NCBI GenBank assembly: GCA_038049695.1
Contig: CP142455.1
Span: forward strand, 27,317,501 to 27,381,500
DNA from: Cinnamomum chago
Taxonomy: Eukaryota > Streptophyta > Magnoliopsida > Laurales > Lauraceae
Reading direction: 5' to 3'
DNA: 64,000 nt
Shown here piece by piece: positions 1 to 64,000 of this stretch. The translations under genes were made by a program, and so were the position numbers. Each line of letters opens with the position of its first letter. Position 1 is the first letter of the stretch. The notes under the pieces are model-generated. The model did no database searches, had not been told where the DNA came from, and was given only the letters and a program-made list of their open reading frames with translations.

Positions 1-413
1 TTTTGGTCTATACATCATAATGATCAAAGGTCGGGAAAAGGTAGGGATATCCGGATCAACGATCCTAGCCTCCTAATTCATGCTAATCATATCGTACTTA
101 GGCAAACTAAGTGTAATATCTTTAGGAACAACCTGAGTGTGTTCTATCTAGTCTGGAAGGGGCTTGGATAGTGTTGTAGTCCATCTCTTATTTGAATAGT
201 GGGTTGAACTCGAGATTCAGACGCGATTCGGCCTTTTCTCTCACAATTTCTATGAATCGTCGAACTAAGTCTAAAATTATTAACAAGCATCTTCATCGTC
301 ATTAACTAATTTGAATTATGCCATTAACCATTCAATTATGGGTGAAATGGGGGCATCATTATATATGATAAGTGTTTAAGGCTATCATAGGGGGCCAAAA
401 TGAGGTGTCTACA
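1..413 (-). mobile_element. Edge of a Gypsy-type LTR, cut by the window
   Basis: Read on the minus strand from position 413 leftward, the sequence opens with TGTAGACACCTCATTTTGG, the kind of start seen in many plant Gypsy LTRs. It does not match the LTR of element A (11470-12151), so it is probably a separate element inserted next to or into element A's 3' end. No coding sequence lies in this stretch. The other end and the target duplication are outside the window, so the call rests on the terminal sequence alone. Confidence 0.4.
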
Positions 414-421
414 TGTCCCTG

Positions 422-429
422 TATAAAAT
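422..429 (+). promoter_or_regulatory. TATA box of the antisense gene in element A
   Basis: TATAAAAT lies on the plus strand about 310 bases before the first ATG of the antisense reading frame at 736, followed by a pyrimidine-rich leader. This is the placement expected of an RNA polymerase II core promoter. Activity is inferred only. Confidence 0.45.
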
Positions 430-735
430 GGGGACGCCTCTTTCCCTTTCTTCCCTTACCTTAGTTTTTCATCTGAAGAAGATCTTGCTGAAGAAAGCGT
501 CCTGGTGCGAATCTGCCAAAGACAGAAACTACCCGAACTCGGAGACTTTTCTTCCCCACTCTTTGCTTTTTCGTCCTCTGCAATCCTCCACATCCTCTCT
601 GTGAGTTCTATTCTCTGTCTTTGCTACTTCCTTGTGCCTATTTTTCTCTTTGTTTTCAGAGGGTTTTGGTCCCTTAGGGTTTTTTCTAGTTTTCGTTCCT
701 TCTCCTTCATTCTCTGTCCCCTTAGCCCTTAGAAA

Positions 736-3143
736 ATGGGGATTTATAGTCACTGGCTGGAGGGTCCCGCAGCCCTGGAGGGATTTAGGGAGTCCTATAA
801 AATTCTGGCCGACGTCTTGGTGAAGCCCGATGACCTCCAGGGCCTCTTCGACGGCCTCTTCTAATATAAGGACTGGATGCCCTTTTCGTTGTTGTCGGCG
901 TGCGAAGGGGGGGTCAGGTTCCCTATTCACCCGCTCCTCCGGTCCTGCCTCAATGCGTGGCGGATTTGCCCCTTCCAGCTGATGCCAAACGGTTTTAAGA
1001 TCATAATGGGCGTGGCGGAGTTGAATTGGATCCTCGACATCAACCTTGGTGTTCATGACATAGAGGATGTCTATGACATCTGCAAAGCCGCGGGAGGCGA
1101 GGACTCTTACTATCTCCGGGTGAAGGCCAGGCGTAGGCCCTTGGTGAATGCCCTAGAAGATTCGAGCAAATATGCCGGGGATGAACGGATACTGGTCTCG
1201 AGGAACTGGGAGTTCGGGGGGACCAAGACCGAAGAGGGGTGGAGAATCCAGGTCCCACGGAAACCTGGGACCCCTCCTAGTAAACACCTATCCTTCTGGG
1301 CTTATTTGTGTGGCTTTTGTTTGTCGTTATGCCGAGTTGACGCCCTCTATTTTCTGCGCAGGTGTTCAGCAAAGGAGGAGAGAGGCCGGTTTTGATCACT
1401 GGAAGAGGAACGACGCGTGGTTAGAAAAGATCTACCGCTACCACGGTCACCACGATCGGGCAGCCTTCTCGCTGCTCGGATACAAGCCGCGGTACTAGTC
1501 TTATACCAAGAAGACTGCCGAGATCCCCTTTGATCCGATAGGGGAGATCGTGCTTGCGCTTGCCGTAACCAGCGGCCAAATCTCGGAGCCCCAAGGCCTG
1601 ATTCTAATTGCTGACAGCCCCCCTTCCCGAGATCAAGAAGAAGAGGAGATGGACGGACAATGCCCTCCTTTGAAGAACTTGGGCCGATGATCCTTGGGGG
1701 CCGAATCTCCCCTACCCCGAAGCGTGCCTTCAGCGGATCAGGTGCTGCTCAAGGTTCTGCAGCCAGTGCCCCCTCCGGTCCTTCGGGCGCAGCAGGGGCC
1801 CCTTCCTCCGCGAAGGACAAGAGCGCGCGAGGTCCCCCGCAGGAGAAGAGGGGGAGGTCCGAGGAGCCCTCCAAGGATGTCCGTCTGCCCAAAGACCCTC
1901 GGCCGCCTAAGGAGACTCGACCACGGGTGGCGGAGGCCGAGAAGGAGACTCAGTCACCAAGGGAGACTCGGCATCGGGTGGCGGAGGCCGAGAAGGAGAC
2001 TCAGCCGCCAAGGAAGACTCTGCCTCGGTCTATGGAGGCTGAGAAGGAGGGTGGGAGGCCCCCACCGGAGAAGAGGCCCCATGTGGGGGGCGAGGAGGAA
2101 AGGGTCCAGGGAGCAGATCCACAGGCCCGGCCTCACAAGCCGATGCCTTGGAGGCCCAAGTTTGACATCAATCCCTGCGAGCCATTGACCGTGGAGGATC
2201 GGATGGGGACCTCCTTCGGGATGGTCATGGCAGTGGCCTGGGGATGTGCCCTCCCTTTGGATATGGAGAGGCATAATAAGGCTGGGACAATCAGTCTGCT
2301 TTACTTAACGATGAAGGCGTCGCTCGAGGTGATTCCCGCTCCTCCTGCCTTTGAATTTTTATTTCTTGATCGTCCGTTCTAACTTCCCTGCTTTTTTGTT
2401 TCCTCGCAGAACGCGCAGAGGTTCCAAATAATATAGGAGAGGATGAAGGAGACAGCCACTAAGGTTGTTGAGATGGATAAAGAAAAGAAGAAAATGGGGG
2501 ATGCCCTGGAAGCGAGCACGGCGGAAATAAAGAAGGGGGAGGAGAAGATTGCCAAGTATGCAATGGAACTACAGGCGGCGAAGGCCGAGATAATCAAGTT
2601 GCATGGCGAGAATAAGCACCTGAGAGGCGCAGCCAATGGTAAGGCGAGGAGGGTGAGCCAACTCGAGGCCGAGCTCGCCAAGAAGGAGACCAAGTTGGCT
2701 GGGAAAGAGGCCTAGCTCGAGGCCTCCGGGAAGGAGCGTGCCGATGTTGAGTGCACCCTACGAGCCCAAGTCGCCAAATCTTACCAGGAAGGGGTGGACT
2801 GGCATCGGAGGAGTACGTGTATCAAATCAAGACCCTAAGCCCAATTTTGTATGAGATGGGATGCAGGGAAGCGCTGCGTGAGTATGGGGTCTCTGAGGAT
2901 GACCCCATATTCCCGAACCTTCCCCAATTCCAGTCTATCATACTCAGCCCAGGGTCAGAGTCCGACTCCAACCCTCCGGAAGCCCCTCACGAAGTTCCCG
3001 GCCCTCCTCCTCCACCCCCGACTCCCGCCGAGGTCGACAAAGCCCAGGCTTCCTCCAATGTTCCTCCATCCGAGGCCTCCGGTGCCCCTGCTTCATCTGT
3101 CCCTCCAGAGCCAAAGAATAAAGCTGCGGCGCCTGAGAAGTAG
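736..3143 (+). pseudogene. Antisense gene of Gypsy element A (putative gypsy-type transposon protein family)
   Basis: The plus-strand frame opens at ATG 736 and has an in-frame TAA at 862. The segment 877-1260 carries the conserved core (PFSLLSAC, GGVRFPIHPLLRS, NGFKIIMGVAELN, a DIEDVYDICK block, DSSKYAGDERILV) that resembles the putative gypsy-type transposon family (Pfam Transposase_28). A GT-AG-like intron is likely near 1280-1362. A proline, lysine and arginine-rich linker follows (1660-2380). Next is a coiled coil (2443-2715) with a TAG stop, and after a frameshift a proline-rich tail ending at 3143. Polyadenylation-like AATAAA sits just after the end. It lies opposite the 3' part of element A. 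Function is unknown; the copy is broken. Confidence 0.65.
1888..2050 (+). repeat. 51-bp tandem repeat in the antisense gene linker
   Basis: GAGAAGGAGACTCAG-type units recur at 1939, 1990 and 2041, exactly 51 bp (17 codons) apart, with a partial unit before them. They encode a charged repeat around EAEKE and keep the frame. Confidence 0.75.
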
Positions 3144-3805
3144 AGCAATAAATGCATGTATTTTTTCTTTTCTTTGATGTATTTCTGTCTCTTTCCCGAG
3201 TGTACAGTGCCTTGTAATTATCCTTTCTGATTAATGAAAAACAACTTTCTTTCATTTCTTCAGCTGTCTTTTCATTTCTTTCTTGCAATAGTGTGAGGAT
3301 GTTCTGATGCTTAAACATGACCAAAACCTACAAGTGGTTGAGGTCGGCAAAAAGGCTAGACTTTAACCCTTTTGATCTCTGGATGTTGAATGAGAGTGAG
3401 CCCCTTTTTGCCTTTGACCTGCAAGTGGCTGAGGCCGGCAAAGTAGCCAAGGTCGGTGAGTCCGCAAAACTGGATGGTGACGAGGCTTGCCGCCTTTCGA
3501 GGCTAACACCTGGCCTTAAGGCTGGGTTTTACCAATGTGCATCCAAAGGAGACGCCATAAAAGAACTTGTAGTTAGCTTGGTCCCACCCTTTGGGCTACG
3601 ACCTTATTGCTGGAGGGTTGGGGTTGTGCCATTGATTTCGCCAACCCGGGGGGTTTGGGTAGACTCAACGGTAGGCCGAGCCCTAAGACCTCAGAGTGTA
3701 ATTCTGGATAGTTGACTGCTCTTATTCAAACAAGGTGGGTGGCCTGCCATCCGAACTCGATCGATGATGCTGCGAGGAATAAAGTCCCGGCCCCGTGGTC
3801 GTTTT
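3144..3805. other. Spacer between the antisense gene and the integrase end of element A
   Basis: No convincing gene. It has dispersed GAGGTCGG/GGCCGGCAAAG motifs. A 55-bp direct repeat starts within it near 3811 and recurs at 3866, running into the end of the pol region. Such short-repeat spacers between pol and the antisense gene are usual in Tat-type elements. Confidence 0.5.
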
Positions 3806-5380
3806 TCAAGGAGGCTGGCGTGAGGGCCGAAGCCTTGCGGAGTTGGTCCTATGACCGAACTCAAGGAGGCTGGCACGAGGGCCGGAGCCTTGGGGAGTTA
3901 TTCCATGGCCGTGGCAGTTCTTTGCTGTCCATGGTTTCAAGTCTGTAGGCCGACCTCCCGGAGACCGAGACCACCTTGAAGGGCCCAACGCAGTTTGGTG
4001 CGAGCTTTCCTTCGTTAGGATTTTTGTCTGCTGGGAGTGCCCTTTTAAGACTAGTTCCCCAACTGAGAACCTCCTTTCTTTGACCTTCTGATTGTATCCT
4101 CTGGATAGCTGTTGCTGGTAAGAGGCCAGGCGTACGGTTGCCGCTTCTCTTCGCTCTTCGGCCAGGTCGAGCTCTTTGGTGAGGTTCACTTCATTCTGCT
4201 CCCGGTCGAAGAGATCCGACCTCAAGGTCGGGAGGCCGACCTCGAGAGGGATTACAGCTTCCACTCCGTAGGCCAAGGCGAAAGGAGTTGCCGAAGTGGA
4301 TCATCTCGGGGTGGTCCTGTATGACCAAAGGACACTTGGTAATTCTTCCACCCATCTACCCTTAGCCTTATTAAGCCTCTTTTTTAGTACGTCCAGCACC
4401 ACCTTGTTTGAGATCTCTGCTTGCTCTTTGCTTTGTGGGTAGGCCGGAGTTGCATAGAGGTTCCTGATACCGAGCTCCCGGCAGAAGTTTTTGATGAAGT
4501 TTGAATCAAATTGGGTCCCGTTGTCCGAGGCCAGAGCTCGGGGGATCCCGAACCTTGTGATGATGTTCTTCCATACAAAATTCCTTGTGTCGTGCTCAGT
4601 GATGGAGGATAGGGCCTCTGCCTTTATCCATTTGGTGAAGTAATCAGTGCCCACCATCAACCATCTCTTGTTTCCTGGAGTTCGGTGAAGAGGTCCCACG
4701 ATGTCTAGCCCCCACTGAGCAAATGGCCATGGACTAGAGAGAGGACTCAGGTCCTGAGCTGGCTGGTGCAAGGAGTGGGAGAACTTCTGACATTTTTCAC
4801 ATTTTCTGGCGTAGAGCTGGGCATCCTTCTGCATGTAGGGCCACCAATAGCCCTGGCTGATGGTTCTGTATGCCAGTGACCTTCCTCCGATGTGGCTTCC
4901 GCAGATTCCTTTGTAAATTTCAAAAAGGAAGTCTTCTACCTGGCTCGGATGAACGCATTGGAGATATGGCCCTGTGTAGGACTTTCTATAGAGTTTATCA
5001 TCTGGGGAAAGAAAAAAATGAGCTACTTTCATTCTGACCTTGTGGGCTTCGTTTCTGTCTTCGGGCAGTCTATCTTCTTTAATGAATGCTATGATCGGAT
5101 CCATCCAGCTCGGGCTGAGATCAACGCACAGGACTTGCCGAGCTGCAAGGAGCTCTATGCTTGGTTTTTTCAATGTCCCTACATCAACTATCCTTCTCTT
5201 TCCTGCTTCTACGGCTGAGGCCAAGTTGGCTAGGGCGTCTGCGTGGCAATTGGACTCTCTGCCAATTTCCCTAACTTCAGCTCTTTCGAACTGGGAGAGG
5301 AACTGCTTTGTGTGGGCTAGGTAGGCTGTCATTCTTTCGTCTCGGGGCTTGATAGTCTCCACTCAGCTGGTTCGTCACCA
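3806..5380 (-). pseudogene. Integrase region of Gypsy element A
   Basis: The minus frame 5362-4301 carries the end of RNase H/linker (NCHADALANLASAVE), the zinc-binding segment ending CEKCQKFSH, and the integrase core with D (LDIVGP), D (SDNGTQF) and E (QAEISN). The three catalytic acids therefore look intact. The C-terminal part continues in another frame at 4276-3806 (YGVEAVIPLEVGLPTLR). At its upstream end the frame meets the solo LTR at 5386. Across the junction the RNase H frame is one base out of register with the integrase frame, because of an extra C near the DYQA codons. This domain would insert element cDNA into the genome. Confidence 0.8.
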
Positions 5381-5385
5381 ACTGG

Positions 5386-7155
5386 TGAAAGTCCTTGGGA
5401 TCCTAACCCTAGAGGGGGGGGGGTGAATAGGGTGAGCTACAAGTATGACCAATTTAGACCAATTTTAACTTCTTAACATAAACTAGTCACATGTGATGAT
5501 TAATCAAACAATATGCGGAAGCTAATAAACAATCACCACAAAAGCAAACACCACAACACCAAGGTTTATAGTGGTTCGGCCTCAATGCCCACGTCCACTA
5601 CCGGCTTGTGATCCAATCACCCCACCGGATTTCCACTATTTATGCTTTTTACTAGGCTAAGCAATAACCCTTACAATATTGTTTTTCTAGGCTAAACAAC
5701 AACCTCTCAATGTGCTTTTATAGGCTAAGCAATAACCTTTACAATATGCTTTTCTTAGGCTAAGCAATAACCTTACAAGATGCTTTTCAAAGGCTAAGCA
5801 ATAACCTTACAAGATGCTTTTCTTAGGCTAAGCAATAACCTTACAAGATAAAGATTTCTCTAAGAAAGTGTCTTCACAAAAGATCACTCTAAGAGATACA
5901 ATTTAGCTCAATGATTTTGCCTCTTAAATAGGCTAATATGAAAGTTTAAAACAAATTACAAACATACACTTAAAACAAGCTAAAGTGTGTGCACAAGTGT
6001 ATGAATGCTTTTCTTCAATCAATTTTAACAATGAGGCTCTTAAATGAATGCATGATGCATTTTAAAATCAAAGCTTGTAAAATGATGATTGAAGAGAAAA
6101 CTAATCACATAAAAGAATCAAACAACTTTGAAGAAATAAACTAAACAAGTTGTATGAATGTTAAAGTCTAAGAATGTATGTGATTTAGTTAAGAGAGTTT
6201 GCAAATCAATCTAATTTACCAAAGATGATGTTGAGTTTGCAAAACAACTCTTTAAAGGCTTGAAATCATGCATAAATGAAAATACAAAAGATTTGAACAT
6301 GCATGGATTTCATTTGAATGGAAATCAAAATGATTAGTAATATGTACCTTTTAAAAACTCATGCATTTGATTTCCAAGTAGCCCTCTAGCCTTTCCAACT
6401 TCTTCCCCTTTCTATGGCTCCAAAATGCTCTCAAAGGTTCATGGTTCAAGCCTCAAAGAAGTTGGAAATGAATGGACTTTATAGCCAAAAAAAAATCCAA
6501 CGGCTAGTCCTCGGTCGACCAGGAAGGGTCTCAGTCGACCTAGACCACACAACGGGCAAAAAAATGACCGTTGGAAAAATGGCCAACGGTAGTGTTCCCG
6601 GTCGACCTGGGCCAGGCTCGGTCGACCTGGAACACTGCGTTTCTGGCCCGGGACCAAAATTCCCAAAATTGCATATTTTTTGCATATTTCAAAGTCTTTT
6701 CAAGTGGGAACTTTTGGGCCATTAAATCAAGCTTGGAAACATGTTTTAAACCAAACTAAGATGTTTAAAAACATGAAACACAAAAAGCCTAAAATAATTC
6801 AAAAGATTAAGACCAAAAGCTAGCTTGATTTGATAAAACTCTTTTCAAATGAAAATGCATACAAAAATGATTCTTTTTGTGAAGAAAGTATGCAAGGCTC
6901 AAACCTAAATTCTCAACATGATTTTCCAAACATAATGCACAAAGAATTAGGTTTTCAAAAGATTTTGGGTTCTAAAACCAATGCATCCAAGTTTAGAACC
7001 AAAACATGCATAAAACAAATACTTTTCCAAAACTTAAAAACTATGCATGTATAAAACTAGATTTCAAGGTTTTCTAAAACAAAGCAAGTGTGAGAATTCA
7101 AATGATGCTAAAGTGCAAATGCATCTATCAAATTGCAAATACAAAATCCCTAACA
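5386..7155 (-). mobile_element. Solo LTR of the Copia-like family, inside element A pol
   Basis: On the minus strand it runs TGTTAGGGATTTTG... to ...GGACTTTCA and matches the LTRs at 39036, 41457 and 46602. It is flanked by a perfect 5-bp duplication ACTGG (5381-5385 and 7156-7160), so it is a clean insertion reduced to one LTR by recombination. It splits element A right after the RNase H DSQ motif. It keeps the poly-G/C run at its 3' end and four GTCGACC motifs near 6514-6625 upstream of a TATA box. Confidence 0.95.
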
Positions 7156-7160
7156 ACTGG

Positions 7161-8239
7161 GAGTCGCTGAAGACTACTAGCCGATGTGCCCCCAGCATCC
7201 TTGCGCTACTGAGGCCCGCAATCAATGCTTCGTACTCTGCTTCATTGTTAGATGCTTTGAAGTCGAGGGTCAATGCTTGTTCGATGACTAACCCTTCTGG
7301 GGATTGGAGGACTATGCCAGCGCCAGCCCTTCTGGATGTCGAAGATCCGTCGACGAAGACCTTCCAGGCTGACTCATTCCAAGATCGGTTTACTTCGGTC
7401 TTGGTCTCAATTGCATCATTGCCCTTGGAGTCCCCCAGTTCGGTATCGAGCGAGGTCGGTGCCGAACTAAGAGAGGTGAATTCGACGATGAAGTCTGCCA
7501 GGATCGGTGCTTTAATCGCCGTTCTGGGTTGATACTGGATATCGAATTGCCCCAGTTTGACGGCCCACTTGGAGATTCTGCCGGAAAAGTCCGCCTTCCG
7601 AAAAATGGATTTGAGCGGGTATTCCGCGACGACCACCACCGTGTATGTCTGGAAGTAATGGGAGAGTTTGCGGGAGGCACTGATGAGTGCCAACGCAAGT
7701 TTCTCAAGTGGAAGATATCTGGTCTCAGCATCGAGCAGGATCTTGCTGGTGTAGTAAATGGGCTGCTGTTGTTTGTCGTTCTCTCGTACTAGCACCGAGC
7801 TCACTGCATGGTCCAAGACTGCCAGGTACAGATAGAGGAGGTCACCTGGTGACGGAGTGGACAATAGTGGTGGTGAAGAGAGGTACTCTTTGAGCTTTTC
7901 TTGCGCTTGATCACATTCAGGGGTCCACTGGAATTTGGAGCACTTCTTCAAGAGTTGGAAGAAGGGACGACATTTGTCTGAAGCTCGACTGATGAAACGA
8001 TTGAGCGCAGCAGCCATCCCTGTGAGTCTTCGGACCTATTTGGCCGAGGTCGGACTCTGAATCGCCCGGATTGCTGCAATTTGTTCTGGATTGGCCTTAA
8101 TTCCTCTCCTGGTCACTAGGCTTCCCAGGAATTTGCCGGAACCGACACCAAACGCACACTTGGAGGCATTCAGTTTGAGCTGGAATTTTCTGAGGGTGGT
8201 GAACATATGGTGTAGATCTGTCAAATGATCTTGCGACAT
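7161..8239 (-). pseudogene. RT C-terminal part and dual RNase H of element A
   Basis: Minus frames show the RT thumb (KFQLKLNASKCAFGV, FLGSLVTRRGI), a TAG stop near 8039, then RLTG...NRFISRASDKCRPFF. The first RNase H follows (PIYYTSKILLDAE, LEKLALALISASRKL, HYFQTY). The second, archaeal-like RNase H has D in FVDGSS, E in AEYEALIAGL and D in FSDSQ. The second RNase H is the Tat-lineage signature. The frame is cut at SDSQ by the solo LTR. It would degrade the RNA strand during reverse transcription. Confidence 0.85.
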
Positions 8240-8588
8240 CTTGGACTTACGGTTTTTTCCTCGTCGGGCCCGCGCATGGGGATTTGGTGGTAGCCTCGGT
8301 AGGCATCGAGGAAGCTCATCCTGTCATGTCTCGAGGTAGGGTCGATCATCTGATCAATCTTTGGGGGGGGGGGAAGCTGTTCTTGGGGCAGGCTTTGTTG
8401 AGGTCAGTGAAGTCCACGCAGACCCTCCACTTGCCATTCTTCTTTTTTACTACTACTATGTTGGCTAGCCACTTTGGATAGTGTACTTCGCGGATTGCCC
8501 CAGCTTCGAGGAGTTTATCTACCTCTTCGATCACTGCCTCTGTTTGTGGGGCCCCTGTTCTGCGGGATTTTTGCACTATGGGTTTGTG
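8240..8588 (-). pseudogene. RT N-terminal part of element A with the active-site segment deleted
   Basis: The frame 8576-8346 carries WLANIVVVKKKNGKWRVCVD and FTDLNKACPKN, the fingers and first part of the palm of a Gypsy RT. A run of ten Gs (8365-8375) shifts the frame. The sequence continues with DRMSFLDAYRGYHQIPM and GPDEEKT, then jumps directly to KSKMSQDHLTDL. The stretch that should lie between, including the YVDD catalytic motif, is missing. The RT cannot be active. Confidence 0.8.
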
Positions 8589-9407
8589 TCAGGGATTCAC
8601 ATTCAGCTTGTGGCACATGACCTCGGGGTCGATCCCGGGCATTTCATACGGAGTCCAAGCGAAGACATCCTTGTTCAGAAGGAGGAAGTCTAGTAGTTCG
8701 GCCCTCTCGTTGTCGGGGGGCTGGCTTCCCAATAGGAAATAATGCTCTGGGTCTTCGGAATCGATTCTGATCTCGGTGAGTTCCTCTATGCTCTTTTGCC
8801 CCGCTGTTCGCCCGACGTCCTCGAGTTCGGCTTCAAGCTCGGCCATATGCACTTGCCCTGGCTCCGTCTCTCCAGGCACTACGGCTGTGAGGCATTCTCT
8901 GGCCATCTGCTGATTTCCCCACACGGTCACTATTTCGGCCGTCCTCCCAGCTTTTTCTAATGGGAACTTGAGTTTCTGATGAAGGGTGGAAGGTATTGCC
9001 TCCATGGCATGCATCCAACTCCGCCCCATTACCACATTGTAAGGAGACGGTGCGTCCACCACCATAAAGTCTGCCATCTTTGTGTAGCCCCCTATCCGGA
9101 CTTCAAGCGAAATCCTCCCCTTGGGATACACCGACTTGGCGCTGAATCCTACCAAAGGGACGTGGGCTTCCTACGGATCGGACTTGATCAAGCCGAGCTG
9201 CTTGAAACAGCTAAAGTAGAGGATCTCGGATGAGCTCCTTGGATCTATAAGGACGAGCTTCACGGTATAGTTGTTGAGCCGCAGAGTGAGGATGAGGGCA
9301 TCGTTGTGGGGGAGCTGGACCCCTCTCAGGTCCTCGTCCGAGAACCAGATCTTGGGCTTTTCCTTCTTAGCTCTCTTCGGAGCACTCTCTAACTCAGCTG
9401 ACATCAC
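8589..9407 (-). pseudogene. Protease and protease-RT linker of element A
   Basis: The minus frame 9407-9171 has VKLVLIDPRSSSEILYFS, matching the usual Tat retropepsin region (VDPGSS), with arginine where the active-site glycine is expected. A TAG stop at 9169-9171 interrupts it; the same frame then continues 9155-8589 with FSAKSVYPKGRISLEV, PYNVVMGRSWMHA and the linker to RT (FLLLNKDVFAWTPYEMPGIDPEV). This enzyme would cleave the polyprotein. Confidence 0.8.
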
Positions 9408-11417
9408 CTATTTGCCATGAACAGCCCTCCTGGCGTCTGACCGAACTCGGATACTTCCCTCATTTGGAGAGTGAGCCAGGTGAATGACGTTGATGATACC
9501 TGCTGGTTCGTCACTATCCTGGTCATCACCTGGCGAGGCGTGCTGCTGGGCTCGGTTGATCCTCTCTCCCTCCTTGACGTACTCCCGGAGGTGCCCGTCC
9601 TTGACCAGTCGCTCGAGGTGGGACTTCAGAGCCATGCAGTCCTCGGTCATGTGCCCGTGCTGTTTGTGATAGGAGCAGTTCTTACTTCGGTTTCGGGTGG
9701 ATGGACCGCCCTTCATCGGCTGCGACCACTAGAAGTAGGGCTCTGCCTTGATTTTGTTCATGAGTCTGTAAATGGGCTCCTTGAAGACAACATTGATGGC
9801 CCTGTAAGGATCACCGGCCGGCCTGGGAGACTGAAACTTTGGCCTCTTGCTGCTGCCCGAGACGGAGGTTGAGAAAGATGTCAAACTGGTCCCCCTCTTC
9901 TTATCTGGCCTTTGTCTGGGGAACACTCCCTCTCCCTTGGAAGCTTGGTTCTTCTGCGGGAGTCCGAACCGTTCTTTGCCATGAGCTTCGTCTTCTTCCT
10001 GCTCAATGTACTAATTCACCGTCGCCATCAGCGCTTTCATCGTAGTCACGGGAGTCCGGACCAGGTATTTTCGAAGCTCATTTCCCGTGAGTAAGGCCTG
10101 GCTGAATCACATGATGGCGATGTCATCATTGGCGTCGATGATCTGGCTGTATATCGTCCAGAATCTCCTTGCTAATGCAGTGATACTTTCACTGTCCTTC
10201 ATCCGGATGGCCATGAGGTTGCCACCCGTCTTTTGGATGACACGATGTGCCTGGAACTTCTTGATAAAGGAGCTTCAGAGCTGCCGCCAGTTCGCGACCG
10301 ACCCGGAAGGGATCGCACAGAACCATCGGAGTGGGAGGTCGCCTAAGCTCGAGGAAAAGACCCTGCAATTCAGGTAGCCGACATCCCCCCATACCGACAT
10401 CCGCTGAGTGAAGTGCCGTAGGTGTGCTTCTGGGTCTGAGATCCTGTCGTAAAGGACGAACCTCGGGACGCTGAATCTCTCGGGGAGAGTGAAGTCTTTT
10501 ATCTCCTATGAGAAGGGGGACATGCCCTGGTCGTCTTCTTTGTGGTCCTCCGTTTGGCCTCGGGTGAAACAGATCTCGGCCAGCCAGGCCTGGACCTCTT
10601 GTTTGATGTAGTGGTTTAGCAGTTCCTTCAGGCCCGTCGTGTTCTCTGGTCTCGGGGATCTTGGCTCGCCACGCGATCCCCCGGTGTAGCTAAGTAGGTG
10701 GCTGCTGCTCGAGCCTTCCTCTTCGCAGCGTTCTCTCCTCCTATCGTTGAGGGTCTGCCTCAGATCTCGGCTGCCCCGATGGTTCTACTGTTGCATGGGA
10801 GGCTGAACGCGAGACCTCCTCTCGTTTGCCTTGAGCTGCTTCTGAAGATGGCAAATCAACTCCTCTTTTTCTTGGAGGACCCGATTTTGGGTCTCGAGTT
10901 CTTCAAACAAGGGGTCACCTTCTTGTTTGTGGGCTCGATGAAAGGATTGATTGTCATTGTGAGTGTGATGGTGAGACTGATGGTATCTTGTCTTGACAGG
11001 GGTCTTGCCTCGTCGTCGAAGGTCCGACGGGGAGGCGTTTTGCTGTGGACCCCTGGGCGGCTGATCATCAAGGGGGAGAGGAACCTCACGATGGTTATCA
11101 CGACGGAGGTGCGTCGTTACAGGCTGAGACGAGGAGTCCGACTGGACAACGCCCTCCACGTACGCGGGACCAGACTTTCCCCCGGACTTTCTCTGGCGTG
11201 GAATCCCTGGTAGCTCTTGCCTGATGGGGGAAACCTTCGTTGGTCCCGGAGGGGGAAGAAGAGCAAAACGAACGCCAGGGGGCGGTTCTGGAAGTACCGG
11301 CTGGAGAGGCTGAGGTTGCAAGAACGGTGAAAATGAAGGTTGCTCTGGCGGAGGAAAGGACGATGCTCTTCGGGACTTCGACTACCCTTCGCCTCCGTAC
11401 TTGGTCTTTGGAGGCAT
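9408..11417 (-). pseudogene. gag of Gypsy element A
   Basis: The likely ATG is at 11417 on the minus strand, 53 bases after the LTR. A proline- and glutamine-rich N-terminal half (11400-10785) includes a short coiled coil (QNRVLQEKEELICHLQ). The Gag core follows at about 10500-10050 (RISDPEAHLRHF, RWFCAIPSGSVANW, KKFQAHRVIQKTGGNLMAIRM). A C-x2-H-x4-H-x4-C-like finger occurs at 9690-9645 (CSYHKQHGHMTEDC). Several stop codons and frame changes break it. It would form the particle that packages element RNA. Confidence 0.75.
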
Positions 11418-11455
11418 GGCTTTTGTAAAGGCTTTGGCAAAGATCCTGCTCTACA

Positions 11456-11469
11456 CAGACGGCGCCAAC
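11456..11469 (-). promoter_or_regulatory. Primer binding site of element A
   Basis: Directly after the LTR end (TTACA) the minus strand reads GTTGGCGCCGTCTGTG. TGGCGCCG is the common plant Gypsy primer-binding core, as in elements primed by tRNA-Asp. The exact tRNA is not certain. Confidence 0.7.
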
Positions 11470-12151
11470 TGTAAGTGCCTAAAAATTACGGACTTGGTTA
11501 ATAGAGGGTTAAGCTTTTGGTTTGATGATCTTGAGAAGATGAGGGGAGAGGATCGGGCCTCCGATAACCTATAAGAGGAAGACAAAAGTCAGAGGCCCTG
11601 GCTATAGGCAGCCGAAGGCACTCCGATGCTCAAGTCAGTGTGGTAACTGAGAGAAATGGAGAAGGAGAAATCTGAGAGGGAGATTGGTTGCGTACCTCAT
11701 ATGGCTCTCCTGCATGCAATATATAGGCGTGAGAGTCATCATCGGACTGTCCCCAGGAAGGAACGGAAGTCCTATCAGCGTGTACTCTTTTCTCCTGAGT
11801 GGGGGTAGGTAAAAAGGGAATGTCCCATCGGACCATCATCCCATGCCTATGGACGTGACTCTGCGATAAGGCGTGCCTCTTATCTAGGTCCGGCGCCCAC
11901 TCTATTTGTCAGTTCGTCGTCCCCGTCACGGCAGCGCATTTATGGCTGCATTTATGGTTGAGTGACAGGAGGCCGAGATCAGGCTTAAGGCCGAGACCGA
12001 GGTGGATACTTGTGAACGCGGCCACCGAGCCGGGTCCCACGCATCCCCAAGATGGTGCTACCGCCGAGCTTGGATAACACCCAGACTAAGGATACCCCGA
12101 AATCGAGGAGCGGCCCCACATGAGCCTGCGATTAAGAAATACCCCCACACA
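11470..12151 (-). mobile_element. 5' LTR of Gypsy element A
   Basis: On the minus strand it begins TGTGTGGGGGTATTTC at 12151 and ends AGGCACTTACA at 11470, 682 bp, with TG...CA ends, followed by the primer binding site. A TATA-like stretch (CCTATATATTGCATG) at about 11715-11729 marks the likely promoter. The base following the LTR changes abruptly to AT-rich sequence at 12152. The partner LTR is not in the window, so divergence cannot be estimated. Confidence 0.8.
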
Positions 12152-13055
12152 GTATGTATTTAATTTCACATGCTTGTTGGATATGAATTTTGGTCCCGTA
12201 GGAAGAGAGATTGCTACACATCTATAATGATACTCGAAATTTAAGTATCAAAAATAAGGATTCTAACTATCCTCAAAATTAAAAGAATCACAATCGCCAA
12301 TCATGATAGCGGCCTTAACTCCGTCCTTCAATTATTGTCAAAGAAAGAAACAATGGAATATAGGGTGGGTTCTAACTTGTCTAATGTGCCACAAGCCACA
12401 TGCAACAGTTCTCTATTGACTTACATGAGTCTTAACAATATAGGTCAAAATAAGGGTTAATGGTCAATCCGTAATTTAGATAATGAAGTAATTAAAAGAA
12501 AATTTATGCAAATATAGTAAAGAAATAAATAAAAAATTGTTGGTGCCCAACATTTTAAGAAAAGGATCAATCTCATTTCCAGATTCCCCTTTCAAATTGT
12601 TAATAAAATATCAAATCTAAGTTAATGATGTAAATAAAGATGTAGTGTGTGATTTTCGTTTGAAAATAGGGATGGGTGGGATTTAGACCGATTTGTTTGA
12701 TGGCAGTTGCTTTGGGTCAATTTCTTTGAGGGTGGCCAACTTTAGGTTAAATTGTTTGGTTTGTTTGAAATCGGGCATTTATTCCTATTATTCTCATAAT
12801 TTTCATTTTAAGATTAATCATTATTCCCTTTTTTTCATTTAAGTCCCTTAAAATATTTGACGAAGGAGGTGGAGGAAAAGAGAAGGAATTCTTTTGTTGT
12901 TGATTTTGTTAATGTGGACTTTGTGATTATTTTTATGAACTTCTATTTATATCGTTGATTCTGCTTGTTCCTGCTTTAGGAGGTAGTTACAGTTTTTCTA
13001 TTTCATGATCATTAAAATAGATTTGAAACTTGCGTTAAATGAGGATCTAGAAAAA
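12152..13055. other. AT-rich intergenic sequence, no gene seen
   Basis: No reading frame with coding character, no RNA gene and no terminal repeats were recognised between the LTR of element A and CACTA element 1. Confidence 0.6.
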
Positions 13056-13058
13056 AGA

Positions 13059-13200
13059 CACTACACCAAAAACCAAGATTTGAAACAGTGATTTGAAACG
13101 TGCATTGGCCGTTTCTATGTTGGCGCGGTCTCAAACCGCTCGAAGACAAAGGACCGCTTCAAATTAAAAAAAAAAAACGTGTTGACATAACACGGCATCG
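13059..13200 (+). repeat. Left terminal inverted repeat and subterminal region of CACTA 1
   Basis: It begins CACTACACCAAAAAC. Short motifs around CCGTTTC, GCGGTCTC, AACCGCTC and GACCGCTTC follow, probably the counterparts of the GGAACGGT motifs at the right end and likely transposase-binding sites. Confidence 0.8.
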
Positions 13201-15970
13201 TTCCCTCCATACCTCATTTCCTTTGGCGTCAATCTTCTAAAACATACCATCCCGTCACTTCGTTCCCTCCATCACTTCGTTCGCTCCATACCTCATTCCC
13301 TTGGCACCCAAATACCCCAACGAATCCAACCGATCTCTTTGAGGAGTGTCTGAGACGATCGACAGGTGCAGCTTTCTTCTTCTCTCTGCTTTTTATTCTT
13401 TCAGCTATTTATCTTTCTGCTGTCTGGGTTTCAAATGATGGAGATTTTAGGTTCTGCTGGATTGTGGGAGTGGGTTCCATGGTGCTAGGAGATTTTGGGG
13501 GTGGATTGTGGGAGTGGGTTCTTGCGATGCTCCTCTTCCTCCCTCCCTCTTCCTCTCTCTTTTTCCTCTCTCTTCTGCTACTTTACACATTGCCAGCGCC
13601 TCCTGCATATCTTGTACATGCTTTGGGATCTCTTGATCAGAAAGCCTGCTTTTTTTTCCTCTTGCTTTTCTTCCTTAGTTGCCTCCACTGCCACAGCTCT
13701 GGCTGCAAAGCTGCCTTCTTTTCTTTCTCCTTTTCCTTCTTCTTAGCAGCAGCAAGACTCGAGAGTCTAGGCCTGAAACCATGCAAAATCTGATTCGATT
13801 TTCATTTGGATATGTAGGCCAAGTTTGATGATTCAAACCGTTGAAATTATGACCATTGTGAATGGAAAATCTCCCAGATTGGAAGATCCTAGCCATCTAA
13901 TCTGTAGCCTTCTTTGTCGTGTTTTGATCACTGCAGCATTGTGGTATTTTATTTCCTGACCACATCTCGTCAGTCACAAATTAAGGAATTGGGATCGTTC
14001 CATGAAGAAGAGTTTTGGTGCATAGGCGGGGCCTAGCATGTCAATTAGGTTCTCGAGCAAATTAAGAAGAAAAAAAATGCTGATATGCAGTTGAACTGCT
14101 CTGTTCTGCATTGGACCCCAATTTCAACTTGGTGCCCAGTTTACATCTAAATTCTACACTTTTGTACTTTTATTGTTTCTTTGTTTTTTTTTCTAATTGG
14201 TAAACTTGTATTGAGAGAAGAAGGGCTGAAGCCCCTAGGACAATGAGAAGAAAAAATACATCATAAGAGACTAACAGAAGAGAAAATTTTAAGTCTCCTA
14301 AATAGGGAGGAGCAGAAAACCAAGACAAAGCAGACAAAAAGAGGGCACGCCCAAAGGGGGTGCATAGCCTGCAAGGATCAGAGAGCTGAGATTGGAATTC
14401 AAGCTCAGTGAGAGCCTAGAGGAGCAAGCCAAACCAGACAGCCTTGAGCAGAACCCAAGGAATCTCTTCTAGGATAGCCCTTAAAGGTATTAAATCAGCT
14501 GAAAAATGAAACCAAAAGACTAAAGGCAAGAAGAGGAAGAGAGCACCAATTCTGCTAGATGCTCTGGATCTAGCCAGTGCCTAGCTCTGTTTCAGACCCA
14601 AATTCTCTGACTTGAACATAAAACTCAAAAATGAGGATGTGCTTCTCTTTTGGGATGCCCTTGCCTTTATAATCCACCTCAACTATAGATTCAATGGAAC
14701 TCAAATGAATCCATTGAACCCAAGTCATTATGGGAGTTGACATACTTCTGCCACTTAGCGTGCTACTGATGTGAACTTCATTGGATCATCTGAGCCTTTT
14801 TACAATACAATTGCATAAAAAGATCCTGTTGCTTCTTTAAGGACTTGAGCTAAATCAAATTCCTTTTCTCCAAGATGCAACTTTCTTTGTATTTTTATTG
14901 TAACTACAGAGTATACTCTAAAAAATATTCAGTGTGTGTGTATTCTAAATATTGCACCCTTTGGAAAGCAAACCAAACCAGAATAATTGGGTAACTGAAT
15001 ATACCCGACTCAACATGGATTGCTCTCAGGTGGGGAGTTTGCAATTTGGATCTGGTCAGGATGGGTATGTAGTGTGCCATGGATTATATTTGGTCCGGTC
15101 GAATCTACTGTGAATTGGCCAAATATATCTATAAAACTTGTGTCTTAATTTATTAGACAAGTTGTTTTGTATAAGACAAAACCTTCCTTCACCATAATAG
15201 TAACCAGCCAGCAATATTCACTGTCATGAGATCATGAACAGTAGACATTTTTTTTTTCAAGAGTTTCCATTCATGGAATGGAAATCTGTTGCTCCTACCC
15301 AAGAGCTTAATAAAAGAATGTGGATATACGCCCACACTCAGGTGGTTGATCAATTTTTTTTAACTTAGCAAGGTTTATTTCATTATGGCCTAAGTCCAGG
15401 ATACACCCACACTCTGGTTTGTGGAATTTGGATACGTCCTTATCAAGTAACAGATTACATAGTAGGTTTTAGGTGTTTGATCTAATTTTGCAGGAATGGA
15501 TTCAAGTTCTTGCATAAATTTTAGGGGCCCAATAGATTAAATCCTATCACCTTGCATCACCTAAATAAATAGATGATAACCTATACAAATGCCCTTTAAT
15601 CAAAGTGGCACAAGACATCTACATTTCAATCGCACTAGCTTGTAAGGCCATACGTTATCCACCTTGCATTAATCCTATAATGGAGTTGTCACCTTATTAA
15701 GGAGATGACCTTTATTGAAAGTGGCACCCAACAATCACAGAGCACTCCTCTTGTTTGCCTATATTCTACCCACCTTGCACTAATCTTATATGAAACATCC
15801 AAGTCAAACCCGCCGATGTGTTGTATAATTATTTTTTTCTACATTAAACATTGTTTTCTTTTCTAACTTAAATGATACCATCATTTATTTATGTGCCATC
15901 TATTTGATTGACTTATCTGAGGTTACCTTTGCTAGATCCATTTAACTTATGTGAGGTAAGTTGTTGCAGA
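13201..15970 (+). other. Leader region of CACTA 1, no protein gene seen
   Basis: It resembles an untranslated leader: CT-rich segments (13370-13420, 13540-13570, 13640-13760) and AT-rich sequence without a coding frame. The 330-residue frame that opens at 15908 begins before the likely start; the transposase ATG is placed at 15971, just after a TTGTTGCAG acceptor-like site, implying an upstream non-coding exon here. Confidence 0.45.
14177..14885 (-). mobile_element. Probable 5'-truncated LINE insertion
   Basis: A poly-T run at 14183-14192 is followed on the right by sequence whose complement reads like a plant LINE 3' end (CTTCAGCCC, TTCTCTCAATACAAGTTTACC, then poly-A). Candidate target duplications TTTGTACTTTTATTGT (14161-14176) and TTTGTATTTTTATTGT (14886-14901) differ at one base. 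The duplications are low in complexity, so the right border is tentative. Confidence 0.45.
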
Positions 15971-18900
15971 ATGTCGTCCTCGGGCAACAAAGCCTGGATG
16001 AACAAACATAGGTTAAGTCCGGAGTATTTAGAGGGAATTGTGCATTTCCTTGAGTTTACAAAGAAACATGGCGGTGGATTTAAGCATTTTCCCTGTCCAT
16101 GTGTTAAATGTCGAAATGGGAGTGGAATGATCGCCCTTAATATGATTCATGAGCATTTGCTCATTAACGGTATTGATGAGTCATATACACATTGGATTCT
16201 ACATGGAGAACGTGTTGCAGTAGCCAGTGAGAAAACAACAAAATCAAATCCTAATGAACAACCCTATCCTAGAATGGAGGAACTCGTTAATGATGCATTT
16301 GGAAGAATTGGTGAAAATATTGATGCTCTTATGGATGATCTCAGAAGGAACAGAGATATTCATGAAGGCTCCCAAGAGTTTCAAGGCGAAGATGAAGAAA
16401 GAATATATAAGTCTTTATTTGATGATGCAAGACAGTCTTTGTATCCTTCTTGTCCTAGGGAACTCACAAAATTGTCAGCTACTGTTGAGTTATACAGTTT
16501 AAAGGCACAAAAAGGTTGGTCGGACAATAGTTTAAATGATCTCCTTCAATTGGTGAAGAAGTGGCTTCCGGCAGGAAACACGTTGCCAGAAAGTACATAT
16601 CAAGCTAAGAAGATGATCAACTCGTTGGGAATGACCTACGATTCCATACATGCATGCCCAAATGATTGTATTCTTTATTGGAAAGAGTACAAAGACAGAC
16701 AAAGTTGTCCTATATGTCATACATCCAGATGGAGGTCAGATTACTTGGCAAAAAAAAATAGTGTTAGAGTTCCATTAAAGGTTTTGAGGTATTTTCCATT
16801 GACACCAAGGCTACAGAGGCTTTACAGGTTAGATTTCAAGGTTAATGATAGATTCCATAGGTCATTCTATTTGCCTTTGATTCTTAATTTTAATAACTAA
16901 TTATTATTTTTACATTGTTATGTAGTGTACCATGGATAGCAGAGCAAATGACTTGGCATGCTCAACCAAAAGAGAATGGCAGTGTTATGCGGCATCCATC
17001 TGATTCATCAAGTTGGGTGGTAGTAAATACCAAGTGGCCAATTTTTTCTGAGGAACATCGAAATGTTCATTTAGGACTTGCGACCGATGGGTTCAACCCT
17101 TTTGGACATCTCAGTAGCATCTATAGTTGTTGGCCTGTCATTATAGTGCCTTACAATCTCCCCCCCTCATTATGCATGAAAAGAGAATTTTCAATGTTGA
17201 CAGTATTGATACCAGGTCCAAAAGGACCGAGTAAAGACATTGATCTTTACCTACAACCATTGGTTGATGAGTTGAAAGAGCTATGGCTCAATGGAGTGTC
17301 AACGTATGATTCTCATTCGAAGACAATTTTTAACATGAAAGCTATGTTGATGTGGGGAATTCATGATTTTCCTGCATATGGGAGTTTATCGGGTTGTGTA
17401 ACACATGCACAGTTCGCTTGTCCTATTTGCGCCGAAGGAACCGTTTCCGAACGTCTGAAGAGTGGGAAAAAGTACTCTTATCAAATTCATCGAAGATTCC
17501 TTCCTGTTAATCACGTTTTCAGGACTCAAAAGGCGGCCTTCAACAACAAAACAGAAGAAAGAAGAGCTCCTAGTCGATTGAGTGGTTCAGAGGTTGAAGA
17601 CAAGGTGGCCGGTATTCAGATGGATATTGGAAAATCGAAGGGAAAGAAACGAAAAAGTTATGATGATGAATCAGCTGATAATATAACTGCCTGGTACAAG
17701 AGATCGATTCTTTTCAACCTACCATACTGGAAGGTGGTTTTCTCAATTTGGTACTACATTCCATATTCTTGTATTTTAATAAACAGACAAGTAGAAATTT
17801 ACTTTGTTTTAATGCTTTGACAGGATTTGCCAGTTCGTCACAACCTCGATGTGATGCATGTTGTGAAGAATGTTGGTGACCACCTTTTGTCAACGATCCT
17901 AGATGTCAAAGATAAAACAAAGGATGGCACAACTGCACGTGAGGATTTGAAAAGAATGAACATTAGGAAAGAGCTATGGTTACAAGAATCAGATGGGAGA
18001 ACTATTAAACCGAAGGCACCATTTGTTCTAAGTCGTAAGGAAAAGGAATTATTCTGTCATACTTTGCATGAATTGAAGGTTCCAACGGGGTATAGTTCGA
18101 GATTTAAACATCTCGTGAACATGCAAACCCTTGAAATAAAGGGGCTCAAATCACACGATTATCATGTCATAATGCAACAATTATTACCTGTTTTGTTACA
18201 GCATGCATTCTCAGAGCATAAGCCATTGAAAGCTGCTATTCAAGAAATTTGTAACTTCTTTAATGTCTTGTGCTCAAAGACGATTAGTGCAGAAAATATA
18301 ATTGGTGTAAAACAACGACTAATAGTGGCAATGTGCGTTTTGGAGAAGTTCTTTCCACCATCATTTTGTGTTATTAGCGTTCACCTCATGGTGCATTTGG
18401 CTGATGAAGCATTAGCTTGCGGTCCGGTTAGTTTTCGATGGATGTATCCTTTTGAACGGTAAAATTCTAACTTCAAAGTTGTCTTTGGTATAGTAGAGTA
18501 TAGTGCTAATTGGACATTTCTTAACAGGTTAATGAAAACTTATAAAGGATACGTAAAGACCATGGCACACCCTGAAGGGTGCATTGCAGAGCGATACATT
18601 ATAGAGGAATCTATTTTGTATTGTATGGAGTACATGCCAGATGGTGATAGAGGTAGTCACAAGAGAACACACCAAAGGTTTTTTGACGATGACGGTGAGT
18701 GTGATTAGGAGCCTTTGGATAAAGGCCGGAATGTTTACCTAACTAACATTCAACATCAACAAGTACGTAGGTGGGTTTTGGACTCCTATCGGGGAATTGC
18801 GGAATGGCATATGTGAGTTGACAAATTCCTAAATTAACATATAAGGTGTAGTAATTCTATAACACGTACACAATCATACAAAGTAATGTGTCTTTCATTG

Positions 18901-19706
18901 ATACAGGAAGTATAAGACATATTTAAGTACAACCACTCCCAAGGGTCCAAAAAAGAAGGGCGGTGTGTCTAAGAACATTGAGCATGATTTTATCAGTTGG
19001 TTGCGACAGGAGGTAATTAAGCATTTGTATATTTAATTCTAACTATTTGATAATATACATGATTATAATTGCTGGGTACTTTTTAATCCTTCTTCTTAAT
19101 GTGCAGATGGAATATGTTGAGGGAGAGCCGATACTGAAACGACTAGCAGTTGGGCCAATGTTCAAGGCCAAATGCTATAACAAATACCGTGTCAATAGGC
19201 ATGTATTCTCTCCAATTGATTACGAGACTAACAAATCAACACAAAATAGCGGGGTCTCAATGAAAGCGTTCACATTATACAGGGCAAGCGTTAAAGATAA
19301 AAAGTATAAGGAAGTTGAGGCCACCTATTATGGAGTTGTGAAACAGATAATTGAGTTGGATTACATTGATTTTCGTCAAACAGTATTTTCTTGTGATTGG
19401 TTCAAAGTAGAGGACAAGACTAATGGGTGCGTTGTTGATCCCGATACAAATTTGACAATGGTGAACATAGAAAAATTGAAAGGAAAAGATAAGGAAGGAG
19501 ACGAGCCATTCATATTAGCGTCTCAAGCAAGTCAAGTTTTTTACTCCAAAGATCAAACTAGACCTGGATGGGCTGTTGTTCTACTCGCCCCAAAGAGATT
19601 GACAAAAGATGTAGACGCACTTGAAGATCCGTGTCTCTTTTCTTCCACTATTAGTGCAGCTGAAAATCTAGAAAATGTTCTAAAAGAAATTAACTATGAA
19701 TTGTAA
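15971..19706 (+). pseudogene. TNP2-type CACTA transposase gene
   Basis: Exons inferred from GT-AG sites and domain continuity: 15971-16827, 16926-17733, 17824-18458, 18528-18812, 18907-19012, 19107-19706. The N-terminus is the transposase-associated domain (NKHRLSPEYLEGIVHFLEF, CPCVKCRN). The transposase_21 core follows (HACPNDCILYWKEY, CPICHTSRW, IAEQMTWHA, DGFNPFG, IPGPKGPSKDIDLYLQPL, CPICAEGT), then DUF4218-like (HNLDVMHVVKNV, LMVHLADEALACGPV, MAHPEGCIAERYI) and DUF4216-like (VFSCDWFKVE, PGWAVVL) segments. One in-frame TAG at 18706-18708 breaks the DUF4218 region; the rest is open. The protein would bind CACTA ends and catalyse excision and insertion. Confidence 0.9.
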
Positions 19707-20119
19707 AGCTGGACATATTTACTTTGATTTAACTATTTTTACAGTTGTGGAATTTTCAAGTAGTTGAATATGTGAAATATGAACTTTATGCCTATCGTGC
19801 CTTGATTTTGAATGTGCCTTGTTTTTCCCATATGCACTTTATGCTTATGCTTATGGTGCCTCGATTATGAATTTTCAAGTAGTTGAATATGTTGATTTTA
19901 TTTCACGCATTTCTGTGACTTGTTTGTGCTAAGTGTCATTATGTCCTTCGAGACATAGGTGTTCTGATGTCTGAGCAAGGGACAAGTTATTTGAATGCAT
20001 GTTAGAAGGAATTCATTTCATCACTATTTATACAGTTTCGTACTCAAGTTTTAAATGGTATTAATTTTATTTAACATTCATTTTCCGTTTCAGAAGCTTC
20101 CGTACCGCCAAAACAAAGA

Positions 20120-21738
20120 ATGGTGATTACCTTAAATGCTCATGGCCTACCGGTGGGTGAAAATTCAACCAAGTTGTCATCTAGATGTGGACACTTGGTT
20201 CGCACCATTGTCCCTATCTCATACAAGGATTGGCGTGCAGTGCCAAATGAAAAAAAAGATGAACTTTGGAAGCTCCTCCTAGTATGAAGTTCTTAGCCTG
20301 TATATCTTTGAAATGGCTTGATATTTAACTTGTTCTCTATTTAGTTGTTGAGCCTAAACAACCTCGTTTTTTTTTTAAAGGAAGATTTTGATGTTTCTCA
20401 ATCATACAAAGACAAATGCCTTAGAAGCATGGCTGAAAGTATGAGGAAATACAAGACCAAATTGAGGATGCAATACCTTGATCCCCACAAAACTCAAGAA
20501 GAAAAACTGAACAATCGTCCTCCAGGAGTTAGGCCTGAAGATTGGGAGGCATTCATTAAACATAATGCAGATCCAAAAACTATAGAACAACGTCAAAAAA
20601 ATCAGGAGATGAGGAAGAAAATGAAAATTTATCATACGAGTGGCAGGCATGGCCACGCGAGACTAGCGGAGAAGATGGTAAGTATTGGCATTTTTATGTA
20701 ACATGAAAAATTGATTATTTTATTCCACAAAAGCTAATAACGTGTAGTTCTTGCAAATATAGAAGCGCCAAAGAAATGAAGATGCCCCCCCCCCCCGATT
20801 ACTAGGGCTGAAGTGTGGATCGAAGCACATAAAAGAAAGGATGGTTCTATACCCATTGATGTCTCTTCACACATGGTGAGTTCATCATCTTACAGTTTAG
20901 TCGTTGAACTCACAGTTTAGTTGTTGGGATAGAAAAAAAGCATACCACGTTTACTTATGTGATGAGTATTTAATTTGACAGGAAAGAGTACAAGACTTAC
21001 TTTGCAGCCAAGAAGTTGATTCCCAAGACATCCGAAACGATCCTTTGACTAAAGTATTTGGCATTGATAAGAGGGGGCGTGTTTGGGGTGTTGGGAACAT
21101 TGTATCAAGATCCCAAATTATATCATCCTTGCCAGCTCTAGAAAAATTAGCAATGAAGGATAAGGAAGTAGCCGAGCAGTCGTCAATGGTTAAAAATTTG
21201 GAGTCCCAAGTAGACTGCATGAGGGCAGAACAAAAAGAACTAAAGGAAGAATTTAAGGGTCTTAAACAGTTGATTGAGGTATTAATGCTTTGTTGGATTT
21301 TTTTAATTTATATAAGGTTTCATAGTATCAGATTTTTTCTACATTTACTTAATTAATAACACATGCATTGGAATATTATTGTAGCATAGCATGACTTCAG
21401 AATCACAAGCAAGTGCAACACTTCCACATAAGAACAAAGAGTCAGTTGTGGTTTCCAACACCATAGGGAACGATCAATCTCCATTGACATTGCGGCCATG
21501 CAAAATGATGTCTTGGCAGTAAGAGGTGGTCGCTCTTGGCAGAGCTTATATTGAGAATGGGCCCCAACGGATTCACTCAAAATCTCTTCCAGCAGGTTAC
21601 TATAAGGTTTCTATTGACGTCATTGAAAAATCAGATGTCGAATTGCCTTATCCAGATGGATTTCATTCGACTTTAGGCGAGGTTGGGAATGGATCTTTTG
21701 TAGCATGGCCTGAGGTCTTTACCATATTCACGGATTAG
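20120..21738 (+). pseudogene. Second CACTA gene (plant transposase, Ptta/En/Spm family)
   Basis: Inferred exons: 20120-20281, 20381-20677, 20763-20875, 20982-21278, 21385-21738. Features in order are a short N-terminus (HLVRTIVPISYKDWRAVP), the Transposase_24-like core (RMQYLDPHKTQEEKL, RPEDWEAFIKH, ARLAEKM), TRAEVWIEAHKRKDG, a coiled coil (EQSSMVKNLESQVDCM), and the usual C-terminal block (GYYKVSIDV, GSFVAWPEVF). A TAA near 21521 interrupts the last exon. It follows the transposase gene in the same direction, the normal CACTA arrangement, and is thought to act as an accessory DNA-binding protein. Confidence 0.8.
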
Positions 21739-22211
21739 GCTGATCTAACTAATCTCTTAGATCTTTTTGTAAATCCAGTTGATAACAAGTTCAATGTGTT
21801 GGATTAGGTTTATCTTAGAAACTCATTTTGCTACTTTTGTTTATGCTACTTTTGTCTTGGAACATTGAAATGGTGAATGGAAGTACAGTTACACACAATT
21901 GGAATCGGCCCAACATGATTTAGAGTTATATATACTTGTCTTCAGATTTAAGGTTTACTTACACATGGCCTGTTACTTATACTTGGAATGGGCACGACAT
22001 GCTACTTTTCCTTTTTTCTTTTGTTTAAGCTCTCTGCTCTTGCAACGAAAAAAAAAAAGAAAAACAGAAAAATCAGAGAGAGTGAGTGAAACTAAAGTGC
22101 ATTGCAATTTTTGACATCTGTAGTTTGGTATGTATTTGTTACAAAGACAATCTGCCAATGCATTCTATGTTTCCATGAGCTCTCTCTCTCTCTCTCTCTA
22201 ATGTCTCGCAG

Positions 22212-22482
22212 GTGTCCATCAGAAACTGGAAAATTGCTACTTCATCTGTTGATTTCCTGGTATGTGTAGCAGTTATCATTTCTACTATTTGTCTTCCGTC
22301 TTTTTTTCCAAAGTGTTATTTACTGCACCTGGACTCTGCCATGTGCAGTCGGCAGTGTTTAAAGGAACAACATCAAACAGGATACCAGGTCTCTCTCCCT
22401 CTCTGTTTTTTTTTTTTAAACCTGACCTGGAACTTTTAAAGGTGCATATTTTGTCAAAAAAACTAATCCTCCCGGCTTTGTA
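22212..22482 (+). pseudogene. Captured exons of an unrecognised gene
   Basis: Three short open blocks sit between good splice sites: VSIRNWKIATSSVDFL (22212-22259, CGCAG before, GTATGT after), SAVFKGTTSNRIP (about 22347-22386, GTGCAG before, GTCTCT after) and AYFVKKTNPPGF (about 22440-22480, AAAG before, GTAAGT after). Blocks two and three join in frame. The parent gene was not recognised. Position beside the CNOT1-like and RAE1-like exons suggests the same capture process. Confidence 0.4.
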
Positions 22483-22681
22483 AGTGACATTCAATTGGCC
22501 TGAAGAAGTTCCAAAAAATGTTCCTCGTAGGACTATTAGCTATTGAAGAACAGCTAATGAAATGGCTCAACAGGGACCCTTGAAATTGCATCTCCACCTT
22601 ATTTATATTCTTTACATCTCCACCTTATTGAGTTTACCATCTGATTCTAACTGTGACCTTAACTATGTTCTTTATGCTACA

Positions 22682-22990
22682 GTGCTGCCACAACTCATGT
22701 TGGGGGAACTGATGGCGTTATCCAGCATGGTGCTGAAGTCAGTTCATCTACACCTTTTCATTCGACTGTTGCAGCCCTTGACGTGCATGTGATGGAAAAC
22801 ACACCTCTAATGAAAGTAATAATGTCGTCATCCATTTTGTTAGAATCCATTTTAATCGATTTCATAAGAACTGACATTAAGTATTTGGTTTTGTTCAAGG
22901 ACTCGAGGGCTGTTGTACAGACTTTGCCAGCAACTTACTCAGACATGGAATTAATCTTTTGCAGGCATGGTACTCTCCCCTTTAAATGAA
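22682..22990 (+). pseudogene. Captured exons, possibly CNOT1-like
   Basis: After CTACAG, the block ATTHVGGTDGVIQHGAEV...MENTPLMK runs to a GTAATA donor at about 22816. A second block (DSRAVVQTLPATYSDM) follows TTCAAG. The style resembles the low-complexity middle part of plant CNOT1, but this assignment is from memory and weak. If right, the fragment is out of its natural order relative to the CNOT1-like exons at 25116. Confidence 0.3.
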
Positions 22991-23400
22991 ATTTCTCTTT
23001 TTGCTTGTTAAAGGGGCACTTGGATAATAGTGTCCATGAACGATTTGGTCAGTATAATAGACTCATTAGAATGATTTGAGTAGTGGTCCATGATTAGATT
23101 TATTTAATTCTCTATAATAAGCAGCTGGGCAAAAATTTTGTCATTCAAATCAGCTTGGAATGCTGTTAGTGAAATTCTAAAAACAAATCAGTTTTATACT
23201 TCAAGATGCTTGAGTTATTCCTCACAAATCAAGACTACCACTTTATTTTCCCCGAAATGGTGTCTAAAAATCAATCCAAAAAACCGCAACCAGATTAAAA
23301 GAAGAGTGGAAGAAAAGGTAAACTCTAGCAATATTATTTATAAATTCACCACCTAATAAATCAAATCAATAAAAGGCAAACACTAATAAAGGAAACAATT
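22991..23400. other. AT-rich sequence, nothing recognised
   Basis: No exon-like block or repeat end seen between the captured exons and the truncated LINE. Confidence 0.5.
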
Positions 23401-23415
23401 AACTAGAGCAGTGTG

Positions 23416-23944
23416 TGCCTCTGGTCTCTTGGTCTCGTCTATCTCTTCTGTGTGGATGGGTGGAGCTGCTGTTTTCTCCCAGCTTTTCTATCTTCTTTTG
23501 CAGCCTGTGCTCCTCTTCAGTTTCCAGCCATTTTCCAGCCTTGAAGTAGTCTTGGTTTGCTCTTCGTTTTGTTCTGTTGGAGAGGCTTTGCCCTGATTTG
23601 TGCTTGGGTCTTAGCTTGGTTGCAAATCCAGTTTCTCTCCTCTTCTGTGGAGTGTCTTTTTTCTGCTGCTGGAAGCTTTCTTTTCTGTTTAAGCTGCAGG
23701 TGGCTATGTTCGGCCAAGGTATTTTTTGCTCTCTTTTGATGCTATGCTATGCAGTGTAGTGTTTTCCTTTTTTCTGTATGCTTCCCCTGTTATGGGCTTA
23801 TTCTTGTAATTTTTTGGTTCTGTTTTGCAGTGGGTTGGCGGTTTTTTGTAAGCCACCCTTTGCTGGTTCTCTTTGTAATTGGGGGCTTTTGCCTTTTCCC
23901 TCCCTTTCTTTAATACAAATTTTGCCATTCAGCAAAAAAAAAAA
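23416..23944 (+). mobile_element. 5'-truncated LINE
   Basis: The segment ends in TTTGCCATTCAGCA and a poly-A tail, and is flanked by a perfect 15-bp duplication AACTAGAGCAGTGTG (23401-23415 and 23945-23959). Its last bases (TTTAATACAAATTTTGCC then poly-A) resemble the 3' end of the full LINE at 36380-36421, so both may belong to one family. Only non-coding 3' sequence remains. Confidence 0.85.
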
Positions 23945-23959
23945 AACTAGAGCAGTGTG

Positions 23960-25115
23960 CAATTCTTACTGAAACCATGAGCCATAGATAAGACACAAGT
24001 CCTTCAATTGATAAAAGCAACCTTTATTTATATTTTTTTATTATTTCTGATTGAAAAGTGGCCTTTAATTTATTAAAACCAAATTTAATAACTGGGAGAC
24101 ATCTAAATTCCCAATTGGAATTGGATCATACCCAAAGTTTACTTTTAAGCTTTCATTCACTCACCATGGTTATGTACAAATTGGTAGGGGGGAAAATCCA
24201 AGACGAAGTTTCCTGTTTTGTTTCATTTCCAGTTGATGAAATGCTCTCTAGTAAAAACAGAAAGCATGTAAAAGATAAATTAAAAAAAAAGGGAAGAGTG
24301 AATGGGATGAAATCAAGCATATTAAAGACTTAGAGTGCAAGTTCAGTGGATATGAGAAAAAAGATGAGTTGATTAAACTTGAAAATAGATATGTGATAAA
24401 CTTGGACACCTAGTAGCAGACTAGCAGCTATTGAACAAAATAGAGTTTGACTTTAATATAGCAAATATGATCAACATATGTGGCCAAAAAGGATACAATC
24501 TAGTTTGAGTGCTATGATATCATCGCGTTCCCAGAGGAGAAATTTTAAAGTTGCAGTTAGAGCTGGCTTTGTTCTCTGAAGCTAAATATTGTGCAACAAA
24601 GAAGGAAGAAGAGAAAATACTGGTGGCTGAAATGTGTATACTAAGATGAAATTACTATTTTTGACTAAAAAAGATAGCTCAATATTAATTTTTTGAAAAT
24701 GAAACTACAAATTAACAAAAATCTGAAACGACTGCCTCAATTTGTAAAATAGGTGCCCCAATCTGCACTAATCATAGTGAGCCCCATCACTATAACTAAA
24801 AGCCTTAAATAACTTTTAAAGAATACCCACAATCACCCTTAATAACTGCATAATCTGATTTTTTTATTATTTCTGAACACTACAAGTAATTTTTTTTTTC
24901 GGGGTGAATCATTCAATGAAACTTTCTTAGCATGTTACCCTGTTGTGTTGTCCCCGGTTAAATGTAACAAAATCATGCAATGCAACAAACAAAAGATACC
25001 TTGTAGTGTGTCAATAGGCTGTTCCATAATGGCTATTTGCTTAAGACCTTAGGATTCCCCAAAATAACAATACCATGGCGGTTTTCCATTGATATGGTTT
25101 TGCTTAATATGTCAG
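23960..25115. other. CACTA 1 interior, no gene identified
   Basis: AT-rich. The stretch about 24330-24650 has a lysine/glutamate-rich look when read forward (for example LECKFSGYEKKDELIKLENRY and EAKYCATKKEEEKILVAEM), as if from a coiled-coil gene, but stops break it and the parent is not recognised. Confidence 0.35.
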
Positions 25116-25611
25116 GCGCTGCAATCTATCAATAGAGACATATCTTCATCTCTTGATTATAGAAAGAAGCCTAGAGATGGAGTTAGTTATGCTTCTGCAT
25201 TTTATGATGCAGGTACTTTTGCAAAAACCCCCTTTGCTGGCATACCAGAGGCACTTCGCCCCAAACCTGGTCGCTTGTCCAATACCCAACAGCGAGTTTA
25301 TGAGGTAGCACATATTCTATCTATCTGGATGATATAAAAGTTACTTTTGATTTCAATTGTCTTAGCTTATGTCAGTTTACTTTATATTCTACTTTCTTGT
25401 ATATTAGGATTTTGTTAGGTTTCCATGGCAAAATCAGTCAACCCAGAGTTCAAATGCTGTTACTGCTGGTCTTCCTGGTTCATCTGGTGGTTCTGCCAGC
25501 TCTGGCCTCTCTCGCGTTTATGGTTCAAGTTCTGGAAAGCCAAACTCTAACATCTACTCAACTGCACAAATGATTCCAGGGTTCAGTACTGTCCCCCAGT
25601 CATTGGATTGA
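25116..25611 (+). pseudogene. Captured exons of a CNOT1-like gene (CCR4-NOT scaffold)
   Basis: Exon one (25116-25304, CAG before, GTAGCA after) encodes INRDISSSLDYRKKPRDG... PEALRPKPGRLSNTQQRVYE. Exon two (25408-25611, TTAG before) encodes DFVRFPWQNQSTQSSNAV and a serine/glycine-rich tail ending in TGA. The PEALRPKPGRLS-QQRVYEDFVR-PWQNQ block matches my recollection of plant CNOT1, the scaffold of the CCR4-NOT deadenylase complex. Intron 25305-25407 is retained, so capture was from genomic DNA, not mRNA. It is a fragment and cannot make a working protein. Confidence 0.7.
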
Positions 25612-25951
25612 TCTATTCTTTTGCATTGTTCATCTGTGCTTATTTAAGAAGTTAAAGCATTTTTAGAACTTAAAATTTCTTTACTAATAGTATAATTCTT
25701 TTTAGGCCAGTCCCTGAGAAAAGCTATCAGTAGCAGTGGTTATTATTGTATTGTATTGTATTTAGCAGGCATCCAATTATATTGCTGTATAGAGAAAAAA
25801 TCAAATAGTAACTGTTGCACCATCTTTTCTTAATTTTTTGTTGCAAGTCATAAAAAAAATGATTTTTTTTCCATGGGAAACTGTTGCACCAAACAAATAA
25901 AAATGGTTTTCATCTTTTTTGTGTTCAGGATCTTTCATTTTCAGGTCATTG

Positions 25952-26358
25952 ATGTCTAATCTTTCGGGCCTCAACACTGCTGTGGGTGCAAATCCAAATC
26001 CAAACAAGTCCGTCGAGGTAAAATTTTACTTCTACCTCTAAATTTTCATGGAACAGATGCTTACACAATATGTTGTGAATTTGATTGAATCAAGCTTCTC
26101 ATCACAGGTGACTCAGCCGCCAACTGATTCTGTTTCCAACCTTTGCTTCAGTCCTAGAGGCAATTTCCTTGTGGCTACTTCCTGGGATAATCAGGTCTTT
26201 ACTCCCATTCTCTTCTTCTTGGTCATCTATGGATCTATTTTTATCTGTTGGCTGAAATTATCCCTTTCTATTGTGTAAATAAATGAAAGGTGAGATGTTG
26301 GGAGATACTCCAGACAGGAAGCAGTGTACCAAAAGCAGTGATATCCCATGACCAACCA
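25952..26358 (+). pseudogene. Captured first exons of a RAE1-like gene (mRNA export WD40 protein)
   Basis: ATG 25952 opens MSNLSGLNTAVGANPNPNKS to a GTAAAA donor at 26018. The second exon (26108-26194) has VTQPPTDSVSNLCFSP and NFLVATSWDNQ. The third (26289-26358) has VRCWEILQTGSSVPKAVISH then DQP. This is the start of the RAE1 WD40 propeller, including the natural start codon, with introns kept. It lies 340 bases after the CNOT1-like exons on the same strand. The rest of the gene is absent. Confidence 0.8.
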
Positions 26359-26459
26359 GTATGAAATAATGAATGAATTTTGTGACTTTTTTTTTTTATA
26401 ATGTTGTGGACAGTGAATGAACAGTTTGGGCTAAAATGCGGGCCTAAATTCTCTTTAGG

Positions 26460-26990
26460 TTTTGTATAAAGATTTATGTGATTTATGTGGGCTGTGCAGG
26501 GTGGTGCAGCAGGTGGGCTGTGCAGGTGGGTGTGTGCAGGGTGGTGCAGCAGGTGGGTGCGTGCAAGGAAGGTGTGCAAGGGGATGTGGTGGGGAGATGA
26601 AGAGCAGGTGGGGTTCAGGGGGCTGGGACAGTGGCTATGCAAGCCGGGTGGTGATGGCAGTGCAGTGGGTGGTTGTGAGGGAGAGGAAGAAAGGACGAGA
26701 AAGAGAAGGGAAAGAAAAGAATGGAGAAGGAGATGGTGATGGTGTCGGCATGCAGTGGAGGTGCAGCGGGTACAGGTGGCAGGGGGAGGAAGAAAGGAAG
26801 GAGAGAAGTGGGGGAAGCAAGAGAAGAAAAGGAAAGGGAGAGGGACGTGCACAGGCATGGGTGCAGGGGAGAAGGAGAGAAGAGAGGGGGGAAAGAAATA
26901 AAGAAGAGGAGGCAGTGGGTGTGCAGGTGAGTGTGTGCAGGGTGGTGCAGCTAGTGGGTGTGTGCAGGTGGTGGAAGAGGAGGAATTAAA
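26460..26990. repeat. G/A- and TGCAGG-rich low-complexity block
   Basis: Repeats of GTGCAGGGTGGTGCAGCAGGTGG occur at both ends (26497-26560 and 26920-26975) around a purine-rich GAGAAG core. Long open frames on both strands here are compositional, not genes. Confidence 0.7.
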
Positions 26991-27239
26991 CCTTTTCCAA
27001 AAGTTCTGGGTTGATTTTGAGTTATATGTGTTATGTATTTCTAAATATTGTAAATTGCACATTTAAATTCAAGTTAGTACATTGATTTTTTAAATAAAGT
27101 AACAGATGACGTGTGATATTAATGTGCAGGTGTGAATGCTACCATTTATGGTTTTTTTTTGTGATTTAAAAAAAATGAATTTAATGGCAACTACAAAAAA
27201 TTACGGTGAAATTATTTAAAAAATGATAATAATAATTAA

Positions 27240-27740
27240 ATTAGGGATGGTTCCAAATTGTCATTTAGCATAGTAAAAACTGATCCAATATCAAAAATTA
27301 GAATTTGGAATGATTTTAGAAATTTTGAAAGTTTTTAAAAGCGTTCCAAAATAGACTAACTAATTGGGACACTTAAAATTGGAACGGTTCTACAAAATCT
27401 GAAAGTGTTTATAACTTTATCAAAATTCTAAATTTGGAACGGTTTTGGAAAATATAAGTGTTTAGGACCGTTCCAAAAAGGACTACAACCATTCCAAATT
27501 TTTGTATTTGGAACGGTAAAGGGTCATTTGGCAGTGTTAAGAACTGTCTCAACATTCAACATTTGGAACGGCTCTAAGAATATTGGAACGGTTTTCAACA
27601 TTTCCTAAAGTTTGAATTTGGCGCGGTTTAGAGCCGTTCCAATGGTTTAGGAACATGGCGATTAGCAGCGGATTTGGACCGTTCCAATTTCTCATAGGAA
27701 CGGTTTTGAACACTTCTTGTTCGCTGTTTTTGGTGTAGTG
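27240..27740 (+). repeat. Right subterminal array and terminal inverted repeat of CACTA 1
   Basis: GGAACGGT or its complement ACCGTTCC occurs at least nine times between about 27375 and 27720, with related GGTTCCA forms before, ending with the complement of CACTACACCAAAAAC. Such arrays are the usual transposase-binding regions of CACTA ends. Confidence 0.85.
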
Positions 27741-28151
27741 AGAACTCCAATACTAATTCTGGTATTTTCCTGTGATTGAACCATCGGAAAAAGTACCGCT
27801 CTATTAACATTTGATCAATGGGGCTCATAAAATGATTTTAGGGTTGGTTTAGGGGACAAAAAAAGATTAAGAAAAGAGAAAAGAACTTGTCATAAGGTCA
27901 TTTTTTTTTCAAACGAAAAAATTTATGGAGAAGATTTGATTGAAAGAAATATGAAAAACTTGTATGCTATTTTGAACTATTCAAATCTTCATGTGCATTT
28001 TTAAAAATAAGGTAAAAGTTTTATAGTTTTTTTTGAAAATTTTCCTTTTAAAAATAGGTTACGTACATAGAAAGCGTTTAAGAAGTGACCACCTATCACA
28101 AATAGTAACATCAAAATCTAATTGGATGAAATAGTTGGGCCTATTGTAAAA
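27741..28151. other. Spacer between the two CACTA elements, no gene seen
   Basis: AT-rich 411-bp stretch with no coding or repeat features recognised. Confidence 0.6.
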
Positions 28152-28880
28152 CACTACAACAATATGCACTTTTAGCGACGTTTTTTAGCGACACTTTTAT
28201 AAATCGTCGGTAAAAGTCCTACTTTTACCGACGGTTATACAAAAAACGTCGGTAAAAGTGTGACTTTTACCGAGGTTTTCCTTAAAAACGTCGGCAAAGT
28301 GCAATCTGGAACATAGGGAAGTGAAAAGGAGAGATTATTACCGACGAATTAGAAAACGTCGGTAAAATGACTTTTAGCGACGTTTTATTTGTTTTATCGA
28401 CGACAAAAAACGTCGGAAAAGTCTTTTTATTGTTTATTTATTTTTCTATTTTATTTTACCGACGAAAAAAAATGTCGGTAAAGTCTTTTTTATTTATTTT
28501 TTATTTTCTATTTTCATTTGCCGACGAAAATAAAACGTCGGTAAAGTATTTTATGTTTTATTTTTTTTACTTTTGCCAACGAAAAATAAGCGTCGGGAAA
28601 GTTCAATTTTCTTATGAACCGAAAAATAAATGAACGTTTAACGACGTTTTTTATAAAACGTCGGTAAATATTAATCTTATATTTAGAAATTTTAAAATCG
28701 TTGACATTTACCAACGAATTATATTTTTTACCGACAAAAATTAGCGTCGGAATAGTTATTACCGACGTTTTTATAAAACGTCGGTAAAAGTTGATTAACT
28801 TTTCATTTGTTTTAATTAATGAATATAATAATTTTTACCAACGAAAAGTGGTTTTGGGTGATGAAATTTAAACGTCGGTA
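28152..28880 (+). repeat. Left subterminal array of CACTA 2
   Basis: About a dozen ACCGACG...CGTCGGTAAA pairs alternate in orientation, with TTTTAGCGACG next to the end. Each adjacent pair can fold into a short hairpin. The same motifs in mirror order fill the right end. Confidence 0.9.
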
Positions 28881-28989
28881 AATCTTCTGTTTTCCCTCCC
28901 CCACCGAAAAACCCCTCTTTTCCTCTTTTCAGCCCCCTTTTACGTTTTTTCACTCTCTCCTCTGTTCAAAGCCCTCTTTCCACTCTCTC

Positions 28990-29515
28990 ACCTGCTCACC
29001 TCTCTCTCTCTATCTCTCGATTGGCGCTCTCTCTCTCTCTAGATCTGTTCTTCTCTCTCTCGATTGGCCCTCTCTCTCTCTCTCTCGATCGGCTGTCTCT
29101 CGTTCACTCTCGCTCCCTCACTCGATCTCTCTCTCACTCGCCCACTCTCGCTCCCTCACTTGATCTCTCTGCTCTGTCTCTCTCTCACTCTCTCTCTCGC
29201 TCGCTCTCTGTCGGTGGAGCCCTCTGCTCTCTCTCGCTCTGCTCTGTCTCTCTCTCTCTCGCTCGCTCTTTCTCGCTCTGCTTTGTCTCTCTCTCTCTCT
29301 CTATCGCTCTCGCTCTCTCGATCTGCACATTATCTCTTTCTCTCTCTCTCTCTCTCGATCTGCTCTGTCTCTCTCTCTCTCTCTCGCTCTGCTCTGTCTC
29401 TCTCTCTCTCTCGCTCGCTCTCTCTCACTCTGCTCTGTCTCACTCTCCCTCGCTCTCGCTCTCTCGACGCTTCAATTTGTCTTTCTCTCTCGCGGCTGCC
29501 ACTGCTCGGAGATCT
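28990..29515 (+). repeat. CT/GA microsatellite
   Basis: CTCTCTCT runs interrupted by CGATC, GCTCG and TCTGCTCTGTCT cover over 500 bp. The long serine/leucine and arginine/glutamate frames here are artefacts of the repeat. It lies just inside the left subterminal array, where a 5' leader would be expected. Confidence 0.9.
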
Positions 29516-30051
29516 CTGCCATTTCTGTCTCTGCAGGGAGGAAAGCCCTATGTCGATTGAAAGGAAAGAAGAAAACGAGGGGAAGAAAATGAAGAAGAAG
29601 AAGAGAAGAAATCGGACGAGTCTATAGGACACCATCGCATCGCCATACCACTCTCGACTGAGGCACCCCAAATCAAATGGATTGTAAATTTTAATCCATC
29701 CAACTGTTGTGAATTCTGCTATGCATTTACACCAGGGTTCTGTTTCTGTTTTTATTTTTTTTAATGATTGGGTTAGTTTTGCTTTTGCTCTTGATTGAGA
29801 TTGGTTTGATGTTTAGCTTCTGTAGTTTTTGGTTGCATCCCTATGCCTAGTTGTGAGAGCATTCTGATTCCCCATTGTTAACGATAGCTTAAATACAGGA
29901 AGACGGCATAAAACAAACCAGATTTTGTATGGTACAAAAATAACTAAACCCCACAAAGTTCCATCATTTTACACCAAATCCCATAAATGCAAGCATGCAA
30001 TTTCAGTTCAATCTTCTTGAGTTCCAAAGAAGAGTCTTCATGTTGACTTTC
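29516..30051. other. CACTA 2 interior, nothing recognised
   Basis: A purine-rich segment (29560-29610) is followed by AT-rich sequence. No exon with a recognisable product. Confidence 0.5.
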
Positions 30052-30324
30052 TCACCTGGGACGTTTTGCAACCAAGGGAAAAGATACCCTTTGTGGAGGC
30101 TGTTGCTGCTGGTCCGTCTTTTGCTCCTGGGAAGTGTTTGGATTTGCCCCCTCTTCATCTTCTTCTGTTTCTTCAACTGCTTGTGCAGACCGCTTCCTTG
30201 GGATTGCAAGTTGGTAGTTAGGGCTGATCAATGTATCCTGTTCCGGGGGGAGTGGGATACCAGGCCCTGCAATAGATTTTGGCAGTGGAATCTTGTTCCT
30301 ACTCCGAGCTAGCTCAAGTAAGAC
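30052..30324 (-). pseudogene. Captured last exon of a TAF9-like gene (TFIID subunit)
   Basis: On the minus strand, after an ATTCAG acceptor, 90 codons run without interruption from [20 protein letters not shown] (30324) through [20 protein letters not shown], an acidic and glutamine-rich stretch, to [12 protein letters not shown] and TGA at 30052. This matches the C-terminal third of plant TAF9 as I know it. The exon has no stop or frameshift. The histone-fold exons that should precede it are not found to the right, where intron-like sequence and then the LINE follow. It is opposite to the plus-strand mobile genes nearby. Confidence 0.8.
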
Positions 30325-30605
30325 CTGAATTAGACCACATTCACATGACTTTGTTACTAATTATGCAAGTATTTTCAGTGTATAGAGACACGAAAGAAAT
30401 GATCAGGAAAAGTAGAATATTATGACAACTTGAGGCCTCATATAGTATGAGTCAACAACATGGTAATATTGTGAAGTCCATTCAAACCACAATTAAAATC
30501 TCGGGGTAGGAAGGGAACGCTTGTCATGGATGAGGTTTCATGATGGTGGCTATCAATTTAAACGCTCCAAAATTTTAAAAATCAAAACTTAGATTTATAC
30601 AAATC
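30325..30605. other. Intron-like flank of the TAF9-like exon, no gene
   Basis: AT-rich sequence directly beyond the acceptor of the TAF9-like exon. No further TAF9 exon was seen. Confidence 0.5.
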
Positions 30606-30622
30606 AATGGTGAATACAGGTT
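30606..30622. repeat. Target site duplication, left copy, of the full-length LINE
   Basis: AATGGTGAATACAGGTT here is repeated exactly at 36422-36438 after the poly-A tail (the leading A's overlap the tail). Confidence 0.95.
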
Positions 30623-30671
30623 AGGTTCGACAGATTACTCTCTCAGTTGAGTGTAGTCATTTTTTGAGGAG

Positions 30672-32653
30672 ATGAGTTTTGAAATCCAGCCTCTGACACA
30701 CCTTCCCGCCCAAACCCAACCACTTTACCCGACCACCATTTCAGGCCAACCACCACCCTCCCTACATCCGGCCACCCACCAACCTTATCTGACCAACTCC
30801 ACAGGTCATCCACCACCCCCCTCCCTCTAGCCCTGCATTCCTTTTCCCTGAGTGCTTCCCCTGTTCAGCCTTTGTCTCCTCATCCCCTTCTTCCCCACCC
30901 TCCCTCTGCTCAGACCCAGCCTGCAGCTTCCAGTGGCCCCCAACCTTTCTCATTTCAGCCTCACCTCTTCCCCCCTCTTCCTTCTCAGTCCTCCCCTGCT
31001 CTCCTTTCCCCTGCGCCAGTTCCTTCAGACACTTCCGCCATCGTCAACAATGCCTCTCCTTCCCCTCCCCTACAGCAATCCTTTGCTAACCTCTTCTCTG
31101 CGTCTCCTTTCCCCTCACTCTTTGGCCCTCCGACCCTCCTTGCGTCTCTCCCTGTTCCAACGTGGAGCAATGGTAAGCCTTCTCTCACCATCCCTCTAAC
31201 AATGCTTAACTCTAGTAAAGAGTCCTTCTCCTTTGCAGTAATAGGTAGATTTGTAGGCAAGCGTCCTTCCCTTGAATGGGTGGAGGAGCAAGCTCAGCAC
31301 TGGCCGTTATCCAGACCATGTATGGTCTCCCTCACCACCAAAGGATACTTCATTTTTCGGCTAAACTCCCCAGCAGACAAAGCCACCATCCTCAGTCTTT
31401 CTCCCTTATCTATTGATAAGAAAAAAGTCTTCTTCCTCCCTTGGTCCCCTGGACAAGATGAAACAGCCTGGCCTTCCTTAGCCCCAGTCTGGATTAGACT
31501 GTCTGGCATGCCTTACCACTGCTGGAGCCAACATATCATCCTCTCCCTAGCCAACTCCATAGGGCAACCTCTCAAGCTTGACACCATTACAATGGCTCAG
31601 CGTATTCTATCCTTTGCTAGAGTTCTAGTCAACTTAGACCTCTCCAAACCTAAGCCTTCTTCCATTTTGGTTAACTTCCAAGGGGAAGGTGAACATGAAA
31701 TTTCAGTGACCTATGAACATTGTCCTTGTTCCTTTTGTCTCTCCCCAGGTCATGGCCAGACGTCCTGTCCACTTTCTAGGAAGGCCTCTGCTAGTACTCA
31801 CACAGGCAACCAGGACTCCTCTAGTGCCTTGCTAACTAACTCCACTCCTGGTCTGCAAGCAATACTTTCTGGCCCTCCCCCTACAGTGGTCTCAAATCCT
31901 CCCCCCCCCCCAATTCTCTCTAGCCCTCCTCCTCCTGTCACCTTAACCTCCCCCCCTCCTCCTGTCACCTTAACCCCCCCCCCCCTTCCTCCCTCCGCTC
32001 CCAACCTAGCTTCTTCTTGTAGTCCCCCCCCCCCTTCAGGGCTCCTTCTCCACCCTCCAGTGGCCTCAACCCACTGCCCCTGCTCTGCTCCCAGCCTTTC
32101 CTATCCCCCAACCCTTCCTATCCTTCCTTCTCCCAATCCCTCCCCAGCCCAGAGTAATAAGGATACCACTCAGATGGCCACCCCCCCTCCATTAATGACC
32201 TCCCATATGATGTTGTCACTGCCATTCTCCAGAAAATACCAGCACCCTCCATTGATCTCTCTAATCCTTTCTCTATCCTAGACCACTGCTCTCTCCTTGA
32301 TCAAGTGGACAACCCTTCTACCTATGGTCGCAACCTTCTAGCCTTCTCTGAAGGAAACTCCTACTCAGAGCTGCCCCCTGGCTTTGAGTCCCCCCTTGAT
32401 CTCCCTGCCCCAGTTCCCCCCCCTTCCCCATCCCATAGCTGAATCTAGCTCTCCCATTTTAAGCTCTGCTGCTCCTGTTCCCCTTAACTCTATGACAATA
32501 TCCCCCTCCGCAGTAGTCAATCCTCCCCCCTCCATCAACCACAGAGGTAAAATCAATAAAGGTAAACCTCCCTCAGTCCCAGCTCCCTCATCTGGCCCAA
32601 TCACCAGAAGATCTAGAGGCAAGATCACTCCCCCCAACCTTTCTCCATGTTAA
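30672..32653 (+). pseudogene. LINE ORF1 (nucleic-acid-binding protein), frameshifted
   Basis: ATG 30672 opens a proline-rich frame to a TAG at 30828; the body continues in another frame from about 30683-32281. The conserved part is a DUF4283-like domain (AVIGRFVGKRPSLEWVEEQ, GYFIFRLNS, PVWIRLSGMPYHCW, LVNLDLSKPKP). It is followed by a CCHC knuckle CSFCLSPGHGQTSC. A long proline-rich tail with many C runs follows. Further frame changes occur near 32185 and 32430, then SINHRGKINKGKPP leads to a TAA overlapping the ORF2 start. All breaks are near C-rich runs, so indels in homopolymers or assembly errors are likely. The protein would coat LINE RNA. Confidence 0.75.
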
Positions 32654-35600
32654 AAGTTTTCTATTGGAATTGTAGGGGCATTGCAAACTGCCCCACCCAA
32701 CGTTCTCTGGCCAATATGATTCGTAATCACTCTCCTGATATAATCTTTATTTCTGAACCAATGACCTCCCCTTCCCCAGCCATCTCCCTCAGCTGGTCCA
32801 GGTTTGGCTTTGACTCCTTTCACTCTAATGGCTCATCCTCCCCCCTTCCCCCTAACCTCTGGTGCTTATCTAAATCTACTCACCACCTTTCCATCACAGT
32901 CAAAGACTTCTCTTCTCAGCATCTTACAATGCTCCTCCATAACAACTCCTCAGGCGTCTCTACTGCCATCACTGGCGTTTATGGCTCTACCAATCCATCC
33001 CTTAGAAAGGACCTTTGGGCAGTCCTCATTGATTCCTCCACTTCCTCCCTTCCCTGGTGCTTTATAGGGGATTTTAATGCAACTCTTAGCCACGCTGACA
33101 AGCTCAGCATTTGTCCTCCTACAGCCTCTTCCCTCAAAGCTTTCCAAACTGCTGTGCTGCAAGCAGGTCTTCTTGAAACCAAGTTTGTAAGGAATAGATT
33201 CACCTGGTCTAACAACAGACAAGGATCCTCCTATGTGGCTGCTCGACTTGACAGAGCTTTGGTCAACTCCTCCTGGCTCAGCCACTACAGAGATCCCTTC
33301 ACCCTCCACCTTCCCAGAATTTCCTCTGACCACAGCCCTATCCTCTTAACTCATCACACTCAAGGACCCTGCTCTACTCCCCCTTTCAAATTTGAAAATA
33401 AATGGCTGTCCCACCCCACCTTCCTTGCCACAGTTAAATCCAGCTGGGACTTACCTATAGCCGGAGATCCTCAATTCACCCTTGCTAACAAACTCAGAGC
33501 CCTCAAGCAGACCCTTAGACAATGGAGTAAGTCCACTTATGGCAACCTCATTCAGAATATCAAAGCTGCTGAGGCCAAAGTTCTAGACTGCCAGCAGCTT
33601 CATGACTCAGCTCCCTCGGACACCTCTAGTGCTAGCCTTTTCTCAGCCAAAGCAGAGCTCCATGATGCTCTCTCTGCCCATGAAATTCATTGGAAACAAA
33701 GATCCAGGATACAATGGCTGAAAGAGGGAGATCAGAATACTAAATTCTTCCACTTAGCAGCCAAGGCCAGGAGCTCATTCAACTCCATCCACCAGCTCTC
33801 CATTGATGGTTCTATCACAGAAGACCAAGCCACCATTCAATCCCATGCAGTGGAATTCTTTTCCAATCTTTTCAAGCCTCAGGACAGTCTAGTAATGCCC
33901 TCCCTTTTCCAAGTTAGTAGTCCTAAGGTTTCAGCTTCAGAGAATGCATTGCTCACTGCTGTTCCTTCTCCTGATGAGATTAAAGTGGCTGTCTTCTCCC
34001 TCAACAAGAACAGCTCCCCTGGCCCGGATGGATTCAACGGAGCTTTCTTCACTGCCTCTTGGAGTATCATAGGTCAGTCGGTCATAGCTGCTGTGCAGCA
34101 CTTTTTCCTTTCAAAAAGGATCCACAGAGCTACCAATACCTTTTTCCTAGCCTTAATCCCCAAGTCCAGCTCTCCTACCTCCCTAACAGATTTCAGACCT
34201 CTCAGCTTACTGAACTTTTCCTACAAAATCCTCACCAAAATCCTATCTACCAGGCTGGCTGCCATCATCCCTAAATTGATCTCCCCCCACCAAGCTGCTT
34301 TCATCAAAGGAAGGAACATCCAGCAGCATTCAGCACTGGCCTTTGAACTCTTCCAGAAGCTGAACTCCAAGTTTAACAAAGGATCCATTTGCCTTAAGCT
34401 AGACATCTCTAAGGACTTTGATAAGTTAAATTGGACTTTCCTTTTCACAGCTCTCCTTTTCTTTAACTTCTCTGAGACGTGGATCTCCCTGATTAAAGAA
34501 TGCATCTGCACATCTAAGGGCTCAGTGCTTCTCAATAGAATGCCTCATGGTTTCTTTAGCTCTTCATGTGGCCTCAGACAGGGAGACCCCTTGTCTCCCT
34601 ATCTGTTCATCCTTGCAGAGGAAATACTGAGTCTCAACTTGTCTAACCTCCTTAAGCAAGGTCTTCTTCTTCCCCTGTCCAAAGTTCCCGCCACCCCCTG
34701 CCATTTACTTTATGCAGATGACATCCTCCTCTTCTTGAAAGGAGCAACCTCAAGTGTTCTTATTCTCCAGGACCTCCTGGAGTCCTATCAGGCAGCCTCT
34801 GGGCAATCCTTCAATCTCCAGAAGAGTCAGTTGTTCCTTGGTAAATGCAGCTTGAGAAGGAAGAGAAGGATCAGTTCCATCCTCGACATTCCAGTTGCCT
34901 CCACTCATCTCAAATACCTGGGTACCCCGATCTGTTTTGGCACCCCAAAAAGGATTCATTTCCTTCCTCTGCTGGATGCTGTCCAGACCAAGCTCACTGC
35001 TTGGAAGGCTAAAACTTTATCCTTTGCAGGCCGTCTGATTCTCATAAAGCATGTCATCTCGAGTCTCCCAATTCACCTTGCAGCAGTCATTCCCTTGCCT
35101 GCTTCGATTTGCAAGGAGATAGAGAGATTAATGAGGCATTTCCTCTGGTCAGGGAATGCTCTCAGCCACAAACTCAATTATGTCAGCTGGGCAACAGTTA
35201 CTCTTCCTAAAGCTGAAGGTGGCTTGGGCATCCGGAAGCTATCAGAGATTAATTCAGCCTCTTTCCTTAAGCTGGGATGGCAAGCTGCTACTTCTCAGAC
35301 TTTGTGGTCCTCCTGGTTCAAGAACATGTACTTCAAATTCCGGCCCATCTGGAGTTCGGACAACTCCTCCTATGGATCATGCATTTGGAAGAAAATCAAA
35401 CATCTAGCTCCCCTCCTTCATCAAGGCAGCTTCTGGGTAGTTGGCAACGGCCAGGACATCAATGTTTGGCATGATTCCTGGTCTGCTGGTGTCCCCATAT
35501 CTGCTTGCTTTCCTGGCCTTCACTTTCCAAGGGATCATCGTCTCTCCTCTCTCTTCCAAGCTGGCTCCTGGACCATTCCGGAAGTTCTGCCAGTTGCGGT

Positions 35601-36261
35601 TCATCAGCACCTCTCTAACCTCCTCAAGGATCTCTCTCACAGCCTTGCTGTGCGAGACTCCCTCAGATGGAGAGACTCCCCAGAGGGTAAGCTCAACATG
35701 AGCTCTGCGTGGCAGCTTATCAGACACTCCGCCCTGCCTCTCCCCTGGCCCAAGTTCATATGGAACAAACTCTCTCCCCAGAGAGTTAACTGTTTTGGAT
35801 GGCGGTTGATGCTCAACAAAATCCCAACAGAATCTTGGTTGAAGCGGTTGGGTTTTTCTCTTGCTTCAAGATGCATTCTATGCTGTGCTGCAGAAGACAC
35901 CTTGGGCCATCTCTTCTTCTCCTGTGACTTTGCAGTGGCAACTTGGTTCTGGTTCTTTCAAGTAGCAGGTGCTCCTCCCCAGCTGAATTTCTCTGCTTCA
36001 TCCATCTGGAGGATCCTCTCCAAGGATAGTGATGCCAAAGGTCTTCATTTCATGGCAGCCATCTTCATCTCTGTCCTGTATCATCTTTGGAAGGTTCGAA
36101 ATGAGACCATCTTCAATAACCATAGGCTCTCTCTCCTCTCCATGCAAGCTCGCCTATCTGAAGCTATTTCCTTCTCTCTGTTGCAGATCACGTCTCCTTT
36201 TGTCAATCACCACCTCAGTGCACTCTTTAGATCCATGCACTTAGCTCCTAAGTCTGGTTAG
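32647..36261 (+). CDS. LINE ORF2: endonuclease and reverse transcriptase
   Basis: 1204 codons without a stop. Start ATG 32647 lies in ATGTTAA, overlapping the ORF1 stop. The N-terminal AP-type endonuclease has WNCRGI, SEPM, GDFNAT and SDHSPI (first 230 residues). The reverse transcriptase follows with NSSPGPDGFNGAFF, IPKSSSPTSLTDFRPLSL, HQAAFIKGRNI, LDISKDFDKLNW, LRQGDPLSPYLF and YADDILLF. A zinc-binding RVT domain near the C-terminus has FIWNKLSPQRVNCFGWRL and CILCCAAEDTLGHLFFSC. Motif A reads KDFD where KAFD is usual; the catalytic aspartates are present. It would nick target DNA and copy LINE RNA in place. Confidence 0.95.
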   Translation: MLKVFYWNCRGIANCPTQRSLANMIRNHSPDIIFISEPMTSPSPAISLSWSRFGFDSFHSNGSSSPLPPNLWCLSKSTHHLSITVKDFSSQHLTMLLHNNSSGVSTAITGVYGSTNPSLRKDLWAVLIDSSTSSLPWCFIGDFNATLSHADKLSICPPTASSLKAFQTAVLQAGLLETKFVRNRFTWSNNRQGSSYVAARLDRALVNSSWLSHYRDPFTLHLPRISSDHSPILLTHHTQGPCSTPPFKFENKWLSHPTFLATVKSSWDLPIAGDPQFTLANKLRALKQTLRQWSKSTYGNLIQNIKAAEAKVLDCQQLHDSAPSDTSSASLFSAKAELHDALSAHEIHWKQRSRIQWLKEGDQNTKFFHLAAKARSSFNSIHQLSIDGSITEDQATIQSHAVEFFSNLFKPQDSLVMPSLFQVSSPKVSASENALLTAVPSPDEIKVAVFSLNKNSSPGPDGFNGAFFTASWSIIGQSVIAAVQHFFLSKRIHRATNTFFLALIPKSSSPTSLTDFRPLSLLNFSYKILTKILSTRLAAIIPKLISPHQAAFIKGRNIQQHSALAFELFQKLNSKFNKGSICLKLDISKDFDKLNWTFLFTALLFFNFSETWISLIKECICTSKGSVLLNRMPHGFFSSSCGLRQGDPLSPYLFILAEEILSLNLSNLLKQGLLLPLSKVPATPCHLLYADDILLFLKGATSSVLILQDLLESYQAASGQSFNLQKSQLFLGKCSLRRKRRISSILDIPVASTHLKYLGTPICFGTPKRIHFLPLLDAVQTKLTAWKAKTLSFAGRLILIKHVISSLPIHLAAVIPLPASICKEIERLMRHFLWSGNALSHKLNYVSWATVTLPKAEGGLGIRKLSEINSASFLKLGWQAATSQTLWSSWFKNMYFKFRPIWSSDNSSYGSCIWKKIKHLAPLLHQGSFWVVGNGQDINVWHDSWSAGVPISACFPGLHFPRDHRLSSLFQAGSWTIPEVLPVAVHQHLSNLLKDLSHSLAVRDSLRWRDSPEGKLNMSSAWQLIRHSALPLPWPKFIWNKLSPQRVNCFGWRLMLNKIPTESWLKRLGFSLASRCILCCAAEDTLGHLFFSCDFAVATWFWFFQVAGAPPQLNFSASSIWRILSKDSDAKGLHFMAAIFISVLYHLWKVRNETIFNNHRLSLLSMQARLSEAISFSLLQITSPFVNHHLSALFRSMHLAPKSG

Positions 36262-36438
36262 AAGAGGCTCAGGTTCTCTGCTTCTTAGCTTCTCTTGGTG
36301 TTTTTTCTCTTTTTTTATTTTCTCTTCTTGGTCTGGTCCTTTTGGGGGTCAATTATTGACCTTTGTATTCTTATTTCTTTTCCCTCTTTCTTCTATAATA
36401 CATTTACCCTTTAGCAAAAAAAATGGTGAATACAGGTT

Positions 36439-38362
36439 TTGGTGAATGCCATTACACATTTACATGTTTGTGTTTTTCTTGTGTGGGTGGGAAGTTGCAG
36501 GGGTTGTTCAATGTTCAGTATCTTTTGTTTTTCCCTCATATGCTTAAAATACATTAGTGAATCTGATCAAGTCAATTATATCCATCAGTCAACTTTGGTG
36601 CAATGTGTAATCCCTTTTTTCAAGTACTCTACAACCATAGTAAAGAAGGGAAAGAAGACAAGCTAGACCCAAGGAGATTATATTTTTCCACCATCTATGC
36701 AGATTTCTTAAAATCATCAAAGCCTTGTCCCAGTTATGTTCTGGTCGGCTACATGAATTAAGTTTCTATATTCTGATCTATCTCCTGGAATGTTTTCTCA
36801 AAATTCATGTTTGGGTTCCAACAAAAGTTCTATGCTCCATGTCAACACACCTAACGAAACCCTCCTCCTCAATCCAAACTTGGGGCCAGCAATTAAAACT
36901 AGCGAAGTTTATTTCATTGACTATAAAAAATTCCTTGTCACTCTCTCCAGCTCATTATAGCATTGCAAGAAGCTAACAAAGCCAAGAGACTGTGCATTAG
37001 GATGAATGGATAACCGCTCATACACACTGGATAAGAATCACATGGCCTGAAAACAATAAAAGTCTGCCCTTACTTACCGCAATTACCCTCTTTCAGACTA
37101 AATCTAACAAAACTATCTTAAGTTAAATAAAATTATGAAAAATATAAAACAATTATGAAATCTGTTAAATGATCTAAACAACCCTAAAGTTATGGATTGA
37201 TTCAGATATATGAGAAAGTCCAAAGACCATAAAACTCACATCATATATCCAGGGAAAAAAAAACAAAAAAATTCAGTCAAAAGCGCCAACTGCCAATCAT
37301 AGAAATAATAGGTGATCTTTTAACTTCTTATTTACTTATAGTTTTCAGTGCTTTCAACAGTTCTTGTGTTACACCTCTCCATTTCCATTTCCTTTCCTTG
37401 AGAGAACTTAGAATCTCATGGAAAAAAATCTGCTGCAACAATGAGGCTTTATAGCCACTTCCAATTTCTCTGCACATGCTTCTCTAATTCGTTACAATTG
37501 GTTATCATAGAGTGGAGGATACCAAGATCACCATATATTTGCTTCATAAACAAGAGTATAACAGAGTCTACCACTATCTTCTGAAGCTTAAGGTTAATAA
37601 AAACGTTCAATAGAAAAATGTATGGACAAGCATAGATTTCAATATCACATTTAAATACAACAGTATGAATTTTGAATATCACATTTAAGTACAACAGTAA
37701 AAAGCTTGGAACCAATTTATTGCAAAACAGGAGCAGACCTTTTTCATAAAAAATGGAAATAAATCACTCTTTAATAAATAAATAAAAAAAGTTGACAGCA
37801 GGAGCTCCAAACATCATAAAATCAGAGAAAACCATAACACCAAGAACTACATAAAAAAAGGAATGAAAAAATTAATAACATACCACTCTTTCCAACTACG
37901 CCAACGATCAGAAGTAATTTGTCAGCTCTTGAAATTTTTTTCATGGTAATAGCCAAAATATAATCGTAGCCTGAGTCTTGTACACCATCCCAATAGTCAA
38001 ATTTAGTTAGTGGTTGCATGTGCGATTGTTCCGCAGGCCATAAAGATCATAGAACAGCCACACAATTGAATTTCCACAGAAAGTGTCTCATATATCCTGA
38101 AGCCAATAGCAGCCAATGCAGGCATCACCCTTGGATACCAAAGAGATCAAGAAAATACGACCATCTAGCATAAGCAATCCTCAATGTAGAAGAAGGTGAC
38201 TAACATCCTCCTCTGCAGCAAGCAAGTACACATGATCCAACCATTTACCAAAAATAATCCTTCCCACACTACCTTCAGCCGGACAACTTTCCATAACTAC
38301 CAAATGATACCAAGATTCACTCATGGACGACACCAGTTCCAAGTTCCAACCTCAGTCAGATG
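36439..38362. other. CACTA 2 interior right of the LINE, no gene identified
   Basis: AT-rich sequence. A minus-strand frame at 37715-37449 (IYGDLGILHSMITNCNELEK) and another at 38019-37822 look slightly exon-like but match nothing I can name. A 20-bp direct repeat ATACAGGGAGCAACCCTTTA occurs at about 38364 and 38412, just before the 172-bp repeat array. Confidence 0.4.
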
Positions 38363-38432
38363 TTATACAGGGAGCAACCCTTTACTTCTGAATCACCTGC
38401 CTCAATGGACTACGATACAGGGAGCAACCCTT

Positions 38433-39035
38433 TACCCGGGGGTCCGGAACGCGAATCGGCGACCGGAAAAATCGGGGACCGGCATGGACGGTTCGTACGG
38501 GGGTAGAGTAACCTGTAGGAACTGACGGCTCGCAGATTGGACTCACGGTTAGGGAATTAGAGCCGAAAACCGACTCTTTTCCAACACTTAGGCTCGAAAA
38601 CGGCCCGCCGGGGGTCTGGAAAGCGAATCGGCGACCGAAAAAATCAGGGACCGGCACGGACGGTTCGCACGGGGGTAGAGTAACCTGTAGGAACTGACGG
38701 CTCGCAGATTGGACTCACGGTTAGGGAATTAGAGCCGGAACTGACTCTTTTCCAACACTTAGGCTCGAAAACGGCCCCCCGGGGGCCCGGAACAGGAATC
38801 AGCCACCGGAAATTTCGGGGACCGGCACGGGTGGTTCGCTCGGGGGGTAGAGTAACATGTAGGAACTGACGGCTCGCAAATTGGACTCACGGTTAGGGAA
38901 CTAGAGCCGAAAACCGACTCTTTTCCAACACTTAGGCTCGAAAACGGCCCCCCAGGGGTCCGGAACGGGAATCGGCCACCGGAAAATTCGGGGACCGGCA
39001 CGGGTGGTTCGCTCGGGGGTAGAGTAACCTGTAGG
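38433..39035. repeat. 172-bp GC-rich tandem repeat, left part
   Basis: The marker GTAGGAACTGACGGCTCGCA and its equivalents begin at 38515, 38687, 38859 and 39031, exactly 172 bp apart. Units contain GGGACCGGCACGG, GACTCACGGTTAGGGAATTAG and CCAACACTTAGGCTCGAAAACGG. The array is much richer in G and C than the surroundings and is cut by the Copia-like element at 39036. Confidence 0.95.
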
Positions 39036-39535
39036 TGTTAGGGATTTTGTATTTGCAATTTGATGGATGCATTATCATTCTAGCATCATTTGATTTACAC
39101 ACATATGCATTGATTTAAGAAATCTTGAAATCTTATTTTATACATGCATTGTTTTTAAAGAGTTGCAAAAGTATTGTTTTATGCATGTTTTGTTTTTAAT
39201 CTTGGATGCATTGGTTTTAGAATCCAAACTCTTTTGACAACCTAATTCTTTGTGTATTATATTTGGAAAATCATTTTGAGAATTTAGGTTTGAGCCTTGC
39301 ATACATTCATCCCTTTCAGAATCATTTTTGTATGCATTGTAATGTGAAAAGAGTTTTTAGAAATCAAGGAAGCCTTTGGTTTTAAAAGTTTTGAATCATT
39401 TTAGGCTTTTTATGTTTCATGTTTTAAAACTCTTAGAATGATTTAAAACATGTTTTTAAAGCTTGATTTAGTGACAAAAGTTCCCCAGGAAAAAACCCTT
39501 CAATATGCAATTTTTGGGAATTTTGGTCCCAGGAT

Positions 39536-39746
39536 GTTGACCAGGAGGTCAACCTAGTGGTCAACCCGCAGTGTAGCAGGTCGACCGGCCAAGAGGACCC
39601 GATTGACCGGCCACACTGCAGGATGGCCAGTTTCCTGAAGCACCAACGGATCTTTTTATGACCGTTGTGTGTACCCGGTCGACCAACCTGTTACCAGGTC
39701 GACCGGGTAGACTAGCCGTTGGACTGTTTTTAATTTCATTATAAAG
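39536..39746 (+). promoter_or_regulatory. LTR core promoter: GGTCGACC/GGTCAACC cluster and TATA box
   Basis: GGTCAACC and GGTCGACC, mostly palindromic, occur seven or more times from 39548 to 39705, and TATAAAG lies at 39740-39746. The same order is found in the LTRs at 46602 (TATA 47302-47308), 41457 (TATA 42135-42141) and, on the minus strand, 5386-7155. Spacing suggests upstream activator sites; no factor is identified. Confidence 0.55.
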
Positions 39747-40369
39747 TCCATTCTTTTCCCATCCTTTTGGGGTGTTGATTAATGATCTTTTGTGACCATT
39801 TTGGAGCCAAAGAAAGGGGAAGAAGTTGGAAAGGCTAGAGGGCTTTTTGGAAATCAAATGCTTGACTTTTTATAAGGTACGTTTTACTAATATTTTGATT
39901 TCCATTAAAATGAAATCCATGCATGCCTAAATCTTTGTATTTTCACTTATGCATGATTTCTAGAGATGTTTTGCAAACTCATTATCATCTTTGGAATATT
40001 AAGAATGGTTTGCAAACTCTCTTGACTAATTCACATGCTCTTAGACTTTAAATATTCATACAACTTGTTTAGTTCATTTCTTCAAAGTTGTGTGAATCTT
40101 TTATGTGATACTTTTTAACTTCAATCATCTTTTTCTAAGCTTTGATTTTAAAATGCATCAAGCATTCATTTAAGAGCTTCACTTTTGAAATTGATTGAAG
40201 CAGAACATTCATACACTTGTGCACACACTTTAACTTGTTTTGGTGTATGTTTGTAATTTGATTTACACTTTCATATTAGCCTATTTAAGAGGCAACATAA
40301 TTGTACTTAAATTGTATCTCTTAGAGTGATCTTTTGTGAAGACACTTTCTTAGAGAAATTTTTATTGTG

Positions 40370-40575
40370 TAAAGGTTATTGCTTAGCCTTTAAAAGCATC
40401 TTGTAAAGGTTATTGCTTAGCCTTTAAAAGCATCTTGTAAAGGTTGTTGTTGGGCCTAGAAAAACAACTTTGTAAGGGTTATTGCTTAGCCTAAAAAAGC
40501 ACATTGAGAGGTTGTTGTTTAGCCTAGAAAAACAACATTGTAAGGGTTATTGCTTAGCCTATTAAAAAGCATAAA
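40370..40575 (+). repeat. Imperfect ~33-bp tandem repeats in the LTR
   Basis: AAGGTTATTGCTTAGCC (or GGTTGTTGTTTAGCC) recurs about six times with A-rich joints. The block is present in all four LTRs at the same relative place and lies downstream of the TATA box, so it would be transcribed. Confidence 0.85.
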
Positions 40576-40793
40576 TAGTGGAAATCTGGTGGGGTGATTG
40601 GATCACAAGCCGGTAGTGGACATAGGCATTGAGGCCGAACCACTATAAACCTTTGTGTTGTGGTGCTTGCTTTTGTGGTGATTGTGTATATTAGCTTCCG
40701 CATATTGTTTGATTAATCATCACATGTGACTAGTTTATGTTAAGAAGTTAAAATTGGTCTTAATTGGTCATATTTGTAGCACACCCTATTCAC

Positions 40794-40830
40794 GCCCCCC
40801 CCCCCCCCCCCCCCCGCCCCTCCCTCTAGG
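40794..40830 (+). repeat. Poly-C run near the LTR 3' end
   Basis: About 20 uninterrupted Cs, then GCCCCTCCCTCTAGGG. Shorter runs occupy the same site in the other three LTR copies (43190-43211, 48353-48366, and G run 5408-5416 on the opposite strand). Confidence 0.9.
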
Positions 40831-40854
40831 GTTAGGATCCCAAGGACTTTCAAT

Positions 40855-40866
40855 TGGTATCAGAGC
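40855..40866 (+). promoter_or_regulatory. Primer binding site of the Copia-like element
   Basis: TGGTATCAGAGC starts two bases after the LTR and is complementary to the 3' end of plant initiator tRNA-Met, the standard primer of Copia elements. Confidence 0.95.
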
Positions 40867-40950
40867 CAAGTGCTCTATATTAGGATCAAGTGTTTGGAAC
40901 TCTTGATTAGGTGTAAAAACCTAGAGTCAAAACCCTAGAGTTGTCCTTAC

Positions 40951-43900
40951 ATGAAAATCATTAGGATGGATTCTACTATGATAGATAGTTTAGATTCTTG
41001 TGTACATTCTTCTAGACCCCTCATTTTTCCTTCTATTGGAGATTCAAACCCTCAATTAAATGAATCTCAATTTGATTCAAAAGAGGAAGAAAATGATTAT
41101 AATGAAGAAGATCTTCAACAAGCCTATGAAGAATTATACACATTTTTTCTAGAACTTAATAAGAAAAACAATAAATTAAGAGAAGAATCTAAAAGACTAA
41201 GCAAAGAGCTAGTCTCTTCTAAAGATGAACTTAGAGAGAAAGAAGAAGTAATAAATTGTGTAGAATCTAAGTTCATGATCTCTTTAAATAACCTATCTAA
41301 CATTCAAGATGAACTAAAAGAATTAAAGATGGGTTATGATAATGTCAATAAGGAAAATTTAAATCTAAGAGATCAAATAAAAAGGCAAGACAAAGACTTT
41401 ATCAATTTAGAAGCCAAGTTGATTAAAAGTAAGTTAAAAACAAAAGAACTTGGATCTGTTAGGAATTTTGTATTTGCAATTTGATGGATGCATTTTCACT
41501 TTAGCATCATTTGAATTCTCACACTTGCATTGTTTTAGAAAACCTTGAAATCTGGTTTTATACATGCATAGCTTTTAAGTTTTGCAAAAGTATTGTTTTA
41601 TGCATGTTTTGTTTTTATACTTGGATGCATTGATTTTAGAATACAAACTGTTTTGAAAACCTAATTTCTTTGTGCATTACTTTTGGAAAATCATATTTAG
41701 AATTTAGGTTTGTACCTTGCATACATTCATCACTTTCAGAATCATTTTTGTATGCATTGTAATGTGAAAAGAGTTTTTAGAAATCAAGCAAGCCTTTGGT
41801 TTTAAAAGTTTTGAATCATTTTAGGCTTTTTATGTTTCATGTTTTAAAACTCTTAGAATGATTTAAAACATGTTTTTAAAGCTTGATTTAGTGACCAAAA
41901 AGTTTCCCCAAGAAAAACTGTGAAATATGCAAAAATTGGGAATTTTGGTCCTAGGGGGTTAACCATGGGGTTAACCCGGTGGTCAACCCGCAGTGTACCC
42001 GGTTAACCGGTCACACTGCAGGGTGACCAGTTACCTGAAGCACCAACGGTCATTTTTCTTACCGTTGTGTGTACCCGGTCGACCGGCCTGTTACCAGGTT
42101 AACCGGGTAAACTAGCCGTTGGACTGTTTTCTTGTATAAAGTCCATTCTTTTCCCATCCTTTTGGGGTGTTGATTAATGATCTTTGGAGAGCATTTTGGA
42201 GCCAAAGAAATGGGAAGAAGTTGGAAAGGCTAGAGGGCTTTTTGGAAATCAAATGCTTGACTTTTTATAAGGTACATTTTACTAGTATTTTGATTTCCAT
42301 TAAAATGAAATCCATGCATGCTTAAATCTTTGTATTTTCACTTATGCATGATTTCTAGAGATGTTTTGCAAACTCGTTATCATCTTTGGAATATTAAGAA
42401 TGGTTTGCAAACTCTCTTGACTAATTACATGCTCTTAGACTTTAAATATTCATACAACTTGTTGAGTTCATTTCTTCAAAGTTGTGTGAATCTTTTATGT
42501 GATTAGTTTTAACTTCAATCATCATTTTCCAAGCTTTGATTTTAAAATGCATCAAGCATTCATTTAAGAGCTTCATAGTAGAAATTGATTGAAGTAAAGC
42601 ATTCATACACTAGTGCACACACTTTAGCTTGTTTTAAGTGTATGTTTGTAATTTGTTTTAAACTTTCATATTAGCCTATGTAGAGACAATTTAATTGTGC
42701 TTAAATTGTATCTCTTAGAGTGATCTTTTGTGAAGACACTTTCTCAGAGAAATCTTTATTTGTAAAAGGTTATTGCTTAGCCTAAGAAAAGCATTGTGTA
42801 AAGGTTATTGCGAAGCCTAAGAAAAGCATCTTGTAAAGGTTATTGCTAAGCCTAAGAAAAGCATCTTGTAAAGGTTATTGCTTCGCCTATAAAAGCACAT
42901 TGAGAGGTTGTTGTTTAGCCTAGAAAAATAACTTTGTAAGGGTTATTGCTTAGCCTAGTAAAAATCATAAATAGTGGAAATCCGGTGGGGTGATTGGATC
43001 ACAAGCCGGTAGTGGACGTAGGCATTGAGACCGAACCACTATAAACCTTGGTGTTGTGGTGCTTGCTTTTGTGGTGATTGTTTATATTTGCTTCTGCATT
43101 TTGTAAGGTAATTCATCACATGTGACTAATTTATGTTAAGAATTTAAAATTGGTCTAAATTGGTCATAGTTGTAGCACACCCTATTCACACCCCCCCCCC
43201 CCCTCCCCCCCTCTAGGGTTAGGATCGCAAGGACTTTCAGGATCTAATGTTGTTAATGAACTAAAACTTGAATTAAAACTTGCCAATGAAGAGCTAAGCA
43301 AATATAAGGAAATTGAAAATGAACTTTCAAAAATCAAAAATGAAAATTCAATCCTTATAACCAAAGTCACTCAACTTGAAGTTTACAAACAAAAGTATGA
43401 GTGCAAGTTTACCCAAAGTGAAGAAAGACTTAAAAAATTATTTAAATTGGGTAAACCTCATGGAGATAGGACGGGTCTTGGTTTTAATAAGTATACTTCA
43501 CATGACCCTAAATTCACCAACACATTTGTGAAAGGTGAGTCCTCTTTCTCTAGCACTCTTTCTCCTTTGCCCAAAACCAAATGTAATTATTGTGGCATTG
43601 AAGGGCATTTTAGGTTTGAGTGCAAACTAAGAAGAAGAAGCCATGTATCTAAACCCATCTTTGAACTCAAGAAGATAGAATCAAAATCTATGAAGGGTAA
43701 GACACTAAAAATCAAGGAAGACTCCAAAAAGATTAAACAAGTTAAATCATTTAAAATGGAGTCTCTTAAGATAGATTCTAAAAAGGTTAAACAAGTTAAA
43801 CCAAGTTTAAAAGAATCTATGAACAAAAAGCTTCTCAACCTATCTCCCTTATATAAACCCATGAAAGAACTTTTGAATAAAGTAATAAAGTTAAATGTAA

Positions 43901-44166
43901 AATTCAAAAGTCAAGTAAAGGGAGAAAATAAGAAGAAAAGAAAAGTGAATCAATCCCCAAAGAAATAAACTCACCAACATCAAAAGACTAATCACCTATC
44001 TAAGCTAAATTTAGTCAAATCTAAATATCATGGTGATAAGTTTAAATTGAAAATTTATCAAGTCAAATCTCCTTTAGTTGGTGAGAATTCCAAACTAGAC
44101 CTCAAAGTTCAACCCTCTCAAGACCTTAGGTGGATTCCAAAAGTTATTTACTTAGACAAACCTTAA
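40951..44166 (+). pseudogene. gag-like gene of the Copia-like element, split by a solo LTR
   Basis: ATG 40951 opens a frame to 41456 that is rich in Glu, Lys and Asn and predicted coiled coil (EEDLQQAYEELYTFFLELNK). Removing the solo LTR and one GGATC copy, the frame continues at 43245 without shift. Downstream are GKPHGDRTGLGF and a CCHC knuckle CNYCGIEGHFRFEC (C-x2-C-x4-H-x4-C), then a lysine-rich tail. A TAA at 43966 is followed by the same frame to 44166 (DLRWIPKVIYLDKP), so that TAA may be a later mutation. The block resembles the C-terminal Gag part of SIRE/Tork-like elements. No pol follows. Confidence 0.75.
41457..43239 (+). mobile_element. Solo LTR nested in the gag of its own family
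   Basis: TGTTAGGAATTTTG to GGACTTTCA, 1783 bp, same strand as the host element, with duplication GGATC at 41452-41456 and 43240-43244. It is more diverged from the two flanking LTRs than they are from each other, and several GGTCGACC sites have become GGTTAACC. Confidence 0.95.
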
Positions 44167-46160
44167 GGCCTTGAACCTTCTTGACCAACCTATTCTTTAT
44201 AGTTAAATCACTTTGTTGGTCTTGTTGCATTTGCATTTTGTTCCTTCTTAGTTACATTTCTTAAAATGCATTGTTTCTTTATGATCAATTGATTTTGTCT
44301 TCATGCACCATTCTAGTTACATTTCATGGTTTTCAAAATCTTTTGATTATAATTTCATCATGTTTGATTTGCTCTTTGCACACATTTAGTTATATGCCTT
44401 GCATTGCATTTCTATACATGATTAATTGATTGTGATCTTAAAAGCTTTCATAACTAGATTTTTCATGATCAATTGTTGTTGAATCATTTGTGTAGATGTC
44501 TTGGTAAGATTTTTTGAACAAATGATTTGAATCAACTTAAGTTTTCCATGGACTTCTAAGTTATACTTTTATATGGAAAATCTTTGTTGTTGAAAAATCA
44601 ATTTGTATGTGTTTCATTTAAGTTATATCTTTTAAAATACAATGTTGAAAATTGATCTTCAAAATCATTCTTTTTATACTCATTGTTGGATTTTGTTTAT
44701 CAAAATGATTTGAAGATTGGTTGAATGGAAATGCTCTATAACATCATTAGTTATAATCATCTAAGCATGTTCCATGTTCTCATTTCCTTTTCTTTTGGTT
44801 TCATTATCTTAGAAATGGAAATGTATGTTGTTTGCATCTTTGCTTATTTGTTTACATTCTTTTTATATACAAATGACTATTGGTTCCATGTATGGTTGTG
44901 ATCTTAGTAATATTTGTAGAAACCATACTAGAACCCAAATCCATCCTCTATGCCTTCTAGTCATTTCTTTTTGGATGGTTATGATGTTGATTCATGTAGA
45001 TACTCTTGGTGTCATCCTTATACATGTTTCAACTTCATAAGTAGTGATCTTAATCATATGAAACTCTTTGAAATCCATTCCTTGCATTTTTGTTGGTTGA
45101 TGGATATCTTAGTAGTTGAATTCATATGATTTTCTCACTTTGAAAATTCCATGCTTTACCAAGTCATATTCTTTTGCATTGCAATTTATCTTGTTCATCA
45201 CTATGCTCAATAGTCATATCTTTAAAAGTGATGAATATCTATTTATGATGCTTGATGGTATTTTGTGTTTGTCACATCTTTGTTCTTTATCATGTTGTCA
45301 AATTCAATTGGTTTCTATTGGTAAAATTTTCGATTGATTTGATTTCTTGTGTATGTGATAGACCATGTGTACATTGGTTTGAACTTGATAGTTATATGTT
45401 TTCATTCCATGTCACATTCCATTAGCATCATAATGTTCATGATTGCCACCTCCCTTGCTCATATAGGTATATCTCATGACCACCATGTTTATGTGTTCAT
45501 AATATTGGTTGGTTATTAGTTGAGGTTGACTTCATGCTTGAATTTCATTTCACTCATCTTGCACATGATAGTCATATTTATTGATTGAATGAAATGATTT
45601 CAAAACTTACATAGCATATGATTTTCATAATTAAATTATTTAATGCTATGTTTAGTAAACCCCATTGCATCATGGATAGCTCTAATTTGGATTTATCTTA
45701 ATAGTTATATTCTTTATAACTCCATTTTAGAGTGATTGATTTAATAGTCTTATCCTTAAATCTCAATTGGTACTCTTTGTTTTTCCAATTGATATCCATG
45801 ATTGCTTCTCTCATTAGACCTTGCTTTCTTTTGGTAATTTGATCATATTGTGCTCTATAGTTAAATGGATCTAATCCTTCTCTTGAAGTTGACCCTCAAT
45901 TGGTTAAACCATCTTCTCCTTGCACCAAATAGTTACATCTTTGTCAAAATTTTGACAAAAGGAGAGAATGGACTGAGGGGGAGAGTAAACCTTCATAGGA
46001 AGCATTAGTTTTGATCAAATTCACCCTTGAATTGACTTTGAACCCTTAGAGACTACTTCCATACATGATAGCCTGTTATGTGTTTCATTTTTTATTTCTT
46101 TTGTTAACAGGTGCTACTAAAGGTATTTTCCTTGTTTCATGTGTGTAGGCACCTTTGCAA
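44167..46160 (+). other. Non-coding spacer of the Copia-like element
   Basis: About 2 kb of T-rich sequence in the place of pol, with no coding frame. The motif TAGTTAYAT or TAGTCATAT recurs some sixteen times at uneven 50-200 bp intervals (for example 44250, 44312, 44387, 45208, 45388, 45568, 45700, 45929). Confidence 0.6.
45940..45959. repeat. Perfect 20-bp palindrome
   Basis: TTTGTCAAAATTTTGACAAA, followed at once by an AGGAGAGAATGG purine-rich stretch. It may be a protein-binding site or RNA hairpin near the 3' end of the element. Confidence 0.8.
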
Positions 46161-46169
46161 TTTAATGGC

Positions 46170-46601
46170 AAAGGGGGGGAGAGCATTCAAGTACTCAAAG
46201 ATCTCCTATTCTTCAAAGGGGGAGAGAGCATTCAAGTTCTCAAGAGGGGAAGAGAATGTCCAAGCTTCCTAAAGGGAGATGTTGTATGATCTTCTAAAGG
46301 GGGAGAGTGCATATCTTGCCAAAGGGAGAGAGAGGCATGGTCAAAAGGGGAGAGCAAATAGAAGAAAGAAAGCTTGGAGTTAAAGAAGATGCTTGGCCAT
46401 AGAGAGGAAGATGAAAAGAAAGTTTGAAGGATTATCAAGCACCAAGCATCAAGAAGAATGAAAGAAAAGAGCCCAAGAGCCTAAGCTAAGAGGAGGAGCA
46501 TCCAAGAAGAATTCAAGACTTGCCCAGCTTAGGGGGAGCTGAAGACTTAGTGTGTAATTTCAATTATGAGTAAGTTGCCATCAAATTGCAAAGGGGGAGA
46601 T
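46170..46601 (+). promoter_or_regulatory. Polypurine tract and upstream copies
   Basis: GCAAAGGGGGAGAT (46588-46601) directly precedes the 3' LTR and is the likely plus-strand primer. Similar AAAGGGGGAGAG runs occur at about 46168, 46218, 46241, 46255, 46298, 46320 and 46347. Confidence 0.85.
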
Positions 46602-48395
46602 TGTTAGGGATTTTGTATTTGCAATTTGATGGATGCATTATCATTCTAGCATCATTTGATTTACACACATATGCATTGATTTAAGAAATCTTGAAATCTT
46701 GTTTTCTACATGTATTGTTTTTAAAGAGTTGTAAAAGGATTGTTTTATGCATGTTTTGTTTTTAATCTTGGATGCATTGGTTTTAGAATCCAAACTCTTT
46801 TGAAAACCTAATTCTTTGTGCATTATATTTGGAAAATCATTTTGAGAATTTAGGTTTGAGCCTTGCATACATTCATCACTTTTAGAATCATTTTTGTATG
46901 CATTGTAATGTGAAAAGAGTTTTTAGAAATCAAGCAAGCCTTTGGTTTTAAAAGTTTTGAATCATTTTAGGCTTTTTATGTTTCATGTTTTAAAACTCTT
47001 AGAATGATTTAAAACATGTTTTTAAAGCTTGATTTAGTGACCAAAAGTTCCCTAGGAAAAAACCCTTCAATAAGCATTTTTTGGGAATTTTGGTCCCAGG
47101 ATATTGACTAGGAGGTCAACCTGGTGGTCAACCCGCAGTGTAGCAGGTCGACCGGCCAAGAGAACCCGGTCGACTGGCCACACTGCAGGATGGCCAGTTT
47201 CCTGAAGTGCCAACGGATCTTTTTATGACCGTTGTGTGTACCCGGTCGACCAACCTGTTACCAGGTCGACCGAGTAGACTAGCCGTTGGACTGTTTTTCA
47301 TTATAAAGTCCATTCTTTTCCCATCCTTTTGGGTGTTGATTAATGATCTTTTGAGACCATTTTGGAGCCAAAGAAAGGGGAAGAAGTTGGAAAGGCTAGA
47401 GGGCTTTTTGGAAATCAAATGCTTGACTTTTTATAAGGTACGTTTTACTAATATTTTGATTTCCATTAAAATGAAATCCATGCATGCTTAAATCTTTGTA
47501 TTTTCACTTATGCATGATTTCTAGAGATCTTTTGCAAACTCATTATCATCTTTGGAATATTAAGAATGGTTTGCAAACTCTCTTGACTAATTCACATGCT
47601 CTTAGACTTTAAATATTCATACAACTTGTTTAGTTCATTTCTTCAAAGTTGTGTGAATCTTTTATGTGATTAGTTTTAACTTCAATCACCTTTTTCTAAG
47701 CTTTGATTTTAAAATGCATCAAGCATTCATTTAAGAGCTTCACTTTTGAAATTGATTGAAGCAGAACATTCATACACTTGTGCACACACTTTAACTTGTT
47801 TTGGTGTATGTTTGTAATTTGATTTACACTTTCATATTAGCCTATTTAAGAGGCAACATAATTGTGCTTAAATTGTATCTCTTAGAGTGATCTTTTTTTA
47901 AGACACTTTCTTAGAGAAATCTTTATTGTGTAAAGGTTATTGCTTAGCCTTTAAAAGCATCTTGTAAAGGTTATTGCTTAGCCTTTAAAAGCATCTTCTA
48001 AAGGTTGTTGCTGAGCCTAGAAAAACAACTTTGTAAGGGTTATTGCTTAGCCTAAAAAAGCACATGAGAGGTTGTTGTTTAGCCTAGAAAAACAACATTG
48101 TAAGGGTTATTGCTTAGCCTATTAAAAAGCATAAATAATGGAAATTCGGTGGGGTGATTGGATCACAAGCCAGTAGTGGATGTAGGCATTGAGGCTGAAC
48201 CACTATAAACCTTTGTGTTGTGATGCTTGCTTTTGTGGTGATTGTTTATATTAGCTTCCGCATATTGTTTGATTAGTCATCACATGTGACTAGTTTATGT
48301 TAAGAAGTTAAAATTGGTCTTAATTGGTCATATTTGTAGCACACCCTATTCACCCCCCCCCCCCCCATCTAGGGTTAGGATCCCAAGGACTTTCA
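46602..48395 (+). mobile_element. 3' LTR of the Copia-like element
   Basis: Same ends and internal landmarks as the 5' LTR, with few substitutions and a shorter C run. It is followed by the second GTAGG copy and by the interrupted 172-bp repeat. Confidence 0.95.
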
Positions 48396-48400
48396 GTAGG

Positions 48401-48616
48401 AACTGACGGCTCGCAGATTGGACTCACGGTTAGGGAATTAGAGCCGGAAACCGACTCTTTTCCAACACTTAGGCTCGAAAACGTCCTCCCGGGGGTCCGG
48501 AACGGGAATCCGCGTCCGGAAAATTCGGAGACTGGCACAGGAGGTTCGCTCGGGGGTAGAGTAACATGTAGGAACTAACCGCTCGCAGATTGGACTCACG
48601 GTTAGGGAATTAGAGC
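48401..48616. repeat. 172-bp tandem repeat, right part
   Basis: Continues the unit broken at 39035: AACTGACGGCTCGCAGATTGG follows the duplicated GTAGG, and the next marker is near 48567, about 171 bp on. The array ends at GGGAATTAGAGCC. Confidence 0.95.
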
Positions 48617-48990
48617 CGATTTTGCTGACAATTTTTATAATTTATGTATATCTTTCGTTTATAATTTCATTAATTCAAGAGATACTAATTTTGTTTTTGT
48701 TTTTGTCATTGCAGATTGATGGACGCTTTCTGATCGGATGCACACTTTGGTGTTGTTTTGTTGTTTTTAGTTTATTTGTATATGTATATTGGACATTTTT
48801 ATTCGACTGTATTTTTATTAATTTAGACATTTTTATTCGAATGTATGTTTATTAATTGTACTGTTTATTTAAGGAGATGAATGATTTGATGAAGAATGGG
48901 GATGATTTTGTTTGGATGTATTATATTGTAGTATGAGTAGTTTTATTTTTTATTACAGGTGTATAAGCAGGTTTACAGGAAAATTTAAAT
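48617..48990. other. CACTA 2 interior before the right end, no gene seen
   Basis: A TTGTCATTGCAG acceptor-like site at 48704-48715 precedes a short open stretch (IDGRFLIGCTLW) that soon becomes T-rich. It could be the last exon of a lost CACTA gene, but nothing supports a product. Confidence 0.3.
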
Positions 48991-48994
48991 GAAA

Positions 48995-49689
48995 AACAAA
49001 AAAAGTCGATTTTAAAAAAATAATATACTTTCACCGAGGAAAATGAAAATTTCGTCGGTAAGGTATTTTTACCGACGAAAAAATAACGTCGGTAATTGAA
49101 TTTTGATTTTTTTTATTTTTCTTTTATTTTTACCGACGCACAAGAAAACGTCAGTAAAATATTTTTATTTTTATTTTTTTAATATTACCGACGAAAAACA
49201 ACATCGGTAATTGTATTTTGGTTTTTTTTTTCTTTTATTTTTACCGACGCACAAGAAAATGTCGGTAAAATATTTCTATTTTTATTTTTTTAATATTACG
49301 AACGAAAAAAAACGTCGGTAATTGTATTTTGATTTTTTTTTATTTTTCTTTTATTTTTACCGACGCACAAGAAAACGTCGGTAAAATATTTTTATTTCTA
49401 TTTTTTAATATTACGGACGAAAAAAAACGTCTGTAGAGTATTTTAATTGATTTTTTATATTTCTTATTAATTTTTCCGACGAAAAAAAACGTCGGTAAAA
49501 AATAAAAAAGCGTCGGTGAAAATTATAATTTTACCGACGAAAAATTAATTCGTCGGTAAGGCATTTTCTTGACACTTTTTTGCCGACGACTGCCCGACGA
49601 AGAGAAAAACGTCCGTAAAGGTTTTACCGACGTTTTTGGACTTTTAGCGACGAAAAAAAACATTGTTGAAGGTGTAATCTGTTGTAGTG
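48995..49689 (-). repeat. Right subterminal array of CACTA 2
   Basis: Repeated ACCGACG...CGTCGGTAA pairs, with three near-identical ~110-bp blocks (49120-49440) containing TTTTACCGACGCACAAGAAAA. It ends CTTTTAGCGACG ... GTTGTAGTG, the inverted counterpart of the left end. Confidence 0.9.
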
Positions 49690-49692
49690 AAA

Positions 49693-50804
49693 TTATAAAA
49701 TTTTCAAGTTTCCCATGGTTTTTAATCTAGTGGTGGGCTCACCTCCCATTGGAGTGAGATTTGGTGAGGTCCAATAAAAGATGAGGCCATATATTTTGAA
49801 TGGATTGGATTTTTTTTATCATATATGGTCTCAAATAATGAGTTTTCCAAATTGCCCACCTTGAAAATGGGGTTGTCTAAAAATGTCTTGCCATCTGCAG
49901 TTTGAGCGAGATGGGAAAGAGGACTATTAAGCTTATCACGTCCATTAGTATGAACATTCACTTCACTGTGAGTTACCCAAACATGCCGGCAGTATACTGG
50001 ATCGTTAGATTGACCATCCCTCTACTTTTAACAGTAAAAATTTATAGGCCGTTTGGTCAAAGAGTTAGGATGAGCTCGTCTCCATACACTGGTAGGGCCC
50101 ACTAAGATCTTGCCATCCCCCAGTATCATCCTTGTGTGGGCTCATTGCAAGGCATGCATAGAAGGTTCCATTCACACCGGGCGCACTGGATACGCGAATT
50201 GCTGTGGGGCCCACCTGAGAGGCCCACTAAGGTCAAGGGGCGGGGGAACACTTTATTTGGTTTGGGCCTCCCTATGTACAAAAATGAGCCACATTTAGTC
50301 AACTCAACTCCTTCATCAATATCCAACAATTTTCACATGTATAAAAAATTGACCCATCGATCCAACAAGAAGGCAGTCCATTCAGATTGGTGATTTGGTG
50401 GGCCCCGCCTGGGGATGGGAACAAGATGGATTCGAATATTTGGGTGGCCCTACCGTTGTGCAAAATTGCGGCTTACCTGTCATGCTAACTTCTTGGCCAA
50501 GAGCCAACAAGTTTCAATGGCTTTATATTTAGAAAAGAAAAATGGTAGTGAACCAACAATCCAATCCATTTAGATAGGTGCAGATGTTAGGATCCCGTCC
50601 GAATCGGGGTTCTCAGTTTTTCGCTCCACTCATATGGGTGATTAGGAGGAGCTCCCCAGGTGACGTGCACTGTAAAATCCGTGTCCACTGTGTGCACTAG
50701 ATCATTACAGAGCTTTAATTGGTGTCCTAGTTATGTTCCATTTATGGATTAGTGACGTGGATTAGTGACTTTTCTTTTCTCTCCCATTTTCTTTTTTTCT
50801 CTAG
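49693..50804. other. Intergenic sequence, no gene identified
   Basis: Several GTGGGGCCCACCTGA/GGGCCCACTAAG motifs (50090-50230, 50395) look like parts of a small DNA transposon, but no inverted ends were paired. Nothing else recognised. Confidence 0.4.
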
Positions 50805-51290
50805 TAATGCCAGAGATGGTGGAGATTCTGCCGGGGGCCATTTTACACGCAGAGACATCGAACGAGTGGACCGTTTTGGAAAGACAGCTTTACATTATGC
50901 CGCAGCTCTTGGCCATCCTACAATCCTTGTCGCACTTGTATCAGTGAACCCTTCTCTTGTTTATGTTGCTGATAACGACGACAACTCACCTCTACATATT
51001 ATTGGAAAACATGGCTGCCAGTTTCCAATGGTGAAAGATATACTTAGTTCTAACGCATGTGCAGCAGAGATTTTGGACCAACGGCCGAAACGAACTTCAC
51101 GTTACTGTGATGAATGGCAACCTGCCCATGCTAAAGTCCTTACTAGAATTGCCTGAGTTCAAGGTGCTGATAAATGAACCTGACAGTGATGGAAACACAC
51201 CCTTACATATTGCAGTAAAGATCCATGTCTAAAGAATGGTTACGGTTTTACTAAAAAACGGAGCTACGGGGAGAATCACTGATCGATCGG
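50805..51290 (+). pseudogene. Ankyrin-repeat gene fragment
   Basis: After TTTCTCTAG, an exon-like frame encodes VDRFGKTALHYAAALGHP and ADNDDNSPLHIIGKHG, two ankyrin repeats with TALH and SPLH cores. After a frame change come PEFKVLINEPDSDGNTPLHI and, past a TAA, MVTVLLKNGATG, a third and fourth repeat. This is typical of plant membrane ankyrin proteins of the ACD6 type, but no membrane part is present. Frameshifts and stops show it is dead. It is the only non-transposon-like coding relic outside the mobile elements. Confidence 0.7.
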
Positions 51291-52025
51291 CCTGAAATCA
51301 GGTCCCAATTAGGACCTGTCCGATGTTGGAAATAGGTGGGCCTCGTGGGTAGGTTTTGAAAACTTTTTGACCCACTTGACTCAGGGATCAACTATCCAGA
51401 AGGCTATAAAACTCGATCCAGGATCCATGTCCTCAATCTCATCCATCATGAACAACAAATAAACATATCAAGAAGATAGTACAGCAGCCAACAAGCATCC
51501 ATAAAAATCTACAACCTGCATGATGAACCCGATTTTTTTCTCTTTCCTCTCCTCTCCCCATCCGTCCTCGGGTTGCCGAGAGGAATCGAAATGGAAAGAG
51601 GAAAGGTGGAGAAAAAAGGGCATCTATATTTTTGAACGGGCATGCCAAATTTTCTATTCTAGTTGGAATTTAGAAACATTGATACGGAGATCCACCTTCG
51701 CAAGTAGAAAGGAAATCAACATTTTCTTAACTTTCCATTGCACACATATTTAAGAAAATAGACAGTTTTTTAAATGTCGTGAGAGGCGATTTTGTTTGCC
51801 GTGAGAGGCGATTTTATGCCGTAGGAGGCTATTTGTGCCATGAACGGCGATTTACAAATCTCATCAAAATGAAAGACAAGAATTGTGATTTTTTTGTCTC
51901 TTAAAAAAAAAAACAAAGTACGATAGAAAAGTAAGAAAAGGAAACTGACTTCTCAAGAGATCGTGGGGACTAGTTCAGATCGACGGTCGCAAGTCATGTA
52001 TGGACTTCTCCATCGTCCTTCAGAT
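51291..52025. other. Intergenic sequence with a short tandem repeat
   Basis: No gene seen. At 51776-51854 four units of about 20 bp, GYCGTGAGAGGCGATTTT-like, are arrayed head to tail. Confidence 0.5.
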
Positions 52026-53000
52026 TGTAACGCTTAATGCTTTGATTCTTTGGCTTGGCTTGGACTTCAGTTTTTTAGAGGATAAGGACCAAGGGAAGGT
52101 CCTATATCCAATGAAAAAAGAAGAGACGGGCTGAAGAGCCGCGTCTTAGCCATGTTGAGTAAGATAAGAGAAGGCTTTTCCTTGGAGAGGAGGAGGGGGG
52201 GGGGGGGGCGCACGGACTTTGATCACCTTTTGGTGTTTGTTGCAGTAGAGTTTCTTCTAATTTCTTCAGAGTAGCAGGGCTTCTGGATCTTGAGTTCAGA
52301 ATTCCGGGATTCTGTCTTGGCTTCAGGGATTTGGGATTCTTCCTTCTTGGAGTCACCTCCTTTTATAGGCATTTGGAAGCCTTTAGGTGGCTTTATCGGC
52401 TTTAATGTATTTAAAACCACATAATGGGAGGAGTTGCAAGTTTTTATTCTTTTGTTTTGTAACTCCTTTTTCTTGGCTTCTCATTGGCCGGTGGAGATAA
52501 TGGGCTTTTAATCGCCTTTAATCTCCATGGTGAGAGGAGTTTCATGGCTTTAATGCCATGATGGCTTTGACTTGTAACTTCCATTTCCTTGAATCTGATT
52601 GGGCTGTCCAAAATAATGAGTTAATGATCGCATTTAGTTGGGTCAATTAACAACATTAAGTGGTCGCCGAGGAGTTGAAGAGTCGCGGGCCATGCCGCGT
52701 TGTTTGGAATTCTTCTCGCGATGATCAACGATGGATCTTCATGTTGATCAATGTCGGATGATCATGCAATTTCAGATATTGGTTGATACCACCGGGCCGG
52801 TGACATCTATCTTGTCGATTTCTCGATCGATCGGACAGAAAGTGCACTTTCTTGGTCAGCCGGTTGGCGATCTTGGTGCGATCGATGACAATTTTATACT
52901 CTTAACGGCGGATCCGTGTGTTGACGAAGATCAGTCTTTTTCAAGCATCAAAAATCAGATTTTTAGGAAATCACAGGGGCTGGAACTCTCCTGAAGGAAA
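52026..53000 (-). mobile_element. Probable 3' LTR of element B, borders uncertain
   Basis: A minus-strand TATA box CCTATAAAAGGAGG (TATAAAA at 52361-52367) is followed in that direction by a leader-like region with a G/C run (52195-52208 on the plus strand). The outer end is guessed at 52026; the inner end was not found and may lie farther right among the tandem repeats. Confidence 0.4.
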
Positions 53001-53099
53001 TCTAACGAGAAGCCATGCAAAACCAGGCACAAAGTTTCCTATTTTTTTGGAAAAGTTAAAGACTTAGCCGCGCAGAGTTGCTGATTTTTGTCAAGAGTC

Positions 53100-53755
53100 G
53101 AAACCAGGTCAAACGATGTCGAAATGACCTGAAATTTGACGTGGAACTTCCGGAGTAGTAGATAGGACCAACCATGGGCTTTCGTTTGAGTTTTGAAGCC
53201 GATTGGGTTCCCGTCGCTGTTAGATTTGATTTCGCCATGAGGAAGGTGTCGCGCTTTGATGTGCGGTCAACCGATGTCTGATTGACTTGAAATTTGACAG
53301 GGATCCTATTGGAGTCATTTTGAGCTGATCCATTAGCTCCGATTTGGATGTCATGGTCCCGGGGTGCTCCGCTGTTGGTAGCCTTGATTTTCTTTTGGAG
53401 TGTCAGAGTCAAGTCAAACGTTGTCGGAATGACCTGAAATTTGACGTGCATCCCTTTTGAAGCATATTGAAGCTGCGCATGTGCTCCGTTTGATGAGTAA
53501 TGGCCTCGGTGGTTCTCGCTGCCGAGAACGTGGAGCCTTGATTTTCTTTCGGAGCATCGAAGTCGGGTCAAACGTTGTCGGAATGACCTGAAATTCGACG
53601 TGGAGCCTTTTGGAGGTATTTTGAGACCATCTGTAGGCTCTGATTGAAGTTTTGATGTATTCGACGCCGCCACAGCCAGGAGTGCCTGTTTGGCTGTTGG
53701 AAGAATGAAGTTAGGCCAAATGATGTCCTAATGACCCAAAACTTCATGTGAACTC
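53100..53755 (-). repeat. ~150-bp tandem repeat in element B
   Basis: The motif GTCAAACGTTGTCGGAATGA and relatives begin at about 53108, 53264, 53413, 53567 and 53714, 147-156 bp apart. The open minus-strand frame across it is repeat-driven. Confidence 0.85.
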
Positions 53756-54029
53756 CTCTTTTGGCTGTCTTGAAGGATCTATCAGTTTCCAAGTGATTCT
53801 GTCAAGATCTGACGCTTGAAGTAGCATTGCCCGTTTGTAGTAGGTGTTGCTTCATGTGGCCTTTTGATGTTGAAGAGGCAAAGTGACATTTTTGGTGGCA
53901 ACAAATACCCTCTCGAGGTACAACGACGAGTAGCTTTTGGAGTTGATGTGTCTCGAAGAGAAACTTGAAGGAGAGCAAAGTTTTGAAAATGACATGTGGG
54001 AGTTGGATTTGGATTTTGGATTTTGGGTT

Positions 54030-54275
54030 TTCCTTTTGATCTTGTGAACCTAAGGGCTTTATGCAGCACATCAGGCGATCAAGAAGGATTTTTGGTTTTT
54101 GACCTTGTGACCTAACGAGCTGTATGTGGCAGGTTAGGGGGTCAGGTTTTGATTTTTGGATTTTGACCTCGTGACCCAACAAGTTGTATGTGGCAAGTTG
54201 TGGGGTCGGGCTTTGGTTTTGACCTTGTGACCTAACGAGCTGTATGTGGCAAGTTGGGGGGTCAGGTTTGAATTT
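54030..54275 (-). repeat. ~60-bp tandem repeat in element B
   Basis: TTTTGACCTTGTGACCTAAC with GAGCTGTATGTGGCAAGTTG recurs at about 54032, 54098, 54163 and 54219. Confidence 0.85.
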
Positions 54276-54849
54276 TGTGGAATGTCAATTTCAAGATTTT
54301 GGCTTAATTTGGTTCATGAGGATGGTTTGGTTTTTTTTTTTTTTTTTTTTTGGAAACTCATGAGGCTTTCTTTCTTTTTTTTTTTTGAATGGTTCAATCG
54401 ACTCAAAAGAGGCATGGAACCATTTTATATGCTCTTGGTAAGGGGAATTTTTTTTTTAAAGGAAGCCCCTTTCAGTGCCTAGGTGGTCAAACCTGACTCA
54501 TGTGGGCTAGCCCATGGGACCTTAAGCTTTTAAAGATGGCTTAGATCTCCATGGTGTCATTTTGTAAAGAATATCTAAAAATATCTCTTTTAGATAGAGA
54601 ACATCTAAAAATAATCTTACTTGGAGAGAATCTCTTATGTTTCCTTTCTTTTGGGAGAGATTTTCTCAAAGTATCTCTTTTTGGGAGAGAATATTTTTCA
54701 TTCCCTTTCTTTTTGGAGAAAATTTCTCAAAGAATCTTCTCTTTGGGAGAGAATATCTCTAATCTCTTTTTTGTTTTTGGAAGGTTGCTAATTTTTAGCA
54801 CTTACCTCCTTTCTTTTCTCCTTGTTTCCTCTTTTGATTTGCTCTCTTC
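54276..54849. other. Upstream region of the antisense gene in element B
   Basis: T-rich runs (54326-54390) and repeated GGGAGAGAATATCTC-like segments (54590-54770). No coding frame; it is where promoter elements of the antisense gene would lie. Confidence 0.4.
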
Positions 54850-54857
54850 TATAAAAG
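54850..54857 (+). promoter_or_regulatory. TATA box of the antisense gene in element B
   Basis: TATAAAAG lies 133 bases before the first ATG (54983), with a CT- and CTTC-rich leader between. This mirrors the arrangement in element A. Confidence 0.55.
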
Positions 54858-54982
54858 CAAGAGGAGATTGGATCTTTGCTTCTTTGCTTTCTTTCTTTGC
54901 AAGAGTCTTCAAGAGTGCTCCAAGATCAATAATTATTCTTCTTCTTCAAAGATCTTCAAGCTTTTCTTCTTCTTCTCCATCA

Positions 54983-57900
54983 ATGGCTTCAAGTAAGTTA
55001 TCTTCCTTCACAAGAAATTTCCATTGTGGAAGTAGAATCCTTTCCTTTTCTTTTCTTTTCTTCTTCTTCTTTTTCTTTTCTTCTCTTTTTTTTCCACTTG
55101 TTTTCTTTTTTCTTTTTTTTTCACGTACTGTTTTTTTTTTTTTACATTTTTTTTCTTTTTTTATTGGTTGTACAGACAGGTCCGTACGGACCTGGCCATA
55201 CTGCCACGTGGCAGTGGGTCACGGCCTGCTGCCCAAGTTTTTTTTTTGAAACTTCTCTCTCTTCTTTTTTTTGTTTCTCGTTTTTTGCTCACTATGATAT
55301 TGAGGTTTATGCACCATGATGATGAGATTTTATGCATTTCAAGATGTTCATGCATATTTGTTTCTTTCTTTTCTTTTTTTGATGCATCAAGATAAGAGGC
55401 TAGAATCTCTAGGTCAAGTCAACATGAATTTTGACTTTGACAAAGTTTGATTGGTTTTGATCAAGTTGGGTTGGAATTGGTCAAACTTTGGTCAGAGTTT
55501 TCCTAGCATCTAAGGCATGATGATTTTTGGATGCATGCTTTTTACTAAATTGATTGGGAGCATGATGACGCATACCTAGAAATCTTTTGCAAGTTTTGGG
55601 ATTTGGAGCTCGTAGCGATGTTGAGCCATTTCCTAATCTTGCCGGATTTTGAGGGGTTTTGCAAGTTTTGGAGTTTGGAGCTCGCAGCGATGTTGAGCCC
55701 TTCTTCAAGCTTTCTATCTTTTTCAGGATGTTTCCTTTTCTTCGAAATTGTCCCGGAATCATGCCAAAATTTCGCTAGAATTTTTCTTAGCAAAATTCTG
55801 TCACTTTAATGGTTGGTTTTTTTTCTTTTCCATCCTTTTGCAGGTAGTTCCTCCAGAACGAACAAGGGCAAAGAGCCTGCTACTGATGTGCCTCGTCGAT
55901 CTACCAGGTCTCCTAATGTGGCCGTACATCAGGCCTAGGAGAAGGTCTAGATTGTGGAGAGAAACCTGGAAGAGTGTGACTCCCTCAACCGCGATGAGAT
56001 GAGACATCAATTGATCGCTCTCAAGGATGAGGAGTTCTACAGAATTATGGTAAGCAATCGTCCCTGGGTCATGGACGATCAGAGCGTTGTGCCCAAACCT
56101 ACCTTCTTCTTTGGCGATGCAGTCCCTAATGACTTGACATACCAAAGAAGGTGTTTTCAGTTCTCTTACACAGCTGGTGGTGAGGAGAGAACTATTTCTA
56201 CCTGGTCAACTTTGGATCGGACTGTGTCGATCATGAGTCTTTCTCCCACGTGTCCTAAGAGGGAGGATCCTCCAAGCTGGGTGAAGAGGACCAATGTGAT
56301 AAAGACCGGGGTTTTTGTTGGCGGTCCTTCCGGATATGCGGAGAAGTCGCTTGTCCGTATGGACATGTTGATGCCCTCCAGTGGCTACCAAGGTTCCGAC
56401 CATCTGTCGGTCAATTTGAGACCGATTGGCTTTGGTGTTTTTCAAGGTGACGGCAGCAGTTGGATGAAGCCTTTTTGACTTCATGGCCGTTTCAGTGCTG
56501 ATTCGAGCTGGGAATCATGGACTGATCACACCCTGCAGGTTGGTGGAGCCATTTTGAAGGAGGTCGGGATCTTCGATGCGGCTCGCGCTTTTTGGAAGAC
56601 CGTGGTTTTCTCCGATGAGGTCTTTATGGCCACGCTAGAGTCGTTCCTTTCATAAACCAACACCTTCATTGTGACGAACGATGAGATTGGTTTTACTTTG
56701 AAGGAACTAAGTGTCATCACCGGATTGCCTATCATTGGAAAATTCTATGAGGAGTTTATGCCTATCAACAGCGTTCTTGAGGAGCAGTCTGAAGAGTTTA
56801 GGCTCCTGTACTTTCAGCTCGTCTCCTTCTATGATTTTTTGAAAGAGAAGGAGGGCTCGAAAGTCTGGTGTAACAGTTGGAAGAACTGTAGCTCCAACTT
56901 CTTTGACAACGGAGAGTCTTCTGATGGTATGGCCCAAGATGCTAGGGCCAAGAACCCAGGTTCGAAGAAAGTCTCCATTATGCGAGATGACTTGAAGAAG
57001 TTCTTCGAGAGTACGGACGCCATTTGTTCTGACATTTCATTGTGAAGAGATCTCGCTGTTTACCTCACTAATTGGTTGGGTGAGGCTGTTTTTACTGGAG
57101 GAGATGGAACACACATCAGGCCGCATTGTATTTTTCCGGCTTGTCAGATGGCGTTCGGAGAGCGGTTGGCTTTGGTGCCGGCTCTTTACTCCTACTTGTG
57201 TACTGAACTGCAGGCTGTTGCTTTCTTGGTTTGGCTTGCGCTCCCTATGAACAGGGTATTTTCAACCCATATTTTCTATTTGTGGTATGTTTACCACTAT
57301 CTCGGCTTCCACCGATTAGGAGTTGCATGGGATGATGACCTTTTCATGATTTGGTTGGCTAGAGGAATAGCCGTTAACGAATCTCTTTTGTCTGCCCGTT
57401 TCAGGATCCGATGGTTCAGGGATGTCGAGATCGGGCAATCTTCGGTGAAGCTTTCTCTAGGTTTGCAGAAGAAGGCTTTCAACTTTGGTGCCTCCCGTGA
57501 TTCCACCAGGGCGGGGTCGGGAAGACATTACTCCTTTGACCAATGCAGAAAAGGGGTGGCTTTTTAACATACGTGTTGGTACGATGGTGTACCAGAGACA
57601 TCTTTTTGTTTATATCCAGCAGTATGTTCCCTCGAGTTTCGGGCTGCAGTTGGGCTTCTCTCAAGGCGTTGTTGGAGCACCTTCGAGCATGGTGAAGCGC
57701 TTTGGAGGTTTACAGGATGGAAGGAATGCATGGGCCTTTTACAGTGCGGAGGACACTGCCGCCATGATTTCCTATCCTGAGTTGCCCACCTTCCAGACTG
57801 TTGGCTTTACGAAATGGTTTGCGGAAAGCTTTTCAGTGTACCGGGGGCTTTCCAAGAAAGAGCTTAATGTCAAGCAATCTCCTGGGAAGGGTCTTGGCAG

Positions 57901-59742
57901 ATCGGATGGAGTCCGTCGAGAGGAAGTTCTAGCTTTTCTTTCCGGAGACAAGCACAAGTTTGGCTTTCTCAATGAGCAGGACATCATCAGATCAGGAGCT
58001 ATACAAGAGATACCTAGTGAAGTCTTGGATTAGCTCGAAGAGGAGGAAGCCGAGATCGATGCTTGGATGCAAGCGGAAGTAACGAAGGCTTCCATGGAGT
58101 CCACTGGAAAGAGTAGACAATCCGGTGAGGAGTCAAGCGAAGCTCCTGACTTTGACAGTGGGGCGGGTACTTCAAGTAAACCATCCCATAGAAGCAAGAG
58201 GAAGAGAGGGCAGCACCGCCATAAAAGACGACACGATGACTCTCCTGATCCAGAAGGCCGTCTCACCATTGCTAGAGAGACGTCAGGGGATGCTGATGAG
58301 CCTCCGGAAAAAAGGAGTCGAGAGGAAGAGACTGCTGATGAAGTTATGATTCCTCCTCTTTCTCCTTCCGTCATTTCTTTTACTTGAGATTTTCTTGTTT
58401 TGATTTGGCTTTTCTCCCCTTTTTTTTTAGTGGAAGATGAGGACTTGGCGATGCCTGAGGTTTCGACTGATGAGGCAGTGACGGATCTGGTTGCAGCATC
58501 CGAGGAAGAACGAGGGATCCTAGAGTGATTCCAGAATCTTCACCTGGTATGACTTCTTTGTATTCTCTTTCTTTTGTCTGTGCTGTCATATGCTAACATG
58601 TTGCTTGTTTTCTTGTCAGCTGACTTGCCATAAGATTCTGACGATTTCGAGCCATCCATGGATGTGGCCTTTGACGACGCTTCAGATGAACTCATGGAGG
58701 CAGAAAGTATTCCGCCAATCGTCGAAGAAGGTATTTGTAGTAATAATCCTAATGATAATGATTTTTTCAACAGGATCATATTCATACCCCTTTTTTTGTT
58801 TTGCTGGCAGATTTTAAGGTAGCAGAAGAAGTTCCTCCATCTTTCTCAGTGCCAAAGCAGGGGATGCCTGCAGTTGAACCAGAAGTAGGGACTTCCTCTT
58901 CCAGTTTTAATGCGGCAGAGATGAAATCATCTGAGCAGATCCCTTTGCCAGTGTCTCTGGTTAAAAAGAGTTTAATGATCTCTCCTCCAGTAGGACACGA
59001 CACGGGTAGTCGACCAATGGAGAGGGGCGAGCATTCGCCCGGGCCATCTCTTGAGTATGCGAAGAAAGTGCTGAAGAGCGTTTTGAGCTCATGGATCGAA
59101 ACTCTTTCTTCTGGCCATTTAGAAGCTGGCTTTGGCATGATTAAGCATGTACAGGACATCCTCGCTAATAGCAAAGAGGCCAGCCTGGACATTGCAGATG
59201 CGAAGGCTTTCATTGATGAAGTCATAGCTTTAGGGAGCAAGTGAATGAAACCAAGAGCTTCCCAAGTGGTGACTTCTTCAATGAGATGTTTTTGAAGCCT
59301 TCTGGTGAGGTCAAGTCTGAACTGGATGAAATCTCGCGGACTCAGAAGCAATTCGTTCGGGAGAGGGACGTTACCGAGTTGGCTATCATCGGGCTGACAG
59401 AGGATCTGCGCCGTATTGATAGGGAGGTGGTTGAGAGCAGGCAACGTATTGAGCTATTGGAGGAACAAGCTGCAGTGAAATGGGATGCCTTTTGTGAAAG
59501 CTCGTGCTAGAAAAGGGTCTCTGATTCGCCAAGTCGAGGAAGCTGAGAGCAAGCTTCGGAGGAAGGCTCAAGAGTACGAGCAGTGACAGATTCTTTGGGA
59601 AGAGCTTCCCCGTGCTACAGACGGATCACGGCGATCTGCCGTATTTTATGGGAAGATCTTGAAGAAGCGTGGCTTGGAAGCTTTAGAGGCTAAGGCCAAG
59701 AGTCTGCTTGAGGAGTTGAGTCTTTGGTTGAAGACCATATGA
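54983..59742 (+). pseudogene. Antisense gene of Gypsy element B, plant mobile domain type
   Basis: A tiny first exon (ATGGCTTCAA, 54983-54992, then GTAAGT) joins after a T-rich intron ending TTTGCAG to 55844, giving MASSSSSRTNKGKEP. One frame then runs to about 57500 with stops at 55937, 55949, 56476, 56653 and 57043. The core (56540-57450) has the plant mobile domain look: FDAARAFWKTVVFSDEVF, FTLKELSVITGLPIIG, YLTNWLGEAVF, AFGERLALVPALYSYL, YHYLGFHRLG. After a frameshift near 57500 come a basic, Ser/Pro-rich linker and later exons (58430-59244) ending in a coiled coil (59280-59510). Function unknown; the copy is dead. Confidence 0.75.
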
Positions 59743-59990
59743 GACTGAGCTCCTGACTTTTGTAACAAACTTTTTTCTTCTTCTTTTTTTTTCTTTGGTA
59801 CCCGTGTATACACACACTTATTTTTTGTACTCCTTCTTTTGTAGTGCTTGTACACATTTTTTTTAGCACTTCTTTTTTTTTTTTTTGCATTCCCTCTTTC
59901 ACTCAAATTCTTTTGTGATAAATTCAAGCAATAGTTAAATGGAATGTTTGTCTGGAAATTTTGATCAAAAGTTTGTCATTTTGTGAAAAA
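59743..59990. other. T-rich 3' flank of the antisense gene
   Basis: Several T runs and no coding frame. Confidence 0.5.
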
Positions 59991-59994
59991 AATT

Positions 59995-60615
59995 TTATCA
60001 AATGGTTGTTTTGGCATGAAAGCCGAATTTTGGGATGACATGGAAGCCGAATTTTGAGATGGCATGAAAATCAAAATTTGGGTCGGCATAAATGCCGGAA
60101 TTTTGAGATGGCATGAAAGCCAATTTTTGAAATGGCATGAGAGCCAAATTTTGAGATGGCATGAAAGCCAAAATTTGGGTCAGCGTAGAAGCCGGAATCT
60201 TGAGGCGTAAAAGCCAAAATTTGGGAAGGCATGTAAGCCGAATTTTGTTTGTGGCATGGGAGCCAAATTTTGAAATGACATGAAAGCCGATTTTTGTTTG
60301 TGACATGGGAGCCAAAATTTTGTTTGTGTCATTGATAGCCCGGGATTTGTTTTTTTGTTGGCATAGAAGAAGAAATTTATTTTTGGCATGGAAGCAGGTT
60401 TGTTTTTGGCATGGAAGCCGAAATTTTGTGGCGTTTATAGCTGATTTTTGGCATGAGAGCCGATTTTTTTTTTAAAACCAAGTTTTGTTTTGTTGGCGTG
60501 AAAGCCAAGTTTTGTGGCATTTATAGCCGATTTATGGCGTGAGAGCCGAGTTTTTGGCATTTATAGCCGATTTTTGGCGTGAGAGCCTGGTTTTTGGCAT
60601 TTATAGCCGATTTTG
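59995..60615 (-). repeat. Short degenerate tandem repeats, GGCATGAAAGCC type
   Basis: About twenty units of 25-40 bp of the form GGCATGAAAGCCAAATTTTG or GGCATTTATAGCCGATTTTTGG. Minus-strand frames across it are repetitive and not genes. Confidence 0.85.
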
Positions 60616-60639
60616 GTTTTCAAAAATGCAAGTATCAAC

Positions 60640-61085
60640 TAAAAGTCACCTCTCTGCTGAATGGTCTTGGAAGTATCGATGGAATGTTGCCTCCTTGCTC
60701 ATTCAGTTCCGAGTATCGATGGAATGTCGCTTCCCCACGAATTTGGGCGCAAGTATCTACTAAGCGTCGCTTCCTTGCTTTTTTTTTTTCTCAAAAATTT
60801 TGGTTTTGTGGGTATCGATGGAATGTTGGTTCCCCACAGTTTTGAAATTTGATGTCCTTTTTTTTTTTGGACCTCAGTTTTTGTTTGAATTTTGGGTTTG
60901 TGGATATCAACTGGAATGTTGCGTCTCCATGATTTTTTTTTAAATTTTGCAAGTATCGACAAAGTGTTGCTTCGCTGCGATTTTGAAATTTTGGAAGTAT
61001 CGAATGGGGTTCGCATCCTTCCGATTTTGGGTTTTGCGAGTATCGACTAAGCGTCGCTTCCCTGCGGTTTTTTTTAAATCATTTT
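60640..61085 (-). repeat. Degenerate ~60-bp tandem repeats, AGTATCGA type
   Basis: Seven or more units built on AGTATCGATGGAATGTTGC or AGTATCGACTAAGCGTCGC ending CTTCCCTGC. They lie between the integrase end and the antisense gene. Confidence 0.8.
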
Positions 61086-61425
61086 CGTTTAGAGACACGA
61101 CGGCCGTAAATTTTGGTCTAAAACCATTTTGGTGGTAAAAGATAGGGTGGATTAGGGTGGAAATCCCTGAGTCTTGATTTTTTTTCAAACCATGAATTTC
61201 GGGTTCAAGGATCGAAAATTTGGTCAAGTCCGGGAAGAAGCTCCTAAACTTGGGTTTTTGGATATTTTTTTTTTAACAATGAAACTATGAAAGTAAGCAT
61301 TGTTTTGAATTTTTAGAAATCTCAACATAAGGATGAAAAATCTAAAAGAGACGGGTTTAACGAGCGAGTACCTGAGAATAGGCTTTGGCCGCACAGGCAC
61401 TGCTCTGGCCCAATGGCGTAAGTCT
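61086..61425. other. Spacer downstream of integrase B
   Basis: No gene or clear repeat recognised. Confidence 0.5.
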
Positions 61426-62568
61426 TCAAAGGTAATACCGCTTCAAGAACTTGCTGTTGATGGACAGCATACATCTGTCGCCTTCCATGTTTAGAAGTGT
61501 GTATGCGCCATTGGAGAAGACTTTGTCGATGATGAAGGATCCCTCCCATTTTGGTTCGAGTTTGCCTTTGGATTTGTGGGCGAAAACCATTGGCCTTTTC
61601 ACTGCAAGAACCAAGCCGCCCTTTTTGTAGGCACGTTGCCGGACCCTTTTGTCGAAAGATCCTACCATGCGTGCTTGGTACAGCTCAATGCTTTGTAAGA
61701 CTTCGAGCCGTCTTTCGTCGAGATTGTCCAGTTCTTGGAGTCTCAATTTGACATAGCTTTCTTGCGTCAGGTCATTTTGCAAAGATACCCTTAAGGAAGG
61801 AATTTGTACTTCCATAGGGACAACAGCTTTGCATCCATAGACCAAAGAGAATGATGTGCTATGGGTTGGTCCCCGAATGGTGGTTCCATAAGCCCACAAA
61901 GCTTCAGGTAATTTGTCGCCCCAGTCTCTTTTGTGACTAGAGACCATTTTCTTAAGAATCTTGTAGAGTGTCTCACTGAAGGGTTTTGCTAGTCCGTTTG
62001 ATGCCGGATTGTACGGAGTCGAAGGACAACTTTGGATTTTGTATTTGTCGGAAAACTCGTAGAATCGGTGATCCCGGAATTGTGGTCCGTTATCATGGAA
62101 GAATCTTTTAGGTATGCCGAAGTGACAAATAATAATGATGCGCAAGAATTGAATGGTTGATGAGGTCTTCATTTCGCTGAGCACAAATGCTTCTGACCAC
62201 TTGGAGAAATAATCCGTAGCGGCGAAGATGAAGTGATGGCCTTTGCTTGACGGGGGAGAGATAGGACCTATGATATCCATACCCCAAGTTTCGAACGGCC
62301 ATGAGATTGCTGTGGGGTGTAGCAATTCTGGAGGCATATGAACATAGTCTCCATGAACTTGGCATTGGCAGCAGCGTTTAGCAAATTGCATGGCATCAGC
62401 TACCATGGTAGGCCAGTAATATCCCAACCTTTTTATCCGATCGTAGAGTTTGGGACCAGCCTGATGAGCTCCACAAAGACCAGCATGGACTTTTTTTAGG
62501 GTTTCCTTAGCCTCTTGTTGCGACAAGCAGTGCAGAAGTACTCCGTCGAAGGATTTTCTGTAAAGCAT
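61426..62568 (-). pseudogene. Integrase of Gypsy element B
   Basis: A 380-residue open frame. The zinc-binding part has VHAGLCGAH and CCQCQVHGD. The core has D in WGMDIIGP and D in HDNGPQF, but the third acid is lost: NGLAKPFSETL replaces the usual GQAEA block, with lysine at the catalytic glutamate. The C-terminal part has KWEGSFIIDKVFSNGAY, a GPY-like module. It is open but should not be able to join DNA. Confidence 0.85.
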
Positions 62569-62571
62569 TTT

Positions 62572-63350
62572 TTAAGGTATATCCAAATGAAAGTTTGGGG
62601 CTTGTCTTTGAACGCTTACCCATTCTTTTGGGTCTTCAAGGAGGATTCCGAACATGATGTAATCAATGAACGGATCTCTCCAGTCACCGATCGGAGGTTT
62701 GAGGATGGAGATCCGACTTCCGGTCAATTGGTGGCATTCAGCAACTGCTTGGTGTGTGTTAAGAGGGGGGAGAATCCTTCTTTGACACACTATAATTTGC
62801 ATGTTTTCCCCATCCTGGATCGCCATGGATGCGGTAAGTCCGGCCATGGCATATGCACGAATATTCTCACCTCTGAGGATATGGGTGATGCGACAGATGT
62901 CAAACCTTTGGCGAAGTGATTGCGCCTTGTTGTAGTAAGGCAACAAATCAGGCTTCCTGACTTCAAATTTCTGATTCATCTAGTTGACGATCAGTTGAGA
63001 GTCTCCAAAGACTTCCAGCATGGTGATGCCAGATTCGAGGGCTAGTTCCAGTCCCACGATGAAAGCTTGGTATTTAGCCGCATTGTTTGAGCATGGTTCC
63101 AGTAGCGAGAAAGCATGTGGAATCATGTGCTTGTCGGGGCTAACAAAGAGGATGCCAATTCCCGAGATCAGCTTTCTTTTTTCATTTGTCCTGGTTGCAC
63201 CGTCAAAGTACATGCCCCAGGAGGCATTTGGTGAGAAGGTCTCCACGTTGTAGACAGGTTCGTCTGGGAGATCATCCCTGAGTGGGGAATCTTTAGGCAA
63301 TGGCTGCTCTGCAAGAAAGTCTATTAGAGTTTGGCCTTTGATTGCCTTTT
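62572..63350 (-). pseudogene. Second RNase H and linker of element B
   Basis: Minus frame 63300-62980 has D in MYFDGATRTNEKR and D in FGDSQL, but AKYQAF replaces AEYEAL, so the catalytic glutamate is missing. After an in-frame stop at the N-terminal edge of MNQKFEVRKPDL the linker to integrase runs to 62572. The second RNase H confirms the Tat lineage. Confidence 0.8.
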
Positions 63351-64000
63351 ACGGTACATACATAATATCAAATTATGATAGGAGGATGGACCATTTTACC
63401 AGTCGGGCATTGAGAGAATCTGCTTTTATGACAAGGACCTTTAAGAGGTTGATTCTTGAAATCAGATAGACCGTGTTTGAAAGAAGGTAGTGGTGTAGCT
63501 TTTGTACGGCGAACATCACTGCAATGCATTCTTTCTCGACTGGAGAATAACGATGCTCCACACCTACCAGCATACGGCTGAGGTAATATAGAGAAGCTTA
63601 TTTTCCTTTGTCATTCTCTTATGCAAGCAGAGCACCTAGAGAATGGTCGAGAGCTCTTGTATACAAGATGAATAGTTTTCCAGTGGTAGAGGCAGCCAGC
63701 ACTGGAGTTTTGGTCAGCGTCCCAAACACAATCTGTCTTGATATTTTGAAATGCTGCTTCACATTCAGCGTCCCAAACAAAGTTTACACCTTTCTTCATC
63801 AACCGAGAAAATGGACGGCACTTTCCTGACAGATTGGAGATGAACCGTCTGATGTATGCCAATCTTCCTTGAAGTCCTTTCAGTTGTCTTAGGGTTCTTG
63901 GAGATGGCATTTCTAGAATGGCCTTGTCTTTGACGGGGTCAAGTTCTATTCCGCCTTTCCAAACTATGAATCCGAGAAACTTACCCGATGAGACACCGAA
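63351..64000 (-). pseudogene. RT C-terminus and first RNase H of element B, cut by the window
   Basis: From the edge leftward: SGKFLGFIVWKGGIELDP, then MPSPRTLRQLKGLQGRLAYI, RRFISNLSGKCRPFSRLMKK, and after a frame change RNase H pieces (MLVGVEHRYSPVEKECIAVM, QKLHHYLLS). The RT active site would lie beyond 64000. Confidence 0.8.

Follow-up and report, generated by a model that had tools for sequence, protein, structure and literature searches.

NOT1 and RAE1 exons inside a CACTA transposon of Cinnamomum chago: parent genes, sister copies and probable history

How did exons resembling those of two host genes, NOT1 and RAE1, come to lie next to each other inside a CACTA transposon of Cinnamomum chago, and do they serve a function there? 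We studied this question in a window of 64,000 bp (the whole stretch of DNA analysed, C5:27317501-27381500 of the 1.061-Gb assembly). The transposon, referred to here as CACTA element 1, its own genes and its right end are located as follows:

13059-27740, plus strand: CACTA element 1, 14,682 bp, with CACTACACCAAAAAC termini, 15-bp perfect inverted ends and an AGA target duplication
15971-19703, plus strand: gene for a TNP2-type transposase, split into several exon-like pieces, located by Pfam domains
20095-21740, plus strand: second CACTA gene (Ptta/En/Spm type), reading frame partly broken
27298-27740, plus strand: right subterminal repeats and right terminus, located by motif matches

The ends at 13059 and 27740 form the longest match among all CACTA/TAGTG pairs spaced 100-25,000 bp apart in the 64-kb window. 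With inverted CACTA ends that are perfect over 15 bp, a 3-bp duplication and a TNP2-type transposase, the element belongs to the CACTA (En/Spm) superfamily. It matches the Pfam family Transposase_21 with an E-value of 1.3e-88, and the transposase gene further comprises Transpos_assoc (2.6e-19), DUF4218 (1.7e-19) and DUF4216 (3.8e-16) domains. A single in-frame stop is found within the transposase stretch 18529-18816. The second gene was recognized by a Transposase_24 match at 20384-20689 (E = 1.1e-6, 29.3 bits at a cut-off of 28.7). Subterminal motif matches number 11 in 27001-28000 and one at the left end, where one shared non-poly-A 10-mer lies inside the ends besides this single match. The element also contains a retroposon-like insertion (23405-23945) with a poly-A end and the 15-bp repeat AACTAGAGCAGTGTG on both flanks. 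A 131-bp CACTACAAG...CTTGTAGTG stretch (24878-25008) was considered as a separate element and dropped, as it has no target duplication.

A second CACTA-type element occupies 28152-49689. It has CACTACAACA ends (10 bp), an AAA duplication, ACGTCGGTAAA-like subterminal repeats and two tandem blocks of ~2.4 kb (39.0-43.1 kb). Two long open frames of 532 and 1214 aa inside it (30683-36261) presumably represent an L1-like LINE. Pieces on the minus strand at 3806-9170 and 61426-63348 are, we assume, remnants of LTR retrotransposon polyproteins. An ankyrin-repeat frame is located at 50731-51153 (Pfam Ank, 3.4e-6). A search of the window with Rfam at the gathering threshold gave zero matches.

The host-like exons lie in the right part of CACTA element 1:

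25116-25304, plus strand: NOT1-like exon 1, 189 nt, phase 0
25305-25407, plus strand: NOT1 intron, retained
25408-25608, plus strand: NOT1-like exon 2, 201 nt, phase 0, with an in-frame TGA at 25609-25611
25952-26017, plus strand: RAE1-like exon 1, 66 nt, phase 0, with the ATG at its start and an AG 7 bases upstream
26108-26194, plus strand: RAE1-like exon 2, 87 nt, phase 0
26290-26358, plus strand: RAE1-like exon 3, 69 nt, phase 0

An earlier note on this DNA had read this region as two CNOT1-like and three RAE1-like exons on the plus strand, including the RAE1 start codon, with introns kept. Coordinates and splice sites bear this out. An AG immediately precedes the other four exon starts, and GT follows all exon ends except that of NOT1 exon 2, which is a deletion junction and no splice site. 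The acceptor of RAE1 exon 4 is retained as well (26457-26458), a feature that the earlier note did not contain. The 204 codons are open throughout, for which the stop frequency of the flanks gives an expectation of 5e-7. Out of 2000 dinucleotide shuffles each, 2 stayed open for the NOT1 part and 89 for the RAE1 part. When NOT1 exon 1 was spliced onto AGs upstream of RAE1, stops followed shortly.

The RAE1 fragment can be assigned directly. Its best single stretch in the PDB is the mRNA export factor (fragment residues 5-75), and it aligns in one stretch to residues 16-89 of 3mmy, which we take to be the human protein. Four repetitive WD40 chains outscore the mRNA export factor by whole-chain score, only through the summing of many weak stretches. 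The NOT1 fragment alone matched no family in Pfam or NCBIfam, and the PDB returned unrelated chains only (best E = 0.16). In an alignment across the exon junction with a PDB-checked CNOT1 sequence, it outscored all 5000 shuffles when aligned locally and all but one of 5000 when aligned end to end, but the unspliced frame of NOT1 exon 1 ranked only third among the 1232 frames of the window against CNOT1. As the fragment by itself is uninformative in Pfam, NCBIfam and the PDB, the assignment to NOT1 is based on its parent locus. Viral contigs searched with both fragments and plasmids searched with the NOT1 fragment gave no matches.

Both parent genes are present in the same genome, as the earlier note had suggested checking, and comparison with them confirmed the identity of the exons. 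A genome search with 25116-26358 as the query, in which the best 40 of 67 candidates were scored (42 matches), gave counts that are lower bounds. At least 12 places carry both genes (window included), at least 13 NOT1 only and at least 12 RAE1 only; the remaining matches belong to the NOT1 parent (2), the RAE1 parent (2) and a RAE1 paralogue (1). The NOT1 parent (L009) is located on contig C7, with the captured main block at C7:63522867-63523400 and 97% identity in this block. With its exons joined by eye, it contains the DUF3819 domain of Not1 (Pfam E = 1.5e-48) and matches PDB chains of CCR4-NOT subunit 1 through the captured exon (E = 3.5e-25), which identifies it as a Not1 gene. The RAE1 parent (L010) on contig C10 is 94% identical in the main block. 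It matches the mRNA export factor over residues 6-211 with E = 1.2e-70, compared with 2.1e-44 for the best differently named chain, and is thus RAE1 rather than another WD40 protein. L011 on C9 is a second RAE1-like gene, judged by its DNA similarity to L010 and to a RAE1 sequence. Identities to the parents are 92-97% for the NOT1 pieces and 88-94% for the RAE1 pieces at the DNA level.

Alignment with the parents resolved the captured DNA into the following pieces:

22666-22936, plus strand: out-of-order NOT1 piece, 95.9% identical to L009 6661-6931
25080-25612, plus strand: NOT1 piece with the two exons and their intron, 96.8% identical to L009 5867-6400
25603-25722, plus strand: second NOT1 piece, 91.9% identical to L009 7044-7167, beyond an internal deletion of ~650 bp
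25719-26463, plus strand: RAE1 piece, matching L010, with upstream DNA, three exons, the three introns behind them and the very start of exon 4

The RAE1 piece consists of two sub-blocks, 25719-25910 (L010 4639-4830, 88.2%) and 25919-26463 (L010 5068-5618, 93.7%). The out-of-order piece, which was absent from the earlier note, comes from the interval that separates the other two pieces in the NOT1 parent and is sited 2.1 kb upstream. It covers some of each of two later NOT1 exons together with the intervening intron; its match to the NOT1 parent ruled out that the exons at 22.66-22.94 kb stem from a third captured gene. L037 and L038, two transposase-bearing copies on C1 and C7, share the adjacent stretch 22328-22665 up to 22449. 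NOT1 directly abuts RAE1. By eye, the overlap is AAAA at this join and GATT at the join within NOT1; such 4-bp overlaps, AAAA above all, are weak evidence of microhomology. The retained introns and the direct junction of NOT1 with RAE1 support capture of both by the CACTA element from genomic DNA.

The copies elsewhere in the genome corroborate this. Among the best 40 of the 67 candidates, the join of NOT1 and RAE1 is found at at least 12 places (window included) with 98-100% identity, and all 12 were read fully or in part. We compared 13 copies, A to M, 12 of which carry both genes in whole or in part, and M carries RAE1 only. Both ends were compared in four elements (A, B, C and M), all of which are flanked by matching 3-bp target duplications, AGA in the window and ATG, GCA and CTA in copies B, C and M. 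The exons could in principle be remnants of natural genes or the product of an assembly join rather than a capture. With the parent genes located elsewhere, an identical join at at least 12 places and target duplications in four of four elements, the probability of this reading is negligible.

Captured host DNA from identified parents inside CACTA ends, moved by transposition, is what characterizes a Pack-CACTA. The earlier note had spoken of capture of the Pack-CACTA type; the genomic capture stands on the parents, the introns and the copy number, and the label suits the window copy only partly, since it keeps its transposase domains (with one in-frame stop, judged from sequence). Copies B (L027/L028, 11,118 bp) and M (L026, 5,513 bp) have left ends only 75-77% like that of the window, and BLAST shows no match between them and the transposase genes of the window. 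The label fits these transposase-less sister copies better.

Transposase copies with 99-100% identity occur at at least 7 places among the best 40 of 779 candidates. Four of them adjoin NOT1-RAE1: the window, C6, C2 at ~2.76-2.77 Mb and C2:72.15 Mb. C6 and C2 ~2.76 Mb were read, and C2:72.15 Mb was paired by position only. The other three are L037 (C1), L038 (C7) and C3:34123627. NOT1 was not found in the 2.5 kb covered of one 96% (L039) and one 87% (L040) transposase relative.

Several copies share one part of the element only:

24069-27740, plus strand: right block common to copies with another left side, ~99% identity, junction at ~24069

In L002, L004 and L006 a common left side, unlike that of the window, extends up to 24069 (~450 bp read), while L005 and L007 have the left side of the window at this position. 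Since the similarity of the first three copies to the window element starts at 24069, with different DNA to the left, this element is probably a hybrid: its left part bears the transposase, and its right block also occurs in elements lacking that left part. Hybrid elements have been proposed to arise from adjacent CACTAs through the loss of complementary ends (PMC13317346). The join at 24069 and the two types of left end agree with this idea, a fit and no proof.

Further derivatives of the right block were observed. In the deletion derivative represented by L020 and L021 (25896-26104 and 26646-27740), a 209-bp piece with RAE1 exon 1 remains. It accounts for at least 11 of the at least 12 RAE1-only places among the best 40 of 67 candidates, the other one having much of the fragment. 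At these places, two of which were read, it is 99-100% identical to the window and perhaps reflects a recent burst. L033, L034 and L035 share a break at window position 26092 and represent another derivative of the fused block.

NOT1 was probably captured only once, judged by the alignments, because the captured NOT1 region recurs, with a different internal deletion, in related CACTAs that bear a transposase. Of the 13 NOT1-only places, 12 were fetched (L012-L019 and L022-L025); all match the NOT1 parent and nine have a join of the type 6392|8128 (L009 numbering). L037 and L038, which were partly read, show this 6392|8128 arrangement, as in the older relatives. The deletions of the two NOT1 lines begin a few bases apart, at L009 6392 and 6396, and end at ~8128 and ~7047, respectively. 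Mean distances, calculated from nine window-family and eight older copies, are 3.2% from the window family to the parent, 5.3% from the older copies to the parent, 5.7% between the families and 0.8% within the window family.

Two independent captures, one in the window family and one in the older NOT1-only family, would explain why the right junctions differ (7044 versus 8128). The element DNA of the older line is also present in the window as far as the left NOT1 edge, but the window has no NOT1 sequence right after this point, which also points in this direction. However, this very stretch of element DNA directly before the NOT1 edge is common to both lines. Moreover, a change at L009 base 6324, absent from the parent and from all nine older copies, occurs in all nine window-family copies and in L037 and L038 with their older arrangement. 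We therefore consider independent captures unlikely. L037 and L038 are also linked to the older line, by base 6388, which they have in common with two older copies, and by the 6392|8128 join, so that recombination is likely and the history a mosaic. Other shared differences from the parent (6297, 6302 and 6377) could instead be changes in the parent itself.

Based on these results we propose a single sequence of capture, deletion, fusion and spread by a CACTA transposon, an explanation in which, taken as a whole, we have high confidence. An ancestor with its own transposase would have taken up NOT1 DNA that starts at the end of the DUF3819-coding region and spans ~2.9 kb. Different middle parts of NOT1 would then have been lost among its descendants. 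In one line the NOT1 piece would have been fused, with a few bases of overlap, to the 5' portion of RAE1 and subsequently to G-rich sequence close to the right end. The fused block would have spread by transposition in transposase-bearing and transposase-less elements, and recombination would have occurred near 24069 at least once. Capture itself may have involved end joining or template switching; we infer this, as well as the recombination and the order of the steps. The data do not prove which of NOT1 and RAE1 was gained first, nor the direction in which the hybrid formed. At a rate of 7e-9 per site and year, the intron divergence of ~6% roughly corresponds to some 4 million years and the 0.8% between copies to ~0.6 million.

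The retained acceptor of RAE1 exon 4 leads into a further open frame:

26459-26989, plus strand: G-rich stretch of 176 codons (stop counted), in frame with RAE1 exon 3 via the retained exon-4 acceptor

RAE1 residues 1-74 continue in frame into this stretch, yielding an open chimeric frame of 250 codons. Among the best 40 of 240 candidates, weak matches to the G-rich stretch (73-93%) are found at several places, mostly on C3 at 8.73-9.46 Mb, which is a possible source by similarity.

Do the captured exons, or this chimera, encode a functional protein? Compared with the parent, the NOT1 exons have six nonsynonymous and two synonymous changes (unpolarised); polarised with L011, the RAE1 changes on the element side are three nonsynonymous and two synonymous. 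Among copies A to M, 17 of 390 sites vary in NOT1, 8 of 222 in RAE1, 23 of 528 in the G-rich stretch and 39 of 1521 in noncoding DNA. CG/CHG-matched permutation tests, from which copies E and M were excluded and whose P values are uncorrected over three regions, gave no synonymous excess in NOT1 (P = 0.43, 15 changes) or in RAE1 (P = 0.68, 6 changes, little power). NOT1 exon 1 is interrupted by a stop in copy G; in copy I, both NOT1 exon 2 and RAE1 exon 1 contain insertions. As the exons show no sign of constraint, they are most likely without protein function, judged by their pattern of change. The effect on deadenylation and mRNA export that the earlier note had suggested is thus unsupported.

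The four-exon chimera (RAE1 residues 1-74 plus 176 codons) might nevertheless be a young, expressed gene kept by selection. Its frame is open through the retained acceptor, the G-rich stretch, out of 2000 shuffles each, stayed open in just 1 when shuffled whole and in 3-11 when shuffled in blocks, and the RAE1 exons are stop-free in 10 of 10 copies and free of indels in nine of them. In the G-rich stretch, 13 of 19 changes fall on third positions (P = 0.004) and 10 of 19 are synonymous (P = 0.046); matching for CG only gave P = 0.016. This third-position excess is not predicted by neutrality and counts against our preferred explanation, as a weak and unsettled signal. A reverse frame shows a similar lean (P = 0.06), however, the stretch is 48% G, and the P values carry the exclusions and the lack of correction given above. 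Four of the ten copies with the stretch are broken: C by a stop, D by an insertion of ~490 bp, E by a rearrangement and M by a 13-bp deletion. A, B, F, G and H are open throughout, and I was partly read. The insertion in copy D (L004 2961-3459) shows an overlap of 8 bases (window 26574-26581). Of the seven WD repeats of RAE1, the captured piece holds about one. Together with the missing synonymous excess in the RAE1 exons, this makes selection on a chimeric gene very unlikely.

An effect at the RNA level is a second way in which the fragments could matter. By analogy with other transposon-borne fragments, a transcript could splice the captured exons and then be degraded or feed siRNAs. Such siRNAs might act in trans on NOT1 or RAE1, given 88-97% identity to the parents across hundreds of bases at at least 12 places. 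NOT1 itself is tied to RNA-directed DNA methylation by Zhou 2020, as cited in other papers; the title of that work names Pol IV-dependent siRNA production. The window, on the other hand, contains no inverted duplicate of the exons, and we regard an action in trans as doubtful. NOT1 pieces are found at at least 25 places in the genome, parent excluded (best 40 of 67 candidates). One may speculate that the CACTA clade keeps NOT1 exons as a self-limiting shield, to which the export factor RAE1 was added later. NOT1 supporting Pol IV siRNA production, siRNAs directed at the transposon would target NOT1 too and thereby reduce the very silencing from which they arise. We rate this as highly improbable.

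The capture favoured here, from genomic DNA by a CACTA element, is of a known, ordinary kind. The soybean element Tgm-Express1, a 5.7-kb CACTA with five host gene fragments, shows that captured exons can be spliced into transcripts (PMC1947982). It resembles CACTA element 1 in that several unrelated gene fragments, exons together with introns, lie within CACTA ends. The element described here differs in its length of 14.7 kb, its transposase domains and its fused block at at least 12 places. Pack-TYPE elements are non-autonomous by definition (PMC8903248), whereas the window copy keeps transposase domains and its sister copies B and M show none. The hybrid structure is like that proposed for Pack-CACTA/Pack-TYPE elements from neighbours losing complementary ends (PMC13317346). 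Chenopodium CACTAs also captured gene fragments in elements having coding regions (PMC8978399); their fragments lie in the 5' region upstream of ORF1, whereas here they occupy the 3' half, from the second gene to the right end. A literature search on CACTA capture of CNOT1 or RAE1 found only unrelated work.

What sets this case apart is that its history is unusually well resolved. It presents a transposon carrying exons of a gene linked to the silencing of the transposon itself, any function of the copied pieces being putative. The same gene pieces can be traced within one genome from the parent through an older capture and a fused block to transposase-bearing and transposase-less copies, and with this series the order and the mechanism of gene capture by CACTA elements become testable.
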